The position numbers and the translations under genes are program-made. A stretch of 64,000 nucleotides of DNA. Origin: Bacillota bacterium. Lineage in GTDB: Bacteria; Bacillota; Clostridia; Caldicoprobacterales; DTU083. This document shows positions 1 through 64,000 of the stretch, one piece after another (position 1 is the stretch's first letter; every line of letters begins with the position of its first letter). The stretch covers positions 1 through 64,000 of the forward strand of contig JAKPIB010000047.1 of assembly GCA_029549985.1 (NCBI GenBank). Reading direction: 5' to 3'. The notes beneath the pieces were generated by a model that saw nothing but the letters and a program-made list of their open reading frames with translations, was not told the DNA's origin and did not search any database.

Positions 1-2
1 AG

Positions 3-164
3 GCAGAATTCATAAGCAATGCAGGCAGAGTTTTCAGCAAGGAAACTGATGAAGTAGAGAAGGTCAAACAGTCGTATGAAAAGGAGAAGGACGAACTGCT
101 TAAGCAAATTGGACAACTTTCATATGAGGTTGCCTGGCTTATATCGGGTACAGAATGCGAGTAG
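3..164 (+). pseudogene. 3' fragment of IS3-family transposase OrfA
   Basis: The frame open from the window edge to the TAG at 162-164 encodes about 53 residues. It resembles the C-terminal coiled coil of IS3/IS150-type OrfA proteins, with a charged helix (EVEKVKQSYEKEKDELLKQ) followed by the family-typical IGQLSYEVAWL. In intact OrfA proteins this is normally followed by a lysine-rich tail and an overlapping orfB; here the tail is ISGTECE and then a stop, and I see no orfB after it. The gene therefore looks broken near residue 46 of the visible part. The upstream portion lies outside the window. The family call rests on motif memory only. Confidence 0.6.
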
Positions 165-285
165 TTTCAACACTATCATCGTTAATTCTTATAAATTGGG
201 CAATTTGATTTTATACTCTCAATCCCACATGTGTCAAATATTAGATCCTTTCTCATTTCGACATAATACTTGTATCTATCGCGTA

Positions 286-323
286 AAAAAACTGCTGCCC
301 AATGAATTATCATCAGACAGCAG
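286..323 (-). terminator. Possible rho-independent terminator after the 391-1245 gene
   Basis: Read on the minus strand, a GCTGCTG arm and a CAGCAG arm are separated by about 20 bases and followed by seven T residues. It lies about 70 bases beyond the stop of the sorting-signal lipoprotein gene. The loop is large, so the call is moderate. The remainder of 165-390 holds nothing else I can recognise. Confidence 0.4.
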
Positions 324-390
324 CTTCTAGTTTACTTATGAAATACTGATATTCGAACTTCCTCAGTAACTGTCAGGATGCCTTATTGAG

Positions 391-1245
391 TTATTTCCTT
401 TTCCTGAGTACCAGCAGGCCGCCGGCTGAAGCAGCTGCTGCCAGCAGCAGGGGGAGAACGCTTGCGTCACCTGTCTGGGGGTTGCCTGAGTTTCCGCCGT
501 CACCGGTTTTTACTTCGTCAACGGTGGCAGTAAGGGTGACAAGGCCATCACTATGCCTGTAGGTCTGGGTATTGCCGCCAAAATTGATCGTGTAGGTTGC
601 CAGATCCAGGTTTATAGTGTTATCGAAGGTAACAGGATAATCAGGATATGTCTCTCCATAAACGTCATTCCATACACCGGTGGTATCGGATGTAAGCGTC
701 TTGTAAGCCCAGTAGCCGACTACGTCTAGTATCCTGACATCTTCGGTGAATGTTACGTCGTACTTGTCACCATTGGGAGTAACAGTCAGGGTGGCTTTGG
801 GTATGGTCACTCCGGCGTGCTCGCTTGCTGCATCCCAGCTGGACTGGCCGACGAGCTTCAATACCTTGTTGTTGTAATCATCGATGCCGTTGAAGGTGAA
901 GGTAAGGGTGTAGGCAAAGTCGCCCTGGTCTACCTCAGAGCCGTCTTCTCTCTCTACCATTTTGGGCTCATCCTTCATCGTTACGGTGTAGCCTGCCGGT
1001 ACTGCTTTCTTGAACAGGTTGAGCAGGTCTTCAGGTGAAGATATGTAACCAGGATCGCCCGGCTTGTCAAAGTTGTTTCCCGTATCAGGCGCATCATTCT
1101 TGGGTACCCGGATCGTAAATTTGGCTGTCCCTTGTTGTGTGACCGGATCAAGCTCCAGCTCACTGCTGAGCACGCCGGCCTTGCAGGATACCAGTACGAC
1201 CAGCAGGAAAGCTACCAGCAGCAATGACAATATTTTTCTCATCAT
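391..1245 (-). CDS. Surface protein with lipobox and NPQTG sorting signal
   Basis: Unrecognised 284-residue extracytoplasmic protein. The N-terminus is a signal peptide ending in a lipobox (LVSC, Cys about residue 21). The C-terminus is a sortase-type signal: NPQTGD, about 20 hydrophobic residues rich in Ala/Leu, then RKRK. The middle is beta-rich and Thr/Asp-rich, with no catalytic motif I recognise. Having both a lipid anchor and a wall-sorting signal is odd, since usually only one is used. A strong AAGGAGG lies 4-7 bases upstream of two adjacent ATG codons, so the start may be 1245 or 1242. NPQTG fits class B sortases, and the window encodes one at 47720. The gene appears monocistronic. 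Confidence 0.75.
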   Translation of the reverse strand: MMRKILSLLLVAFLLVVLVSCKAGVLSSELELDPVTQQGTAKFTIRVPKNDAPDTGNNFDKPGDPGYISSPEDLLNLFKKAVPAGYTVTMKDEPKMVEREDGSEVDQGDFAYTLTFTFNGIDDYNNKVLKLVGQSSWDAASEHAGVTIPKATLTVTPNGDKYDVTFTEDVRILDVVGYWAYKTLTSDTTGVWNDVYGETYPDYPVTFDNTINLDLATYTINFGGNTQTYRHSDGLVTLTATVDEVKTGDGGNSGNPQTGDASVLPLLLAAAASAGGLLVLRKRK

Positions 1246-1341
1246 ACTTCCTCCTTATATTTTATATTAAGCATCTGCAGATAACTGCAGGCCTTTATAC
1301 AGTAGCAGGATGCCAGGGCTGCATATCTGTAGAGGTCAGGT

Positions 1342-2367
1342 CTACCTGTCGGCCCTGAGGGACCATTGGGGCAGCTCCTTCACCCTGTGGCAGGCGCACA
1401 GGCCCTCATTGTGCTCAAGCAATACCGGCTCCTCAGTTTCACAGATATCGACAGAGTAGGGACATCTGGGATGGAACCTGCAGCCTGGGGGCGGCGCTGC
1501 CACGCTTGGCATTTCAATGCTCTTAAGCGGCAGATTGCGCTTTTTCTTGGCTATTTCTGGGTCGGGCACAGGCACCGCTGTGAGCAATGCCTGCAGGTAT
1601 GGATGGGACGGGTGCTCGAGTACTCTCTGGACATTGCCGTACTCCACCATCTTGCCGAGATACATGATGCAGATGTTGCCGTTGCGGGCTATATACCTGG
1701 CCGTACCGAAATCATGGGTGATATATACGAAGGCTATGTTCAGCGTCTTGTTCAGCTTGGCCATCAGGTTCAGTATCGATATCCTCAATGACACATCGAT
1801 CATGGATACAGGCTCGTCAGCCACTATGAGCTTTGGCCTCATAAGTATGGCCCTGGCCATCAGGATCCTCTGGCGCTGCCCGCCCGAGAGCTCATGGGGA
1901 TACTTATCCAGCTCTTCGTGGCTTATTTCCACCATATCCAGGGCTTCATGCACCATCTTCAGGGCTTCCGCCTTATTTCTCGCAAGCTTTTTGTGCAAGA
2001 CAGGGCCACACAGGGAATGATACAGGGTCTTCACGGGATTCAGGGCAGCATATGAGTCCTGCTGGACCAGCTGCACGCTGCTGCGAAACTCTTTCAGCTC
2101 CTGCCTGGTCATCTGGCTTAAGTCTTTGCCGTTGTAGAGGATCTGCCCCCTTGTTGGCTTCAGCATGCCGATGATCACATTGCCCAGGGTCGTCTTGCCG
2201 CACCCGCTCTCGCCTACGACGGCCAGTACCTCGCCCTCATGGATATCCAGGCTCACATCGACTACAGCGCCGATCCTGGCCGGCTGTTTCAGCAGGCCGC
2301 GCTTGATCTCATAATACATATCCACATTCCTAAGTGACATGATAGGCTTTCTCGGATCGTCATTCAT
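1342..2367 (-). CDS. Oligopeptide/oligosaccharide ABC importer ATPase (OppF/DppF type)
   Basis: ATP-hydrolysing subunit of an Opp/Dpp-type importer, acting at the inner face of the membrane. The 341-residue product has Walker A (GESGCGKTT), the ABC signature LSGGQRQRILMARA, Walker B (LIVADEPVSMID) and the C-terminal oligopeptide-transporter extension with the Cys-bearing GCRFHPRCPY motif typical of this subfamily. The start at 2367 has AAGGGG upstream and overlaps the end of the preceding ATPase gene (ATGAATGA), indicating translational coupling. It is the last gene of the five-gene transporter cluster running from 7256. Neighbouring glycosidases suggest an oligosaccharide substrate, but the family also carries peptides. 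Confidence 0.93.
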   Translation of the reverse strand: MNDDPRKPIMSLRNVDMYYEIKRGLLKQPARIGAVVDVSLDIHEGEVLAVVGESGCGKTTLGNVIIGMLKPTRGQILYNGKDLSQMTRQELKEFRSSVQLVQQDSYAALNPVKTLYHSLCGPVLHKKLARNKAEALKMVHEALDMVEISHEELDKYPHELSGGQRQRILMARAILMRPKLIVADEPVSMIDVSLRISILNLMAKLNKTLNIAFVYITHDFGTARYIARNGNICIMYLGKMVEYGNVQRVLEHPSHPYLQALLTAVPVPDPEIAKKKRNLPLKSIEMPSVAAPPPGCRFHPRCPYSVDICETEEPVLLEHNEGLCACHRVKELPQWSLRADR

Positions 2368-3355
2368 ATGCAGCAGCCCCTTTCCCTGGCAGCGAATTAT
2401 GGCATGCAACGTAGTGGTCCTCACCTATCATGGTAAGGGCGGGGCATTTCTCCCTGCATACCTCAGTTGCGTATGGGCAGCGCGGGTGGAAGGCACAGCC
2501 CGGCGGCAGATCGATAAGGTCAGGCGGCGAACCCTTTATGGGCTCCTTGTCCTTGTCCGTATCGAGCAGTGAAGGTGCCGTGGTTATCAATGCCTTTGCA
2601 TAGGGATGGGCGGTATGCCTGAAAACAGTGAATATGTCGCCTACCTCCACTATCCTGCCTGCATACATGACCGCTATCCTGTCCGCTACCTTGGCCACCA
2701 CGCCGATGTCGTGGGTGAGCAGGAGCATGGATATCCCGGTCTCGTTGTGGATCTTGTCCAGGATGGAAAAGATATAGTCCTGGGTTATGACATCCAGAGC
2801 CGTGGTCGGCTCATCCAGTATGATGACTCTTGGTGACAGGAGCATACTGAAGGCTATCATTACCCGCTGCTTCATCCCGCCGGACAGCTCATGGGGATAG
2901 AGCTTGAGCACCCTGTCCGGGTCGAGCATAACGTCCTCCAGCAGCCGGAAAAAGCGCGGTATGACCTTCTTTTCATCCGCTTCCGGCTCATGGACCAGGT
3001 ATGTCTCCCAGAAGTGCTGCTGAATGGTCATCAGGGGGTTCAGGGAGCTTTGGGCGGACTGAAAGATCATGGAGATCTCCTTCCACCTGTACCTGCGAAG
3101 CTGCTCGCCCTTGAGCTTCAAAACGTCAGTCCCGTTGTAGTTGACCGAGCCGGACAGGATCTTGCCGGTCGTGTTCACGATATTGAGCATCGTAAAGGCC
3201 AGTGTGGTCTTGCCACTACCGCTCTCTCCCACAAGTGCGGTCACCGAGCCCTCCCGCAGGTCAAAATCCACGTGGTTTACCGCCAGCAGCGAGCCCTTTG
3301 GCTTTTTGAATTCAACTGTAAGGTCACGGACCTCGATTATATTCTTAGGTGTCAT
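2360..3355 (-). CDS. Oligopeptide/oligosaccharide ABC importer ATPase (OppD/DppD type)
   Basis: First of two ATPase subunits of the importer (331 residues). Visible motifs are Walker A (GESGSGKTT), signature LSGGMKQRVMIA, Walker B (VIILDEPTTALD), H-loop LLLTHD, and the C-terminal PPGCAFHPRCPYA motif that marks Opp/Dpp ATPases. The start has AAAGGCG about 7 bases upstream. Its stop overlaps the start of the OppF-like gene, and it lies 33 bases after the second permease gene, so the two ATPases should be made in similar amounts and form the nucleotide-binding pair. Confidence 0.93.
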   Translation of the reverse strand: MTPKNIIEVRDLTVEFKKPKGSLLAVNHVDFDLREGSVTALVGESGSGKTTLAFTMLNIVNTTGKILSGSVNYNGTDVLKLKGEQLRRYRWKEISMIFQSAQSSLNPLMTIQQHFWETYLVHEPEADEKKVIPRFFRLLEDVMLDPDRVLKLYPHELSGGMKQRVMIAFSMLLSPRVIILDEPTTALDVITQDYIFSILDKIHNETGISMLLLTHDIGVVAKVADRIAVMYAGRIVEVGDIFTVFRHTAHPYAKALITTAPSLLDTDKDKEPIKGSPPDLIDLPPGCAFHPRCPYATEVCREKCPALTMIGEDHYVACHNSLPGKGAAAYE

Positions 3356-3388
3356 AGTTACACGCCTTTCTGCCTGGTGTCCTGCTTA

Positions 3389-4255
3389 TTACTCGGTCCT
3401 CAAGCGGGGATTGAGTGCCTGGTCGATGCCGCTGCTGAAGAAGATGCAGCCCAGCTGGAGCAAGGCCAGGCATACGATGGGGGTCACAAAGTATATAAGG
3501 CCCTTGGGATTGTATGCTATGCCGGTGTTTTGCAGGGCCAGGCTCAGCATGACGCCCCAGTTGGTAGGACGGTAGGTCAGGACACCCAGCATCATAAGTC
3601 CCATGCTGGAAGCGATCCCATTCTGGAAAAGGCCGATGAACTGGACAGCAAGCAGGGAGACCATATTGGGCAGGATCTCCTTGAAGATGATGTACCAGTA
3701 TTTCAGGCCCATGATGCGGCAGGCGATGATATACTCGGCATGCTTGAGCGACAGGATCTGGCCCCTGACCACGCGGGCTACCCCGCCCCAGGATACTATG
3801 GCGAGTATGAACCCGGCCGCCCAGATGTTTTGCACGTTGAATGCCACTGCCAGTATCAGCATGAGAGGAAAGGCCGGTATGGTCAGGAATATGTTTGTGA
3901 AAAAGCTCAGCAGGGTATCCGTAAATCCGCCTACAAAGGCAGAAACGGACCCGATGATAACGCCTATCCCCAGGGCCATGACGGCGCAAACCACGCCAAG
4001 GGTGATGACATCCCTCGAGCCATGGATCACCTGGGCCAGGATGTCCCGGCCGACATAGTCGGTGCCCAGGGGGTGCTTCCAGGACGGCATCTGGAACCTG
4101 TTAGCATAGTCTACGGTCATGTCCAGGGGCGTAAAGGCCGCCCCGACCGTTGCCAGCAGCACGAAAAAGGTCAGGATGAACAGGCCTATGGTGGCCTGGC
4201 GGTTTCTGAATATCACTTTGAAGAAGTCTTTAAAAGAGTGCAATAATCTGGTCAT
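3389..4255 (-). CDS. ABC importer permease (OppC/DppC type)
   Basis: Second membrane subunit of the importer, 288 residues. It has the OppC-type cytoplasmic N-terminus (SFKDFFKVIFRNRQATIG), a first membrane helix, the LGTDYVGRDILAQVIHGSR segment typical of DppC/OppC, and further helices with a permease EAA-like loop around AEYIIACRIMGLKYWYIIF. The open frame extends 64 codons further upstream, but that part is antisense-like and overlaps oppB, so the ATG at 4255, four bases after the upstream stop, is the sensible start. The C-terminus ends in NPRLRTE, as is common in this family. Confidence 0.92.
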   Translation of the reverse strand: MTRLLHSFKDFFKVIFRNRQATIGLFILTFFVLLATVGAAFTPLDMTVDYANRFQMPSWKHPLGTDYVGRDILAQVIHGSRDVITLGVVCAVMALGIGVIIGSVSAFVGGFTDTLLSFFTNIFLTIPAFPLMLILAVAFNVQNIWAAGFILAIVSWGGVARVVRGQILSLKHAEYIIACRIMGLKYWYIIFKEILPNMVSLLAVQFIGLFQNGIASSMGLMMLGVLTYRPTNWGVMLSLALQNTGIAYNPKGLIYFVTPIVCLALLQLGCIFFSSGIDQALNPRLRTE

Positions 4256-4259
4256 AGCC

Positions 4260-5249
4260 CTACTCCAATCTGATCCTCGGATCCAGCTTGCTGTACAGGA
4301 GGTCTGCAACCAGGTTTGCCAGGATGACAGAGATGGATATGCACAGCAACAGTCCCTGGTATAGTATAAAGTCCCTTTCGCCCAGCGCCTTTGCCAGGTA
4401 TGCCCCCATGCCCAGGTACTGGAACTGGCCTTCGATAAGGGGCGCACCGCCGATCATCCCGCCAAAAGCCATGGCCAGGATCGTGATCATGGGTATCATG
4501 GCGTTTTTCTTCATATACCTGCGCATGATGATCTTCTCAGGTATGCCGCGGGCCTGGGCGGCAAAGACATAGTCGCTGCCCAGGACATGCACGGAGCTCC
4601 CCTTCATATTCAGTATCCAGCCGCCCGTTGAGGTGATGACATAGGTCGTTATGGGCAGGACCGAATAATGCAGCACACTGAGTATAAAGGGCATGTTGAA
4701 GCCCGGCGTCACGTCTATGCTGTAAACCCCCGATTTGGGGAAGAGCCTTAGCTGGTACACGAATATGATGGAGAGTATGATCGCGATGATATAGCTCGGT
4801 ATGGCGGATACTATCGTTACATAGAAGGTGATGGAGTTGTTTATGATGCCCCTCTTCCTGATCGCCATCAGGGCGCCGAGCTGCATGCCCAATATGAAGC
4901 TTATGATCAGGGAAATCGATACCACAAAGATCGTCCAGGGCAAGGCTACGGACAGGATGCTCACCACCGTGTTTTTGGGGTTGAGCATGGAGGTGCCGAG
5001 ATCCCCGCGGAGCAGGCCCTTTACATACCTTACGAGCTGCTGGTATATGGGTTCCTGGGGATTGTAGTTGTACCTGTCGGCAACGCGCTCATATGCTTCC
5101 TCGTAGGTGATGCCCAGGCGGGATGCCTCTTCCCTGGCCATCGGCTCGATTATGTCGCCGGGCATCATGTGGAGCACGATGAATATGGTGACCACGACGG
5201 CTATCAGATTCAAAAGGGAAGTACCCAGTTTTCTAAGAAAATAGTTCAT
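4260..5249 (-). CDS. ABC importer permease (OppB/DppB type)
   Basis: First membrane subunit, 329 residues, with an N-terminal helix (LLNLIAVVVTIFIVLHMMPGD) that matches the conserved OppB/DppB start, an insertion containing NPQEPIYQQLVRYVKGLLRGDLGTS-like sequence, four or five further helices and the C-terminal LDPRIRLE. The EAA-type cytoplasmic loop is around SDYVFAAQARGIPEKIIMRRY. A GGGAGAG lies 11 bases upstream of the ATG. A stem-loop at 5300-5334 separates it from the binding-protein gene. Confidence 0.92.
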   Translation of the reverse strand: MNYFLRKLGTSLLNLIAVVVTIFIVLHMMPGDIIEPMAREEASRLGITYEEAYERVADRYNYNPQEPIYQQLVRYVKGLLRGDLGTSMLNPKNTVVSILSVALPWTIFVVSISLIISFILGMQLGALMAIRKRGIINNSITFYVTIVSAIPSYIIAIILSIIFVYQLRLFPKSGVYSIDVTPGFNMPFILSVLHYSVLPITTYVITSTGGWILNMKGSSVHVLGSDYVFAAQARGIPEKIIMRRYMKKNAMIPMITILAMAFGGMIGGAPLIEGQFQYLGMGAYLAKALGERDFILYQGLLLCISISVILANLVADLLYSKLDPRIRLE

Positions 5250-5299
5250 TAAGCGTTACACTCTCCCTTTGGCTGCATCAGAAGATAGACCGGTAAACA

Positions 5300-5334
5300 C
5301 CATCAGCAGGGCCTGTGGCAGCCTCTGCTGATGG
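5300..5334 (-). promoter_or_regulatory. Stem-loop between binding-protein and permease genes
   Basis: Perfect 10-bp arms (CCATCAGCAG / CTGCTGATGG) around a 15-base loop lie 15 bases after the binding-protein stop. There is no clear T-run on the minus strand, so this looks more like an mRNA-protecting or partially attenuating stem than a full terminator. Such intercistronic stems are common where the binding protein must be made in excess over the membrane subunits. Confidence 0.6.
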
Positions 5335-5348
5335 CATGACCTTTATCT

Positions 5349-7256
5349 TTATCTGGGCTTGACCTTGTTGCGGACGAACACTTCGGCGAAGGGTGCATAG
5401 GCACGGTTGAGGATGGCGATTTCTTCGTACTCCTCCTCGGTCCTTGGTAAGGGCATCATCCTGTCATACTTCTTAAATTCGTCCTCCATGGGCAAGCCCT
5501 TTGAGGTGGCTGAGTTTTCCCATATGGCCATTACATTCTGGTACAGGTTTATAGCGATGGCATTGTCATTGGTAGCCCAGGCTATGCGGCCTACCAGGTC
5601 CCGGTATTCCTGCTCGTCGTTGATGTAGAGCAGTGAGCTGACTGCTTCCTTCATGTTGAGCTCCTTGCCCTCGTAGTCCTTCAGGATAAGGGGAGCAGCA
5701 CTCAGGTCTATACCGGCTTTTTCGGTGATGTCGCCATAGTAGCTTGAAAATGCCTTATAGGGATCGGATATGTTCCAGGTCATATCTACGAAGTCGATCA
5801 TCATGTCATAGGCGCCGGCCTTCATGTTTGAAACGACGATGGTTGCCTCAACGGCCTTTGCTTCGGTCTCAAACCCAAACTCCGTGAGCTGGCGGGCGAC
5901 TTCGCTGGCGGCTGTGATGCCTTGTGCCCCCCAGCCGGCATTGGCCGCGATCACGAACCTGTAGGACCGGCCGTTCCTGTCGACCCATTTGCCCTGGCTG
6001 TTTTTGGTCCAGCCTGCATCCTCGAGCATTTTGGCCGCCTTCTCGGTGTTGCCTGTATAACGGGCAAACTTGGCAAGCACGTCCTTGTCTACGTATTTTT
6101 CTATGGTCGACGGCACAAGCCCGATGGTGGCAAACCCGGTCTCAACAGCCCAGTAGTTGGCGACTTCCCTGACAGGCTTTTTGTTGATCACTTCATTCAG
6201 GGCCTGGCGGACCAGCTTGTCATTCAGGGGCTGGACCCGGGTGTTGAAGATAACGCCGACCGACTTTTGCTCAAGAAGCGGGTACATGACCATGGTGCCG
6301 CTGGCATCCAGGATCGTGCGCGCCATATCATAGGGCAGGGTGCCTACGAAGGAATCGGTCTCATTGCTGGAAAGCAGGGAGTTGTAGTCAGAGACAGTTT
6401 GCATCTTGATCTTCTGGAACTCCAGCTTGTCACTGTCCGGGAAGTAGGGATTGACTACCAGGTCGACCTCCACGTTGGTGACCTTGTCTACCATGTATGG
6501 TCCTGTTCCGATCGGCTTTTCCATATCGACATTCTTGAAGTCGTTGTACAGGTTCTTCAGAGCCGTCTGGTCATCTTTTTCGAAAACCAGCCCGAAGGGC
6601 GGCCTTTTTGTCGGGTCGCCTGTGTAGGGTGTCCCTTTCTTCATGATCTCGGCTACCTGTTCGACAAACTCACCGAATATGTGGTAGGGTGTTACGGCCT
6701 GCCAGCCCTCGGCGAGCAGGAGCATTTTCTGGGTGTCGGATATCACAGGCTCGGCCCAGACAAACTCCAGCGTATAGTCATCCACAACGTTGATCGCCTC
6801 AAGGTATCTGGTGATCGCTGACGAGTTGATGTTTATCAGGTAATATGCCCACATGTCCTTTGCAGTGAAGTCGGTCCCGTCGCTCCACTTCCTGTTGTCA
6901 TGCAGGACTACTGTTGTCTTGTTGCCTTCATGCTTCCATTCCTTTGCGAGCCTCGGTACGACCCTGTCGGTGCCTACTATGACCAGGAACATGGACTCAT
7001 ATACGTAATAGCCCACATCTCCTACCTGGGCGCCTATCAGGTTGCCTCCGAATCCGGGAGGTGCCGGCCAGTAGCCTCCTGCGATCCTCTTGACCCTTTC
7101 CTTGTTTGCGACAGGGCCCGAATCAGAGTCATTGGTGGGGCTTGTGCCGGGATCGTTGCCGGTGTTGCTGTAGCAGGCAGTTAGTACAAAAATGAGGACT
7201 AGGATCAGCACAAAGGAGAATATCTGTCTTAGCCTCATAACTGTCAGGTTTCTCAT
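5349..7256 (-). CDS. Lipoprotein solute-binding protein, SBP_bac_5 family
   Basis: Extracellular substrate-binding component of the adjacent importer, 635 residues. It has a signal peptide with lipobox LTAC (Cys about residue 28), a Ser/Thr/Asp linker, then the family-5 fold: VPRLAKEWKHEG, KWSDGTDFTAKDMWAYY and GTGPYMVDK are hallmark segments. It is longer than the usual 500-560 residues, as often seen for sugar-oligomer binders of this family in Clostridia and thermophiles. AGGAG lies 10 bases upstream. A TATAAT (7353-7348) and a 32-bp motif shared with the AraC promoter (7411-7442) precede it. A substrate cannot be named; the neighbouring hydrolases suggest plant oligosaccharides. Confidence 0.9.
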   Translation of the reverse strand: MRNLTVMRLRQIFSFVLILVLIFVLTACYSNTGNDPGTSPTNDSDSGPVANKERVKRIAGGYWPAPPGFGGNLIGAQVGDVGYYVYESMFLVIVGTDRVVPRLAKEWKHEGNKTTVVLHDNRKWSDGTDFTAKDMWAYYLININSSAITRYLEAINVVDDYTLEFVWAEPVISDTQKMLLLAEGWQAVTPYHIFGEFVEQVAEIMKKGTPYTGDPTKRPPFGLVFEKDDQTALKNLYNDFKNVDMEKPIGTGPYMVDKVTNVEVDLVVNPYFPDSDKLEFQKIKMQTVSDYNSLLSSNETDSFVGTLPYDMARTILDASGTMVMYPLLEQKSVGVIFNTRVQPLNDKLVRQALNEVINKKPVREVANYWAVETGFATIGLVPSTIEKYVDKDVLAKFARYTGNTEKAAKMLEDAGWTKNSQGKWVDRNGRSYRFVIAANAGWGAQGITAASEVARQLTEFGFETEAKAVEATIVVSNMKAGAYDMMIDFVDMTWNISDPYKAFSSYYGDITEKAGIDLSAAPLILKDYEGKELNMKEAVSSLLYINDEQEYRDLVGRIAWATNDNAIAINLYQNVMAIWENSATSKGLPMEDEFKKYDRMMPLPRTEEEYEEIAILNRAYAPFAEVFVRNKVKPR

Positions 7257-7410
7257 TTCTCAACGGCTCCTTTCTGTTTGCACTGGGCAAAGGATTCAAA
7301 ATGGCGTTTGGGGTATATTTTGTTATAAATGCATAAATTAAGCGATAATTATAGTTAAGATGATACAAGCTCTATAACCATTGTATAGTACCGGCATCAG
7401 CTTCTCAACA

Positions 7411-7442
7411 ACATTATTGCATTACTTTAGTACAATATTGAC
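7411..7442. promoter_or_regulatory. Candidate AraC-type operator upstream of the importer operon
   Basis: The motif acattattg-N12-acaatattgac occurs here and again, with identical 12-base spacing, at 12512-12543 between the AraC gene and the glycosidase-like gene. The halves TTATTG and CAATAT form an imperfect inverted repeat. The site is about 58 bases upstream of a TATAAT at 7353-7348 (minus strand) that lacks a good -35 element, which fits an activator-dependent promoter. That the local AraC protein binds here is inference. Confidence 0.5.
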
Positions 7443-7456
7443 GATATATATACGGG

Positions 7457-8464
7457 TCAGCCTGCAGCCTCCCAGAGGGCCTGCGAGACTGCCTTGAGGT
7501 TCTCAGCAGGGGTATCCGGTGGGACCTCGCAGCCGGCTGCGATGATAGACGTAGGCGAGGATTGGGCCAGGCAGGTGTTGACTGCGTTTTTGACAGTTTC
7601 CACTTTCCCCTCAAGCAATACGGCCACCGGGTCAAAATTGCCGCAGGCGCTTATCGTTGTGCCGCATAGCTCATTAGCCCTTTTGAAATCAACCATCCAG
7701 TCGCAGTCGATCATGTCCGCGCCGGTCTCCACGACCATATCCAGGATCTTGTTTATATTGCCGCATATGTGCAGCTTTGCCTTGCCGCCTGCCTTGTGGA
7801 TCTCATCGATGAGCCGCTTTTCATAGGGGAAGGCGAACTCCATATACATCTGCGGCCCGATCAGGGATGCAGCGGCATCGCCTATGCCGATTATCCGGGC
7901 TCCGGCTTTTATCTGGGCCAGGGCGAACCTTATCGCCCCCTCGGTGCAGATCTCAAGCAGGTCCTTTACTGCGTCAGGCTCGAGCATGACGTCGATCATC
8001 ATGTTGTAGAGGTCGCGCAGATCACAGGCCTCGGCAAAAGCGCCTTCCACCCAGCCCTGCACCGCGCATTCCGATCCTGCCTGCTCTGACAGGTATCTTA
8101 CGGCCATCAGCCTGTCATTGGTCCGTCTCGACGCCTCGGGCGAAAACACCTTCAGCTTGCTGATATCGCTCAGCTCCTGCAGCAGGGGCCTGGCGGCATA
8201 GGGGACCCCGTTTTCCGGGAACACGATTTCAGACCCAAAGGCCTCGGCCTCTCTCATAGGGTCGGATATCACACTCAGGATATCCAGGTCAAAGTCCTCC
8301 CTGCAGCGGAGCGCAGCCTCGGCAAGCACCCTGTAGTCCGTGACAAACTCTCTGTAGGAGGCCCCAATGTATTTGGCGCCAAAACCCATGATGATGCAAT
8401 TGTTCGGCACCCTGTCCACAGGCTTTCCCTGCATCCGGGCAAACAGCCTCTCATATGAATTCAT
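7457..8464 (-). CDS. Uroporphyrinogen decarboxylase (URO-D)-family methyltransferase-like protein
   Basis: 335-residue TIM-barrel protein of the URO-D superfamily, the branch that includes MtaA/MtbA-type corrinoid methyltransferases rather than the heme enzyme HemE. The start MNSYERLFARMQGKPVDRVP is typical of that branch. KLHICGN carries the H-x-C pair that, with a later Cys (SACGNFDP), usually binds catalytic zinc in the methyltransferases. A GGGAGG lies 8 bases upstream. It sits in a sugar-use cluster 18 bases after a DUF1680 gene, and such URO-D-like genes are frequent in carbohydrate clusters of Clostridia with unknown roles. The substrate is not known. Confidence 0.8.
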   Translation of the reverse strand: MNSYERLFARMQGKPVDRVPNNCIIMGFGAKYIGASYREFVTDYRVLAEAALRCREDFDLDILSVISDPMREAEAFGSEIVFPENGVPYAARPLLQELSDISKLKVFSPEASRRTNDRLMAVRYLSEQAGSECAVQGWVEGAFAEACDLRDLYNMMIDVMLEPDAVKDLLEICTEGAIRFALAQIKAGARIIGIGDAAASLIGPQMYMEFAFPYEKRLIDEIHKAGGKAKLHICGNINKILDMVVETGADMIDCDWMVDFKRANELCGTTISACGNFDPVAVLLEGKVETVKNAVNTCLAQSSPTSIIAAGCEVPPDTPAENLKAVSQALWEAAG

Positions 8465-8482
8465 TGCATATACCTCCCAAAG

Positions 8483-10420
8483 TTATTTTCGACCCCATAT
8501 GTCCTCAACCATGGGGAAAGTCGTTCTTCGGAGTATGGTGCACCCGATCGGGACCAGATCGACCCATCGGGGGATACCCCAGGATGACAGCATTTTCACC
8601 TGGAGCTTCACGGGGGACTTATCCCATTCGTACCCTGCTTCATCGGTCTGACTTATCCTTATATAGTTGTCCGGCCTGTTGTGATCATACAGGAGGGTAT
8701 AGTTCCAGTCCGCGCCTTTCACGGGCCTGTAGTTCGTATCGCAGAAGGGCTTAAGGTCGTAATGGAAATAGTCCTCTGCTTCGGCTTCGATATTGAGTGA
8801 ATACAACAGCGGTCCATAGGCTACGGCAAAGGTGCCGTCAACAGCCTTCACAAGCCTTGGCCTGGCCTTGAAAGTGACCTCTATCGTGTCTCTGTCCCTG
8901 AAAATGCGCTCCAGCCTGACTGTCTGTCCCTTGCCGGACCTTATCAGCTCTTCTCCGGCCGATGCGCCGTTGACCAAGACTTCACAGCCAGTGCTCCATC
9001 CGGGCACCCGCAGATACAGGCATGTGTCAAACTCCCTGTCGGCTGAGATATGGAACGTCACATGGTTCTCAAAGGGGTAGGCGGTTTTCTCCTCTATCGT
9101 TACCTCAGCATCTCCGACCCTGGTCTTCAGGATGCAGGGGCCGTAGTAAACGGCGTGCAGCGATTCCCTCTCATCCGTCAGCCACATCCTCGATAAGTGG
9201 CCGGGCATGACCTTGCCCGAGTTGGGCGCACAGCATACGGCAGCATCCGTATGGGTGGGGGAATAATCCCACCTGTCCCCGATGGCCTTGGAAGCCTCAT
9301 AGAGGTTGTCAGCGCACAGGTACTGGATGGCCTTGCCGTCAGACCTCTTAGCAGCCATGGCCGCATTCATCACGAGCCATTCCTCCATGTCTGCGTACTC
9401 CATGTCCATGGTTTCCATAACTGCGCTGTTGAAGGAGAGCATAAGCTCCGTAGTGGAGCAGTACTCATAGCCCAGGCCCGGGATGGGATAGCAGTGCCAG
9501 ATATCCAGGCCTTCCTGTTTTACTTCGGATACATGGCCGTAGTAGGCCCCGATAAGCTCATCGGACTTGCATGAGCCGGACAAAGTCATATAGCGCTTCA
9601 GCTTGTCGACGGCACTTTTAAAGACCGAACAATACAGCTCGTTTCCCGTGGCCTTGTACAGCAGCAGCGGGATCCTGAGCTGCTCTGCCGTATGGGGCCC
9701 GTGCCCCACAAAGGGTACTTCGGGGTCCTGAGCCAGGTCGCAGCTTAAGTCATAGCAGGGGAACTTTGCATATTTCGCATATCTGGTATAGTCCTCGTAC
9801 AAAAATACGCAAAAGTCCAGATACTCGGGCTTTTTGGAGTGGTCATAGAGATAAAGCAGGGGCTCTATGATCATCAGGCTGTGGGTCTTGCTCCCGTCCT
9901 CGTCGGGTATCTGATAGAGGGACCGCCCACCTGCCAGGGGCCCGAACTTCGTCACGATCAGGTCGGCCAGCCTTTCCAGGGCCTTTAGGACCTGATCGTC
10001 CCTTGTATTTTCGTAATATGTGATCAGGCAGCCCATGATCCTGCTCTGGGTCCAGAGCTCGCCGCTCCTCGCTCCGTTGCCGAACCGTTCATTTGCCTGG
10101 AATATGCCTATATAACCGTCCTCGTCCTGGTATTGCAATATCCTTTCCACATACCGGGTGACCCGCTGCACAAGGTCCTCATCGCCGAGGGCAAAAGCCA
10201 GACGGGCCAGGGCGTCCCTCCAGTTCCCCTCCGTCTCGCCGGGCCACCAGGAGCTCCATACGCCGTTTGTTTCATCCTTTACCTTTTTATCTTCAAAGAT
10301 ACCGCTGGCCGCATCCTCGCACAGGTGCTCCAGCTTGCCTGTTATACCTTCCTTGTCCCTTTTCAGGTGCTCCAATATCCATCCCGCGGGGATGATCCTT
10401 CCATTTATCGGTTTCAACAT
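8483..10420 (-). CDS. DUF1680/GH127-like glycoside hydrolase
   Basis: 645-residue predicted cytoplasmic hydrolase with no signal peptide. The N-terminal half is an (alpha/alpha)6 barrel (WPGETEGNWRDALARLAFA, ILQYQDEDGYIGIFQ), and the second half is beta-sandwich-like (YLRVPGWSTGCEVLVNG), as in GH127/GH146-type beta-L-arabinofuranosidases. A CCAPN motif resembles the CCPPN region that holds the nucleophilic Cys in GH127, with a Glu in CSTTELM as candidate partner, but alignment is loose. ATG at 10420 is chosen because GAGGAG precedes it by 7 bases; an ATG at 10435 has no ribosome site. It starts just after the stop of the 10440-12452 gene, so the two are coupled. The exact sugar is not predictable. 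Confidence 0.75.
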   Translation of the reverse strand: MLKPINGRIIPAGWILEHLKRDKEGITGKLEHLCEDAASGIFEDKKVKDETNGVWSSWWPGETEGNWRDALARLAFALGDEDLVQRVTRYVERILQYQDEDGYIGIFQANERFGNGARSGELWTQSRIMGCLITYYENTRDDQVLKALERLADLIVTKFGPLAGGRSLYQIPDEDGSKTHSLMIIEPLLYLYDHSKKPEYLDFCVFLYEDYTRYAKYAKFPCYDLSCDLAQDPEVPFVGHGPHTAEQLRIPLLLYKATGNELYCSVFKSAVDKLKRYMTLSGSCKSDELIGAYYGHVSEVKQEGLDIWHCYPIPGLGYEYCSTTELMLSFNSAVMETMDMEYADMEEWLVMNAAMAAKRSDGKAIQYLCADNLYEASKAIGDRWDYSPTHTDAAVCCAPNSGKVMPGHLSRMWLTDERESLHAVYYGPCILKTRVGDAEVTIEEKTAYPFENHVTFHISADREFDTCLYLRVPGWSTGCEVLVNGASAGEELIRSGKGQTVRLERIFRDRDTIEVTFKARPRLVKAVDGTFAVAYGPLLYSLNIEAEAEDYFHYDLKPFCDTNYRPVKGADWNYTLLYDHNRPDNYIRISQTDEAGYEWDKSPVKLQVKMLSSWGIPRWVDLVPIGCTILRRTTFPMVEDIWGRK

Positions 10421-10439
10421 CTTGCTGCTCCTCATCTAG

Positions 10440-12452
10440 TTATCGTAATTTAAGGTCACCCTGCCTGTAGAAGGGTATATACTTGCCATCTGTATGGTGC
10501 AAAAACAGCAGGTCCTCGCCCTCAAAGTCAATGGTCAGGTCCTTGTGCCTTACATGCACCGAAAGGCGATTGTGTACTGCCCTTTCGCCGTCTGATGTGA
10601 ATATCAATGACCCGTCCTGCAAGACGCACCCGTTTTCAAACCTGTTTGCGGCTATACCCCATTCCCTTAGCGCGGCAATGATCTCCTCAGGGCAGTAGAT
10701 TTCGGATAATCTCACACCCCTATTTAGCACAGCCAGGTAGTCCTCTGACACTCGTGACCCGTCATCGTACACCTCTGCCTCGCCTGCGACTATAAGGCGG
10801 GACTCATCAAGCCCTGAAAGAAAGGCATAGCAGGCAGGGCTCATGCTGTCCGGGGCCAGCAGGACCACCGCGTCATACCTTTGGGTCCCGTACACTGCCT
10901 TGCCGTCCTCCAGGGACAGGCTGCCGTTCTCGATCTCGGTGGTGGGCACCAGGTCGCACAAAAATGACCTGAAGACAGTATCCGCACACCTGAGGACCGG
11001 GGTCAGCACCTTGTGATATGAAAACCAGGGCGGGTTTGGGTCATCATTGTAGAACCAGTTCAGGGCATTTTGCATGCCAAAGAGGATGAGCACCCGGCAG
11101 TCAGGGGAAGCCGTCTGGACATGGTCGATCTCCCTTATGACCGCATCCATCTCCTCTATGCTCTCAAGCAGCCCTCTGGGCTTAAGCTCCAGGACCACAG
11201 GCTCATTGGGGCATTCATAGCCCAGATAGTGGGTCCTGCCGCCATAGCGGACATTGTTCCAGGTCTCACGGTAATACGTGTTTATATCTCTGGTCCCCAT
11301 GGAGTACCACATGTTGTACCAATAGGGGCAGCGCCATTTATGGGCCAGGGCCGTCCTTATGGGCATGATGACTATCTCGTCGGTCTGGGCGATGTCCCTC
11401 CTGGCTTCCCACCAGTAGAAGCCGTTTTTGAAGCCCTCGAAGTTCTGCAGGTAGTTGTTGCCCCACCACGTGGGATGGACCCCGTAAAAGGCTCCCTCGC
11501 CCAGCTTTGCCTTGGCCAGGGCATACATTTCCTCATCGTTTTGCCGCATGATCTCCCGAAGGGCCTTGTGATAGGCATTGACGCACGAAATGCTCCGGCT
11601 GCGGCCGTCCTCTTCCTGGTAGTACATATAGATGAGATCATCGATGAGCCTGCGGCCGCACACCTTGGCATACCGCTCATCAAGATAAGCGGAATAGCTT
11701 ATGCACTCAAAATAGATCTCGGTTGTTTTACTTGAGCCCTCTTGCGCCTCAATGATCCTGAAACCGACATCATAGCCCCATTCATCGGAGGCTGCTCCGT
11801 CAATATCAAAGCCAGCTATGTCGTCGAGCATCTCGCTGTAAAGCTCCATCAGGCCGGGTGAGCCCAGGTCCGGGATAGGCTGGGGTATGCCGATGAACAT
11901 GTCGACTGTACGGCCTGCATTCTCACTTCCTGCATCGATCCTCGCAACAAGGCTCTCGTCGGTCTGGCCTTCTATCGTGATGAAATGATCGCACCTTTGG
12001 CAGCTTCCTTTTCTGATCTTGCCGTCCGTTTTGTCAAATATGAAGGCTGCCAGGAGGCCAGGCTTGACATGGCTGATCGTCCGCCAGTAATGGGGGATCT
12101 TCTTTGTCTCCATTTCGATCCTGCCGGTCCCGTCAGGCGTCAGCCTGACTTCTGTCGGCGTGGTCAAATAAGCGACATCATTCGGATACCTTTCAAAGAA
12201 GGCTTCCCCTTCGTTGCGCGGGCAGACTTCAACGATGGTCCTTCTGCCTCGCTTTTTCAGCTCCCTGCTGCAAAAGCTGAGCGCTTCCAGCAGCCTGGGG
12301 TCATTGAACCTCCGCCTTATCCAGTGGAGCCCTATGAAAATATTGCTTATATCCGTGCGGCTGCACAGGTCTTCTATGCTTGCAGCCAGATCGCTTTCCA
12401 GGACCGAATCGTCCCATTTCCAGTAGAGAATGCTTCTGTTGCATGTATCCAT
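10440..12452 (-). CDS. Glycosidase-like protein of unassigned family
   Basis: 670-residue protein I cannot place in a named family. The N-terminal part looks like a TIM barrel (SILYWKWDDSVLESDLAASIED, FIGLHWIRRRF, ASDEWGYDVGF with acidic residues at a strand end). Around residues 470-600 there is a flavodoxin/glutamine-amidotransferase-like stretch (CRVLILFGMQNALNWF, YDAVVLLAPDSMSPACYAFL, SRLIVAGEAEVYDDG) like the trimerisation domain of GH42 beta-galactosidases. A short beta domain ends the protein. No signal peptide, so it should act inside the cell. ATG 12452 is chosen over an upstream start because GGAGG lies 9 bases before it. It is divergent from the AraC gene and coupled to the DUF1680 gene. 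Confidence 0.6.
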   Translation of the reverse strand: MDTCNRSILYWKWDDSVLESDLAASIEDLCSRTDISNIFIGLHWIRRRFNDPRLLEALSFCSRELKKRGRRTIVEVCPRNEGEAFFERYPNDVAYLTTPTEVRLTPDGTGRIEMETKKIPHYWRTISHVKPGLLAAFIFDKTDGKIRKGSCQRCDHFITIEGQTDESLVARIDAGSENAGRTVDMFIGIPQPIPDLGSPGLMELYSEMLDDIAGFDIDGAASDEWGYDVGFRIIEAQEGSSKTTEIYFECISYSAYLDERYAKVCGRRLIDDLIYMYYQEEDGRSRSISCVNAYHKALREIMRQNDEEMYALAKAKLGEGAFYGVHPTWWGNNYLQNFEGFKNGFYWWEARRDIAQTDEIVIMPIRTALAHKWRCPYWYNMWYSMGTRDINTYYRETWNNVRYGGRTHYLGYECPNEPVVLELKPRGLLESIEEMDAVIREIDHVQTASPDCRVLILFGMQNALNWFYNDDPNPPWFSYHKVLTPVLRCADTVFRSFLCDLVPTTEIENGSLSLEDGKAVYGTQRYDAVVLLAPDSMSPACYAFLSGLDESRLIVAGEAEVYDDGSRVSEDYLAVLNRGVRLSEIYCPEEIIAALREWGIAANRFENGCVLQDGSLIFTSDGERAVHNRLSVHVRHKDLTIDFEGEDLLFLHHTDGKYIPFYRQGDLKLR

Positions 12453-12497
12453 ACAAAGCCTCCGGTCGTGTGGTAGCTTAATTATATAGGGTGTGAC

Positions 12498-12589
12498 ATA
12501 TGCATACCATGACATTATTGTTTAAGACTAAAACAATATTGACTTTTTGCATGCCTGATTGTTAAAATCAACTATACCGGTATGCATAT
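12498..12589. promoter_or_regulatory. Divergent promoter region with operator and flanking inverted repeat
   Basis: This intergenic region between the glycosidase-like gene (minus) and the AraC gene (plus) contains the 32-bp motif acattattg-N12-acaatattgac at 12512-12543. It is framed by an 11-bp inverted repeat, ATATGCATACC at 12498-12508 and GGTATGCATAT at 12579-12589. A TATAAT for the minus-strand gene lies at 12486-12481 with a poor -35. For the plus strand, TTGACT at 12539-12544 overlaps the motif and could be a -35 for the AraC gene, which would allow self-regulation. Function is inferred from repetition and position. Confidence 0.5.
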
Positions 12590-12657
12590 TTTCAGTGAAA
12601 GGTACAAAACAAAGATCCCTGCATAGCGGGATCCCGTGGGTACAGGAGCTTATTGAT

Positions 12658-13566
12658 ATGAACGTTAATCAGGCTGAGGGTTTGCTTTCCTCGATACCGC
12701 ATGAAAATATCATCATGCCAAATGCCGAGCTGCCGATCAACTTTATCGAGCATCAGACCAACTCGACAGGGCCCTTTTGCATCTCCCACTGGCACAATGA
12801 GCTGGAAATAGTCTATGTCAAGCAGGGCACAGTCTGCCTGCACAACAGGACAGGCTCCATCGAAGCCTTTCCGGGTGACATCCTGTTCATCAACAGCAAC
12901 GAGCCCCATGGCTACAGCATTACAGAGGCACCAATAGTACTATATTGTACTACCATCAGCCCCACCCTCCTCCAGGGGCGTTACCTGACCAGCTATGACT
13001 CCCAGTTCATCCCCTCGTCCTACCCGCTTACCATATTTGAAAACTACATCCACGATGACCCGGCGATAGTCAATCATTTTCTTAATCTATGGGAGGAAGG
13101 CAAGCAGCAGGAAAGGGGCTATGAATACGCTATCAAGTCAAATCTGTACGGGATTTTCGCTATCCTGGTCCGGAAATATACCAGGTCCACGATATCAAAC
13201 AGGCAGTTCGTATTAAAAAACCGCAATATACACAATATTAACAAGATCATGGAATATATCGAAGCCCACTATCAGGAGGACATAAGCATAGACGAGCTGG
13301 CAGACCTCCTGAACATAAACAAGTTCTATTTCTGCAGGCTGTTTAAAGAAATAACCGGCTTTACACCGGTCAAGTATATCAACAATTTTCGCGTGCATCA
13401 GGCGATAGCCCTCATAAAGCAGCATCCCGAGCTGTCGATCACGGACATAGCCACCCAGGTAGGCTACAATGACTCCAACTATTTCGCCAGGGTCTTTAAG
13501 GAGGTAACGAACAAGTCCCCCTCAGCCTTTAAGAAAGACTGGTTGAGCAGCCAGAATGTCCACTGA
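12658..13566 (+). CDS. AraC-family transcriptional regulator
   Basis: 302-residue DNA-binding regulator. The N-terminal half is a cupin-like ligand-binding domain (HWHNELEIVYVKQGT, FPGDILFINSNEPHGY). The last 100 residues hold two helix-turn-helix motifs: ISIDELADLLNINKFYFCRLF with FKEITGFTPVKYI, and SITDIATQVGYNDSNYFAR with FKEVTNKSPSAF, the classic AraC signature. The reading frame is open from a TTG at 12559, but ATG 12658 has AGGAG 9 bases upstream and begins near the domain. It is the only plus-strand gene between the importer and the amylase, so it probably controls the carbohydrate cluster, sensing a sugar. Targets are suggested by the shared 32-bp motif. Confidence 0.92.
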   Translation: MNVNQAEGLLSSIPHENIIMPNAELPINFIEHQTNSTGPFCISHWHNELEIVYVKQGTVCLHNRTGSIEAFPGDILFINSNEPHGYSITEAPIVLYCTTISPTLLQGRYLTSYDSQFIPSSYPLTIFENYIHDDPAIVNHFLNLWEEGKQQERGYEYAIKSNLYGIFAILVRKYTRSTISNRQFVLKNRNIHNINKIMEYIEAHYQEDISIDELADLLNINKFYFCRLFKEITGFTPVKYINNFRVHQAIALIKQHPELSITDIATQVGYNDSNYFARVFKEVTNKSPSAFKKDWLSSQNVH

Positions 13567-13636
13567 TGCAGGCCTGGAAATCATAGGTTTGGATAAAAAG
13601 GCTCATATATAAAAGCTAAGTACAGATGTCTAAAGC

Positions 13637-14410
13637 TCATATGCCAAAAAGCCTGGCAGCGTTTTTATACATCACATGCTCCCACTTGGCGTGGTCGTCC
13701 TGATAGGCCCGGAGCAGCTGCTCATAAAAGGCATAGCTCCTTGCCCCGTCTATAGGCGCATCGGTCCCGAATATCATTTTTTCAGGGCCGCAAATCTCTA
13801 CTGCCTTCAAAACCTTGTCAAAGTGTACCCAGGTCGTATCCCCTATCAGATTGTCAGCCTGTCCAAGACACTCTATTGCCTCTTCATTGTCTGAACACAA
13901 CCCCATATGGACCATTATGAAGTTGACACGGGGAAACCTTTTTGCCATGGCCAGCAGCTGGCCCGGACCGGACAGGCTGTCATTGGCCGTGTGGACAGAT
14001 ACGGGTAAGTCAAGTGCCTCGGCGATATCTATGTACGGGTCATATCTGGCATCCTCCAAGGGCAGCCTCGAGTAAAAGGGATGAAGCTTCAGCCCCCTGA
14101 CATAATGCCTGTTTTCCCTGATGAAAGAATACACCTCGTCGATATTACCTTCCGTTGCGGGCTTGCACCAGAAGGAGATATAAAGGTCCTTGCCGCAGCC
14201 CTTTATTTTCTCCAGCAGCTCTTTGTTTGCTTCGATCTGGGGCTTTTGGTCCTCCAAAAGCTCGTCCGCATCAGGCCTGTACTCACAGCATTCTATAGAG
14301 GATATCAGCCCCTTGTCTATCCCATGGGCCTCCATGAGAGAGATCAGCAAAGAAAAATCCAGGTCGAACATCACCTTTTTACCATAGTGCAAATGGGTGT
14401 CTATGATCAT
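13637..14410 (-). CDS. Amidohydrolase-2-family TIM-barrel hydrolase
   Basis: 257-residue metal-dependent hydrolase-like protein. The opening MIIDTHLHYG holds the HxH metal ligands; VSVHTAN gives a third His, FIMVHMG a fourth, and FGTDAPIDG the catalytic Asp, which together are the amidohydrolase superfamily pattern. It ends NAARLFGI, as amidohydrolase-2 proteins commonly do. AAGGGG precedes the ATG. It is four bases downstream of the GH13 gene, so both should be on one transcript. Relatives include decarboxylases and lactonases, so the reaction cannot be specified. Confidence 0.85.
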   Translation of the reverse strand: MIIDTHLHYGKKVMFDLDFSLLISLMEAHGIDKGLISSIECCEYRPDADELLEDQKPQIEANKELLEKIKGCGKDLYISFWCKPATEGNIDEVYSFIRENRHYVRGLKLHPFYSRLPLEDARYDPYIDIAEALDLPVSVHTANDSLSGPGQLLAMAKRFPRVNFIMVHMGLCSDNEEAIECLGQADNLIGDTTWVHFDKVLKAVEICGPEKMIFGTDAPIDGARSYAFYEQLLRAYQDDHAKWEHVMYKNAARLFGI

Positions 14411-14414
14411 ACGA

Positions 14415-16172
14415 TCACCCCTTTATCAGCTTTAGTATCCTGACTCCGTAAGCATCCATGGGCAGGCTCAGCAGGCCGTCCCGGGCCTTGAAGCCTTCCT
14501 GGGTAAGCAGGTCCTCATAGGTGCCATTGCCTGCGGGCAGGGATACTGACGTGGCATTAGTTGCATTATTGAACACGCAGATGATGCTGTTTTGGTCCAG
14601 TACTCTGGCAAAGCTGTAGACATTGCCGGCATTGTCGGCATGGAGAGGCCGGTAATCCCCGTATATGAGCTCCTCGTTTTCCCGTCTCAGCCTTATCAGC
14701 TTTTTGAAGCAACTGTGTATGGATGCAGACCGCTCATCGTCCTCCCATATCATCTTCCGGCGGGCATCATTTATATCCCTGCCTTCAACGCCCTTTTCAT
14801 CCCCATAGTACACGGAGGGCAGCCCTACATATGTCATAATGAAGGCGGCAGCCATTTTCAGCTTATCCACATTTGCGCCGGCGATCGTGAAAAAGCGGGC
14901 TACATCATGATTATCGATAAAGTTCATCATAGCCTGTGTGTTGTCCTTGGGGTACAGCATCGTTAAGCGGTTCACAGCTTCGCTGAACTGATGGGCATTG
15001 ACCGAGTTCAGGCCGAAAAACTCCCAGATGGCATACATGAGTGGAAAGTTCATGACGGAATGGAACTGGTCCCGCCCTATCCATGATGATGCATCGTGCC
15101 ATACCTCGCCGATCAGGACGAAATCCTTCTTTAGCTTGTCCATCTCATGGCGGAGCCTGCGCCAAAACTCATGGGGGAGCTCATTTGCGACGTCCAGACG
15201 GTAGCCGTCCACATCGTACTCCCTGACCCAATACCTGGCTACATCGAGCAGGTACTCCTCCACCTCAAGGTTGTCAGTGTTGAACTTGGGCATGGTCTCA
15301 TAAAAGCCAAAGGTCTCGTAGTTGGGGGCCTTGCCGCCCTTTACAGGGAACGACTCGATGTGGTACCAGCCCGCATATCCGGAGTTTGCGCCGTTTTCAA
15401 CAACATCCCTGAATGCAAAGAATTTGTTGCTGCTTTGGTTGAACACGATATTAAGCATCACTCGTATACCGTTGCTGTGACAAATCTCAACGAGCTCTTT
15501 CAGATCGTCATTGGTGCCCAGGCATGGGTCCACCTTGTAATAATCGACTGTGTCATATTTGTGATAGGAAAGTGCAGTGAAGACCGGATTGAGGTAAATG
15601 AGATTCACACCTAAGTCTTTTATATATGATATGTTGTCGATGATCCCCCTCAGGGTACCGCCGAATCTTGATTCTGCCTTCACATCCCCTTCTACCGTGT
15701 GGCTGGCAGGCTGTTCTGTTATCCTGCCTTTGCCGTTTGCAAAGCTGTCGGGGAATATCTGGTACATCACGCTTTCCTTCAGCCATGCAGGCACGTGGGG
15801 AGTATCCCGCCTGTGCAGATACGGAAACTGGAAGAGGCGCTGGCGGCCCCAGCTGAACACATCGCTAAAGCCGTCCTGGTACATGTAGACGTGGTTTCCG
15901 TCTTTATCGATCAGTGAGAAATAATAGCACATGCGCCTATAGGCACACTTGAATTCAGCCTGGAAGTAGTCATACAGCTCATCGCTCATGACCTTTTGCA
16001 AGGGGATCCTGATACAATCCCGCTTTATATGGAAATCATACCGGTCGTCATATATCAATACAGCCTGGGACAGGTCCCCCTTTTTGGCCTTGAGCGTGAT
16101 CACCACATTACCGTCATCAGTCAGATAACACATACTGCTGTCCGCTTTGTGGATCAATGCCTCTTTGAACAT
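14415..16172 (-). CDS. GH13 neopullulanase/cyclomaltodextrinase-like alpha-glucan hydrolase
   Basis: 585-residue cytoplasmic enzyme expected to hydrolyse alpha-1,4 (and possibly cyclic or branched) maltooligosaccharides. An N-terminal CBM34-like beta domain (residues 1-125) precedes the catalytic barrel. The GH13 regions are clear: nucleophile Asp327 in DGYRLDVANE, acid/base Glu356 in LIGEVWHD, and Asp423 in FIDNHDVAR. A C-terminal beta domain ends the protein. There is no signal peptide, so imported oligomers are the likely substrate. AAGGAG lies 9 bases upstream. It forms a two-gene unit with the amidohydrolase and borders the AT-rich inserted segment on its upstream side. Confidence 0.93.
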   Translation of the reverse strand: MFKEALIHKADSSMCYLTDDGNVVITLKAKKGDLSQAVLIYDDRYDFHIKRDCIRIPLQKVMSDELYDYFQAEFKCAYRRMCYYFSLIDKDGNHVYMYQDGFSDVFSWGRQRLFQFPYLHRRDTPHVPAWLKESVMYQIFPDSFANGKGRITEQPASHTVEGDVKAESRFGGTLRGIIDNISYIKDLGVNLIYLNPVFTALSYHKYDTVDYYKVDPCLGTNDDLKELVEICHSNGIRVMLNIVFNQSSNKFFAFRDVVENGANSGYAGWYHIESFPVKGGKAPNYETFGFYETMPKFNTDNLEVEEYLLDVARYWVREYDVDGYRLDVANELPHEFWRRLRHEMDKLKKDFVLIGEVWHDASSWIGRDQFHSVMNFPLMYAIWEFFGLNSVNAHQFSEAVNRLTMLYPKDNTQAMMNFIDNHDVARFFTIAGANVDKLKMAAAFIMTYVGLPSVYYGDEKGVEGRDINDARRKMIWEDDERSASIHSCFKKLIRLRRENEELIYGDYRPLHADNAGNVYSFARVLDQNSIICVFNNATNATSVSLPAGNGTYEDLLTQEGFKARDGLLSLPMDAYGVRILKLIKG

Positions 16173-16403
16173 GGGCTCATCTCCTTAAGGCTTTTTGTAT
16201 ATTATACAGGCTGCCCATGCAAAGCACTATGATTATATTGCAGTATGTGAAGGCTGATATTGATGATTTGAACATGTATAGCGAAGCCGTACTTTTGCAC
16301 TTGTTCTATATTATTTAATCTACCTGTGCTCTCAATGTATTAGCCATTTACATAAGTCTTCTTCAATTGCATCTAGACAGGCAAGACAAAAAATTACTGG
16401 TAA

Positions 16404-17630
16404 TCACTTTAGCATTATTTGCTCAAGCTGTCTTAGATAATTCTCTATATACGCTTCACTCTTATCTTGATTACGCAAGGCTTCTCTTTTCTGGCTGAGC
16501 AGATAATCAATAGCCCTTCTTCTTACTTCATCTGTGCAATATAACCTTATTAATCTGCCGCTATGCTCTTGTCCAGATATCGGTATCAGGTTGTTGTACG
16601 CCAGATCATATAAAGGTTCCTTATCGTCAGCTTCTATCCAACCATCTACGTCATGCATCAAAACCTCTAAGGCAAGGTTTTGATCACTTTCTAACGCTAG
16701 GTTTGAAGAACTTATTTTTTGACTTAAAGAAGCTCCCCATAGCCTGACTTCTTCTGTTTTTGCTAATAGGTCATCACTGACGTAGAGAGATGAAAAAACA
16801 TACCAAATTTTATCATAGTTTTTCTTGATGAGTTCTTCAAAAAAATCATCCCGTTTTCCCGAGGCAACGTTATATACAGCAAAATCTAGCATTTCATGTG
16901 ATCTTACCTTATCAACAAATCCGTTAATGGTATCAATGATTGCAATATATATAGGAACGAAATATATGATGCCTTTTGACAATATCTCTGTTTGCTTATA
17001 GTCTAGTACTCCTTCGTCGATTTTGATATCTATCATTTCCTGAGGGATATTATATTTTAGTCTATCTTCCCCATCATACCTTAGTAGACCTCGAATCATA
17101 TCCTGAGGCAAGTCCTCCCATATATCCAACACATTTGCCCCTTTAAAGTCCTCCCAATCCAACGGTGACAAAAATACTGTCTCTCGAGGATTGTAATATT
17201 TCTCAGGCAATGGCTGAAGAGATAATGCATCAAAGTAAATAAGTCTTGCACTACGTTCTATTTTTAGCTTATCACCTTTCATTAGCGACTCTTCACCCAG
17301 CGGTGTCAACCTTAGTTTGCCATTTTGTTCATCTATATGGTTTATCGACATCAAGTACTCCAATGTATTGTTGCTCAATTGTTTGAATTCATCGATTCCC
17401 ATGGTCCTGAAAAGGCTTACTCTATCATCGATGTCAGTTTGATGCAAAAGCCTCTCCATATTTCTTTCTATCTCTTCATAGGGCTCGGAGGTACGCTCTG
17501 TTATCTCAACAGGCAGACAATAAACAGGGTAATCAACTTTTACAAAGCGCCTTACCTGATCGCGATCAACAGAGACATATTTATTAAGTATAGTTTTTGC
17601 AGGTTTTTGCTTTCTTTTGACTGACTTCAT
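16404..17630 (-). CDS. Unknown protein coupled to UPF1-like helicase
   Basis: 408-residue protein I do not recognise. Residues about 50-105 look like a winged-helix unit ending in DEQNGKLRLTPLGEESLM, a pattern typical of the wing of DNA-binding domains. The rest mixes helical and hydrophobic segments (ILSKGIIYFVPIYIAIID) and ends in a charged helix (SEAYIENYLRQLEQIMLK). There is no signal peptide, no clear nuclease motif and no PLD HxK motif. ATG 17630 has AGGGGG 9 bases upstream; an ATG at 17654 directly abuts the helicase stop (TAGATG) and is an alternative. Codon use is AT-rich, matching the helicase gene. Coupling implies the two work together; the context would fit a defence or RNA/DNA surveillance function, but that is inference. 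Confidence 0.6.
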   Translation of the reverse strand: MKSVKRKQKPAKTILNKYVSVDRDQVRRFVKVDYPVYCLPVEITERTSEPYEEIERNMERLLHQTDIDDRVSLFRTMGIDEFKQLSNNTLEYLMSINHIDEQNGKLRLTPLGEESLMKGDKLKIERSARLIYFDALSLQPLPEKYYNPRETVFLSPLDWEDFKGANVLDIWEDLPQDMIRGLLRYDGEDRLKYNIPQEMIDIKIDEGVLDYKQTEILSKGIIYFVPIYIAIIDTINGFVDKVRSHEMLDFAVYNVASGKRDDFFEELIKKNYDKIWYVFSSLYVSDDLLAKTEEVRLWGASLSQKISSSNLALESDQNLALEVLMHDVDGWIEADDKEPLYDLAYNNLIPISGQEHSGRLIRLYCTDEVRRRAIDYLLSQKREALRNQDKSEAYIENYLRQLEQIMLK

Positions 17631-17654
17631 TTTCCACAGCCCCCTGTAACTCAT

Positions 17655-20447
17655 CTACAGCCTTGATGCCAGTTCGTCCCAGTTAATATATACTCCATTG
17701 TTCTTCACATACTTCACAAGGTTAATGAAAAACTGTCGGGACTTTATATTCCTGGCTTTCGTAAGTGTTTCCGAGTCGCCCACCATTATCAGCATATATT
17801 TTGCCCTTGTCATTGTCACATTAATTCTGCGAAGTTCACTCAGGAAACCTATTGCATGTTCTTCGTTACTCCTTGTAAAGCTGAATATTATAATATTCTT
17901 ATCTCGCCCCTGAAAAGAATCTACCGTATCTATTTCGAGCTTGTCTATGACCTCGATAATATCGGCCTCATCCATTCCCCTTGCATTCATAGTACCGATA
18001 ATGTTTTCATAAATTTCTGTTTTTTGGCGCTTATATGGTGTTATGATACCAATGTCATCAGCCTTGATTCCATCACTCAGCAGATTTATCAGGATATTAG
18101 ATATGATGTCTGCTTCAAGTATATTGTAGTATACATTGTGATCGCCATCTATTTCAACCTGTTCGAAGCGCCGGGCTGAGCAACTTAGTGTATCTACGAA
18201 ATAAAGAGGCTTGTTGAAAACAGATAGCTTGAGCTCTCTGGCGCTGCTGCTCACACCGGATTTATATTTGCCTTCATAGAACTCATTTGATATAAATTCA
18301 GCTATTATAGGATGCATCCTATACTGCTGATCCAGCATGATTTTGTTTTCATTAGGACAAGAATAAAACAGTGTTTCGAATAGACTTTGACCGAGGAGCT
18401 TACTAGCATCATCATAAATATAGCCCTCACCGTCTTCACCAGCAGCCCTCTCTTCCTCGATCTCCTTGATAAGGCTTTCATCACAAGTAGGTGGCAGCTG
18501 CATATGGTCTCCAATCAATATAACCTTTTTAGCCCTGGACATAGGCACTATAATATCAAAAATGGTTATCTGCCCTGCCTCGTCAATGATTGCTATATCA
18601 AAGTCGGTACTTTTAAATTCGGCACTAGTATTTATCCCTATACATGTCGCACCTACAACCATAACAGAGTCAAGCAAAAGTGGATACAAAGACTGTTGCC
18701 TTTGTTCCAGTGAATCCTTCCAATCTTTTATGATAACGCTCTTTCTCTTAAACTTTTGGTATAACTCCTTTTCCCAAGCTATCCCTTTTTGAATATCATC
18801 CCGGGACATAGCCTCATAATCAAAAGTCTTGTAATCCTTTATAGAATCTAATGCCTTATCAATTATTACCTTGTGTATGACCATGCTTTGCTTTGATTCG
18901 TCCCAAAGCTCCTTAGTCTTTACATATATCTTATCTTTACAGAGCTTGTCTTCTATAAATTTATTAAGATCAGATCTTTTAGTCTCTACTAAGTCCTGAT
19001 TTGACCTAATAAGTGCCATAACCTTAAACAAAGATAGCTGGATATATTTATAAAAGTGGATAACTTTGATAAGCTTCTCCCGTCTGGTCATCTTTGACTG
19101 CAGTATTCTTAGCTTATCTCGCAGCTCAATGAAGTACAGCATATGTTCTTTCTGTTCATCCAATATATCACACAATTTCTCCTGGTTTTTAGTCTGCTGC
19201 AAAATTTCGACCTGACGATTATCGCAGTTATTTATTATATCCCTTTGGAGTTCCACTGCCGCTCTGTCTATTAAACGCTTTTTAACTGAATCCAGCTTAA
19301 CTCTTTCCTCCTGGCCAAGTCGTATACAGGAAATATTGTTCTTTATACATTTTTCAAGTACATTGTCTACTGCTAAATGGTTTTTAGAGCTTACCAGTAC
19401 CCTTTTACCTTGCGCAACAAACTCCTTTAGCATCTCTACTATAATACTAGTTTTTCCTGTACCCGGAGGCCCTTGAACCAGTAAAAAATCCTTAGTATGT
19501 AATGCCAGATTAACCGCCATTTCCTGTGAATGGTTCAGTCCAGGATAGCTTTTGGGCAAAAAGTCAGGAATGTCCTCGTACCTATTGTCTATAATAATGT
19601 CTAAAAGGCTTTTGTTGACAGCTCTGCCCTCTACCAGATCATTTACTGCCTTTGCTTGTATGCGATATGATAAATTGAAAGCGGCTTGCAGCAGATAACC
19701 TGACGCAGGAAATTTGCCAAAATCAATAGTCGATTGAAAGGCTATTATAATGTATTTATTAGAAGCTGAGTACTCTACCACTATTCCCTTAAGTACGATA
19801 TCATCCGGGTTAACAAATGGCACAGCAGCTACAATAAGCTCCTTACCGATGAGTCCATCTACCAGCTCATCCTCTCTGAAGTCTGACAGGATAAACTTAT
19901 ACGAAACCCCTACAACCCTTGCAGAGGTAACAGGTTCATAGCTCTTATATGCAAACTGGACTGCCTTTGCATTAGATACTTCATAATCATTTTGAAAATC
20001 GATAAACTCCCTCATTTCCTTTGCCCAAGCCAGTCGCTCCTGATATTTCTGATCTATCTGTACTTTTTTATTATCATTATAGTCTTGGTGGAAATTTCTT
20101 ATCTTACTCGAAATAAAGTATATTTTTTCTGCTGCTATGCAGCTATATCTATTTTTGGGTAATTGCCAGTATTCTCCGCTTACAAAAGTAAAGCCGCCTG
20201 ATAAATAAAGCTTTACCCCGTATTTTACAGAGTTTAGTCTATCATATGCATTTTTTTCTGATATTCCGATGATTTTAAAATAAGAGTTGTGATGCTCTCT
20301 GGCATCTATATGGACACATGTCAGCTTGAGCTTTTCAGTGTGGAAATAGTACCTGAACTCACCCCTGTACTCATTATAAGCCACGTCCGCCCATATCCAT
20401 CTAAGCCTGTTCATCTCACCTTTGACTATATCCATATAGCCTTCCAT
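17655..20447 (-). CDS. UPF1/DNA2-like superfamily 1 helicase
   Basis: About 930-residue ATP-dependent nucleic acid helicase. SF1 motifs occur in order: I (QGPPGTGKTS, about 325-333), II (IIDEAGQ, about 622), III (LIGDHMQLPP), IV (DQQYRMHP), V (VDSFQGRDKNIIIFS) and VI (RRINVTMTRAK). Between Ia and II is a charged, coiled-coil-like insertion of roughly 200 residues. The N-terminal 320 residues include a beta-barrel-like region before the helicase core. The frame is open a further 80 codons upstream, but that stretch is a Ser/Pro-rich antisense of the plus-strand gene fragment, so I take the Met at 20447, although its ribosome site is poor. Relatives occur in phage-defence systems such as Mokosh, but here no kinase or PLD nuclease is visible. 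Confidence 0.85.
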   Translation of the reverse strand: MEGYMDIVKGEMNRLRWIWADVAYNEYRGEFRYYFHTEKLKLTCVHIDAREHHNSYFKIIGISEKNAYDRLNSVKYGVKLYLSGGFTFVSGEYWQLPKNRYSCIAAEKIYFISSKIRNFHQDYNDNKKVQIDQKYQERLAWAKEMREFIDFQNDYEVSNAKAVQFAYKSYEPVTSARVVGVSYKFILSDFREDELVDGLIGKELIVAAVPFVNPDDIVLKGIVVEYSASNKYIIIAFQSTIDFGKFPASGYLLQAAFNLSYRIQAKAVNDLVEGRAVNKSLLDIIIDNRYEDIPDFLPKSYPGLNHSQEMAVNLALHTKDFLLVQGPPGTGKTSIIVEMLKEFVAQGKRVLVSSKNHLAVDNVLEKCIKNNISCIRLGQEERVKLDSVKKRLIDRAAVELQRDIINNCDNRQVEILQQTKNQEKLCDILDEQKEHMLYFIELRDKLRILQSKMTRREKLIKVIHFYKYIQLSLFKVMALIRSNQDLVETKRSDLNKFIEDKLCKDKIYVKTKELWDESKQSMVIHKVIIDKALDSIKDYKTFDYEAMSRDDIQKGIAWEKELYQKFKRKSVIIKDWKDSLEQRQQSLYPLLLDSVMVVGATCIGINTSAEFKSTDFDIAIIDEAGQITIFDIIVPMSRAKKVILIGDHMQLPPTCDESLIKEIEEERAAGEDGEGYIYDDASKLLGQSLFETLFYSCPNENKIMLDQQYRMHPIIAEFISNEFYEGKYKSGVSSSARELKLSVFNKPLYFVDTLSCSARRFEQVEIDGDHNVYYNILEADIISNILINLLSDGIKADDIGIITPYKRQKTEIYENIIGTMNARGMDEADIIEVIDKLEIDTVDSFQGRDKNIIIFSFTRSNEEHAIGFLSELRRINVTMTRAKYMLIMVGDSETLTKARNIKSRQFFINLVKYVKNNGVYINWDELASRL

Positions 20448-20463
20448 GCTAGATATGAAATAA

Positions 20464-21183
20464 AAGGTCACAGGTCTATTTATTGTAACATCTCGTCCTG
20501 AACCCGGAGGACCGTCTGATGAAAATGAAGATGGAGACGAAAATGGAGATAATGACGATAACGGAGATGACGCTGATACCGAAGAACCGAAGGACGAAGA
20601 GCCGGCTGTGACTGAAAAGCATGCCGGGAACGCAACCGTAACATACAATGACGGCGTGATGGCCGGCATGGGCCTGCAAAACGTCAAGGATGGCCAACTG
20701 ACGACATCCTATGTGAGCGAAGACAATCCTGATATGAGCAACCAGCGGCAGTACATACAGTTCAGATGGGATTCCCCGATCGACTTCAATCAGGTTGTCC
20801 TGTTTTCACAGTACTGCGGGGCTCCCGGGGGCCCCGGCCAGGCCCCCACTGCATGGGAGATCCTGGTGTCGGAAAATGGGACTGACGGCTGGCACAAGGT
20901 CGCCCAAATCGGAAAGGTACAATGGGCAGCAGGCGACCAGGTCCAGTCCCGTACCTTGAATATGGAAAGGGTCAAGGGCATAAAGGGCGTAAGGGTGGTC
21001 ATAACGGATGCAAACCTTGACTGGAACCACTATGCCATATATGAGATCGAAATAAACAATGTGCCCAACAACAACCCCAAGACAGGTGACGGAATGGTGG
21101 TTGTCCCCATTATAGCCCTGATAGCCTCCCTGGCCATCCTCGGTGTATTGAGCTTCAGAAAAAGACTGACAAGCAGGATATAG
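20464..21183 (+). pseudogene. Decapitated 3' part of a sortase-anchored surface protein gene
   Basis: An open frame without an obvious start runs from just after a stop at 20461. It encodes an acidic Asp/Glu/Asn/Gly linker, then a 110-residue F5/8-type-C-like (discoidin) domain (QYIQFRWDSPIDFNQVVLFS, TAWEILVSENGTDGWHKVAQ, VRVVITDANLDWNHYAIYEIE), and a wall-sorting signal: NNNPKTGD, a hydrophobic stretch and RKRLTSRI. Such modules normally sit at the end of large secreted carbohydrate-active proteins. The 5' part is missing and is replaced by the AT-rich helicase segment. A GTG at 20608 could in principle start a short product, but it would lack a signal peptide. Confidence 0.75.
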
Positions 21184-21208
21184 GATAAGGATATTAAATC
21201 ATAATAAG

Positions 21209-21238
21209 ACCCGGCTTTAGCGCCGGGTTTCTTTTTTT
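21209..21238 (+). terminator. Rho-independent terminator
   Basis: A perfect 7-bp stem ACCCGGC/GCCGGGT with a 6-base loop is followed by a T-rich tract. It lies 26 bases after the stop of the truncated sortase-substrate gene and terminates plus-strand transcription. Confidence 0.9.
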
Positions 21239-21253
21239 ATACTAGGCAGGATC

Positions 21254-22138
21254 CTATGCCTGGTTGACTACGGCGGTCAGTATTGCCCCTATTTCCTCTA
21301 TCGTGAACTGGTCCTCTACCTTGAAATACCTGGCCCTCTTTTCTTTCTCCCTCTGAAATCTCACCGCATCGTCGTATTTGGTGAAGCTTACAAGCTTCCT
21401 GACGGGATAGGCGATCCTTTTACGAGCCCCTATGAAGACCACCCTTTTGTTTGTTATATACAGGCACCCGTTGTCCGTTACCGCGGAATAATTCTTGACT
21501 ACTTTCGCTCCCTTTGATCTGCCGAACCTGTAATTCACGCCCCTGGCAAGCCTTATGGTGATCCCGTCGTACCTGCCCGCATAGGTGTTCTTCCGCTTTT
21601 CTTCCGCCAGCCTGGCGAAGGTCCTGTAATGGCAGCACTCGCCCTTATGCAGCCTCAGGTTCAGGCTGTCTGTTACGGGCAGGACGCCCTCCTCCACCAG
21701 GGACAGGGTAGTAAGATGAAAGAGGTACCTGTTGGTATGGGCCATGTCATCCTCGGACAGGTCCAGCTTTGCCTTCAATGCCTGAAGCCTGGCATACTCC
21801 TCATTGGACAGGGAATCCTCCTCCCCTGCATTATACAGGGCATCCTCGTATTGTTTTATTTTTTGAAGCCGGGTAGCCTTTTTCATACTGCTGTATTTCA
21901 GGCCGAAGCGCCTTATGTCAGAAAACCTGAGATGGTTGTTTTTAAGGAATTCATCGAGCTTTTGTTCTTCTTCCCTGCTGAGGAACCTGTCGTCAGCATA
22001 TTCATTGAGCAGGCGGCCGAACCTCTCGACCCGTCTTTCGATCTTGGCCCTGCATTCGCTGCACCTTAGAGACTGCCTTTGGAAAATCGATGAAAAAAAG
22101 CCCAGGCTTTTGCCGCAGGCAATGCACTTTGCGCCCAT
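21254..22138 (-). CDS. Zinc-ribbon protein with GRAM/PH-like C-terminus
   Basis: 294-residue protein of unknown function. It opens with a four-cysteine zinc-ribbon (CIACGKS and, 20 residues on, CSEC), continues with helical, SHOCT-like segments (FLSREEEQKLDEFLKNNHLR and SLSNEEYARLQALKAKLDL), and ends in a region resembling a bacterial GRAM/PH domain: GCLYITNKRVVFIG followed by IAYPVRKLVSF. Such proteins are often membrane-peripheral or phage-associated, but the role is unknown. ATG 22138 has AGGGGG 8 bases upstream; ten further in-frame codons exist before it. It stands alone, convergent with the truncated plus-strand gene. Confidence 0.7.
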   Translation of the reverse strand: MGAKCIACGKSLGFFSSIFQRQSLRCSECRAKIERRVERFGRLLNEYADDRFLSREEEQKLDEFLKNNHLRFSDIRRFGLKYSSMKKATRLQKIKQYEDALYNAGEEDSLSNEEYARLQALKAKLDLSEDDMAHTNRYLFHLTTLSLVEEGVLPVTDSLNLRLHKGECCHYRTFARLAEEKRKNTYAGRYDGITIRLARGVNYRFGRSKGAKVVKNYSAVTDNGCLYITNKRVVFIGARKRIAYPVRKLVSFTKYDDAVRFQREKEKRARYFKVEDQFTIEEIGAILTAVVNQA

Positions 22139-22296
22139 ATACAAGCCCCCTTTGTCACAAAGCCTCAAATTTCCCTGATATTTATTATTCTTTGCAAACC
22201 TTCCATTTCCTCTATAAAATATACATGTTTTACGAATATTTCGACGATATGCCCGGTCAAGCCGCAGTATCCCCCCTTGCTTTCAAAAAAGGCAAA

Positions 22297-22328
22297 AGCC
22301 TGATAAATCCGCGCTTTATCAGACTTTT
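22297..22328 (-). terminator. Rho-independent terminator of the tyrosine phenol-lyase-like gene
   Basis: Minus-strand arms CTGATAAA and TTTATCAG enclose a 7-base loop and are followed by GGCTTTT. It is located about 70 bases after the stop at 22396. The rest of 22139-22295 shows no recognisable feature. Confidence 0.7.
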
Positions 22329-22395
22329 TCCCTATATACCTTATGTTTGCTTACATTAGCCTTACACATCAAGCAGGTCTATCGCTGCTATGAAA

Positions 22396-23844
22396 TCACA
22401 GGCTGTCTCCAAAATCCTGCCTGAACTTTCTGACCAGCTTCTCCTGCCAGTCTCCGATCGCCTCAAGCCTGCCAAAGAAGAAACGCAGCACCTTTGGTTC
22501 CTCAACGAAGGCAAGGCCGCCTATCATATGCCTGTTTTCATACAGCCAGACGATCCGGTCGACAGCATACTTCACCTGGGACATGGTAAAGACCCTGCGG
22601 GGGAGCGCGAGCCGCAGGAGCTCCATGTTGGACAGGACCTCATTCCCGTCCTCATCCCGCTGCTCGGACAAAGTGCCCCTTTCCATGCCCCTTATGCCCC
22701 CTGCTATGTAAAGGGCTGCCGCCAATGCACCTGCGGGGTATTGGTCCTGGGGTATGTGGTCGACAAACTCCATGGCGTCGATATGGCAGCCCAGGCCCCC
22801 AGCGGGCGTTACAACAGGTATACCCTTTTTCCTGAGCTCGTCCACCATGTAAGCGATAAATATGGGGCCCTGGTTTATCATATTCTCATCCATCGTCTCA
22901 TCCAGGCCTACAGCGATGGCCTCCATTTCCCGTACTGACATGCCTCCGTAGGTGAGGAATCCCTCATACAGGGTGACGAGCTCCTTCATGGCATCCGCTG
23001 CTGCCTTGTCATTGGTGCATATCCCTCCGCCCCGGGCGCAGCCCAGCTTGCGGGCAGAGAAGTATATTATGTCTGACAGGTCCGCCATGGCGCGGGTGAT
23101 CTCCCTGATGCTCATGCTGCTGCATCCATGCTCCCTTGTCTTTATGAAATAGAGGTTGTCGGCCAGGAGGCTGGCATCCAGCACAAGCTTGATGCCGTAC
23201 TTATCACAGACCCTGCGGACCTGGCGCAGGTTTTCCAGTGAAAAGGGCTGTCCCCCGATAAGGTTGGTCCCGGCCTCCATTCGCACAAAGGGGACATTCT
23301 CCGGACCGTTTTCCTTTATCACTTCCTCAAGCCTGCCGATGTCCGCATTCCCTTTGAAGGGATAGCTGCTTTCGGCTTTTAGCGCTTCAGGTATGTATAC
23401 CTCCTCTACCCTGCCCCCGTTCAGCGTGATATGGGACTTGGTCGTGGTGAAATGGTAGTTCATGGGCACAACGGAGCCCTTTTTCACATATACCTTCGCA
23501 AGGATGTTTTCGCATGCCCTGCCCTGGTGGGCTGGAAGAAAATACTTCATCCCGAATATCTCCCGGATCTTGGCCTCCAGCCTGTAAAAGGTCTCGGATC
23601 CGGCATAGGAGTCGTCAGCTGTCATCATTGCGGCCAGCTGGCGGTCACTCATGGCATTGACGCCGCTGTCGGTAAGCATGTCCATGAATACATCACGGTT
23701 TTTTAGCAGAAAGGTGTTGTTGCCGGCTTCCCTCATGGCTTTCAAGCGCTCTTCCACGGGAAGCAGGTCAAGCTTTTGCACGATCCTGACCTTGTGCATT
23801 TCAAGCGGCACTGTTTCGCCTGTGAAAAATCTTACTTCAGACAT
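22396..23844 (-). CDS. Tyrosine phenol-lyase-like beta-eliminating lyase
   Basis: 482-residue PLP enzyme of the tryptophanase/tyrosine phenol-lyase family, which splits aromatic amino acids into an arene, pyruvate and ammonia. Family hallmarks are NNTFLLKNRDVFMDMLTDSG, YAGSETFY, AHQGRACEN and the PLP-lysine region SARKLGC. Three positions that separate the two activities favour the phenol-lyase: FTTT in place of the tryptophanase Asp, MERG (Arg) in place of VEIG, and RFFFG in place of RHF. However, the DATR PLP-phosphate/ring contact region reads DASL, so a normally conserved Arg is Leu, and activity may differ. ATG 23844 has AGGGA about 7 bases upstream. It has its own terminator and no adjacent permease. 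Confidence 0.75.
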   Translation of the reverse strand: MSEVRFFTGETVPLEMHKVRIVQKLDLLPVEERLKAMREAGNNTFLLKNRDVFMDMLTDSGVNAMSDRQLAAMMTADDSYAGSETFYRLEAKIREIFGMKYFLPAHQGRACENILAKVYVKKGSVVPMNYHFTTTKSHITLNGGRVEEVYIPEALKAESSYPFKGNADIGRLEEVIKENGPENVPFVRMEAGTNLIGGQPFSLENLRQVRRVCDKYGIKLVLDASLLADNLYFIKTREHGCSSMSIREITRAMADLSDIIYFSARKLGCARGGGICTNDKAAADAMKELVTLYEGFLTYGGMSVREMEAIAVGLDETMDENMINQGPIFIAYMVDELRKKGIPVVTPAGGLGCHIDAMEFVDHIPQDQYPAGALAAALYIAGGIRGMERGTLSEQRDEDGNEVLSNMELLRLALPRRVFTMSQVKYAVDRIVWLYENRHMIGGLAFVEEPKVLRFFFGRLEAIGDWQEKLVRKFRQDFGDSL

Positions 23845-23907
23845 AAAAAATCCCTCGCTTCTTAAATAGTTGTCATGAGTCGGCATCTTTTTAAGCACGG
23901 GGGAACC

Positions 23908-23932
23908 AAAAAAGCACTCCGACGGAGTGCTT
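23908..23932 (-). terminator. Rho-independent terminator of the VIT-VWA gene
   Basis: Minus-strand stem AAGCACTCC/GGAGTGCTT with a 3-base loop is followed by six T residues. It sits about 150 bases beyond the stop at 24083, just upstream of the lyase gene, insulating the two. Confidence 0.8.
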
Positions 23933-24082
23933 AAAAAACAAATTTATAAGCTACCGCCCTGCCATACTACTATAAACTACAAAAATACCTACCCATTCTA
24001 CATATACTATTGTATACTAAAACTTTCATGCTGTAAAGTGCTAATGTATAAGTCGTCACTCTTGCATGCTTATCTGGTTAAA

Positions 24083-26599
24083 TTAGAAGCTCAAGCACTT
24101 AATGACCCCGATCAGTACAAGGTGCGGCAGGGCTTCGTTCTCGTCCTTGCATGCCTTGAGCCTTATTTTGGCATCCTTGGATTCCTCGGACATGCTTTTC
24201 AGATAGCCTTCAAAGGCATCACCCGTATTTTGCTCTGCCTTCCGGATGGCTTCTGCCAGTATCGGACAGCATCCGGCCTCTCTGGCTATCAGGTCTTTTA
24301 TCCTGTCGACATTGGCCTTCAAAAGCCCGCGCTTGATACATACGCTCATAACCAGCAGGGCAGCATCCGCCAGGTCACTGTATCCGCCGAGCAGGTCTGC
24401 AAAGTTGTACTCAAGCAGGTATCCTGCCAGCCAGTCAGCCGCTTTGCCCATCTGGCGCTTATACTGACCATAGGCCTTCCCATCGAGCAGGTAGAGCACC
24501 AGCGCCAGGGTCGTAGTCCTAAAGCTTTCCGGATATCCGAAGGACCCATCTGCTTTTTGACTTCTGCAAAGGGCCCGGAAGATGTTGTCAGGCGTTATAT
24601 CATCATATGCCTGCCACCACTTGTCATCGCTGCCCCTGCTCAGGCTGGATAGGTCCCTTGCGCTAAATGGTACCAGGTGATCCTCGATAGGTGGCATGGT
24701 TTCTTCCACTACAGGGGCTGCATTATAGATGTTCAGGCAATCCATCACTATGCTGCCCATGACACCGGCACCATAGACACGATTCGCGCCAAAGTCTTCA
24801 TCCCACATATGAGGCAGGGAAACGGGGACAGTTATGGTCTCCGGAAGCCCTGATGCCTTGCTTTCGCGCTCATAGACAGCAACATAGGCAGTCAGCGGCG
24901 ATAATAGCCCTGACTCTGTCGATAGCTCAATGATCTCCTTTTCAATAGCGGCTGTACGCCTTCTGTTGCCGTTTGCGGCAAGACACCCCTCCAACTGCTT
25001 GAGCTTTTTCAAAGCCCATACCTTGCTCAGAATCATGCTCCCCGGATGTATATCCTCAGGCCTGATCACGGCCAGGGTTACTTCATCATCAGGAGCTTTT
25101 GCCGTAAGGAGGATATCCTTGTCTATAGCGCCCTTGAGCTTTGCCACGACCGTGACCGGCTCCAGGTCAAATACCCTGTCTACGGAAGCAGGGACGACAT
25201 CGGTTACATCTGCCCCCTGCCAGTTGACCTGCACGTTGGGAAATGCAGGTGAGAGGATCCTTGAGAACTGCCTGAGCACCTTGTCGTCGATCCGCTCTCC
25301 GGGGTATATGAACTCCGGAAGTCCTCGCCCGGCCTCGGCCAGCCGGTTGATAAAGTAGCTGTTTACCGAGGTGTCTATGCCAAAGGTATATATGCTGCTT
25401 TTCCCCAGATGGCTGCTGACATGCTTTATGATCTGGTTTTCATTGCCCACCTGGCCGTCGGTAAAGAGCAGTATGGTCGAACCGTCCTCATGGGCGTTTT
25501 CAAGCGCATACTTAAGGGGCTCAAATATCTCGGTGCCTCCCATTGACCGTAAGCTCTTTATCCACCGGGTAGCCCGGTCCAGGCTCTCGTCATTGAAAGG
25601 CAGGGATACCCTGGAGAAAACTATAAATTCACTCTCGAAGGCGATCAGGTTGAAGGTATCCTTGTGAGTAAGGTTCCTGAGGCACATATTGAGGGCGCTC
25701 TTGGCCTGGTCCAGCTTTTCTCCGTCCATGGAGCCGGATATGTCAAGGAGGAATATAAAGTCCCGTCCTGCGGGCTCGTCAGACGGCTCAAGCTCCGGTA
25801 TGAACATAAGGCTCACATAACCCCTGCCCTTATCGTCTGTATATACCAGTCCGCCTGCTGTACGGTCTGACACATAGCGGTAGGATAGGACAAAATCCCT
25901 GTCCATGAAGGAAGCCTCGTCTGTCAGGTGTACCTGATACCGGTCGCCCCCCAGGGGCAGGACGGTTATATCATGCGAAGGCGATTCAAAGCCTCCTATC
26001 ACATCCCCGGGAGTTATGTCAATGATGAAGGATACCCTGTAATCAGCTTCACCGACCGGTGGCGTGATGAAATCCGCGTCAGGCACCAAGTCGGTGGGTT
26101 GGGCAAAACCAGTGCCCTGCCTGGTGCCGGAAGATGAGCCGGGTATATACCTGGGCGCTACCACAGTGGGTATGGAGAGCCTGACCTCCTTGTCCTGGCA
26201 TTGCAGGGCATCGATATAGGAGAGCTCCAGCTCTACCTCCTCACCCTGCATGATACGGCCAACGGAGATCTGAAGCACGTTAGGCCTGTGCTCTTCAAGG
26301 AGATAAGCGCTGTCCCCGTCAAGGATCGCCCTGTTGTACTCCTCCAGGGCTTTTTTCTTTTCCTTGACAAGGCCCTTCACTTCCCTGTCGCCTATGACGG
26401 CCCTAAAGCCAGAGACCGCCGCCGTATCCGGTACGGGGAAGATATAAACAGCCTCTAGGTCGCATCCGCTAGTGTTCTTGTAGTACTGGGTCATGACGAC
26501 TTCCATGAACAGGCCGTTGACGGTGGCCTTGATCTGTACCTCCTCCAGAGGTATGCAGGTTTTTTTGCTTCCAAAAGCGCCGACCAAACCGAAATCCAT
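24083..26599 (-). CDS. VIT and VWA domain protein
   Basis: 838-residue protein of inter-alpha-trypsin-inhibitor-heavy-chain-like architecture. Residues 1-140 form a VIT domain (MEVVMTQYYKNTSGCDLEAVYIFPVP is characteristic). A von Willebrand A domain follows with an intact metal site, LLDISGSMDG (Asp about 286), and LFTDGQVGNE. The C-terminal third is helical and unassigned, beginning with an ARDLSSLSRGSDDKWWQAY-like segment. No signal peptide, so it is probably cytoplasmic. GGAGGAG lies 8 bases before ATG 26599. It starts 17 bases after the MerR gene and is co-transcribed with it. Bacterial VIT-VWA proteins are of unknown function; a protein-binding scaffold is a reasonable guess. Confidence 0.85.
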   Translation of the reverse strand: MDFGLVGAFGSKKTCIPLEEVQIKATVNGLFMEVVMTQYYKNTSGCDLEAVYIFPVPDTAAVSGFRAVIGDREVKGLVKEKKKALEEYNRAILDGDSAYLLEEHRPNVLQISVGRIMQGEEVELELSYIDALQCQDKEVRLSIPTVVAPRYIPGSSSGTRQGTGFAQPTDLVPDADFITPPVGEADYRVSFIIDITPGDVIGGFESPSHDITVLPLGGDRYQVHLTDEASFMDRDFVLSYRYVSDRTAGGLVYTDDKGRGYVSLMFIPELEPSDEPAGRDFIFLLDISGSMDGEKLDQAKSALNMCLRNLTHKDTFNLIAFESEFIVFSRVSLPFNDESLDRATRWIKSLRSMGGTEIFEPLKYALENAHEDGSTILLFTDGQVGNENQIIKHVSSHLGKSSIYTFGIDTSVNSYFINRLAEAGRGLPEFIYPGERIDDKVLRQFSRILSPAFPNVQVNWQGADVTDVVPASVDRVFDLEPVTVVAKLKGAIDKDILLTAKAPDDEVTLAVIRPEDIHPGSMILSKVWALKKLKQLEGCLAANGNRRRTAAIEKEIIELSTESGLLSPLTAYVAVYERESKASGLPETITVPVSLPHMWDEDFGANRVYGAGVMGSIVMDCLNIYNAAPVVEETMPPIEDHLVPFSARDLSSLSRGSDDKWWQAYDDITPDNIFRALCRSQKADGSFGYPESFRTTTLALVLYLLDGKAYGQYKRQMGKAADWLAGYLLEYNFADLLGGYSDLADAALLVMSVCIKRGLLKANVDRIKDLIAREAGCCPILAEAIRKAEQNTGDAFEGYLKSMSEESKDAKIRLKACKDENEALPHLVLIGVIKCLSF

Positions 26600-26616
26600 G
26601 ATGTTGACTCCTCCAA

Positions 26617-27123
26617 TCATCTTTCTTTCAGCAGCTTCCTGCCATACTCGGCAATAGCCCTGATCGTATCGCCATGCTGTGCAAGCATCCGCTTTGGAAA
26701 AGACAGCTCTATCCCGCTTCCGATATCAAGCCTGATATATTCAGTCCCGTTTATGGCCGGGGTACCAAGGTATGAAAACAAATCCTCCCGCAGGAGCATG
26801 CCGTCAGCCTCAACGAGCTCAGCACAGGCTAAAGCTGTACCGTTATCAGCGCCGGCATCGGTCCCTCTGCTTAGTTCATCCAGCTTTGCTGTGACTTCTT
26901 CATCAGTCATGCCAAGGAGCATCTGCCGTATGGCATCCAGGGGCAGGAACCGCTCCTGCAGCTTTTTGATGAGCCTGAGCCTGACCAGGTGGCTGTCATC
27001 GTAGGCACTGGCCACTCCGGCCCCCTTTGGCGGCGGGATAAGTCCGCGGTTCACATAGTAATGGATGGTGCGCTTCGTGACCTCTGCCTTTTCCGCCAGC
27101 TCTGAGATCCTGTACTCGCCCAA
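26617..27123 (-). CDS. MerR-family transcriptional regulator
   Basis: About 168-residue regulator with the MerR winged-helix N-terminus: YRISELAEKAEVTKRTIHYYVNRGLIPPP, then a helical LIKKLQERFLPLDAIRQML segment. The C-terminal half lacks cysteines arranged for metal sensing (one Cys only) and ends in a helix, so the signal is unknown. The likely start is TTG 27123, 6 bases after an AGGTGA; an in-frame GTG at 27132 has its ribosome site too close. It sits directly before the VIT-VWA gene and probably controls it. Confidence 0.85.
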   Translation of the reverse strand: MGEYRISELAEKAEVTKRTIHYYVNRGLIPPPKGAGVASAYDDSHLVRLRLIKKLQERFLPLDAIRQMLLGMTDEEVTAKLDELSRGTDAGADNGTALACAELVEADGMLLREDLFSYLGTPAINGTEYIRLDIGSGIELSFPKRMLAQHGDTIRAIAEYGRKLLKER

Positions 27124-27184
27124 ATCCTTCACCTCTTTCCAGGTATTTCTGAAAAAATTATATCATCGTTACGTAATGGTGTCA

Positions 27185-27221
27185 ATATAAAAAGGCAGTT
27201 TCTTATTTAATAACTGCCTTT
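27185..27221 (-). terminator. Rho-independent terminator of the BTAD regulator gene
   Basis: Minus-strand stem AAAGGCAGTT/AACTGCCTTT, 11-base loop, then TTTATATTG. It lies about 95 bases after the stop at 27315. Confidence 0.8.
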
Positions 27222-27314
27222 GCTAAAACCCGGAGTTATATGATTTGGATTGAAAAATTAAATGTGGGCTTTTTATAGTGACCTGCATTTGAATGTGCTT
27301 AGAGTGTAAGCGCA

Positions 27315-28619
27315 CTACCGGATGCCTGCCCGTGTCAGGTGGCCCTGCGAGCCTGTCATCGGCAGGACCGGTTCAAATGAGATGCTCAAGTCTGTGCCAT
27401 CCAGGCCCAGGCTGTCTCTGACTCCGTTCCTGAGCCGGTCTATGACCTTGTCCACATCCGTGCTGTTTATACCGGATAGCAAAATAAGATACCGGCTGTC
27501 GCTCCACTGGCATATAACGTCGCCCCTTCGAAGCTTGTTCGCCAGGACGGAGGGCAGGATGCCCGCATGTCTTCCTGATAGCTGGCTGCCTATGCCTGCG
27601 ATATCCAGGGTCAGCAGGAATGCCTTTGTTTCAGACGTCGCTCTTTGCCTGCTGCACAGGTCATATATGCTCCTGAAGGTTTTCATATCGCACAGGTATG
27701 CGCCGTCCTTCTGCTGCCTTGCCCCATCCTCAGGGATAGCGCCGCCAGACCCCATGATGCCTCCTGGGGCTGCGACCCCTTCATTTCCGGCTACCGCTGT
27801 GACTCCTTCATCCCTGCCCGCTGCCGCAGCCATGATCCTGTTGTATATGCTCCTGAGCTCTTTGGACGGCTTGATCCCAAACTGATTGTAAAGTACCCCG
27901 GTTATATACTCATAATGCCGCTGGGCCTGCCTTATCCTGCCCTCCTCCACAAGGGCGCTCAAAAACCATATATGGATATCCTCTTCGTAGGGCTCTGCCA
28001 GCATTGCCTTTTCCGCCAGGCGGATCGTCTCATTATGCATGCGCTGCTTTGATAGCAGGGAAAAGAGATTGTTGCAGCAGTCCAAAAACATCCGCCTGTA
28101 ATAGTTCCTTAGAAGGACCACCCAGTCCATATATATAAGCTCAGAGAGATAGCTGCCCCGGTAAATGTCCAGGGCTCCGGCGTAGCAGTTGATCGCTTCC
28201 AGGGCATCGGTGCCCCTTGCTTTGTTGCCGAGGGCGATGAGCTGTTCGAACCTTTCGGTGTCGATCTCGGTGCTGTTTGCCTCCAGCTTGTAGCATCCAT
28301 CGGCAAAGCGGATCTGTATGTAGTCATCCGTATACAGCCCGGCATCCGTCAGGAGCTTTCGGAGGCGATAGATCAGGTTGCGCACGGCGCCTTTCGGGTC
28401 CTCATAGCTCTTGTCCGGGTACAGGTTTTCCAGGATGCTTTCTGCAGGTATGCTCTTGTTCATATGCGCCAGCAGGTACTTGAAAAGGTCCCAGAGCTTC
28501 TGGGCCCTTGGCTGGACCTCGCTGTATATGCCGCCGCTGCCGCATATCATAAACCTGCCGAAGGTATATATCCTGACCGGCCTTATGAAGCCCTTGTCCT
28601 TGAAAAACAGCTCCTCCAT
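27315..28619 (-). CDS. BTAD (SARP/AfsR-type) regulator with degenerate GGDEF-like C-terminus
   Basis: 434-residue transcriptional regulator. Residues 15-110 are an OmpR-like winged helix of the SARP type (IYTFGRFMICGSGG, LWDLFKYLLAHMNKSIPAESILENLYPD, AVRNLIYRLRKLL). Residues 115-270 are the bacterial transcriptional activation (BTAD) TPR-like domain (DALEAINCYAGALDIYRGSYL, IRQAQRHYEYITGVLYNQFGIKPSKELRSIY). After a Gly/Ala-rich linker, residues 315-425 resemble a diguanylate-cyclase fold (FLLTLDIAGIGSQ, DVICQWSDSRYLILLSG), but the GGDEF signature is replaced by SDSRY, so it is probably a catalytically dead sensor or dimer domain. AGGAGG precedes the ATG. It is monocistronic; targets are unknown, the downstream VIT-VWA/MerR genes and the upstream exporter being candidates. 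Confidence 0.82.
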   Translation of the reverse strand: MEELFFKDKGFIRPVRIYTFGRFMICGSGGIYSEVQPRAQKLWDLFKYLLAHMNKSIPAESILENLYPDKSYEDPKGAVRNLIYRLRKLLTDAGLYTDDYIQIRFADGCYKLEANSTEIDTERFEQLIALGNKARGTDALEAINCYAGALDIYRGSYLSELIYMDWVVLLRNYYRRMFLDCCNNLFSLLSKQRMHNETIRLAEKAMLAEPYEEDIHIWFLSALVEEGRIRQAQRHYEYITGVLYNQFGIKPSKELRSIYNRIMAAAAGRDEGVTAVAGNEGVAAPGGIMGSGGAIPEDGARQQKDGAYLCDMKTFRSIYDLCSRQRATSETKAFLLTLDIAGIGSQLSGRHAGILPSVLANKLRRGDVICQWSDSRYLILLSGINSTDVDKVIDRLRNGVRDSLGLDGTDLSISFEPVLPMTGSQGHLTRAGIR

Positions 28620-28861
28620 AACAGCCTCCTGTTACCTTCACATGCTAGTTCCTGCCTTGTATCCTTTTTTATGATAACAAGGGTTGTACATTTATGTCAA
28701 TTAAATCCAGTCGACATAAAGGGCTGTCGAATCCGCAGGGCAATTATCAGTGCCCCGGGTTATCAGGCAAGATATGATGGTTTATGGGCAGATCAGGTTC
28801 ATGCGCTGGTAGTGATTATGCATCTTTGTGTCGCTTTCTGCGTCCATACCGCTCCGCGTGA

Positions 28862-30589
28862 TCAGCTTACCGCATTGAGCTGGTAGTAGTAGCCGCCAAG
28901 GGCCATCAGCTCATCATGGCTGCCCGACTCTATGATCCTGCCCTTTCTGATTATGAATATGACATCGGCGTTCCTGATCGTTGAAAGCCTGTGGGCTATG
29001 ATCAGAGTGGTCCTGTCCTTTGACACATTGGCAATGGATCTCTGGATGAGGCCCTCGGTTTTGGTGTCTATGTTGGCCGTAGCCTCATCCAGCACGAATA
29101 TGGAGGGGTCATGGGCTATGGTCCTCGCAAAGGCCAGGAGCTGCCTCTGGCCTGCCGAAAAGGTGCTGCCCCGCTCGGTCACCGGCTGGTCCATCTTGTC
29201 GGGCAGCTCGTATATAAAGGCTTCGGCGCAGGACAGCTTAAGGGCGGCTTCGACCCGGTCCTCCGATATGTCTGAGTTCAAGGTTATATTGTCCCTGATG
29301 CTGCCTGAAAAGAGGAATACATCCTGGAGCACGACTGCGATGTTGCGCCGCAGGTCCCTTAGGTTTATATCGTTGATATTGATGCCGTCTATCAGGATCT
29401 CACCCTTCTGGACCCTGTAGAAACGGGACAGGAGGTTTATTATCGTGGTCTTGCCCGAGCCGGTCGCTCCCACGAAGGCAGCGGTCTGCCCGCTCCTTAT
29501 CCTAAAACTGACATCCTTCAGTACCCAGTCTTCATCGTTGTATGCAAACCATACGTTTCTGAACTCTATGTCGCCCCTGAACCTGTCCACCCTTATCCCT
29601 GAGTCATAGTCCTCCAGCTCTTCCTCTTTGTCCAAAAGCTCAAAGATCCGGTCAGCCGATACGACTGCCGACTGGATCGTGTTATATTTTTCAGCCAGGT
29701 CGTTGATCGGTTCGAAAAACTGCTTGATGTATTCGGTGAAGGCATAGAGGACCCCAAGATCAAGCGTTTGTCCCATTATGCGCCCCATGCCGTACCAAAT
29801 CAGGATCGCGATCGCCAGGGAGTTGAAGATCTCTATGGCTGGCCTGAGGACACTGTTCAGCGTCATCCTGGTCAGGGCCGCCTTGTAGTATTCATCATTG
29901 AGCTCCTTGAACTCCCGCTGCTTCTCCCTTTGCATGTTGAAGATCTGGACAAGCTTCATGCCGGAGATGTTTTCCGCAAAAAAGCCGTTGATCCTCCCGG
30001 TCAGGCTCTTTATGACCACGAAGTTGGCCTTCATCTTTTTCTTGACTACGTTGGTCAGCAGGACAATGAAGGGTATGACCGTAAAGCCGATCAGGGCGAG
30101 GGTCACATTCATCCTCAGCATGACAAAGACGATGCCGATAAGCAGGAATACGTCCTTGAAGAGGTTTATAAAGACATCGGTGAACAGCTCGCTTATGGCT
30201 TCCACGTCATTGGTCGCCCTGGTTATGAGCCTGCCGGTGGTGAACCTGTCCAGTACGGGCAGGGGGAAGCGCTGGATATGGGAAAATATCTTCCTCCGCA
30301 CATTCGTCACGATCGACTGGCCCACATAGTTCATGGAGTTTTCCTGGATATAGGTAAGGGTAGAGCTTATGAGCACGAGGAGCATATATGCTATGCCCAT
30401 GGCCGTTATGGAATACAGGCCGGCCTGGGGCTTGCGGTATTTTAGGAAATCATCTATCACGACCTTCAGGACATAGGGCTTGGCAAGCTCCGCCCCGTTG
30501 ACCGCCAGGACACAGAGAGCGCTCATCAATATGATCTTCCAATAGGGCAGGCTCATTTTCATTACCCTGAGCAGGCTATGACGCTTCAT
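28862..30589 (-). CDS. ABC exporter half-transporter, catalytically competent partner
   Basis: 575-residue fused membrane and ATPase protein. Residues 1-320 hold six membrane helices of a type-IV exporter (SLLRVMKMSLPYWKIILMSA onward); residues 340-575 hold the ATPase with Walker A (GATGSGKTT), a degenerate signature FSAGQRQLLAFA, and Walker B IFVLDEATANID with the catalytic Glu. The frame continues 39 codons upstream, but ATG 30589 lies 14 bases inside the partner gene and is the natural start (coupled). With its partner it matches BmrCD/LmrCD-like heterodimeric drug or lipid exporters, in which one composite site is degenerate. The substrate is unknown. Confidence 0.9.
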   Translation of the reverse strand: MKRHSLLRVMKMSLPYWKIILMSALCVLAVNGAELAKPYVLKVVIDDFLKYRKPQAGLYSITAMGIAYMLLVLISSTLTYIQENSMNYVGQSIVTNVRRKIFSHIQRFPLPVLDRFTTGRLITRATNDVEAISELFTDVFINLFKDVFLLIGIVFVMLRMNVTLALIGFTVIPFIVLLTNVVKKKMKANFVVIKSLTGRINGFFAENISGMKLVQIFNMQREKQREFKELNDEYYKAALTRMTLNSVLRPAIEIFNSLAIAILIWYGMGRIMGQTLDLGVLYAFTEYIKQFFEPINDLAEKYNTIQSAVVSADRIFELLDKEEELEDYDSGIRVDRFRGDIEFRNVWFAYNDEDWVLKDVSFRIRSGQTAAFVGATGSGKTTIINLLSRFYRVQKGEILIDGININDINLRDLRRNIAVVLQDVFLFSGSIRDNITLNSDISEDRVEAALKLSCAEAFIYELPDKMDQPVTERGSTFSAGQRQLLAFARTIAHDPSIFVLDEATANIDTKTEGLIQRSIANVSKDRTTLIIAHRLSTIRNADVIFIIRKGRIIESGSHDELMALGGYYYQLNAVS

Positions 30590-32336
30590 TTTCCATCCTC
30601 TCCCTCTGTTCCTTTTGGTACTGGTCGCGGTAAAGCTCGTAATAGTAGCCCTTTTGCTCAAGCAGGGACTTGTGGGTGCCCCGCTCGATGATCCTGCCAT
30701 GGTCAAGGACTATTATCTCATCGGCATGCTTGAGCGCCGATATCCTGTGGGCGATGATTATGCAGGTCCTGCCCCTCATGTCCTGCTTGAGGTTCTTAAG
30801 GATATCCTCCTCTGTCTGGGTGTCCACAGCCGACAGGGCATCGTCCAGGATCGTGATCGCAGGGTTCTTTATAAGCGCCCGGGCTATGGAGATCCTCTGC
30901 TTCTGGCCGCCTGACAGGTTGACGCCCCTTTCCCCTATGACTGTCTCAAATTTGTCGGGAAAGTCCATTATGCTGTCATATATCATGCTGATTCTGGAAG
31001 CGTTTTCGATGTCATCCTCAGTGAACCTGTCATCAAAGAACCTGATGTTGTCGCTTATGGTGGCTGAGAAAAGGAAGTTGTCCTGGGGCACGTAGCCTAT
31101 CGCCTCGCGCAGGTCCTCCAGGCGGTATTCGTTAATGTCATGGCCGTCTATCAAGATTTTGCCGTCATCGACCTTATAGAGCCTAAGGAGCAGGTTCACC
31201 AGCGTGGTCTTGCCGCTGCCCGTCGGGCCGATGATGCCCAGTACCTTGCCCTCAGGCAGACTGACATTGATGTCTTTGAGCGCATATTCGTCATAACCCG
31301 GATACCTGAATGAAAGGCCCTTTATCTCCAGGCTGCCCTGTATTTTTTCAACGGGGCTTTTATCGACGGTATCGGCTATGGCAGGCCTTTCCATGAATAT
31401 TTCGTTGAGCCGCTTGTACGAAGCCAGGCCCCGCTGGAATACGTTTATGATCCTCCCGATGGAGATGACAGGCCTCATGATCATGCCCAGGTAGCCGTTG
31501 AACTCGACAAAGCTGCCAAGGGAGATGGCCCCGTCGATGACCAGGGTGCTGCCGTATATCAGGTTCACCATGAAGCTTATGCCAAAGAGGGTCTGGATAA
31601 GGGGCGACAGGAGGGAAGAAACCCTGACCAGGTCCAGGTTGGACTTCATCATCTTTGAGTTCAGAAGGTCAAACCGGTCGACCTCCCGGTCTTCCTGGAC
31701 ATAGGTCTTTATGACCCTTATCCCGGATATGTTCTCATTTATCCTGTCCGAGATGGAAGCGAAGTTTTTCTGCACGGCCCGGAACCGCTTTTGGATGATC
31801 CGACCCAGCCACACGATGATCGCTATTATGAAGGGAATGGGCAGGAGGGCAAGGGCCGTCAGCCTGGGGTGGACACTGTTCGCCATAGAAAATACGGACA
31901 AGAGCCCCAGGCCAAGGCCGTTGAGCACAAGGGCGACGCCGGGCCCGAAGGACTGCCTGACCGCCCCTATATCGTTCACCGCATAGGCCATCAGGTCGCC
32001 GGTCTTCCTGTTGTTGTAGAAGGTAACGTCTAGCCTTTGCAGGTGCTCCAGGAGCCTCTGCCTCAGGAAGCATTCCATATTGCGCGCATTCCCCATGATG
32101 AAATACCGCCAGATGAACCGGGTGACAAACAGCCCCAAGGCAACCAGCACCAGCAGGATTATATAATGAAGGATGAGGCGGCTGTCTATGACAGGCTCCT
32201 TCAGGAGGTCAAAGATGGTGCCTATATATTTGGGTGAAAGGGTCTGGATATACGAGCTCAGGATCAGAAAGGCTGCACCGATTACATAGTTGTACCAGTA
32301 TTTTTTCAGAAACTCTGATATGATCTTACTTTTCAT
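30576..32336 (-). CDS. ABC exporter half-transporter, degenerate-Walker-B partner
   Basis: 586-residue fused exporter with six N-terminal membrane helices and a C-terminal ATPase. Walker A is GPTGSGKTT and the signature LSGGQKQRISIAR is canonical, but Walker B reads ITILDDALSAVD, so the catalytic Glu is Asp. This is the usual mark of the non-catalytic site in heterodimeric exporters, complementing the next gene, whose signature is degenerate and whose Glu is intact. AAGGAG lies about 12 bases before the ATG. The two genes overlap by 14 bases and form one operon. Confidence 0.9.
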   Translation of the reverse strand: MKSKIISEFLKKYWYNYVIGAAFLILSSYIQTLSPKYIGTIFDLLKEPVIDSRLILHYIILLVLVALGLFVTRFIWRYFIMGNARNMECFLRQRLLEHLQRLDVTFYNNRKTGDLMAYAVNDIGAVRQSFGPGVALVLNGLGLGLLSVFSMANSVHPRLTALALLPIPFIIAIIVWLGRIIQKRFRAVQKNFASISDRINENISGIRVIKTYVQEDREVDRFDLLNSKMMKSNLDLVRVSSLLSPLIQTLFGISFMVNLIYGSTLVIDGAISLGSFVEFNGYLGMIMRPVISIGRIINVFQRGLASYKRLNEIFMERPAIADTVDKSPVEKIQGSLEIKGLSFRYPGYDEYALKDINVSLPEGKVLGIIGPTGSGKTTLVNLLLRLYKVDDGKILIDGHDINEYRLEDLREAIGYVPQDNFLFSATISDNIRFFDDRFTEDDIENASRISMIYDSIMDFPDKFETVIGERGVNLSGGQKQRISIARALIKNPAITILDDALSAVDTQTEEDILKNLKQDMRGRTCIIIAHRISALKHADEIIVLDHGRIIERGTHKSLLEQKGYYYELYRDQYQKEQRERMENEAS

Positions 32337-32428
32337 CGAATGAAGGTGCTCCTTTGCAAAATGTAGGTTCAGTATACATTATAGCATAAAAATACAGTAT
32401 GGTTATTTATACGTTTAAATTTTAATAT

Positions 32429-32455
32429 AAAAAAGCTGACCTGTAAGATCAGCCC
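32429..32455 (-). terminator. Possible terminator of the SipW/TasA operon
   Basis: Minus-strand GCTGA/TCAGC arms with a 9-base loop are followed by TTTTTTATATT, about 37 bases after the stop at 32490. The stem is short. Confidence 0.5.
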
Positions 32456-32489
32456 CTGGATATGAACTGGATATGAAGCTAGGCTAAAG

Positions 32490-33185
32490 CTATTGCTGCT
32501 TCCTGAATTTCATTACAAGGAATATCCCCGCCGCAGAAAGGAGGGCGGCTCCAATGTACACGATATATGACCGGTCATCGCCCGTCTTGGGTGCCTCCCC
32601 ATTGCCGGGCTTTTCTGTGGCCCCCGGCCCTTCGCTTGGGCTCGGTGCAGGCTCCTCTTCCTCGCTGTCCGGCACGACTTCGGCGATCACGATGAGCTTG
32701 AAGCTTAGATCTGCGCTTTGGAACTCGTTCGTGGTTGTCTCTCCGGGCAAATGCACGGCAAAGGTTATCTCCCTGGGTTCATCCTTTTTTATGGTCCCAG
32801 CCATGACTGCCTGCTCAAGATTGCCCACAGTCCCGGAAAACAGCACGTTATTATCCGAATCAATGAGCGTTGCCTCAAGCTGATCGTCCAGCCTTCCTCC
32901 ACCCAGGCCGGGCGTGCTCCTGACTATATCAGCTTTCAAATATACCGGCAGAGAGGAGGCTGCTTCCCCGGTATTGGTTATTATCAGTTTCGAAGACTTG
33001 GTATCCCCCGGATTCAGGTTGTCCGTGGGGACGTATTCATCATCGAAGTCAACCTTTAAGCCCAGTTCCTCCCCGATTATCTCCAGTGCCCCCGTTTCCC
33101 TTGTACTGCGCAGGACACCGGCTCCTGCTATCAATAAGGCTATCAGCATCATGGTTATTGCAAGGTTGACTACCCTTCTGTCCAC
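32490..33185 (-). CDS. TasA/camelysin-operon protein with APKTG sorting signal
   Basis: 231-residue surface protein. It has one N-terminal hydrophobic segment (LAITMMLIALLIAGAGVL) and a beta-rich body with a NPGDTKSSKLIITNTGEAASSLPVYLKAD segment like the TasA/camelysin fold. A Pro/Glu/Gly linker leads to a sorting signal: APKTGDD, a hydrophobic stretch and KFRKQQ. Unlike its operon mates it lacks the FAWFTD motif but gains a wall anchor, so it may tether the fibre-like proteins to the wall (inference). GTG start with GGAGGCGGGAGT upstream. Last gene of the operon. Confidence 0.75.
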   Translation of the reverse strand: MDRRVVNLAITMMLIALLIAGAGVLRSTRETGALEIIGEELGLKVDFDDEYVPTDNLNPGDTKSSKLIITNTGEAASSLPVYLKADIVRSTPGLGGGRLDDQLEATLIDSDNNVLFSGTVGNLEQAVMAGTIKKDEPREITFAVHLPGETTTNEFQSADLSFKLIVIAEVVPDSEEEEPAPSPSEGPGATEKPGNGEAPKTGDDRSYIVYIGAALLSAAGIFLVMKFRKQQ

Positions 33186-33246
33186 ACTCCCGCCTCCTCT
33201 CTCTTTATATGGAAGAATACCGGATCAAGGCCTTGAAAGCAGCCTG

Positions 33247-33846
33247 TCAATCATTTTTTATAAGATCATAGAAGTCGACGCCCCATTCGCTGTTGGGAGC
33301 CCCATTGCTTGCCTGTACAGCCTCCACCGTTCCACCGAGCTTGAACACCAGGCCCTGGTATTCATTGCCAGTCTCCTTGCCTGCAAGGCAGACCTTGAGC
33401 TTCAGTACGACAATTTCCCCGGGTTTGATAGGATCGCCAATATAGTAGATAATATTGTCTTCCATCTGCCAGTGCGCTGGATCATATCCATTGCCTGTGG
33501 TGTCATCGCCATCCATAAGCTGTATTGTGACATTGTTAGCAGGCAATCCGGATTTGACCAGCTTGCCGTTCTCTTTTTGATACCAGGCCAAATCCGGTAG
33601 AAATCTGATGAATATCCGCTTTGTCCCATCGTTTTTGAACTTGAATTCCACCTCGCTGCAGTCGCCGGGGTTCCAGTTCTCGTTTATATAATCGCACTTA
33701 TCTATGACCTTGACATCTACCGTACCCGCCTGGAACTTTGCATCCGCGACTTCCTCCGAATCAGTGAACCAGGCAAAGGTCCAGCCGATGACCATAGCCA
33801 GCGCTGTCATAATGTATAACAGCGATATGAAAACTTTTCTTCTCAT
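33247..33846 (-). CDS. SipW-dependent TasA/camelysin-like protein
   Basis: 199-residue secreted protein. The signal region ends in GWTFAWFTDSEE, the tell-tale SipW-type motif of camelysin and TasA. It is followed by FQAGTVDVKV and WNPGDCSEVEFKFKNDGTKRIFIR, the family's beta-sandwich core, and ends with LGGTVEAVQASNGAP. Members form biofilm fibres or act as a cell-surface protease-like protein in Bacillus; which applies here is unknown. A GGGAG lies 10 bases upstream. It is close in sequence to the next two proteins, indicating gene duplication. Confidence 0.85.
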   Translation of the reverse strand: MRRKVFISLLYIMTALAMVIGWTFAWFTDSEEVADAKFQAGTVDVKVIDKCDYINENWNPGDCSEVEFKFKNDGTKRIFIRFLPDLAWYQKENGKLVKSGLPANNVTIQLMDGDDTTGNGYDPAHWQMEDNIIYYIGDPIKPGEIVVLKLKVCLAGKETGNEYQGLVFKLGGTVEAVQASNGAPNSEWGVDFYDLIKND

Positions 33847-33927
33847 AAATCATCTACTCCCTTCTTTGGTTAAATAAATATCTATATCAATAAGGTCCGC
33901 CGGACCTGCCCCCTGTCATTGGCCTTG

Positions 33928-34521
33928 TCATGGCCTTCCGAAAAGGTCCACCTGCCACTCATGGAAGGGGGCATGATTGGATGCCTGCACGGCCTCCAGG
34001 CTACCCTTAAGTACATAGGTTTTGCCCTGATATGCATTTACGGTTTTCGGACCATCAAGGCAGACGTGGATGCTAAGAGTGGCTTTGGCCTTGCTGTCCA
34101 GCACCTGTGTATAGTAGAGGTAGCCGTCCTTGCTGTCGATCCAATAGGAGCAGGGACACCTGCTGTCCTCGCACAAACTGACCTTCACAACATCAGCTGG
34201 TACTCCTTCAGGAGGAGTCCAGGGGTTCCCCTGTTCGTCATACCATTGTCCGGTCAGCTGTACCCTGACCCTGACCTGCTTGGACCCGGTGTTTTTTATC
34301 TCATACTTGACCTGGCTGCAGTCACCTGGGTTCCAGTTCCCGTCAATGTGGCCGTCCTGGTCGGTCTTTGTCTTGAGACAGGCTTGTATTTCCACCGTGC
34401 CCGCCTGGAAGACCGCCTCACCTGCCAGCTCAGCATCCGTGAACCAGGCAAAGGTACCTCCGACGACCATTGATGCCGCCAGTATGAGCCATAATACAGC
34501 AGAGATATATTTCCCAATCAT
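33928..34521 (-). CDS. SipW-dependent TasA/camelysin-like protein
   Basis: 197-residue paralogue of the 33247 gene product. Its signal segment ends GGTFAWFTDAEL, followed by FQAGTVEIQA, WNPGDCSQVKYEIKNTGSKQV and a closing LKGSLEAVQASNHAPFHEWQVDLF. It has five or six cysteines (NPGDC, LCEDSRCPCSYW, VCLDG), more than its neighbours, possibly forming a disulfide loop. The ribosome site (GGGTGA) is moderate. It sits between two paralogues and depends on the adjacent SipW for processing. Confidence 0.85.
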   Translation of the reverse strand: MIGKYISAVLWLILAASMVVGGTFAWFTDAELAGEAVFQAGTVEIQACLKTKTDQDGHIDGNWNPGDCSQVKYEIKNTGSKQVRVRVQLTGQWYDEQGNPWTPPEGVPADVVKVSLCEDSRCPCSYWIDSKDGYLYYTQVLDSKAKATLSIHVCLDGPKTVNAYQGKTYVLKGSLEAVQASNHAPFHEWQVDLFGRP

Positions 34522-34553
34522 GCATATATCACCCGACTAAGCCAAAAAGGCCT

Positions 34554-35540
34554 TCAATGTATGGGCAGCTCAGGCCAGCCCAGCGCCTGCGGAACCCCGT
34601 TGGTTACCTGCACAGCTTCTAGGTCAAGGTCTATGTTGTAGCTCGCTCCCTTTATCTCAGGACCTTGATACCAAATACTGAAGGAAAGTGTAACAGTCTC
34701 GTCCGGTCCTACGATATAGGGGTAGTAATACCATCCGTCCTCCATGTAAATCCAGGCAGGAGCTGAGGTCTGCATCCAGTTTACGTTCAGGCTCCCCGCC
34801 TGCTCAGGGGGGCCGAGCAGGTCAAGGTGGACCGCACAGTATATGGCCTGATCAAAGGAAAGCTCTTTGGTATCAAAGGTACACTCCAGGGTATCGCCGG
34901 TCAGTGTGGCCTTGTACTTAAAGTGCCCCGGTCTGATCGCATCCACGGTAAAGTCGCTCTCATCGTTGGTCAAATGCATCTTGTAATTTTCTTTAGCGGC
35001 TCTCATGCTCCAGCCCGGATCAAGGCTGATCACCACCTTTACCCGGTCTGACCCGGAGCTCTCCCTGTTTATCATGATTGTCCCTGCCCTTCGCTGTACA
35101 GCGCCTGCGGCCAGTATAAACTCCTTCACGACCGGCTCGACAGGGAACTCGTTTTTGGCAAATATCAGGTATCTGCCGACATTGCCGCCTGCGGAGCCGT
35201 ATACCTTGGCATCTGCGCCCTCGCCCTTCGTTATGCCTGCCCAGGCGGTCTCGTCCTCAGTAGAAGGCAGGTCCCAGGCAGCATCGATCCTGGCCCTTAA
35301 GTATGCCCGTTTTGTACCTGTGTTGGTAAAGGTCCAGCTTACAGTCCTGCTGTCTGATCGGCCGCTCTTCCAGTTACCGATCCCGTTTTGTACATTTTCA
35401 TCTATGCTTATCTCCAGCCTGCCGGCGGTAAAGGGAGCCTGGGGCACATCAGGTGAGTCGGTGAAAAAGGCAAAGGTACCTCCGCTTATGAGCACGAGGC
35501 TCAGTATAAGCATATATACAGCTCTGGCTAAGCTTTTCAT
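34554..35540 (-). CDS. Long SipW-dependent TasA-like surface protein
   Basis: 328-residue member of the same family, with signal segment ending GGTFAFFTDSPDVPQAPF, then AGRLEISI and a repeated core. It is about 130 residues longer than its paralogues because of a second NTGTKRAYLRARIDAAW-containing region and an extra domain (residues about 150-240). It ends YNIDLDLEAVQVTNGVPQALGWPELPIH, sharing the EAVQxxNxxP end motif. GGAGGTGA precedes the ATG. First TasA-like gene after sipW. Confidence 0.83.
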   Translation of the reverse strand: MKSLARAVYMLILSLVLISGGTFAFFTDSPDVPQAPFTAGRLEISIDENVQNGIGNWKSGRSDSRTVSWTFTNTGTKRAYLRARIDAAWDLPSTEDETAWAGITKGEGADAKVYGSAGGNVGRYLIFAKNEFPVEPVVKEFILAAGAVQRRAGTIMINRESSGSDRVKVVISLDPGWSMRAAKENYKMHLTNDESDFTVDAIRPGHFKYKATLTGDTLECTFDTKELSFDQAIYCAVHLDLLGPPEQAGSLNVNWMQTSAPAWIYMEDGWYYYPYIVGPDETVTLSFSIWYQGPEIKGASYNIDLDLEAVQVTNGVPQALGWPELPIH

Positions 35541-35598
35541 CCTATGTCACCTCCAAACCATATACAGGCTGATATGTCACCGGTAAAGGACCACCCCG

Positions 35599-36255
35599 TC
35601 AATGAGCATGCTCCCTTTTCCTTGAGTACTCAACAAGGAGCGCGATCTGGCGTATCATGATGATCACTCCGGGTATCACGAGTACAAGCATTGTACCCAG
35701 CTTGGTACCCGCAAAGCCAATCACGTAGCCCAGGTATGGGACCGACAGCACTACCTTCCCAAGGAGGGCTGAGCTTTCCACCGGGACGGGGTCATTTATG
35801 ATATTGGCATCCCCCTTGGTGATGAACTTCAGTCCGCCGTCATTCTCTATCCCTACGACCCTGTGGGTCGTTGCCGAACTGCCGCCCTCTCTCATATAGG
35901 TGATGATGTCATTTACAGCTATAGCCTCGGGCTTTACATTTCTAACCAGGATGAGGCTACCGACATTGATTGAGGGGCTCATGCTGCCGCTTCTCACTAT
36001 ATAGGCCCGGTGGCCGAGTATGACCGGAGCTGCGTCCGATTTTGACGCCATCAGTATGAAAAACAGCATCACTACAGTCACTACGGTAAAAGCTGCTACG
36101 AGCAGGCCTCCCGCCATGTTCCTGGTCGTACGCAATGCGCTGCGCTTCTTCCGATTTGGGTCGTAGCGTTTTCCGGTCGGGGACACATAAGCCTTCGGAG
36201 CCATGCTTCCTGTCCTGTATCTGTCATAATCAGTATGGCTTGGGATCTCCCTCAT
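35599..36255 (-). CDS. sipW: Signal peptidase I, SipW type
   Basis: 218-residue membrane peptidase of the ER/archaeal-like SipW class. It cleaves the signal peptides of TasA/camelysin proteins. After a long polar N-terminus there is a membrane helix (residues 49-70), then the catalytic Ser91 in RSGSMSP and His131 in TTHRVVG where bacterial SipA-type enzymes have Lys, with Asp149 in KGDAN, and a C-terminal membrane helix. ATG 36255 has AGGGTG 7 bases upstream; an upstream GTG at 36270 is less likely. It lies before the three genes bearing FAWFTD/FAFFTD signals, exactly its expected substrates. Confidence 0.9.
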   Translation of the reverse strand: MREIPSHTDYDRYRTGSMAPKAYVSPTGKRYDPNRKKRSALRTTRNMAGGLLVAAFTVVTVVMLFFILMASKSDAAPVILGHRAYIVRSGSMSPSINVGSLILVRNVKPEAIAVNDIITYMREGGSSATTHRVVGIENDGGLKFITKGDANIINDPVPVESSALLGKVVLSVPYLGYVIGFAGTKLGTMLVLVIPGVIIMIRQIALLVEYSRKREHAH

Positions 36256-36372
36256 CAAAAACACCCTCACATTCTGCTGTATGTCATGTTTTTACCTTAA
36301 GCTGCCTGTGCACACCGGTACCTCCTGGACAGCTCTGTATCAGGTGCCGGTCGAGCAGGCAGGCCTGCCCCC

Positions 36373-36597
36373 CTATGGAGTCTCCCCGGCTCCATCAAGG
36401 GCTTCCTGCTCTGTCTGCGGGCCCTGCTGGCCGACATAAAGCACTATGGTTTCAGCGGATGCTGCATAGGTAAAATAGGAGCCTGTATGGCGTGCCCAGC
36501 CCGTGAGCAGCATGAAGATCATCATTCCTATGATTAACAATCCCATCAGGACAGCCCTTTTGCGCCAGGGCCTGTCCACATTCCGGCCGATATACAT
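36373..36597 (-). CDS. Small single-helix membrane protein
   Basis: 74-residue protein with basic N-terminus (RNVDRPWRKR), one membrane helix (AVLMGLLIIGMMIFMLLTGWA) and a short outer tail ending GPQTEQEALDGAGETP. I do not recognise it. ATG 36597 has AGGTGA 6 bases upstream; two ATGs upstream are alternatives. It is first in the SipW operon, so it might assist SipW or TasA-like export, in the position that TapA has in Bacillus, though it does not resemble TapA in sequence. Confidence 0.55.
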   Translation of the reverse strand: MYIGRNVDRPWRKRAVLMGLLIIGMMIFMLLTGWARHTGSYFTYAASAETIVLYVGQQGPQTEQEALDGAGETP

Positions 36598-36715
36598 TTG
36601 CATCACCTGCCTGTGTTATATATGTATACAGGTGTTTACGAGATAATTATATTCATGCATAGTTACAACCGGCTTTCATGCCGGTCACAGCTCAAACTCA
36701 GCAAAGTGCAGTCAA

Positions 36716-36756
36716 ATATAAAAATAAGAAGGATCGTGCAAGTACACGATCCTTCT
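36716..36756 (-). terminator. Rho-independent terminator after the lyxose isomerase gene
   Basis: A strong perfect 12-bp stem (AGAAGGATCGTG/CACGATCCTTCT, 6-base loop) is followed on the minus strand by TATTTTTATATT. It isolates the SipW operon from the upstream D-lyxose isomerase gene. Confidence 0.9.
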
Positions 36757-36811
36757 CTCTTGGCGATATATGGCGTATTTAAGCGACAGCCTTCCGGCAG
36801 GCTTTATTATA

Positions 36812-37363
36812 TTATTTCTCGCTGACCAGCTTCACTATAGCGGGCTCATCCTCTTCGATGGGGCTGAACCTGCCTACCCTCGGGTCAGCGAAGAAGTTGT
36901 CATGCTCATCGTCATTGGCTGTTGAAACCTCGCCGACAATGGTGTATTCGGAATCAGACCAGAATGCATGCCTTACGCCCTGCACCAGGGTTATCCGCTC
37001 TCCGGAGGTCAGGATCAGGGGTCTGTCGACTGGTAATTCCCTGGGCTCACCGTTCACCTGCAGGGTCACGGAGGGCTGATCGGAATAGAGCTGGATAGCC
37101 AGCCGCCCGTACCGGCATATGATGTCCTCCTTCTTTGAAGCATGGTAGTGATCGGGAGTCACCTGGCCTTTCTTGACATACATTATCTTTTCGCAGTATT
37201 CCGCCTGCTCCGCCAGGTTGACACTGGTCAGGCCGGTGCTGTTGAAATCGCCGAGCCCAAAGTCCGTGACGTCCCACTTCGGGTTCGGAGGCAGGTACCA
37301 ATGGTGCCTTTTGAAGGCTTCCTGAGCCTCTCTGACTGCATTGTTGATCTCAGATCTCTTCAT
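36812..37363 (-). CDS. D-lyxose ketol-isomerase (cupin)
   Basis: 183-residue cupin-fold sugar isomerase interconverting D-lyxose and D-xylulose (and related mannose/fructose in relatives). The metal ligands are visible: HYHASKKEDIICR supplies two His and a Glu, and GVRHAFW the last His. The N-terminal EINNAVREAQEAFKRHHWYLPP and DFGLGDFNSTGL segments are typical of this DUF1498 family. AAAGGA precedes ATG 37363 by 8 bases; an upstream ATG at 37384 lacks a site. It probably feeds pentoses to the pentose phosphate pathway. Strong terminator downstream. Confidence 0.85.
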   Translation of the reverse strand: MKRSEINNAVREAQEAFKRHHWYLPPNPKWDVTDFGLGDFNSTGLTSVNLAEQAEYCEKIMYVKKGQVTPDHYHASKKEDIICRYGRLAIQLYSDQPSVTLQVNGEPRELPVDRPLILTSGERITLVQGVRHAFWSDSEYTIVGEVSTANDDEHDNFFADPRVGRFSPIEEDEPAIVKLVSEK

Positions 37364-37396
37364 ATAAAACATCCTTTCATACATGTAATCAGATGA

Positions 37397-40351
37397 TCAC
37401 GAGCACCCCGTGGTCGTGCCGCATTCCTCGCAGACCTTGCAAGTGCCGTTCCTGCGGAGCTTCGTGCTGCCGCAGTTGGTGCAGGTCTCACCGTATATGC
37501 GTTCAGAGGGCTCCTCTTCCTCGCTTGCCACCGTCGCCGTGACCAGGTCATGGGATGAGATCGGGTAGGATTCGGTCAACTCTCCCGGCTTGACCTGGCA
37601 CCTGGAGAAGTCCCCCAACTCTATGTCTATGATCTTGCTGACAAGATCGGAAATGGAGGATGCCTGCTTGATATACGGATGCCTGCTTACAAAGCCCGAG
37701 GGCTCATACTGCTGTCCCCGAAGCATTCTGGAAATATCCTTGGCAGGTATGTTGTACTGCAGCATGTTGGATATGGCCTTGGACAGGGATGCCAGCAGGC
37801 CCTTGACGACCGTGCCCTCCTTGTCCGTTGAGATAAACAGCTCTGCGATCCTGCCGTCCGGATAGAAGTTTACAGTGACATAAAGCTCTATATCCCCTAT
37901 TTTTGCACTGTGGGTATAACCCGGCCTGCGGCCCTGGGCCTTTTCCCTTACGGGCACGCCCTTTTTGAAGGACCTGGCGAGGTCAAGGAGCTGCTGGTAG
38001 GTCATATCCTCCAGCCTGTCGCTCTTTTCCGATATGGAAGAGCTCAGGGGCTGGCTGGCCTTGGAGCCGTCCCTGTAGATCGCGATGGCCTTGGAGCCCG
38101 TCGTATAGGCCAGCAGGTGGATCTTCTCTATGTCCTTGACAGTGGCTGAATGGGGCAGGTTTACGGTCTTGGAGACCGAGCCTGATATCATGGGGGTTAT
38201 GCACGATACCATGAGCACATGGCCTTTAGGCGATATGAAGCGCTCGCCGGTGCCGCACTTGCTGGCGGTATCGAATATGGGATAGTGCTCCTTCTTCAGG
38301 TACGGCGCCCCTTCTATCTTGCCGTCTATTATGCTGCCATTCTCGTCCTTGCGCAGTATGTAGTTTATGATGCTTTCTATCTCTTCCTGCTTGTAGCCGA
38401 GGTTTTTCAGCGCTGTCTCTATCACGGGGTTCACGATGACCATGGAGCCGCCGCCGGCCAGCTTTTTGTATATCACATGGCCGTAGAAGGGCTCTATGGA
38501 CGTAGCCCCACAGTCCATGGCAAAGGATATGGTGCCCGTCGGCGCCACGACTGATACCTGGGCATTTCTGTATCCATACTTGCGGCCGCTGTCATAGGCC
38601 TTGTTCCAGACGTCCTTCAGGGCACTGCTGATATTCTCAAAGCCTGTCGACTTCAGGAGGTCATGATTGACCTTGATCGGCTCGTAGCTCAAACCCTCGT
38701 ACTCGTCTTCCATGGCTCCGGCCACCCTGCAGTGGTTACGGATGACCCTCAGCATGTGCTCGGCGTTGATGTCGTATTTTTCAAAGGGCCCCATCTTCTG
38801 CGCCATCAGTGATGATACATAGTAGGAGTATCCGGTCATTACGCCCATTATGGCTCCTGCCAGGGCGCGAGCTTCCGGTGAGTCATAGGCAAAGCCTCTT
38901 GCCATGATGACTGAAGCCAGGTTGGCCGGCCCGATGCCCGTGGTCCTGAACAGGTGGGACCGCTTGGCTATCTGCCTGGTCGGGAACTGGCCCCAGTGGA
39001 TGGAGGCTTCCAGGACAAGCTGCACCAGGGCTACGGTGTGCTTGAAATCCTCTATCCTGAATGTGCCGGTCTCAGGGTCATAGTAATAGTAAAGGTTGAC
39101 CGAGGCAAGGTTGCATGCGGTATCGTTGAGGAAAGCATATTCGCTGCAGGGGTTGGTTGCCTTTATCTGATTGTGCTCGGCCCAAACCTGGCCGTCCTCC
39201 CCTGCCGGGCAGGTATGCCACTCGTTGAACCTGCCGTGGAACTGAAGGCCGGGGTCGGCGCAGCGGTAGGCAGCGTTGTTTATGGCATCCCACAGGTCTT
39301 TGACCTTGATCTCCTTGTTCACATTGGGATCGACCCTGCCGCGAAGGGTCATGACAGCATCGGGGTCCTTGTCCAGGTTCAGTACCTTGGACATGGTATC
39401 ATCAGATAAACGTACGGAATTATTGCTGTTTTGCCCTGATACTGTGCTGTAGGCTTCCCCGTTGAAATCGGTGTCATAGCCCATTTTGCCCAGGGCCCTT
39501 ACCTTTTCTTCCTCTTCTGCCTTCCAGCTGATGAATTTCATTATATCCGGATGGTCATCATCAACGATTACCATTTTTGCGGCCCTGCGTGTAGTGCCGC
39601 CTGATTTGATCGCGCCGGCGTTTCTGTCAAAGCCTTTCAGGAAGCTTAGCAGGCCGGAGGAATACCCGCCGCCGGAAAGACGCTCGCCCTCGCCGCGCAG
39701 GGTGGAGAAGTTGGTACCTGTACCTGAGCCACCCTTGAACAGCTTCGTCTCGGTCACATAGTGCTCGGATATGGACTGCTCGCCCAGGAGCTTGTCCTGT
39801 ATCGAGACAATAAAACAGGCCGAAGCCTGGGTCCTGGTATAGCGGTCCTTGCTTTCCACTACCTCTTTTTTCTCCAGGTCGTAGTAATAGAGCCCGTCAG
39901 TCTCACCGGTTATGCCGTATGCAAGGTTGAGCCCTGTGTTGAACCACTGGGGCGAGTTGGGAGCCCATGCCTGGGCCAGGAGCAGGTATACGAGCTCATC
40001 GTACAGGATCTGCTTCTGATCCTCGGTCTCTATGATCCCTTCGTCCATCAGGGCATTGACCCAAAAGGACACCATGCGGTGGGCTACCTCGCGCATGCTG
40101 CGCTCATGGCCGACCCCGTTGGGTATGCCTGCCTTACGGAAATAATGGGATGCTATGATATCACAGGCGTTCTGCGAATAGTGGGCCGGAAACTCCAGGT
40201 TCTTCATGTCGCATATGACCTTGTTCCTGGAGTAGTCCTTGATGAAAACATCCACCGTTTTCCATTCGAAAAGGTCGTAGACGGTCTTTGTGCTGTCCTT
40301 GGCGAGCTCCTTGGTAAACCTTCTTACAATCAAATCATTTATCGTTTTCAT
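37397..40351 (-). CDS. nrdJ: Adenosylcobalamin-dependent ribonucleotide reductase (class II)
   Basis: 984-residue B12-dependent enzyme making deoxyribonucleotides, working with or without oxygen. Substrate and radical-site segments are visible: GGSGTGTNFSTLRG, NPCSEYAFLNDTACNLASVNL (the NPCSE active-site Cys), and APTGTISFAMDCGATSIEP. The C-terminus has a zinc-ribbon-like CTNCGSTKLRRNGTCKVCEECG and a CS tail, which re-reduces the active site. ATG 40351 follows GGAGG closely; the frame continues 23 codons upstream. A good promoter and two NrdR-like boxes lie just upstream. Confidence 0.93.
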   Translation of the reverse strand: MKTINDLIVRRFTKELAKDSTKTVYDLFEWKTVDVFIKDYSRNKVICDMKNLEFPAHYSQNACDIIASHYFRKAGIPNGVGHERSMREVAHRMVSFWVNALMDEGIIETEDQKQILYDELVYLLLAQAWAPNSPQWFNTGLNLAYGITGETDGLYYYDLEKKEVVESKDRYTRTQASACFIVSIQDKLLGEQSISEHYVTETKLFKGGSGTGTNFSTLRGEGERLSGGGYSSGLLSFLKGFDRNAGAIKSGGTTRRAAKMVIVDDDHPDIMKFISWKAEEEEKVRALGKMGYDTDFNGEAYSTVSGQNSNNSVRLSDDTMSKVLNLDKDPDAVMTLRGRVDPNVNKEIKVKDLWDAINNAAYRCADPGLQFHGRFNEWHTCPAGEDGQVWAEHNQIKATNPCSEYAFLNDTACNLASVNLYYYYDPETGTFRIEDFKHTVALVQLVLEASIHWGQFPTRQIAKRSHLFRTTGIGPANLASVIMARGFAYDSPEARALAGAIMGVMTGYSYYVSSLMAQKMGPFEKYDINAEHMLRVIRNHCRVAGAMEDEYEGLSYEPIKVNHDLLKSTGFENISSALKDVWNKAYDSGRKYGYRNAQVSVVAPTGTISFAMDCGATSIEPFYGHVIYKKLAGGGSMVIVNPVIETALKNLGYKQEEIESIINYILRKDENGSIIDGKIEGAPYLKKEHYPIFDTASKCGTGERFISPKGHVLMVSCITPMISGSVSKTVNLPHSATVKDIEKIHLLAYTTGSKAIAIYRDGSKASQPLSSSISEKSDRLEDMTYQQLLDLARSFKKGVPVREKAQGRRPGYTHSAKIGDIELYVTVNFYPDGRIAELFISTDKEGTVVKGLLASLSKAISNMLQYNIPAKDISRMLRGQQYEPSGFVSRHPYIKQASSISDLVSKIIDIELGDFSRCQVKPGELTESYPISSHDLVTATVASEEEEPSERIYGETCTNCGSTKLRRNGTCKVCEECGTTTGCS

Positions 40352-40381
40352 GCCATCCTCCATAAATATGTATACATGATT

Positions 40382-40434
40382 ACACATTATGTAGTGTGTT
40401 TTATAATTATAACATACCACCTATAGTGATACAA
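40382..40434 (-). promoter_or_regulatory. nrdJ promoter with paired NrdR boxes
   Basis: On the minus strand, TTGTAT (40434-40429) and TATAAT (40411-40406) are spaced exactly 17 bases. A near-perfect palindrome at 40397-40382, ACACTACATAATGTGT, matches the NrdR-box consensus (acaCwAtATaTwGtgt) at 14 of 16 positions by eye. A weaker copy at 40429-40414 lies 32 bp away, three helical turns, the usual NrdR spacing. The boxes bracket the -10 and touch the -35, so binding would repress nrdJ. Confidence 0.75.
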
Positions 40435-40506
40435 GGCATAAATTAAGGAGATAGGCATCTTTTTCCCATGATCCTTCTCCCCATTGATACAGCACGTCTT
40501 CCTTTG

Positions 40507-40908
40507 TCACGAGCCCTTTTTCAATATGTCCCTTATCTCCGTCAGAAGCTCCTGCTCCTTCGTGAGCTTGGGAGGTTCCTCAGGCTTCTTTTCTTCTTTT
40601 TTCTTTAGCTTCTCAAACAGCTTGACGGCAAAGAATATGGTGGATGAGATTATCAGGAAATCGATCACGTTCTGCAAAAACTGGCCATACTTCAAGGCCA
40701 GTGCCGGGGTGTCCCCTTCTGCCTCCCTGATCACCCATTCCATGGCCGTAAGGTTGATCCTTCCTATCAGGACCCCAAGGATCGGCATGATGATGTCATT
40801 GACCACAGAAGTGACTATTTTCCCGAAGGCCCCGCCGATGATGACGCCTATGGCCAGCTCGAACACATTGCCCTTCAGCGCAAACTTCTTGAACTCCTGC
40901 AGCATCAT
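40507..40908 (-). CDS. mscL: Large-conductance mechanosensitive channel MscL
   Basis: 133-residue membrane protein that opens under hypo-osmotic stress. It starts MMLQEFKKFALKGNVFELAIGVIIGGAFGKIVTSVVNDIIMPILG, the strongly conserved MscL first helix, followed by a periplasm-side loop, the second helix (DFLIISSTIFFAVKLFEKL) and a lysine/glutamate-rich cytoplasmic bundle. GGGGGG precedes the first ATG by 4 bases and a second ATG follows directly. It appears to stand alone. The MscL family usually has 120-150 residues. Confidence 0.95.
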   Translation of the reverse strand: MMLQEFKKFALKGNVFELAIGVIIGGAFGKIVTSVVNDIIMPILGVLIGRINLTAMEWVIREAEGDTPALALKYGQFLQNVIDFLIISSTIFFAVKLFEKLKKKEEKKPEEPPKLTKEQELLTEIRDILKKGS

Positions 40909-40966
40909 GCAGCCCCCCGTTCATAAAGATAGTCGGCAAAAACCGCCTTGATTATATACGAGCAGA

Positions 40967-41590
40967 TCACCTGTTCTTGATGGCCGTGCTCTCCAACAGG
41001 TCTGCCACATCCTCGCAGGTATCCAGTATTTTTTCCATATTGTCATAGATCTCTTTCCACTTGATGATCTCCAGCATGGACATCTGCCTGTCGCTGTACA
41101 GGGCCTTGACGGTACTCCTGTAAAGCCTGTCCCCCTTCTCCTCCAGGTGGTTGACCTCTATGACCAGCTCACTCAGCTTTTTGGAGCTGCGGAACAGCTC
41201 GAATTCACCCACGGCCTTGGCCAGGGTATCACAGGTCTGCTTCACCAGATCTGAAAAGTCCAGCGCCGCCGGCTCTACCCTCTGGATGGAGAACATATCA
41301 AAGCAGTTGGCCACATCCTCGATCGTATCCGTGATCGTATCAATAGCACCGCCTATGTCGAGTATGTCCTCACGGTCGATAGGGGTTATAAAGGCCCTGT
41401 TCAATTCCTTGACCAGGTTGTGCAGGAGCTTGTCGCCCTCATGCTCGATATTATGTACCTCATTGGCCTTGTTTGCTACATCAGCATAGTTGTGCAGGAG
41501 GTCATCCAGCTTTTCGGCCGCTTTGAAGGAGCACACGGCCATGTCCCTGAGCAGGGTAAAGTAGTTGACTTCAGTCCTTTTGCGTAACAT
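40967..41590 (-). CDS. PhoU-like DUF47 protein, partner of Pit transporter
   Basis: 207-residue helical protein of the DUF47 (Pit accessory) family. Its repeats of EHEGDKLLHNLVKELNRAFITPIDREDIL and HLEEKGDRLYRSTVKALY correspond to PhoU-type metal-binding motifs. Partner of the adjacent low-affinity phosphate carrier; the two genes are 45 bases apart and this order is widely conserved. It is thought to regulate Pit activity at the membrane. GAGGTGA precedes the ATG. Confidence 0.9.
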   Translation of the reverse strand: MLRKRTEVNYFTLLRDMAVCSFKAAEKLDDLLHNYADVANKANEVHNIEHEGDKLLHNLVKELNRAFITPIDREDILDIGGAIDTITDTIEDVANCFDMFSIQRVEPAALDFSDLVKQTCDTLAKAVGEFELFRSSKKLSELVIEVNHLEEKGDRLYRSTVKALYSDRQMSMLEIIKWKEIYDNMEKILDTCEDVADLLESTAIKNR

Positions 41591-41635
41591 CGGGATTCAC
41601 CTCATCAGTTTTCTGGTAAGCCGTGTTCAGCCATA

Positions 41636-42667
41636 TCAGCCGAACAGGTGCATGAACAGCCTTGCCATGATATATCCTATCAGCCCGCATCCGGGAAAGG
41701 TCAGTACCCAGGCGAGCACCATTTCCTTGACGATGTTCCAGTTGACAGAGGAGAGTCGCCTTGATGCGCCTACACCCATTATGGCCGTAGTCTTTGTATG
41801 GGTGGTCGATACGGGAAGGCCTGTCAGAGAGGCAATGAGGAGGCATATGCCTGCAGCCGCATCGGAAGCAAAGCCCTGGTATTTTTTCATCTTTACCATA
41901 TCAAGGCCTACTGCCTTTATGATGCGCCAGCCGCCGACCATAGTCCCCAGGCCCATGGTGAGGGAGCAGATCACCATGACCAACAGCGGTATCTCAAAGG
42001 TACCGTCGGGATTTTTCTGGGTCATCCCGTTAAGGAACATGGCAAGCACGAACACTCCCATGAATTTCTGTCCGTCCTGGGCGCCGTGGAGAAAGGCCAT
42101 CCCGGCCGCGCTCCAGGCCTGCCCATGGTGGAACAGGGACTCCGAACGGCGTCGGTCTGCATATCTGAATATCCTTTCGATCAGCCGGGTAATGCCGAAG
42201 CCGGCTGAAAAACCAAGCAGGGTGGATAAGAAAAGGCCTATGATGACCTTCCTCCATTCACCCATGTTTATAGCGTCAACGCCTCCCAGCGCTATAGCGC
42301 CGCCTGTAAGGCCGGCTATGAGCGCATGGCTTTCACTTGTAGGGATGCCGAAGTACCAGGCTGCCACTGCCCATATGACGATGGCGAACATTGCCGCTGC
42401 CAGCACGATTAAGGCCTGTTGGCTGCCGCTTTCGCCAAAATCTACCATTTTTGAGATCGTATCCGCAACAGCGGGAGATATGTAGGTCATGAGCAGCACG
42501 CCCAGGAAGTTGAACACAACAGCTACCAGGATAGCCTTGCGAGGGCTCAGGACCCTCGTGCCTACTGCGCTGCCGATGGCATTGGGTGCATCAGTCCACC
42601 CGTTTACGAACACAACGCCCAAAACGAGAAGTATGCTGATCAAAAAGGCCAGTGACAATGGATTCAC
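41636..42667 (-). CDS. Low-affinity inorganic phosphate transporter (PitA-type)
   Basis: 343-residue polytopic carrier that brings in phosphate, usually as a metal-phosphate complex driven by protons. GWTDAPNAIGSAVGTRVL near the N-terminus and LTGLPVSTTHTKTTAIMGVG near the C-terminus are the duplicated PiT signature motifs. GTG start preceded by AAGGGG. It is co-directional with, and upstream of, the PhoU-like gene. Bacillota Pit proteins often have about 330 residues, so it is full length. Confidence 0.92.
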   Translation of the reverse strand: MNPLSLAFLISILLVLGVVFVNGWTDAPNAIGSAVGTRVLSPRKAILVAVVFNFLGVLLMTYISPAVADTISKMVDFGESGSQQALIVLAAAMFAIVIWAVAAWYFGIPTSESHALIAGLTGGAIALGGVDAINMGEWRKVIIGLFLSTLLGFSAGFGITRLIERIFRYADRRRSESLFHHGQAWSAAGMAFLHGAQDGQKFMGVFVLAMFLNGMTQKNPDGTFEIPLLVMVICSLTMGLGTMVGGWRIIKAVGLDMVKMKKYQGFASDAAAGICLLIASLTGLPVSTTHTKTTAIMGVGASRRLSSVNWNIVKEMVLAWVLTFPGCGLIGYIMARLFMHLFG

Positions 42668-42802
42668 ACACCCCTTAAAATTGCGTTAACATATGGTCCC
42701 AACAAAAACATACCGATATCAATATACCTTAAATCAATTACCCCGTCAATAAAGACGGGGAATGTTTCCGACATTATTTTCATTCATCATTCGTCATTGT
42801 TT

Positions 42803-43183
42803 TCAAGTGGTGGGCTTCTTTCCCGCATGGCCTGAGGTGTTTATCGTAATGAACCGGTGGTTTTTCAACACCGTAAGGAATATGCCCAGCTTCTCATAAA
42901 GGGGCGTGGCGCTGCCACCGAATCTCTCCTCCAGCAGCTTCCCGATTTCACCCACGCTTTTTTTGCCGTCAATGAGCTGCCATACGAAGCTCCCCGCGTC
43001 GTCAAGCCGGACCTTCATGAGCTCAGGCCCGCCCGTGAACGGCCTGGTCAACCTGTACGCCAGGCCGTTTCGCTTCAGAAACAGGATCACTGCGCCGCTT
43101 TGATCCACAGCCCATTGCCTGTCACCGGCCTTTGCGGGTATATATTTTAGAAAATCCCTATGCCTTCCTATGCTCCTAAACAT
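42803..43183 (-). CDS. PqqD-like peptide-chaperone-family protein
   Basis: 126-residue small protein of the PqqD fold: FTGGPELMKVRLDDAGSFVWQLIDGKKSVGEIGKLLEERFG is the typical motif (LDxxGSxVWxLxDGxxTVxEI). In other systems such proteins bind a RiPP precursor peptide for a radical SAM enzyme, but neither a precursor nor a radical SAM gene is visible nearby. AAAGGTG precedes the ATG. Downstream, a hairpin at 42741-42760 without T-run separates it from pitA. It probably has some chaperone or unknown role; likely an orphan PqqD as found in many Clostridia. Confidence 0.75.
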   Translation of the reverse strand: MFRSIGRHRDFLKYIPAKAGDRQWAVDQSGAVILFLKRNGLAYRLTRPFTGGPELMKVRLDDAGSFVWQLIDGKKSVGEIGKLLEERFGGSATPLYEKLGIFLTVLKNHRFITINTSGHAGKKPTT

Positions 43184-43221
43184 CTGTCAACACCTTTCGT
43201 TCGTCTGTCTATTTGCCCCAT

Positions 43222-43253
43222 GTGCAAAGCCGCAAAGGCACCGGGCTTTGCAC
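43222..43253. promoter_or_regulatory. Hairpin upstream of the PqqD-like gene
   Basis: Perfect 10-bp arms GTGCAAAGCC/GGCTTTGCAC around a 12-base loop lie 39 bases upstream of the PqqD-like start and would be in its leader. No T-run follows in either direction. Function unknown. Confidence 0.4.
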
Positions 43254-43292
43254 CGCAGACCAAATGGTATTTATTTTACCCGAAAGCGCAGG

Positions 43293-43339
43293 AAAAAAAC
43301 AAAAACCGGCCGGGACGGTCTTATTGCCGTCCAGCCGGT
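43293..43339 (-). terminator. Rho-independent terminator of the TldD/PmbA operon
   Basis: Minus strand: ACCGGC and ACGG arms pair with CCGT and GCCGGT around a 7-base loop and are followed by TTTTTGTTTTTTT. Located about 50 bases after the stop at 43391. Confidence 0.85.
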
Positions 43340-43390
43340 AATACGCGGATGCCTGGGCCTTATAGTGCGTCTATCTGACAGCTCTATGCC

Positions 43391-44620
43391 CTATTTTGTT
43401 ATTTTCATGTTGAAGCCCTGGAGAGTCAGGCCTTCTCCTAAATACAGGTGCTTGTTCTCAAAGGTCCCTATATAATCCTCCCCTAGCATCTTGTTCAGAT
43501 GGGAGCTCATGGTGAACTCGGGCACCTTTCCGTTTATCCTCTCCCCGTCAAACAGGAAACCTACCTGGACCGGGGCAGCAAAGCTGCCGTCTGCTGTGAA
43601 ATCGCCGCCGGAGCTTACTGCAACCAGCAAGGCAGGTCTGCCGCCCAGGGCTTTCTTTATGTCCTCACTGTCAACGTCGAAGCGAAGAGGCGCTCCCTGA
43701 AGCATGGGCATGTCATCATAGCCGCCCGAGGCTGCGCCTGTATGGGGCAGGTTATACATGTCCGCACTCCTTTTATCCGTAAATACCCCGGTCAGCCTTC
43801 CCTTGTCAATCAAAGTATAAGAATCGTTCTCCAGGACCGTCCCCTCCATGTCAAAGAAGGGCTCTGCCGTGTAAATGGGGTCCATGTTTTGCTTAAGCAC
43901 TATTTTATCGTTGAACAGCTGCTCGTTAAGCTTGCCGCTGAAGATCGAGCTGCCTACGGCGTACCGCTCGCCGTTTAGGCAATTGGCCAGAAATCCCAGA
44001 AGCTCGTTGAACTGGAAGGTGAAAACGGGCAGCACATCCCCCTCCGGCAGAGGAACGGAGTTGTTGTATGCGGCCAGGTAATCCCTGTTGAAGGCCCAGA
44101 ATTTGTCCATATCAAGGGACCTGCCAAAATACATGAGAAAACCGTCAAAAAGGTTGGCTGACTTCTTTTCCTTCAGGATGAGGCCCAAGTATATGATCGC
44201 ATCCCTGTACTCCAGGTCCAGCCCTGCGGTATTTTTCATGTTCCACTGTACTTCTGTCGTAGAGATGCTTTCGCTGAAATCGAACTCAGGGTAGTCCCGC
44301 CTCAGGACAGCCAGGATATCCTCGCTGTACTTAAGCAGGTCTTCTCCGGTCATGGGGTTTTCGTTGTAGCAGCGGTGGTCCTTCCTGTCTCCTGACAGCT
44401 TGTAGGGATATTCGATATTGGTGCTCAGGTTTTTGACTGCGTTCTCGATGAGGACATCATCGGGCAGGTCACCCACAGCGCCTGAAATGCCGATCTTGCC
44501 GTCCTTGTAGACCCTGACGCCCTTTTTGACTATATCCTTCGTACGTACGGCGTTTATCCTGGTGTTTTGCACCTTGACCGCAGTTTCTTTTTGACGTATG
44601 GTTATAAATTCCTTATCCAT
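43391..44620 (-). CDS. TldE/PmbA-family metalloprotease subunit
   Basis: 409-residue subunit of the TldD/TldE-type protease, which in E. coli matures the antibiotic microcin B17 and degrades CcdA. It shows the C-terminal PmbA region (HTGAASGGYDDMPMLQGAPLRFD, HLNKMLGEDYIGTF) but not the HExxxH zinc motif, which is on the partner. ATG 44620 has GGAGG 6 bases upstream, better than the adjacent GTG. It lies 12 bases after tldD, so the complex is co-expressed. Its substrate here is unknown. Confidence 0.85.
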   Translation of the reverse strand: MDKEFITIRQKETAVKVQNTRINAVRTKDIVKKGVRVYKDGKIGISGAVGDLPDDVLIENAVKNLSTNIEYPYKLSGDRKDHRCYNENPMTGEDLLKYSEDILAVLRRDYPEFDFSESISTTEVQWNMKNTAGLDLEYRDAIIYLGLILKEKKSANLFDGFLMYFGRSLDMDKFWAFNRDYLAAYNNSVPLPEGDVLPVFTFQFNELLGFLANCLNGERYAVGSSIFSGKLNEQLFNDKIVLKQNMDPIYTAEPFFDMEGTVLENDSYTLIDKGRLTGVFTDKRSADMYNLPHTGAASGGYDDMPMLQGAPLRFDVDSEDIKKALGGRPALLVAVSSGGDFTADGSFAAPVQVGFLFDGERINGKVPEFTMSSHLNKMLGEDYIGTFENKHLYLGEGLTLQGFNMKITK

Positions 44621-44632
44621 CACATACCTCCG

Positions 44633-45970
44633 TTATTGAACACTTAACCTTTTGACCCGGGTATAGGGGCCGCCGAAGCCGACAGGAAGCGGGAACTGCT
44701 CCATCTTTCCGCAGCCGCCGCCTACAAAGCTCAAGAGCTCGAACTCCTCACTCACGGCATCGACCTCGGCAAGGGTCTCGAACACGTTGCCCGTAACGAC
44801 TGAGACCTTGACAGGCTTAGTTATTTTCCCGTTTTCTATCTTATAAGCCCTGGCCGGCGCTATGGTAAAGGTGGACATGCCCGAGCCATGCTTGACCGTA
44901 TCTATGAAAATGCCCTTGTCCATCTCGGCGATTATGTCCTTCAAAGGCCGGTCACCTTTTTCAATATAGGTGGTGGTCATACGGACTATGGGCTCAAACT
45001 CGAAGCTTACAGCCCTTGCATTGCCCGTCAGCGGCTCTTCCAGGGCCGCGCTGGTTGCCGTACTGTGAAGCCTGCCTGTGAGCTTGCCGTTTTTAATGAT
45101 ATAGGTCTTTTTCCCTCTGGTGCCCTCATCATCAAAGGGGGTATAGCCATTGCCCGAAACCGTCCCGTCATCTATTATCGTCAGCAGGTCCTGGCCGATG
45201 GTCTTGCCCAGGGCCCATTCAGCCTTCATGGTCTCATCGCCTACCATAAAGTCGGATTCGCTCTTGTGGCCAAAGCTCTCGTGGGTAAATACCCCCGTAG
45301 CCTCAGGCCCCATCAGAACAGGGTATATGCCCGGCTCGACCGGCTCGGCTTCCCTGACGAACTGGATGTTTTTTTCGACCTGTTCGGAGAAAAATCCACA
45401 TAGGTTCTTGAGCTCGTCAAAATATATGGCAGCCTTTGATACAGTACCCTTGTCCTTTTTATCACCGCAGGCCATGTCAAGGCTCAGACGGATCCCACAG
45501 GTCTGCTTGTCAAAGGTGACCGCAGTCCCTTTAGATGAATAGATGGACTTTATAGTCTTGTTGTCTACATAATAGGATGTATGGTGAACTACCTCCGGGC
45601 GGTCGAGCAGGTGCAGGTAGCCTTCCAGAAGCGCCTGCTTTTCTTCGACCGGGATATCGGTAACGGACCGCTCGCTGAAGTTCAATACTGTGCCGGTGTT
45701 CACTTCAAATTCCTTTACGATCGGATGGTTGTTTATATCAGGGTTGGGTCTGGCCATCCCGGCCAGGATGTCTATGCTCTCCTGGACGCGGCTTATATCG
45801 GTGATCGAGCTGTAATACCACCGGTCGCCGTCGAATACTCTTATGAAAGCTCCCTTGTTGCTGCGTACCTTCTGCTGCTGCAAGGCTGTTTTCTTGAAGC
45901 TGATCTTGGTCTCATAGGTTTCCTCTATACGCACATCGACGTATAGTCCTTCCGGGAATCTGTACATCAT
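44633..45970 (-). CDS. tldD: TldD-family zinc metalloprotease subunit
   Basis: About 445-residue catalytic partner of the TldE/PmbA-like protein. The HESFGH motif (HExxxH, His230 and His235) gives zinc ligands, and TFTIAPARAYKIENGKITKPV and FVGGGCGKM are typical of TldD. ATG 45970 or 45967 are both plausible, with AGGAGG 4-7 bases upstream; an 18-codon upstream extension lacks a site. First gene of the two-gene operon. In Clostridia this pair is common and not confined to bacteriocin clusters. Confidence 0.9.
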   Translation of the reverse strand: MMYRFPEGLYVDVRIEETYETKISFKKTALQQQKVRSNKGAFIRVFDGDRWYYSSITDISRVQESIDILAGMARPNPDINNHPIVKEFEVNTGTVLNFSERSVTDIPVEEKQALLEGYLHLLDRPEVVHHTSYYVDNKTIKSIYSSKGTAVTFDKQTCGIRLSLDMACGDKKDKGTVSKAAIYFDELKNLCGFFSEQVEKNIQFVREAEPVEPGIYPVLMGPEATGVFTHESFGHKSESDFMVGDETMKAEWALGKTIGQDLLTIIDDGTVSGNGYTPFDDEGTRGKKTYIIKNGKLTGRLHSTATSAALEEPLTGNARAVSFEFEPIVRMTTTYIEKGDRPLKDIIAEMDKGIFIDTVKHGSGMSTFTIAPARAYKIENGKITKPVKVSVVTGNVFETLAEVDAVSEEFELLSFVGGGCGKMEQFPLPVGFGGPYTRVKRLSVQ

Positions 45971-46157
45971 GTAACCTCCTGAAAATCTATATAAGCTGAT
46001 TTGCTCAGCATGGTTATTAAACATATATTCTACAAATCGTTTCCGATTCCTGCCTGACCTGCGGAGTCCCCGAAATTTACACCATGTTAATATTTAGTCA
46101 AATACCCTTCTTAAATATGATATAATTTATAAAAAAATAACAGGAGGTATAAATATT

Positions 46158-46811
46158 GTGAGCATTTACAGATGTAAAAGAGGGCTCGCGCTTGTACTTG
46201 TGATGGTCTGTGCAGCGGCCTTGACAGGCTGTTTTGCCAAATCTAAAAACACCTTGTCAATGGCCAGATGGGAAGACGATGTTTTCGTCAGCGAATGGGC
46301 AGGGTTCAAGCTGACGGTACCTGAGGGCTGGTATGTGGCAACTGATGAAGAAATCAAGGAAACAATGAACCTTGGTGCGGAGGTCATCGCCGGCGCAACC
46401 GGTGAAGCTGCGGAAAAATATAAGGCTGTAAACGCTGTCTATCCCTTGTACATATCGAAATACCCGCTTGACTCCGAGGAACTGAACCCAAATGCCATGA
46501 TTGTGTTCGAAAAGCTGAGTGCGCTGCAAAATCTACTGATAAAGGATGCAGACTCATATATCGAATCGACCATGCAGCAGCTTGAGGACCTCAACATCGG
46601 CTATAGTACCAAAAAGGGCGATAAGGTAGTGATCGCAGGTGAAGAATACTCATCGATGACAGCTACCCTTGAGCTTATTGAAGACCTGAGCTTGATACAA
46701 AGGTATTACTCCCGCGTACATGACGGGTATATCATCAGCTTCATTCTGACCGGTATATCGACCAACCCCGAGGAACTGGACAATATAGTCAAAAGCATCG
46801 AGAAGTACTAG
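46158..46811 (+). CDS. Small lipoprotein of unknown function
   Basis: 217-residue lipoprotein. The signal peptide ends in LTGC (Cys about residue 25). The mature part (FKLTVPEGWYVATDEEI and GEEYSSMTATLELIEDLSLIQRYYSRVHDGYIISFILTG) resembles the PsbP/DUF-type fold of many Clostridial lipoproteins used in stress or sporulation-related surfaces, but I cannot name a family. GTG start with AGGAGG 10 bases upstream and a TATAAT at 46121-46126. It shares a bidirectional terminator with the DUF2721 gene. Confidence 0.75.
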   Translation: MSIYRCKRGLALVLVMVCAAALTGCFAKSKNTLSMARWEDDVFVSEWAGFKLTVPEGWYVATDEEIKETMNLGAEVIAGATGEAAEKYKAVNAVYPLYISKYPLDSEELNPNAMIVFEKLSALQNLLIKDADSYIESTMQQLEDLNIGYSTKKGDKVVIAGEEYSSMTATLELIEDLSLIQRYYSRVHDGYIISFILTGISTNPEELDNIVKSIEKY

Positions 46812-46813
46812 CA

Positions 46814-46840
46814 AAAAGAGGCTGCTTGTCAGCCTCTTTT
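46814..46840. terminator. Bidirectional terminator
   Basis: Perfect 11-bp stem AAAAGAGGCTG/CAGCCTCTTTT with a 5-base loop lies between the convergent stops at 46811 and 46846, with A/T tracts at both ends. It can serve both genes. Confidence 0.85.
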
Positions 46841-46845
46841 GAGCT

Positions 46846-47250
46846 TCAGCCTTGTCCCCTGTCCTCCTCTATCCCGCTGAGCTCTACTTTGAGGGCATCG
46901 ACGGACAGATAGATCTCCCACAGGGATAGGATCAGGGATGCCATCATCAAAAGCAGGCTGATCGCAAAAACGATGTCGGCTGCCAGTATCCTCCCAAGGA
47001 AAAACAGAAACATGCATATCACACAGAACAGGAAGCTAAGCACGCTTACAAACTGTGTGTACTTCAGGATGTTGAGCCGTATGTGGAAGTTCTTGATCTG
47101 CTTGTATACCTTCTCATCTGGGTTTTCCTCATACAGGGCGCGGAACTGGCGGACCAGGGAGGCAAGGGCCAGAAAGCGGTTGGTATGGGCCAGCATCAGC
47201 AAGGTGATCGCCGGGAACAAAAGTGCAGGTGTTGTGATATTTATATCCAT
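46846..47250 (-). CDS. DUF2721 membrane protein
   Basis: 134-residue protein of the DUF2721 type: a first membrane segment (PALLFPAITLLMLAHTNRFLALASLVRQFRALY), a cytoplasmic stretch and two further helices (FVSVLSFLFCVICMFLFFL, IVFAISLLLMMASLILSLWEIYLS). The family's function is unknown. GGAGG precedes the ATG by 6 bases. Convergent with the lipoprotein gene. Confidence 0.8.
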   Translation of the reverse strand: MDINITTPALLFPAITLLMLAHTNRFLALASLVRQFRALYEENPDEKVYKQIKNFHIRLNILKYTQFVSVLSFLFCVICMFLFFLGRILAADIVFAISLLLMMASLILSLWEIYLSVDALKVELSGIEEDRGQG

Positions 47251-47410
47251 GGCAAACCTCCGATACGAATGATTTCTATGATCTATTTATACCCTGTCCC
47301 AGGACAATTTCAACTACCCCTTTATATTACACCATCCGGTACCGGGCAGGGAAAAAACCGTTAAGCTCAGGATGAGTCGTGTCACGCATAGTAAAATTTC
47401 AATAAAGAGA

Positions 47411-47439
47411 AAGGGTTCTATGTCAACCATAGAACCCTT
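47411..47439 (-). terminator. Terminator of the tRNA-Ser gene
   Basis: Perfect 12-bp stem AAGGGTTCTATG/CATAGAACCCTT with a 5-base loop and TCTCTTTATT beyond it on the minus strand. It lies six bases past the CCA end of the tRNA gene. Confidence 0.8.
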
Positions 47440-47444
47440 GATTT

Positions 47445-47537
47445 TGGCGGAGAGAGAGGGATTCGAACCCTCGGTACCCTGTTCGGGGTACACACGATTT
47501 CCAGTCGTGCGCCTTCGTCCAGCTCAGCCATCTCTCC
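47445..47537 (-). tRNA. tRNA-Ser(GGA)
   Basis: Minus-strand cloverleaf with acceptor stem GGAGAGA/TCTCTCC, D arm with GGCTGAGC, anticodon stem CACGA/TCGTG holding loop CTGGAAA (anticodon GGA), a long variable arm (GTACCCC/GGGGTAC type) as in class II serine tRNAs, T arm GGTTCGAATCC, and encoded CCA at 47447-47445. It reads UCC/UCU serine codons. Confidence 0.95.
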
Positions 47538-47621
47538 AGACGATCATTTATTATATTTTTTATCAGAGCACCGTTTTATATTACAATATTTAATGCCGCT
47601 TGTCAATAAGGCCGCCCGATA

Positions 47622-47650
47622 TAGTCATGCATTTCTCCGTATGATATAAT
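47622..47650 (+). promoter_or_regulatory. Promoter of the sortase-MORN-glycosidase operon
   Basis: TAGTCA (47622-47627), 17-base spacer, TATAAT (47645-47650), 70 bases upstream of the sortase start. The -35 matches the sigma-A consensus at 4 of 6 positions, the -10 fully. Confidence 0.55.
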
Positions 47651-47719
47651 TAATATAAGTACGTTTAGACAATCTTGATACCTTTTATAAATAACCAAAG
47701 CTTATTCAGGAGGTGCACC

Positions 47720-48577
47720 ATGGGACGATTCAGCATCAGAAAAATACTGGACAACAAGATCGTCAACAACGCTATAATCATCGTCTGCACCGTCACTTTG
47801 ATATACAGCTTGTTTATGATCGGTTCTACCTTTTTTTACAGCTTGCGGGGCAATGAGATCATGGACGATCTGCAGAAGATCATGAATAACAAGCAATATG
47901 TAAGGAAATCCTTCCACGAGGTCAGCTTCGATTCCATACTGAGCACCATCACGCTCAACCTCGACCCGGAGAACGGGGGCAATGACCCGGAAGAGCGCAG
48001 CCTAGAGGTGCTTGACAAATACAAGGACCTGGTGCTGATAAATGAAGATATAATCGGTTGGATAAAGGTGCCGGGCACCGACATTGACTATCCGATCGTA
48101 CAGGGCAGAGACAACAGCCAGTATCTTAATATGACCCATACGGGTGAATCAAACCGCCACGGGGCTATATTCATGGACTACAGAAACAGCAAATACTTCG
48201 ATGATATGAACACCGTCATATACGGCCACAACATGAGGCTCAAGCCCCACATGTTCAGGCCCCTGCCCCAGAATTATCAGAATGAGGATTTCTTCTACAA
48301 CAACAGGGTCATACAGGTAGACTCCATTTATGAGGAGCAGAAATGGGAGATATTCTCCGTATATGTAACGGAGGTCACGTTCAATTACACCAAGACCAGG
48401 TTCAACACCCCTGAAGAATTCACGACCTTTATCCAGGAAATCAAGAAAAAGTCCTTGTTCCCTACTGACACTGAAGTAACGGAAGACGATTGCATACTGA
48501 CATTGTCCACCTGCACCTATGAGTTCAGTAATGCCAGATTCGTAGTACATGCCAAAAAAATAAAGGATGAAGGCTAA
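47720..48577 (+). CDS. srtB: Class B sortase
   Basis: 285-residue membrane-bound transpeptidase that attaches surface proteins to peptidoglycan. One N-terminal membrane helix (NNAIIIVCTVTLIYSLFMIG) precedes the class B domain. The catalytic residues are His170 (YGHNM), Cys265 (LSTCTYEF) and Arg273 (NARFVV), with the extra helix and length typical of class B. ATG 47720 is chosen for its AGGAGG 7 bases upstream; the frame extends 15 codons more. First gene of an operon with a MORN-repeat protein, GH27 and GH26. In C. difficile SrtB recognises (S/P)PxTG-type motifs; five proteins in this window bear NPQTG, NPKTG, APKTG or PPQTG. Confidence 0.93.
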   Translation: MGRFSIRKILDNKIVNNAIIIVCTVTLIYSLFMIGSTFFYSLRGNEIMDDLQKIMNNKQYVRKSFHEVSFDSILSTITLNLDPENGGNDPEERSLEVLDKYKDLVLINEDIIGWIKVPGTDIDYPIVQGRDNSQYLNMTHTGESNRHGAIFMDYRNSKYFDDMNTVIYGHNMRLKPHMFRPLPQNYQNEDFFYNNRVIQVDSIYEEQKWEIFSVYVTEVTFNYTKTRFNTPEEFTTFIQEIKKKSLFPTDTEVTEDDCILTLSTCTYEFSNARFVVHAKKIKDEG

Positions 48578-48607
48578 GGCCTGAGAGTCTACCAAAGGGG
48601 ACTTTAT

Positions 48608-50491
48608 ATGAACATACGCAAGCTCATCCCGGACAAGCGGTCCGGAAAAGCATATATCATCGCCATGATCGCCATAGTATTGCTCGCGCTTATACTGCTT
48701 GGAGCAAAGCTTATCTATGACATGGACAAGCTCTATTACGACAGCGGTAAAGTAGCCTACAGCGGCAGCCTGATCGAAGGCGATCTCAGCCAGGTCGAGG
48801 ACTGGGACGGCGTTACAGCAGACCGCATCCCCAACGGTTTCGGCAAAAAGTACTATGAGACCGGAGGGCTGTGGTATGAGGGCGAATGGAGCAATGGAGT
48901 AAGGCAAGGCCACGGCAAATCCTTCTACCCCAACGGCAAGGTTGAATATGAAGGGGAATGGGTGAACAATAAATGGCACGGCCAGGGCAAGGTATACAGG
49001 ATCGACGGCACCCTCTTCCTTGAAGGACAGTTTGAAAACAACCAGCTCAACGGGACAGGCAGGTCCTACTATGCCGACGGCAAGCTTGAATATGAAGGCA
49101 CATGGAAGGACGGCATATGGCATGGCTACGGCAAGGGCTACTGGAAAAACGGGACCCTGGGCTATGAGGGGGGACTCTCAGAGGGTATGCCCAACGGCCA
49201 TGGGATCAGCTACTACCCCAATGGCAAGATAGCTTATGACGGCAGCTGGGTCGCCGGGAAAAAGGATGGTTTCGGCAAGCTGTATGATAATAACGGCATA
49301 TTGTACTATGAAGGGGAGATCAAAAACGGCGCCATGAATGGTACCGGCACATACTACTTCCCCGGAGATGACGATTACGGCCGCAAGAGCTATACAGGCA
49401 GCTTCGTCAATGATATGTTCGACGGACAGGGCACCATGGTATGGAAGGACGGCGCCCGCTATGAGGGCGAATGGAAGGACGGCAAGCGTGACGGCACGGG
49501 CACCTATGTCTGGTCCAATGGAAAGAAGTACATCGGGGAATGGGCCGCGGACCTGATGTCCGGCCAGGGCGAGCTCTATCACAGGACCGGTTATCTCGAA
49601 TTCAATGGTCAGTTCAAAGACGGCTACAGAACGAAGGGCACCTTATACGGGCCGGAAGGCCAGGTTTTGTACACAGGCGGCTGGAAAAACGAGACCTACA
49701 GCGGTTACGGCGAGCTATATGATCTTTCGGGGATCCTGCTGTACAAGGGTTATTGGGACAAGGGGCTCTACAACGGAAAAGGCACCCTGTACGATCCCGA
49801 AGGGAACCTGATGTACGAGGGCAGTTTCTACCTTGGGAAATATTACGGCGCTGGCAAGGAATACTGGCCCAACGGCAACATAAAGTACGACGGCAGGTTC
49901 ACAAGAGGTATGTATACCCACAACGGCAAATACTACAACGAGGACGGCCGTCTGGTATATGACGGCTATTGGGACAGCGGTAAAAAGGCCAAAGACGGCA
50001 AGTACTACTGGGAAGACGGCAGCTGGTATGAGGGCGAATTCAACAATGACATGAGAAACGGCAGCGGCAAAAAATACTTTGCTGACGGCACCCTGCAATA
50101 TGAAGGCGAATGGAAAAACGATCTTTATCACGGCAAAGGCATGCTCTACAGGGAAGACGGGACCCTGCTCTACAGCGGCAGCTTTGAGAAGGGGCTGTAC
50201 CACGGCACAGGCAAGCTTTATGCCAGCGATGGAGAGACGGTCGTTTATGACGGAAAGTGGAAAAATGGAGAGATGACAGAGAAGAATAAATATAAGCCCG
50301 AACCAACGAAGTCACCTGAGCCTACTGGCTCGCCAAAGCCCACAGAGTCGCCCAAGCCATCGAAATCACCTGAGCCTACAAAATCGCCCAAGCCTTCAGA
50401 ATCACCCAAGCCTACGGCAACACCTGCTCCCTCGCCTTCACCGACGCCCCAGCCAAGTCCTACTCCCGAGCCTGCAGAGGAGGATGATTGA
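48608..50491 (+). CDS. Extracellular MORN-repeat protein with proline-rich tail
   Basis: 627-residue protein. One N-terminal membrane helix (YIIAMIAIVLLALILLGAKLIY) leaves most of the chain outside. Residues about 75-550 are roughly twenty MORN-type repeats of 20-24 residues, each with a YEGEW/GxGKxY pattern (for example YEGEWSNGVRQGHGKSFYPNG). The last 70 residues are Pro-rich with SPEPT/SPKPT steps, a wall-spanning-like linker, but no sorting signal follows. MORN proteins usually bind membranes or act as scaffolds inside cells; an extracellular version in a sortase operon is unusual. AAGGGG precedes the ATG, and it begins 30 bases after srtB. Function unknown, perhaps a surface scaffold (inference). 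Confidence 0.85.
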   Translation: MNIRKLIPDKRSGKAYIIAMIAIVLLALILLGAKLIYDMDKLYYDSGKVAYSGSLIEGDLSQVEDWDGVTADRIPNGFGKKYYETGGLWYEGEWSNGVRQGHGKSFYPNGKVEYEGEWVNNKWHGQGKVYRIDGTLFLEGQFENNQLNGTGRSYYADGKLEYEGTWKDGIWHGYGKGYWKNGTLGYEGGLSEGMPNGHGISYYPNGKIAYDGSWVAGKKDGFGKLYDNNGILYYEGEIKNGAMNGTGTYYFPGDDDYGRKSYTGSFVNDMFDGQGTMVWKDGARYEGEWKDGKRDGTGTYVWSNGKKYIGEWAADLMSGQGELYHRTGYLEFNGQFKDGYRTKGTLYGPEGQVLYTGGWKNETYSGYGELYDLSGILLYKGYWDKGLYNGKGTLYDPEGNLMYEGSFYLGKYYGAGKEYWPNGNIKYDGRFTRGMYTHNGKYYNEDGRLVYDGYWDSGKKAKDGKYYWEDGSWYEGEFNNDMRNGSGKKYFADGTLQYEGEWKNDLYHGKGMLYREDGTLLYSGSFEKGLYHGTGKLYASDGETVVYDGKWKNGEMTEKNKYKPEPTKSPEPTGSPKPTESPKPSKSPEPTKSPKPSESPKPTATPAPSPSPTPQPSPTPEPAEEDD

Positions 50492-50577
50492 CATGATCGG
50501 AAAGACATGAATTCCCAATTTAGCGTAATAAGCACATTTAGCTGCAGAGGAGGATGATTGACATGATCGGAAAGACA
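50472..50577 (+). repeat. 36-bp direct repeat spaced 70 bp, at MORN/GH27 junction
   Basis: An identical 36-base segment occurs at 50472-50507 and 50542-50577. The first copy spans the end of the MORN gene and a duplicate of the GH27 ribosome site and start codon (giving a five-codon dead ORF, MIGKT-stop); the second copy holds the real GAGGAGG and ATG of GH27. The 34 bases between them are not repeated. It looks like a recent local duplication that moved the GH27 start 70 bases away from the MORN stop. Confidence 0.85.
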
Positions 50578-51690
50578 CCCCCTATGGGATGGAACACCTG
50601 GAACACATTCGGATGGAACATTGATGAAAGGCTGGTGCGTGAGGCAGCAGATGCATTTGTTGATACCGGGCTCAAGGAAGCGGGCTATGAATATATAGTG
50701 ATCGATGACTGCTGGGCCCGGAAGGAACGGGATCAAAGCGGAAGGCTGGTGCCGGATGAGAACAAGTTTCCCGGCGGCATGAAAGCGCTGGCTGACTATA
50801 TACACAGCAAAGGCCTTAAGTTCGGCATATATTCCTGTGCAGGCGTGCAGACCTGCGCCGGTTACCCCGGCAGCTTTGAGCATGAGTTCATAGATGCTGA
50901 GACCTTCGCTTCCTGGGGCGTAGATTACCTCAAATATGACTACTGCTACAAACCGGACGGAGTCCCCGGACATATCCTGTACAAAAGGATGGCCATGGCA
51001 CTAAGAAACTGCGGCAGGGATATATTGTTCAGCGCATGCAACTGGGGCAACGATGAGGCGGAGAAATGGATGAGAGCCAGCGGCGCACATATATGGAGAT
51101 CAACAGGGGACATCCAGGACAGCTGGGCCTCCATCAAGCAGCTGGCCCTTTCCCAGCTCAATAAGGAATGCTACAGCGGGCCTTACTGCTACAACGATGT
51201 CGACATGCTGGTAGTAGGGATGTACGGCAAAGGCAATGTAGCCCATGGCGGATGCACGGACGAAGAGTACAGGACCCATTTTTCCCTCTGGTGCCTCATG
51301 GACTCGCCGCTGATGATCGGCTGCGATATACGCAATATGAACCAGGCGATGAAGGAGATCCTCACAAACAAGGAAATGATAGAGATAAATCAGGATCCTG
51401 AGGGCAGGCAGGCATATACCATCAAGCACTGGAACGATCCGGACCTGCTCATTTATGTGAAGCTGTTGAGTGACGGCAGCTATGCCTTCGGCTTCTTCAA
51501 CATGTCCGACAAAGAGGGTGAAGCCGCCCTGCATTTTTGGGATGTGGGCCTTCCCGCTTCCGCAGGCTATGGCTTTTTACTGAGGGATGTCTGGCAGCAT
51601 GAGGATATCGGCGTATTCAAGGAAGGATATAAATGCCGGCTGAAGCCCCATGCATGCAGGGTGTTCCGGGCAAGACTCGTCAAGGCGTAG
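50563..51690 (+). CDS. GH27 alpha-galactosidase
   Basis: 375-residue glycosidase hydrolysing terminal alpha-1,6-galactose from galactomannan or galacto-oligosaccharides. It opens PPMGWNTWNTFGW, as GH27 does. The nucleophile Asp126 (YLKYDYC) and acid/base Asp183 (STGDIQD) are present, as is the NDVDML motif. No signal peptide, so probably cytoplasmic. ATG 50563 has AGGAGG 9 bases upstream; an ATG at 50554 is closer to the site and less likely. With the secreted GH26 it suggests galactomannan use, though the enzyme would act on imported oligomers. Confidence 0.93.
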   Translation: MIGKTPPMGWNTWNTFGWNIDERLVREAADAFVDTGLKEAGYEYIVIDDCWARKERDQSGRLVPDENKFPGGMKALADYIHSKGLKFGIYSCAGVQTCAGYPGSFEHEFIDAETFASWGVDYLKYDYCYKPDGVPGHILYKRMAMALRNCGRDILFSACNWGNDEAEKWMRASGAHIWRSTGDIQDSWASIKQLALSQLNKECYSGPYCYNDVDMLVVGMYGKGNVAHGGCTDEEYRTHFSLWCLMDSPLMIGCDIRNMNQAMKEILTNKEMIEINQDPEGRQAYTIKHWNDPDLLIYVKLLSDGSYAFGFFNMSDKEGEAALHFWDVGLPASAGYGFLLRDVWQHEDIGVFKEGYKCRLKPHACRVFRARLVKA

Positions 51691-51739
51691 GTCAAGGCCT
51701 ATTGGCTCCTAAAGCATTATAAGGGGGTTGCATTTATAT

Positions 51740-53362
51740 ATGCGCGGTTCATTGAAAAGATTTATTATAACCCTGTTTGCTTGTCTCTTCGTCATCACAA
51801 CAGGCTGCGCGGCAGGCACAGGCCCCTCTGATACTGCAAGCCCGACTCCTGATGAAACAGCAAGTCCGGGGCCTGCTGCTTCCGAAGCTCCGGATACAGA
51901 AGATATAGTATCCAAGCTGCCGCTGGACCTGTCCGACTATCTGCTTGAGACCGGACAGATCGAGGATTTCAAGGCCGTATATGAAGCGGAGGACGGGATC
52001 CTTGAAGGCGGTACCAGGGCTGAGAGGTCCCATCCTGGCTATTCCGGGACGGGCTATGTCACCAACTTCACCAGGCCGGGAGAATCCAGGGTCACATTTG
52101 AAGTGGAGGTCCCTGGAGATTCATATTACGACCTTAGGTTCACAACGGCTGCCCCCTATGGCGAGAAGTACAATACAGTAGCCATTGACGGCAGCAATAT
52201 CGGCGACATCTATTCCAATTCCAGCAGCTTTGAACAATACATCATCAAAAACGTGTTTCTGACCAAAGGCCGACACGAAATATCGGTAATTCATTCATGG
52301 GGGTGGTTCCTGTTGGATTCCCTGGAGATATCATCAGGCGCAGGCTTTGACACATCGGTGTTCAAGGTGGCTCCGGTACTTGTAAATGAGAATGCTGACG
52401 ATGTGACCAGGCGGCTCATGAAATTTTTGACAGATATATACGGTAAATATATCATTACAGGACAATACAGCGAAAATGCCTTGATGAGCTATGAGTTTTC
52501 AGCGATAAAGAGAGAAACAGGCCGCTATCCTGCCATGGCCGGCCTGGACCTGATGGATTATACACCTTCGAGGGTCGAGTTTGGCACAAAAAGCCAGGCT
52601 GTAGAGGCCGCCATAGACTGGTGGCAGCGCGGAGGCCTTGTGACCTTCTGCTGGCACTGGAATGCCCCGACCAATTACCTGCCAAATACACAGGAAAATC
52701 CATGGTGGTCAGGCTTCTACACCAGGGCAACGAATATAGATCTGGCGAAGATAATGAACGGCGAGGACCAGGAGGGCTATGACCTCCTGCTCAACGATAT
52801 CGATGCGATAGCAGAGCAGCTTAAAAGGCTTGAGGAAGCAGGAGTGCCGGTCCTTTGGAGGCCGCTCCACGAAGCCTCGGGCGGCTGGTTCTGGTGGGGC
52901 GCGAAAGGGCCCGAGCCATATAAGAAGCTTTGGATACTCCTATACGAAAGACTCACCTACTACCACAAGCTCAACAACCTCATCTGGGTTTGGAACGGCC
53001 AGGCAGCCGATTGGTATCCGGGGGATGAATACGTCGACATTATAGGTGAAGATGTTTATCCCGGCGAAAAACAGTATGGCTCACAGTTCGGCAGGTTCAG
53101 CAAGGCCTTGGAATACACAAGCACCAAAAAGATCATAGCCATGACCGAAAACGGATGCCTGTTCGATCCAGATCTGGCTTTCAAGGAAAATGCAAGGTGG
53201 GCCTGGTTCGGAACATGGTCCGGCGAATTCGTGATAAACAACACCACCAAGGCTTACTCAGAGCAATATACGGAAAAGCATATGCTTAAGAAGGTTTATT
53301 CCCATGAACGCGTCTTGAGCCTCATCGATATACCCGATATTAAGACTTATCCACTTGACTGA
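51740..53362 (+). CDS. GH26 beta-mannanase lipoprotein with CBM35-like module
   Basis: 540-residue secreted lipoprotein, expected to cut beta-1,4-mannan. Signal peptide with lipobox TTGC (Cys23), a Ser/Thr/Pro linker, an N-terminal CBM35-like beta-sandwich (YEAEDGILEGGTRAERSHPGYSGTG to IHSWGWFLLDSLEI), then the GH26 barrel with acid/base Glu378 (RPLHEASGGWFWWG) and nucleophile Glu470 (AMTENGC). AAGGGGG lies 12 bases before ATG 51740; the TTG at 51728 is too close. Last gene of the sortase operon, followed by a terminator. Confidence 0.92.
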   Translation: MRGSLKRFIITLFACLFVITTGCAAGTGPSDTASPTPDETASPGPAASEAPDTEDIVSKLPLDLSDYLLETGQIEDFKAVYEAEDGILEGGTRAERSHPGYSGTGYVTNFTRPGESRVTFEVEVPGDSYYDLRFTTAAPYGEKYNTVAIDGSNIGDIYSNSSSFEQYIIKNVFLTKGRHEISVIHSWGWFLLDSLEISSGAGFDTSVFKVAPVLVNENADDVTRRLMKFLTDIYGKYIITGQYSENALMSYEFSAIKRETGRYPAMAGLDLMDYTPSRVEFGTKSQAVEAAIDWWQRGGLVTFCWHWNAPTNYLPNTQENPWWSGFYTRATNIDLAKIMNGEDQEGYDLLLNDIDAIAEQLKRLEEAGVPVLWRPLHEASGGWFWWGAKGPEPYKKLWILLYERLTYYHKLNNLIWVWNGQAADWYPGDEYVDIIGEDVYPGEKQYGSQFGRFSKALEYTSTKKIIAMTENGCLFDPDLAFKENARWAWFGTWSGEFVINNTTKAYSEQYTEKHMLKKVYSHERVLSLIDIPDIKTYPLD

Positions 53363-53376
53363 ACTGCATAAAAACT

Positions 53377-53398
53377 GGGCGGATATCCGCCCTTTTTT
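53377..53398 (+). terminator. Rho-independent terminator of the sortase/galactomannan operon
   Basis: Self-complementary GGGCGGATATCCGCCC followed by six T residues, 15 bases after the GH26 stop. Stem of about 6 bp with a 4-base loop. Confidence 0.85.
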
Positions 53399-53427
53399 AT
53401 TTTAGTTCATTTGTAACTGATATTTAG

Positions 53428-53991
53428 CTATTTCTTTCTCCTCAGCAGTACCAGTCCACTGCCTGCAGCACCTGCAGCGACTATGTACATCAGTATGCCA
53501 AGGTCTCCGGTCTGCGGCGGCTCTTCTTCAGGTGTGCCCGTTACAAGGATAACGCTTCTGATGTTGGCGTTCAGGTCTCCCTCATCCACCTGCAGACGGA
53601 TGGTAGCGCCCTCAGGGATATTGACGTTGGTCGGTTCGTTTCTGGGGAACTGATCCCACCATGATCCGGTGCTGGGTATGGGGAGCTTGGCTGCAAACTC
53701 ACCATTGACATACAGGCTTATGTGCCCGTCAGTCCCATGGTCGCAGTCATAGGAAAGCATGACCTGCACTGCTGCCGGGACATTCTCCCACTCAGCGTAG
53801 AAGCCTTCCTGCTCAGTGCTCACCAGTGTCTCGTCAGCAGCACCAATATTGGTTTTGAACTTGTCATCCGGTACTTTGGCGTCTGCGATTTTCAGCACCA
53901 CTTCTTCACCGGCTGCATAGGCAACTGCCGCCAAAGATACCAGAAGCACAACAGCAAGTACGATAGACAACAACTTTTTAGCCATAGTCAT
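53428..53991 (-). CDS. Surface protein with PPQTG sorting signal
   Basis: 187-residue secreted protein with a classical signal peptide (ending VAYAAGEE), a beta-rich middle with VNVNIPEGATIRLQVDEGDLNANIRSVILVTG and a C-terminal sorting signal: EEEPPQTGD, a hydrophobic stretch and RRKK. The repeated YVNGEFAAKLP-type elements suggest a carbohydrate-binding beta-sandwich, but no family is clear. ATG 53991 has AAGGAGG 5 bases upstream. A long upstream extension of the frame has no site. Convergent with the galactomannan operon; likely a SrtB substrate. Confidence 0.78.
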   Translation of the reverse strand: MTMAKKLLSIVLAVVLLVSLAAVAYAAGEEVVLKIADAKVPDDKFKTNIGAADETLVSTEQEGFYAEWENVPAAVQVMLSYDCDHGTDGHISLYVNGEFAAKLPIPSTGSWWDQFPRNEPTNVNIPEGATIRLQVDEGDLNANIRSVILVTGTPEEEPPQTGDLGILMYIVAAGAAGSGLVLLRRKK

Positions 53992-54169
53992 TTTAACCTC
54001 CTTGATCATGATTTTATTTAATATCTCATACGAGATATCAAACCAATGTCGTATAGCTCCAGAACAATATATTATATCGACCAACAGAATATGTATGGAA
54101 GAATATGCGTTTATATGTTTGTACTACCAATTATATATCATATTGTTATAATTGTCAATATTGTTGTCA

Positions 54170-54209
54170 TATATACAAAAAGCTGCCGGCGTGCTTACCG
54201 GCAGCTTTT
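54170..54209 (-). terminator. Terminator of the NPQTG surface-protein gene
   Basis: Perfect 12-bp stem AAAAGCTGCCGG/CCGGCAGCTTTT with an 8-base loop, then TTGTATAT on the minus strand, 24 bases after the stop at 54233. Confidence 0.85.
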
Positions 54210-54232
54210 ATTACGATATGTAGCTTGTGAGA

Positions 54233-54871
54233 CTATTTCTTTCTGCTCTTGAGCAGAACAACACCGGAAGCACCGGCCAGGAGTACGAAGGGCAGGACGC
54301 TGGCATAACCGGTCTGAGGATTTTGCTCTTCTTCGGCATCCAGGCCTTCATTCAACTGCAGCTGGAAACCAAATGCATTTGCAGGCGCAGTAAACCCAGA
54401 AGGAATCGTAAACTCTACATCATTCCACTGACCTTTCACAAAGGTTTCAGTCCAGCCGTCTTTCCATTCGGCCCAGTTGTCCCACTGTATGAATGGCTGT
54501 AATGTTTTCACATTTACGTTTTCCGGGATATAGACCTTGAATACAAAAGTCTGACCGGCTTGAATATCGGCCCCTTCAAGAGGCATTTGGACCTGGTACT
54601 GAACGAAATTCTTATTACCAGGCTCCAGGATCATCTTCAAGCAGCCCTTGCCATCAAATGTCTCATGGGCTACCGTTGTCTTGTTGTAACTATAGGTGGC
54701 GTCTGCATCCTTGCCTACCCAGCCTTCTACATCACTATCGAAATTGTAGGTAATACCTGCGTTGTTAGTAACGCTGTCGATGTAGATCGCAACAGGATCA
54801 GCAGCCAGTGCGATGCTTGAAAGCGCCAGCAATACAGTTACAGCCAGCAGTACTGATAAAAGTTTCTTCAT
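54233..54871 (-). CDS. Carbohydrate-binding-module-like surface protein with NPQTG sorting signal
   Basis: 212-residue protein. Signal peptide ending ALAADP, then a single beta-sandwich that resembles non-catalytic CBMs of mannanases (NFDSDVEGWVGKDADATYSYNK, LQPFIQWDNWAEWKDGWTETF, WNDVEFTIPSGF). The aromatic cluster WDNWAEWKDGW would suit a glycan-binding face. C-terminal sorting signal: NPQTGY, hydrophobic stretch, SRKK. AGGAGGG precedes the ATG. Likely displayed by SrtB as a mannan-binding surface module (inference). Confidence 0.8.
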   Translation of the reverse strand: MKKLLSVLLAVTVLLALSSIALAADPVAIYIDSVTNNAGITYNFDSDVEGWVGKDADATYSYNKTTVAHETFDGKGCLKMILEPGNKNFVQYQVQMPLEGADIQAGQTFVFKVYIPENVNVKTLQPFIQWDNWAEWKDGWTETFVKGQWNDVEFTIPSGFTAPANAFGFQLQLNEGLDAEEEQNPQTGYASVLPFVLLAGASGVVLLKSRKK

Positions 54872-55045
54872 ACTGTATCCCTCCTGAATTATTTATACAA
54901 ATGCCCTTATTATTAGGGCAATTGATTCAACAACTGGCCCCTGCTTTATGCAATATCACCATGCTTAATACCAATTATATAATATAATACTATAATTGTC
55001 AAGTATATAGACTATTTTAAAAAATATGGGCTGTGAATAACAAAA

Positions 55046-55083
55046 TTAAAAAAAGCACAGATCGGTGATTACCTTTCTGTGCT
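55046..55083 (-). terminator. Rho-independent terminator of the pot operon
   Basis: Minus-strand AGCACAGA/TCTGTGCT arms around a 14-base loop, followed by TTTTTTAATTT. It lies about 50 bases beyond the stop of the potD-like gene. The rest of 54872-55045 is AT-rich and shows no further feature except a small GCCCT/AGGGC hairpin. Confidence 0.75.
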
Positions 55084-55132
55084 CTTGATTGCTTTCATTA
55101 TGTTAGATACTAAAATATATAAAATTTTAACC

Positions 55133-56179
55133 TTAATTTGCCGTCATCACTTCATCCCATATGCGGTTGTAAATGTCAAGCACATCGCTGATGTCGTCAA
55201 ATACCTCGCACTTTTCAAGGATCTCGTCATCAGGGTATGCCGACTTGTCGTTTTTCACTTCATCAGGCAGCATGTCATAGGCGGCCGAGTTGGGAGTGGA
55301 GTAGCCTATATACATGGTATTCTTGAGTGCGTTTTCGGGGTCGCACATCCAGTTTATGAACAGCTCGGCTTCCTTTTTGTGCTTGCTGTTCTTGGGCACT
55401 ACCATCGAGTCGAACCAAAGGTTTGTGCCTTCTTCAGGTACAGCATATGCCAGGTTTTCATTTTCCCATATGCTATAGATCGCGTCACCGGAGTACACTA
55501 CCGCCAGGGCGGCCTCCTCGGCTACCATCTTGTCCTTGACATCATCCCCGACATAGGCCAGGACCAGAGGCTTTTGCTCTATCAGTGACTGCTTTGCTTT
55601 CTCAAGCTCCGCTTCATTGCGGCTGTTGAGCGAAAAGCCGAGTCTTTTCAGAGCAACGCCGATGGCATCCCTTTGGCTGGCGTACATGAAGATATTCTTG
55701 CTGAACTTGGAATCCCAGAGTATATCCCAGCTCGTAACGGGCTCATCTACCATTTCCTTATTGTAGAGTATGCCCAGGGTGCCCCACATGTAAGGGACTG
55801 AGTATTCGTTGTTAGGATCGAAATCGAGATCCTTGAATCTATCATCGATATACTTGTAGTTGGGGATATTGTCAAAATCCAGCTTGGCCAGTCTGTCCTC
55901 ATTGATAAGGCGCTTGATCATATAATCAGATGGAAAGAGCACATCATAGTCTGCATTGCCGGATACGACCTTGGCGTACATGTCCTCGTTGGTTGTAAAG
56001 GTATCATATATGACCCTGATCCCATACTCTTTTTCAAAGGCCTTGTATACAGATTCATCTATATAATCAAACCAGTTGAAGACCTTGAGGGTGGGTTTGC
56101 CACTGTCCCCGCAGCCTGCCAGGCTAAATGTCATGGCTAGAAGGGCTAACAAAAACATTACCTTGATAACTCTTTTCAT
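55133..56179 (-). CDS. potD: Polyamine ABC transporter substrate-binding lipoprotein (PotD-like)
   Basis: 348-residue extracellular binding protein for spermidine/putrescine. Signal peptide with lipobox LAGC (Cys about residue 22). Family segments are LKVFNWFDYIDESVYKAFEKEYGIRVIYDTFTTNEDMYAKV, DYDVLFPSDYMIKRL and WGTLGILYNKE. AGGAGA precedes ATG 56179; the previous ATG at 56197 overlaps this site. It overlaps the 3' end of potC by 56 bases, so its ribosome site lies inside potC. Last gene of the potABCD-order operon. Confidence 0.92.
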   Translation of the reverse strand: MKRVIKVMFLLALLAMTFSLAGCGDSGKPTLKVFNWFDYIDESVYKAFEKEYGIRVIYDTFTTNEDMYAKVVSGNADYDVLFPSDYMIKRLINEDRLAKLDFDNIPNYKYIDDRFKDLDFDPNNEYSVPYMWGTLGILYNKEMVDEPVTSWDILWDSKFSKNIFMYASQRDAIGVALKRLGFSLNSRNEAELEKAKQSLIEQKPLVLAYVGDDVKDKMVAEEAALAVVYSGDAIYSIWENENLAYAVPEEGTNLWFDSMVVPKNSKHKKEAELFINWMCDPENALKNTMYIGYSTPNSAAYDMLPDEVKNDKSAYPDDEILEKCEVFDDISDVLDIYNRIWDEVMTAN

Positions 56180-56960
56180 TTTTCGGTCTCCTTTCATTTT
56201 CGTCCTTGGACGTCCTTATATTGACTATTATCAGCAAAAGCAATACACTGACAAACATTATGGTCGACAGCGCATTGAGCTTCGGGCTGATCCCCCTTCT
56301 GGCCAACGACTCCACTGTTATCGACAGGTTCGATACGCCGTTGCCCGTTGTAAAGAAGCTTATGACAAAGTCGTCAAACGACAGGGTCAGGGCCAGCAGG
56401 AAGCCTGTGATCACGCCGGGCATGATCTCGGGCAGGATCACCTTTTTGAACGCGTAAAAGGGAGTCGCGCCCAGGTCCAGCGCCGCTTCGTACAGGTGCT
56501 TGTTCATCTGCTTGAGCTTGGGCATCACCGACAGTACCACATAGGGGATATTGAAGGTCACATGGGCCAGCAGCAGCGATGTAAAGCCCAGGGGGAGCTT
56601 GATCGACGAGAATAGCAGCATCAGGGATATACCGGTCACGATATCAGGGTTCAGCACGGGTATATAGTTGATGTTGAGCATGATCTCCCGCTTTACCCTT
56701 TTCATGTTGAATATACCTATGGAAGCCGCAGTCCCGACGATCGTCGCTATAAGGGATGCAAGCAGCGCTATGGCGATCGTGTTGTACAAGGAGTTCATTA
56801 TCTGACGGTCCTTAAAAAGCTCCCTGTACCATTGCAGGGTGAACCCGGTCCAGTGGCCTCTGGATTTCGAGGCGTTGAAGGAGTAGACTATCAGTATGAT
56901 GATAGGGGCATACAAGAACAAAAATACGAGAAATACATAGGATCTTCTTAGAAATCGCAT
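56124..56960 (-). CDS. potC: Polyamine ABC transporter permease (PotC-like)
   Basis: 278-residue membrane subunit. Helices run from YVFLVFLFLYAPIIILIVYSFN through LIATIVGTAASIGIFNM; the EAA loop is EAALDLGATPFYAFKKVILPEI. Family proteins usually end near 260 residues; here about 20 polar residues (KDENERRPKNEKSYQG...) extend into potD by 56 bases. Start shares a base with the preceding stop (TGATG), with GGAGGGGGG upstream, giving tight coupling. Confidence 0.92.
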   Translation of the reverse strand: MRFLRRSYVFLVFLFLYAPIIILIVYSFNASKSRGHWTGFTLQWYRELFKDRQIMNSLYNTIAIALLASLIATIVGTAASIGIFNMKRVKREIMLNINYIPVLNPDIVTGISLMLLFSSIKLPLGFTSLLLAHVTFNIPYVVLSVMPKLKQMNKHLYEAALDLGATPFYAFKKVILPEIMPGVITGFLLALTLSFDDFVISFFTTGNGVSNLSITVESLARRGISPKLNALSTIMFVSVLLLLIIVNIRTSKDENERRPKNEKSYQGNVFVSPSSHDI

Positions 56961-57826
56961 CACCACAGCCCCCCTCCGCTATTTTCCTTCTCATACCTTG
57001 ACATGAAGCCCATGCTTAGGAGTATGAGCAGGAGCATTATTATCGACAGGGCCGAACCAAAGCCCCAGTCGTTGGAAAAGAGGAACTGGCGCTCGATCAG
57101 GTTGCCTATCAGCATAAACTGTGCGCCCCCCAGCAGCCTGGATATGACGAAGGTCGTCACTGCAGGCATGAACACCATGGTTATGCCTGAAAGTACGCCT
57201 GGCAGGCTCAGGGGAAATATCACCCGCTTGAAAACCACCAGGTTGTTGCCGCCCAGGTCCTGAGCCGCCTCGATAAGGCTCCTGTCAAGCTTGGATACTA
57301 CCGAATATATGGGCAGTATCATAAAGGGCAGAAAATTGTAAACCATCCCCAGTATCACAGCAGTTTCCGTGTAAAGGATATTGACCCTTGGCAGCGTCAG
57401 CTCCATGTTGAGGTAGGTGGCCGCCAGCCTTTCCAGGGTACCGAAGAAAGCGTTGATGGTGCCGTTTTTCTCAAGCAGGGTCATCCATGAATAGGTCCTG
57501 AGCAGAAAGTTCATCCACATCGGAATGACAGCCAGCATGACCAGTATATTTTTACGTTTGAAGTCCCTGCCGGCCAGGATAAGGGCCAGAGGATAACCCA
57601 GCACCAGGCATATGACCGTGCTGTATACCGCCAGCAGGACCGACCGGATCAGCACGTTTATATACATCGGCTCCCAAAACTTTTTAAAGTTCTCCAGGGT
57701 AAGCACTATGCTCCCGTCCGGAGCTTTTGCCGTCACGCTGAAAAACAGTACCAGCATAAGGGGAACCACTATGAATATTATCATCCATACGGCATATGGA
57801 TATGCGAGCCACCTATATTGCTTCAT
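56960..57826 (-). CDS. potB: Polyamine ABC transporter permease (PotB-like)
   Basis: 288-residue membrane subunit with six predicted helices, starting [30 protein letters not shown], and the EAA-like cytoplasmic loop [21 protein letters not shown]. It pairs with PotC as the channel. AAGGGG lies upstream of the ATG, and its start overlaps the potA stop (ATGA). Confidence 0.93.
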
Positions 57827-58881
57827 GCCTTCAACCCCTTTTTCATGATATGGATATCGAAGGGGTCGATGCTCAGCCCGACAACCGAGCCCTCTTCGGC
57901 CATCAGGGTGCTGTGGACCGTCAGGACATAGCCTGCGCCGTTCAAGCCCTCGATTTTCATCTCATAGTGCACGCCCTTGAAGGTAACGGATATTACCTTG
58001 CCTACGAGCATCCCTTCAGACTGGGGCCTGACCTTTATATCTTCCGGCCGGACAACCACGTCGACGGGCTCATTGGGCATAAAGCCCTTGTCCACGCAGT
58101 CGAACTGCCGGCCCAGGAAGGTGACCTTGTAGTCCTCGTTCATGGTCCCGTCTATTATGTTGCTCTCACCTATAAAATCAGCCACAAAGGCGTTCTTCGG
58201 CTCGTTGTATATATCCTGGGGAGTACCGATCTGCTGTATCCGCCCGTTGTTCATGACGACAATGGTGTCGGACATGGTCAGGGCTTCCTCCTGATCGTGG
58301 GTGACATAAATAAAGGTGATCCCCAGGGACTTTTGTATCTTTTTAAGCTCAAGCTGCATTTCCTTGCGCAGCTTCAGATCCAGCGCTCCCAGCGGCTCAT
58401 CCAGGAGCAGGACCTCCGGCTCATTGACCAGGGCTCTCGCTATGGCCACCCTTTGCTGCTGGCCGCCGCTCAAGGAGTCTACGGACCTCTTGCTGAAGCC
58501 CTCCAGGTTGACCAGCCTTAGCATATTGTTTACCTTTTCCTCTATTACCCGTTTGTCCATTTTCTTTATCTTAAGCCCGAAGGCAATGTTTTCGAAAACG
58601 TTCATATGGGGAAACAAAGCGTACCTTTGAAAAACGGTATTCACCTTCCGCTTGTAGGCGGGAAGATCATTGATCCGCTGGCCTTCAAAGAGAAGGTCTC
58701 CTTCATCGGCTTCCTCGAAGCCGCCGATGATCCTCAGGGTCGTGGTTTTGCCGCAGCCGCTGGGTCCCAGCAGCGTAACGAACTCGTTCCTGCGGATATA
58801 CAGGTTGATATTATCAAGTGCCTTGGTGCCGTCAAAGGCCTTTGAGATATTTACAAGCCTCAATATGATCTCGTTGTTCAA
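57823..58881 (-). CDS. potA: Polyamine ABC transporter ATPase (PotA-like)
   Basis: 352-residue ATPase. Walker [11 protein letters not shown]-loop [12 protein letters not shown], signature [14 protein letters not shown], Walker [12 protein letters not shown] and H-loop VTHDQEE are all intact. A C-terminal TOBE-type domain (residues about 240-350, [22 protein letters not shown]) follows as in PotA. TTG start with GGAGG 9 bases upstream. First of four overlapping transporter genes and 26 bases after the regulator gene. Confidence 0.93.
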
Positions 58882-58907
58882 TTTTCTGTACCTCCACTGT
58901 TGTTATG

Positions 58908-59447
58908 CTAGAAACTCGGCGGCGTTGCGACCCACAATACCGTAGATTTAGACTTTGCCGCATTTTCAATATAATGTGCCACTGTGGGCCTGAAATAAAA
59001 CGTTTCCCCCTTTTTCACCCTAAAGCTCCTCCTGCCAAGGTGCAGGATGACTGATCCCGAAAGCACGTAGCCAAACTCCTCGCCGTCATGGGGATCCTCG
59101 ACTTTTGATTTGCCGTTGGGCAAAAGCTCCAGAATGATGGGCTCCATTTTGTTTTTCTGGGCGTTAGGGACGATCCAGTGAATATTATGATTCAGTTCTT
59201 CATTTTCATAGCTGAAGATATCGTCCTTTTTGAACACGATCTTCTCCTCGACCTGTTCGTTGAAAAAATCCTTTATGTTGGTGCCCAGGGACTCTAAAAT
59301 GTCCATCAATGTAGCTATGGACGGAGATGTCAGATCTCTCTCGACCTGGGAAATAAATCCCTTGGACAGCTCGCATCTGTCTGCCAGCTCCTGCTGGGTC
59401 AAACCGTTGTAAATGCGCAATTCCTTGATCTTTTCGCCTATTTTCAT
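58908..59447 (-). CDS. XRE-family regulator with cupin domain
   Basis: 179-residue regulator. An N-terminal helix-turn-helix (IGEKIKELRIYNGLTQQELADRCELSKGFISQVERDLTSPSIATLMDIL) is joined to a C-terminal cupin (EPIILELLPNGKSKVEDPHDGEEFGYVLSGSVILHLG, KKGETFYFRPTVAHYIEN). This architecture commonly controls polyamine or amino-acid uptake and use, PuuR-like, with the cupin sensing the ligand. It precedes potA by 26 bases, so it is probably co-transcribed and self-regulating. ATG 59447 gives the usual start; 59456 is an alternative with no better ribosome site. Confidence 0.88.
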   Translation of the reverse strand: MKIGEKIKELRIYNGLTQQELADRCELSKGFISQVERDLTSPSIATLMDILESLGTNIKDFFNEQVEEKIVFKKDDIFSYENEELNHNIHWIVPNAQKNKMEPIILELLPNGKSKVEDPHDGEEFGYVLSGSVILHLGRRSFRVKKGETFYFRPTVAHYIENAAKSKSTVLWVATPPSF

Positions 59448-59637
59448 GCATCCCATTCCATTCTACATTACTAAACTTTCTGTTTATAAAGGCTAAACAA
59501 ACATATATATTAATACCACATTTAAAATGGGAAGTCAATAATTATTTTGAATGTTTTGATCCATTGATAAAAAACCGGATAATATATGCAATTATGTACC
59601 TGTATGTACAAAAATCAGCAGGCCGAGGAGAATGGAT

Positions 59638-60086
59638 ATGCTTACTCTCAAGGATATAACCAAAAGGTACAGAACGGGCGACTTTCACCAGACTAAAGGA
59701 TCTTGAAAGCAAGGATAAAATAGTGGACTATCTGGATGAGTGGAATGAAGGGTCCTCCGCGCCCTGGGCGCAAGAAAAAAGACATTGCACGGGTATTCAA
59801 TGCCGAAACCTTTATCATAGGGGCATTGTCAGGCCTGCTGGGCATAGGCCTGGCTTGCCTGCTGACGATGCCTGTAAACAGGATACTGTACAGGCTTACC
59901 GAGCTTAAAGGAGTAAAAAGGCTGAACCCGGTCCACGCTGTCCTGCTGGTTGCCCTAAGTATCGCGCTGACTGTGATCGGGGGCTTCATCCCCGCCAGGG
60001 TGGCAGCCGGGAATGATCCGGTCGCAGCCCTGAGAAGCGAATTGCCGGGGCACCGGCTGACTGGTCCGGGTTTCTTCAGCAGTTGA
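59638..60086 (+). pseudogene. Collapsed MacB/FtsX-type ABC transporter gene
   Basis: An RBS (GAGGAG) and ATG at 59638 start MLTLKDITKRYRTGDFHQTKGS and stop at once, the beginning of a LolD/MacB-type ATPase. After it, other frames hold ...DLESKDKIVDYLDEWNE and, from about 59780, RKKKDIARVFNAETFIIGALSGLLGIGLACLLTMP...HAVLLVALSIALTVIGGFIPARVAAGNDPVAALRSE, the C-terminal permease end of an FtsX-like ABC protein. Over 800 codons between them are missing and frames are shifted, so the gene is decayed by large internal deletion. Its 3' end overlaps antisense the TVP38-family gene. Confidence 0.8.
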
Positions 60087-60941
60087 TGTCAAAGGATCAG
60101 ATTCGCAAGTAGCTTCCAGGCATCCGTCGGCGTCACTCGTTGAAGGATCATCAAGAGCGGCCGTCATAGCCTGCAAAGCATCTTCCGGAGCCTCTGCAGC
60201 GGCTGTAGAAAGCTCCGCGGCGGAGGCGGCTGACTGTGATTTCAGCACCTTTCTGTATACCAGCGTAGAAGCCAGGGCTATAAGGACAGTGGCAATACAG
60301 GACAATATGAACTGGGGCGATGCGGGATTGTTTATCGAATCGCCTATAAGTGTCGACGCAATAAGGCCGGGCAGCATACCTGCTATAGTCCCGGCCATGT
60401 ATTTTTTAAACTCGACCCTCATGGAGCCTAGTATCAGGCTGACTATATCGCAGGGCAGAAAGCCTATGGCACGGACATAGAAGGAAAAGAACAATTCATT
60501 TCTGCCTTTGAAGCGGCCGAGCTGTTTTATCATGGGGTACTTCCTGGCCAGACCTTCTGCCGCCTCATTGCCGGAATAGCTGCCAATAAAGTAGGGTACT
60601 GCCGTACAGACGGCCGCACCCAGTATGTTTATGCCTATAGCCTTCAAGGGGTCGAACATGATACCGGTCAGGACATACAGTACCGGTATTGGCAGTATGA
60701 CGATCAGGGATTTTACAGCAAAGAGTACCATCAGGAACAAAACGGCCAGGTATGGATTGCGCGGCGTATAGGTCAAAAGCTCCCTGGCTGTCATCCCCCG
60801 TCCATAAATAAAAAACAGGGCTGTGAGCACCAGCATCACTACCCAGGGGATGATCTGGGTCACCCTTTTCAATATTAATCTGCTTTTGCTGTTCGGTTTC
60901 ATTTTATGACGATGTTCCTCACTGTTCTTTGTTTTCTTCAC
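59955..60941 (-). CDS. TVP38/TMEM64-family membrane protein
   Basis: 328-residue protein with five or six membrane segments and the SNARE-associated (DedA-like) core: LYVLTGIMFDPLKAIGINILGAAVCTAVPYFIG and FFSFYVRAIGFLPCDIVSLILGSMRVEFKKYM. Members are thought to be lipid scramblases or transporters. The last 90 residues (after LVYRKVLKSQ) are polar, with Ala/Ser/Thr-rich sequence, and the final 45 are antisense to the decayed ABC gene, so the C-terminus was probably extended by the rearrangement. GTG start with GAGGGG 8 bases upstream. Confidence 0.85.
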   Translation of the reverse strand: MKKTKNSEEHRHKMKPNSKSRLILKRVTQIIPWVVMLVLTALFFIYGRGMTARELLTYTPRNPYLAVLFLMVLFAVKSLIVILPIPVLYVLTGIMFDPLKAIGINILGAAVCTAVPYFIGSYSGNEAAEGLARKYPMIKQLGRFKGRNELFFSFYVRAIGFLPCDIVSLILGSMRVEFKKYMAGTIAGMLPGLIASTLIGDSINNPASPQFILSCIATVLIALASTLVYRKVLKSQSAASAAELSTAAAEAPEDALQAMTAALDDPSTSDADGCLEATCESDPLTSTAEETRTSQPVPRQFASQGCDRIIPGCHPGGDEAPDHSQRDT

Positions 60942-60996
60942 CTTGGCAGCCCCTCGGCATGATGCTCGCCCTTATATCCTATCATAAACGGTCAAA

Positions 60997-62166
60997 TCAT
61001 GTTACATCTCCCTTGTCTATGGGAGTATCTTCCTTGCTTTTGTGGAGCCTGCTCCTGACAGCCTCCCTGAACAGGGCGTACAGGACTGCAGATACAGGCA
61101 CGGACAGCAGCATGCCGGTTATGCCCATGAAGCTGCCGCCTATGGTCACAGCCGCAATCACCCAGATCGCCGGAAGGCCCACGGAGCTGCCCATGACACG
61201 CGGGTATATCAGATTGCCCTCAAGCTGCTGGAGCACGATGATGAACACGATAAACCAAAATGCCTTGACCGGGGATATCATAAAGATCATAAAGGCCCCA
61301 ATGCCCACACCTATGATCGGGCCTATCAGGGGTATGAGGGCAGTAATGCCGAGCAGGACCGATATCATGGGCGCAAAGGGGAAGCCGAATATAAGCATCC
61401 CAATAAAGCAAAGCATGCTCAGTATGGCAGCCTCGGTCAACTGCCCGGTGACAAAGCCTGTAAAGGTTTTATTGACCAGGGCACCGATCTCCAAAGTCCT
61501 TTCAGCCTTTTCCCTTGGCAGAAAGGCTTTCAGTATGCGCTCCACCTGAGATCGCAGCCTTTCCTTGCCGGCCAGGGCATAGATGCTGAAAACCAGCGCA
61601 AGGACAAAGGTCATGGTGCCGCTGAGTATGGACCTGATTATATATACGGTAGAACCCAGAATGACTGAAGAGCCTTTTTTCAGAACATCGGCCAGGCTGT
61701 TCCCTATGCTCTGCCAGTCCAGCTTTATGAGGCTCAGCCATTCCTGGAGCTGGGGGATCTCCTGTGCCTTTTCGATCACCCATTTTTCTATATTGAGATA
61801 TGCCGCGGGAATGGCTGCACTGAGTATGCTCACGGTGTTGACGAGCTGGGGTATCAGCAGAAAGAGCACCATCGCCAGGACTGCAAAAAACAGCACATAG
61901 GTGATCAGAATGGCCAGAGGCCTCCTGACCCTTATTATCAAGGGCTTTTTGCTGCGGGGGAAAATCAGGCGCTCGATCAGCCTCATCGGGACATTGAGGA
62001 TGAATGCCAGCGCTGCACCAAGGAGCAGGGGCGTGACTATCCCCATGCCTTTCAGCAGCACCCCTATGACAGAAGATATGTTGCTAAGCCCCAGATAGAT
62101 GATTATCGATATGATGATTATGGCAAGTATCCTGCGTATGTTTTTCCTGTCCAGCTCCAAGGCCAC
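60997..62166 (-). CDS. AI-2E-family transporter
   Basis: 389-residue polytopic protein of the AI-2E (PerM/TqsA) family. It has N-terminal helices (ILAIIIISIIIYLGLSNISSVIGVLLKGMGIVTPLLLGAALAFILNVPM), a large soluble middle with LVNKTFTGFVTGQLTEAAILSMLCFIGMLI, and C-terminal helices with LIPLIGPIIGVGIGAFMIF and QQLEGNLIYPRVMGSSVGLPAIWVI, the signature region. Functions range from AI-2 export to Na+/H+ exchange; not decided here. GTG start preceded by AAAGGAAGT. It starts 9 bases after the GH127 stop and is coupled to it. Confidence 0.9.
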   Translation of the reverse strand: MALELDRKNIRRILAIIIISIIIYLGLSNISSVIGVLLKGMGIVTPLLLGAALAFILNVPMRLIERLIFPRSKKPLIIRVRRPLAILITYVLFFAVLAMVLFLLIPQLVNTVSILSAAIPAAYLNIEKWVIEKAQEIPQLQEWLSLIKLDWQSIGNSLADVLKKGSSVILGSTVYIIRSILSGTMTFVLALVFSIYALAGKERLRSQVERILKAFLPREKAERTLEIGALVNKTFTGFVTGQLTEAAILSMLCFIGMLIFGFPFAPMISVLLGITALIPLIGPIIGVGIGAFMIFMISPVKAFWFIVFIIVLQQLEGNLIYPRVMGSSVGLPAIWVIAAVTIGGSFMGITGMLLSVPVSAVLYALFREAVRSRLHKSKEDTPIDKGDVT

Positions 62167-62175
62167 ACTTCCTTT

Positions 62176-64000
62176 TTATCGGGATCTTATCCAGACCAGC
62201 ATTTCACCCGGCTCGCGGTTGCCCCACATGAAATAGGGTACGGCCCTTATGGTGACCGGGCGCTCATCGATCCTGAGCCTGGAATACAGGTCTTCGCCCC
62301 AGACATCCTCATTAGTCCTGTATCCCTGGCATTTGATCAGCACAGCGCCGCCCAAGAAGCCGCTGTCATAAACCGTCTCAAGCCTTGTCTCTGCGGGGAT
62401 CGACAGGGCAGCCAGGTTTTCGCCGTTGTCACACTGCTCCAGGCAGTACACGATGGGGCCCCTTTGTATAGCCACCTTGCCTGCGTTGTATCTTAGCCGG
62501 GGATGGGCCTGGACCAGTACCGGTTCCATGTCAAGGTACAGGTCTACCCTGTCCCCCTGGCTCCATACCCGGTCTATGTATATATATCCGTCCTTCAGGC
62601 GGGAACCCACGGAGCATTCCTCGCCGTTTATCCTTAGTGAAGCCTGAGTGCACCAGCCGGGCTTCCTGAGAGCGAGCACGAACCTTTGATCCTCTGCCTT
62701 GCTTATATTTATACTGATCCTGCCGTCCCAGGGATACTGCGTTTCCTGCTCCAGCGCTACCTCTCCCCCGCCCAGGCCCGTTTTGACCTCGCTGCCGGCA
62801 TACAAATGCACATATATAGTTTCCGGACCCACACTGTATATATACCTGCCCAGGGAAGCTATGAACCTTGCTATGTTCGGGGGACAGCAGGCGCAGCCGT
62901 ACCATTTCTGACGGACGGGCTTTATGTGGTTCCTGTCGGGGTTTTTCATACTGGCTTCAGGCCATACCTCCATGGGATTGCAGTAGAAAAAGCTCCTCCC
63001 GTCCAGGGCCATGCCGGAAAGCACGGAATTGTACAAGGCCCGCTCCATAACGTCTGCATATACGCCCTTTTTTTCGATATCCAGCATCCGGCGGGCGAAA
63101 AATATAAGGCCGATGGAGGCGCAGGTCTCCTGGTATACCGTGTCATTGGGCAGGTCATAGTCAAAGGTAAAGGCCTCGCCATGCCGGGTCGAGCCTATGC
63201 CGCCCGTTATATACATCTGCTTTTTCGTTATGTTGTCAAACAGGGTCCGGCAGGCATCAAGAAGCTCTTCATCCCCGGTCTCCGCCGCTATATCCGCCAT
63301 GGCGGAATACATGTACACAGCCCTGACCGCATGCCCGACAGACTTGTCCTGCTGCCTGACAGGCCTGTGATACTGGTTGTATTCCCTGGAGCCGGATGGA
63401 TGGGCGTTGCCGCTCCAATGGTTCCTGCCGCCCCTTTTTTCGTACTCGATGTCGAAGTAGTAAGGCTCCCTGCCCCGTTCATCTATAAAAAACTTCGCAA
63501 GCCTAAGATACCTTTGCTCTCCGGTCATGCGATACAGCTTGACAAGGGCCAGCTCTATCTCCTGGTGGCCGGGATAGCCCCTGAGCTTCCCTTCCTCAGG
63601 GCCGAACACCGAATCTATATGGTCTGCGAGCCTGCATACGATCTTGAGGAGCCTGTCCTTGCCCGTGGAGCCATAATAGGCTACTCCGGCCTCTATCAGA
63701 TGCCCCGCGCAGTATAGCTCATGGCATTCCCACAGGTTTGTCCACCGCTTGCCCGGCTCTTTAATCGTATAATAGGTATTGAGGTAACCGTCAGGCTGCT
63801 GGGCTTTCTCAAGCAGGTCAATGACCTCGTCGGCTAACTGCTCAAGCCTTTCATCCGGCCTGACAGCCAGGCTGTACCCTACTGCTTCTAGCCACTTGGC
63901 CACATCGCTGTCCTGAAAGACCATGCCGTGGAATTCGCCCTCCTCCAGGCCTGCGGCGATCCTTATGTTCCTAATGGCATGGCTTGGCGCGGCATCTGCC
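62176..64000 (-). CDS. GH127 beta-L-arabinofuranosidase-like enzyme (5' truncated by window end)
   Basis: 608 residues visible; the frame runs beyond the window edge with NIRIAAGLEEGEFHGMVFQDSDVAKWLEAVGY, the usual start region of GH127 (DUF1680, HypBA1-like). The enzyme releases beta-L-arabinofuranose from plant cell-wall oligomers. The catalytic Cys is in GCACCPPNIARF, the Glu in VYQETCAS, and a GYPGHQEIELALVKLYRMTGEQRYL segment forms the alpha-barrel. C-terminal beta-sandwich with LRKPGWCTQASLRINGEE. No signal peptide is visible in the part present. The 5' end lies beyond 64000. Confidence 0.9.
   Translation of the reverse strand, partial: ADAAPSHAIRNIRIAAGLEEGEFHGMVFQDSDVAKWLEAVGYSLAVRPDERLEQLADEVIDLLEKAQQPDGYLNTYYTIKEPGKRWTNLWECHELYCAGHLIEAGVAYYGSTGKDRLLKIVCRLADHIDSVFGPEEGKLRGYPGHQEIELALVKLYRMTGEQRYLRLAKFFIDERGREPYYFDIEYEKRGGRNHWSGNAHPSGSREYNQYHRPVRQQDKSVGHAVRAVYMYSAMADIAAETGDEELLDACRTLFDNITKKQMYITGGIGSTRHGEAFTFDYDLPNDTVYQETCASIGLIFFARRMLDIEKKGVYADVMERALYNSVLSGMALDGRSFFYCNPMEVWPEASMKNPDRNHIKPVRQKWYGCACCPPNIARFIASLGRYIYSVGPETIYVHLYAGSEVKTGLGGGEVALEQETQYPWDGRISINISKAEDQRFVLALRKPGWCTQASLRINGEECSVGSRLKDGYIYIDRVWSQGDRVDLYLDMEPVLVQAHPRLRYNAGKVAIQRGPIVYCLEQCDNGENLAALSIPAETRLETVYDSGFLGGAVLIKCQGYRTNEDVWGEDLYSRLRIDERPVTIRAVPYFMWGNREPGEMLVWIRSR

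Follow-up and report, generated by a model that had tools for sequence, protein, structure and literature searches.

A UPF1-like helicase and its winged-helix partner in a Clostridia genome as the probable remnant of a split Mokosh type I-like operon

The window analysed here is a stretch of 64,000 nucleotides (G000:C21:1-64000) from a Clostridia draft genome of 2.11 Mb, assembled into 52 contigs and 96.7% complete. Two genes on its minus strand, running leftwards, encode a helicase (17655-20447 or 17655-20471, depending on the start codon) and a partner protein (16404-17654). Both frames are open and lie where a sequence-only reading of the window had placed them. That reading described two coupled, AT-rich genes in GC-rich surroundings, and base composition agrees: the partner has a GC content of 37.7% and the helicase of 38.3%, or about 38% for the pair against 51-52% for the surroundings and 50-54% for most neighbouring genes. 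At third codon positions the pair has 36-40% GC and most neighbours 61-69%; a neighbouring AraC gene has 46.9% GC overall and 63.7% at third positions. The tetranucleotide profile of 16173-20490 correlates with that of the rest of the contig at 0.32-0.44, compared with 0.67-0.73 for the rest against itself. The helicase stop codon TAG (17655-17657) directly abuts the ATG of the partner (17652-17654), forming TAGATG. The left neighbour of the pair is an alpha-amylase-like gene (14415-16172), separated from it by an AT-rich spacer (16173-16403) with a 23-codon open stretch after the partner stop (16403-16335). Repeat searches for insertion ends around the AT-rich segment found short, chance-level repeats only, and a promoter scan was near expectation (19 observed, 15.2 expected). 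In a genome of the same genus (G001), synteny runs rightwards from window position 21247 and is broken at that point, and window 5349-20490 has no match there, using a search that worked on the window's own genome as a control; the pair therefore lies in a variable region. Elsewhere in the window, at 47675-50491, we noted by eye a sortase-like gene and, after it, a gene for a long protein with MORN-like repeats and a Pro-rich tail.

Pfam, PADLOC, motifs and fold identify the helicase (17655-20471, minus strand) as an MkoA-like, UPF1-like SF1 helicase with a truncated 5' end. It matches the Pfam domains AAA_11 (E 2e-45) and AAA_12 (E 5e-54) and the PADLOC profiles MkoA (E 1e-120, 403 bits), MkoC (6e-32) and Hhe (1e-10). 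The MkoA alignment starts at profile position 348, and this protein therefore lacks the kinase part found in fused MkoA. The SF1/UPF1 motifs had been read as complete, with a long insertion, and they are: GPPGTGKT (326-333), DEAG (622-625), GDHMQLPP (646-653), QYRMH, DSFQGRDK and NVTMTRAK are all present, and a long helical stretch separates Walker A from Walker B. The fold of the structural model, with a mean pLDDT of only 67, is nearest to UPF1, IGHMBP2 and SETX. Candidate starts are GTG 20471, which retains the first conserved strand, and ATG 20447 (930 aa); the open frame extends to a spurious TTG at 20687.

Directly downstream, the partner (16404-17654, minus strand) has 416 amino acids, or the previously described 408 from its second ATG. 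The sequence-only reading saw in it a winged-helix-like part and no recognised domain, and proposed HMM and structure searches. The model (AF2, Foldseek) has a mean pLDDT of 74, is good at residues 40-160 and predicts a winged helix of MarR-like fold at about 61-142; the alpha/beta part that follows has no match. Pfam searches of this protein (P0002) and of P0007 returned no match, PLD domain included, and the partner profile found nothing among PDB sequences. The partner is 63% identical to its counterpart in G002, a genome from the same family, and a profile search of genome contigs with a two-row partner alignment recovered G002's own record only. No partner relatives were found in a scan of IMG/VR or in tblastn searches of phages and plasmids. 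The PADLOC MkoB profiles matched only the N-terminal part of partner proteins, and the window partner alone matched weakly (E 1e-4). An HMM made from seven partners returned only partners or pieces of them, at or left over from such helicase operons (837 frames, 17 loci), and matched residues ~30-166 of PLD-type MkoB proteins on two cyanobacterial plasmids (E 4e-7 and 1e-6). True MkoB proteins, on these plasmids and in the phylum (PLDc_2 E 2e-8; those of L059, L069 and L070 all carry PLDc_2), consist of the N-terminal part plus PLDc_2 and are encoded directly behind fused kinase-helicase genes. When the partner alignment was compared by hhalign with true MkoB proteins one at a time, the similarity was not significant, whereas that in the HMM search with E-values was. 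We therefore read the partner as MkoB minus its PLD part: it is a homologue of the MkoB N-terminal part, without the PLD nuclease. The suspected affiliation with phage defence is supported.

The pair is rare and very patchily distributed, occurring in 5 of the 391 genomes of the class. A survey of co-occurrence, also proposed by the sequence-only reading, found helicase and partner together in relatives. G002 carries a five-gene operon (L005 6645-13088) with overlapping starts, encoding in order a NERD-kinase (465 aa), a kinase (302 aa), the helicase (970 aa), the partner (411 aa) and a last protein of 704 aa with a weak DUF3800 match. No remnant of a DUF3800 gene was found downstream of the window partner, spacer included, and no such gene in the rest of its genome. 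The complete one-contig chromosome of G490, from another class, has the first four of these genes, arranged alike and overlapping at their ends (L057 2493-9250). The upstream genes in these relatives encode NERD plus Pkinase and then Pkinase, and matches to MkoA are split in order, the kinase genes corresponding to its N-terminal parts and the helicase to its C-terminal part. At a second G490 locus (L058 6007-13641), a DUF4145-kinase, a kinase and the helicase precede a winged-helix partner that ends in transmembrane-like segments; within the same complete genome as L057, this ending appears as another effector swap. Plasmid AZO_p1 of Azospirillum lipoferum encodes a kinase-bearing gene, a kinase, the helicase, the partner and a CorA-like gene (L071 1322-13183) next to BREX pglZ and brxL, in a stretch without gene annotation in the record. 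G476 holds a second deletion scar (L067 4411-5196), in which a kinase piece is fused to the partner C terminus and the helicase is gone. By eye, the stretch before this kinase piece resembles the N terminus of the SNF2-type protein of L066. In G179 the pair stands alone on its contig, between an ABC-transporter gene and a nadA-like gene, and the helicase is degenerate. At L026 (1371-4930), a helicase-like protein lacking the Walker A lysine motif and the second RecA domain is followed by a partner homologue, and the short contig carries no kinase. These relatives give good support for a version of Mokosh type I that is split and lacks PLD.

The right-hand end of the window pair departs from this arrangement. 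At ~20475-20500, where homology to the helicase operon ends, the helicase frame stays open and enters the antisense strand of a gene for an LPXTG/F5-8C surface protein. Counted from the first ATG (20447), similarity to the helicases of relatives extends only 8-9 codons upstream, and the first conserved residues (VTFYFIS) lie upstream of that ATG; the native helicase start has therefore been lost. In G002 and G490, ~20-30 residues precede the first conserved strand and a kinase gene overlaps the helicase start. On the other side of the junction, only the 3' part of the LPXTG-anchored gene is present (20500-21183, plus strand), with an acidic linker, an F5/8 type C domain (Pfam F5_F8_type_C, E 5e-7), an anchor and a terminator (21207-21230). 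It begins at the junction without a start or signal peptide, and no homologue of it was found in 60 related genomes. The kinases, the start of the helicase and the 5' end of the surface-protein gene are thus all missing at this point. A search of the window's own genome for the operon kinases, in which the NERD-kinase was not a separate query, found generic kinases only (27-29%).

The sequence of both genes reflects long-term constraint, since dN between the window and G002 is 0.22 for the helicase and 0.26 for the partner while dS is saturated. In relative-rate comparisons, the helicase has 65 lineage-specific changes in the window and 52 in G002 (p 0.27); the partner has 35 and 18 (p 0.03), its rate being slightly raised in the window. 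This points to a recent deletion or to a pair that is still of some use. In a helicase tree, in which the window sequence was read from codon 20474 and some rows have long branches, the window groups with G002 and G490 (100/99), helicases linked to Cas10 stand next to this group (97/97), and helicases with separate kinases or none are set apart from fused kinase-helicases (100/99).

We consider it likely that the window pair makes up the 3' half of a split Mokosh type I-like operon gained by horizontal transfer, that the upstream kinases and the helicase start were lost, most simply by one deletion, and that the pair is probably inactive alone. The ancestral operon would have encoded a NERD-kinase, a kinase, the UPF1-like helicase and an MkoB-like winged-helix protein without PLD. 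A single deletion may have removed the kinases and the first ~20 helicase codons along with the 5' half of an LPXTG gene lying head to head; it is the simplest cause of both losses, because the ancestral order would place the kinases rightwards of the helicase, and the lost half of the surface gene leftwards of what remains of that gene. The same break could instead be an assembly join, since the genome is a 52-contig draft and the junction was judged from the assembly. A full kinase-kinase-helicase-partner operon would then exist, wrongly joined to a surface-protein contig at ~20.49 kb. Two genes without 5' ends meeting at the junction, beside an acidic repetitive linker, and the 96.7% completeness of the draft would fit such a join. 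We regard it as unlikely, as a single contig carries the AT-rich segment with both its flanks, which agree in composition, no kinase orthologue was found on the other contigs, and in the own-genome sequence compared, no repeat of at least 13 bases other than one 13-mer was seen at the junction.

The sequence-only reading offered the pair as a new two-gene unit of defence or RNA surveillance, noting that the usual Mokosh partners were not visible. The window copy does lack a kinase and a PLD domain, but kinases stand directly upstream in all the closest relatives and the window has lost them at the junction. The split version is a rare form of Mokosh, and the pair is not a new two-gene unit. 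A working minimal unit, in which helicase and partner suffice or use host nucleases, would explain why both window genes are intact and coupled, and kinase-less pairs occur in G303 and G234, with Cas10/Csx1, and in G179, with its degenerate helicase. Against it, the native helicase start and the region upstream are gone and the pair has no nuclease; we hold it improbable, and less likely than a truncated remnant. With neither a kinase nor a recognisable nuclease, the window copy probably gives no defence by itself, even though both frames are still intact. Intact genes evolving at rates near those of G002, and a GTG at 20471 that could start a full helicase domain, count against inactivity. 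A housekeeping RNA-decay factor resembling IGHMBP2/UPF1 and unrelated to defence is very improbable. UPF1 and IGHMBP2 are the closest solved structures, but the helicase scores 295 bits to the NCBIfam IGHMBP2 family, under its cut-off of 349, as opposed to 403 bits to MkoA. Nor did we find the syntenic position across relatives that a housekeeping role would predict: the distribution is very patchy, synteny breaks at 21247, the Azospirillum operon adjoins BREX genes, and a DncV-like gene stands beside fused Mokosh relatives encoded on a plasmid. A truncated remnant thus remains the most likely reading of the window copy.

Mokosh type I, as defined in PADLOC (PDLC03920-03923), pairs an MkoA kinase-helicase with an MkoB PLD protein. 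The window shares with it an SF1 helicase that is COG1112/UPF1-like and of MkoA type, and an MkoB-like winged-helix protein encoded directly downstream, and relatives add the protein kinase and NERD parts. Unlike type I, the Ser/Thr kinase (and NERD) part is absent from the window and was not found in its genome, the kinases of G002, G490 and Azospirillum are separate genes, and the window partner has no PLD, the last gene or effector varying among relatives. Mokosh type II (MkoC), a fusion of helicase and PLD in one gene, shares the helicase family; the window helicase is not fused to PLD and its match to MkoC is far weaker. The UPF1-like helicase CnuH of type II and III CoCoNuT, predicted RNA-targeting defence operons, has a helical or coiled-coil insertion (PMC11090510), as does the window helicase. 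In contrast to CoCoNuT, no McrB-type GTPase (CnuB) or other CoCoNuT gene was seen near the window, G002 or G490 pairs (frames read, without a CnuB model). In intact relatives, the helicase and winged-helix partner may form a surveillance complex for nucleic acid (RNA or single-stranded DNA), which the kinases would license or restrain; damage would be done by the NERD nuclease-related domain or by the effector encoded by the last gene.

Further relatives connect the pair with type III CRISPR components. In G303 and G234, two species of one genus, helicase and partner lie within an operon that also encodes Cas10-like (GGDD), Csm4-like and CARF-HEPN-Csx20 (Csx1) proteins (L024 6397-14221 and L025 2969-12233, respectively). 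The G234 operon, at L025, has a second CARF-HEPN gene. Unlike type III CRISPR loci, these contigs have no array-like repeats and no Cas7- or Cas11-like gene among their large frames; Rfam found no match on L024 or L025, and no type III gene was recognised in the window frames. A literature search, with most subscription journals outside its reach, found no paper on Mokosh together with Cas10. The G303/G234 operon is possibly a crRNA-independent Cas10 signalling system, in which the core may sense RNA and trigger Cas10.

The companions of helicase and partner thus vary: PLD, DUF3800, a CorA-like gene beside BREX, fused transmembrane helices and Cas10-GGDD with Csm4-like and Csx1 proteins. This suggests that helicase and MkoB N-terminal part are a core that takes different effectors. 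More tentatively, they may be an invariant sensing core within a superfamily whose members exchange effectors. In different operons this core would drive PLD, NERD/DUF3800 or membrane effectors (CorA-like and others) or, in G303 and G234, a cyclic-oligoadenylate module of Cas10/Csm4-like proteins and Csx1 that works without crRNA, the helicase pair replacing the guide-RNA backbone as detector; the window would then hold a bare copy. The window copy, which looks like a remnant, matters less than this modularity. From Clostridia to Azospirillum, the helicase remains paired with the N-terminal half of MkoB while kinase arrangement and effector change, which makes it testable which part of Mokosh senses phage. 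The relatives with Cas10 suggest that recognition by guide RNA, ahead of cyclic nucleotide signalling, can be replaced by a UPF1-like helicase.
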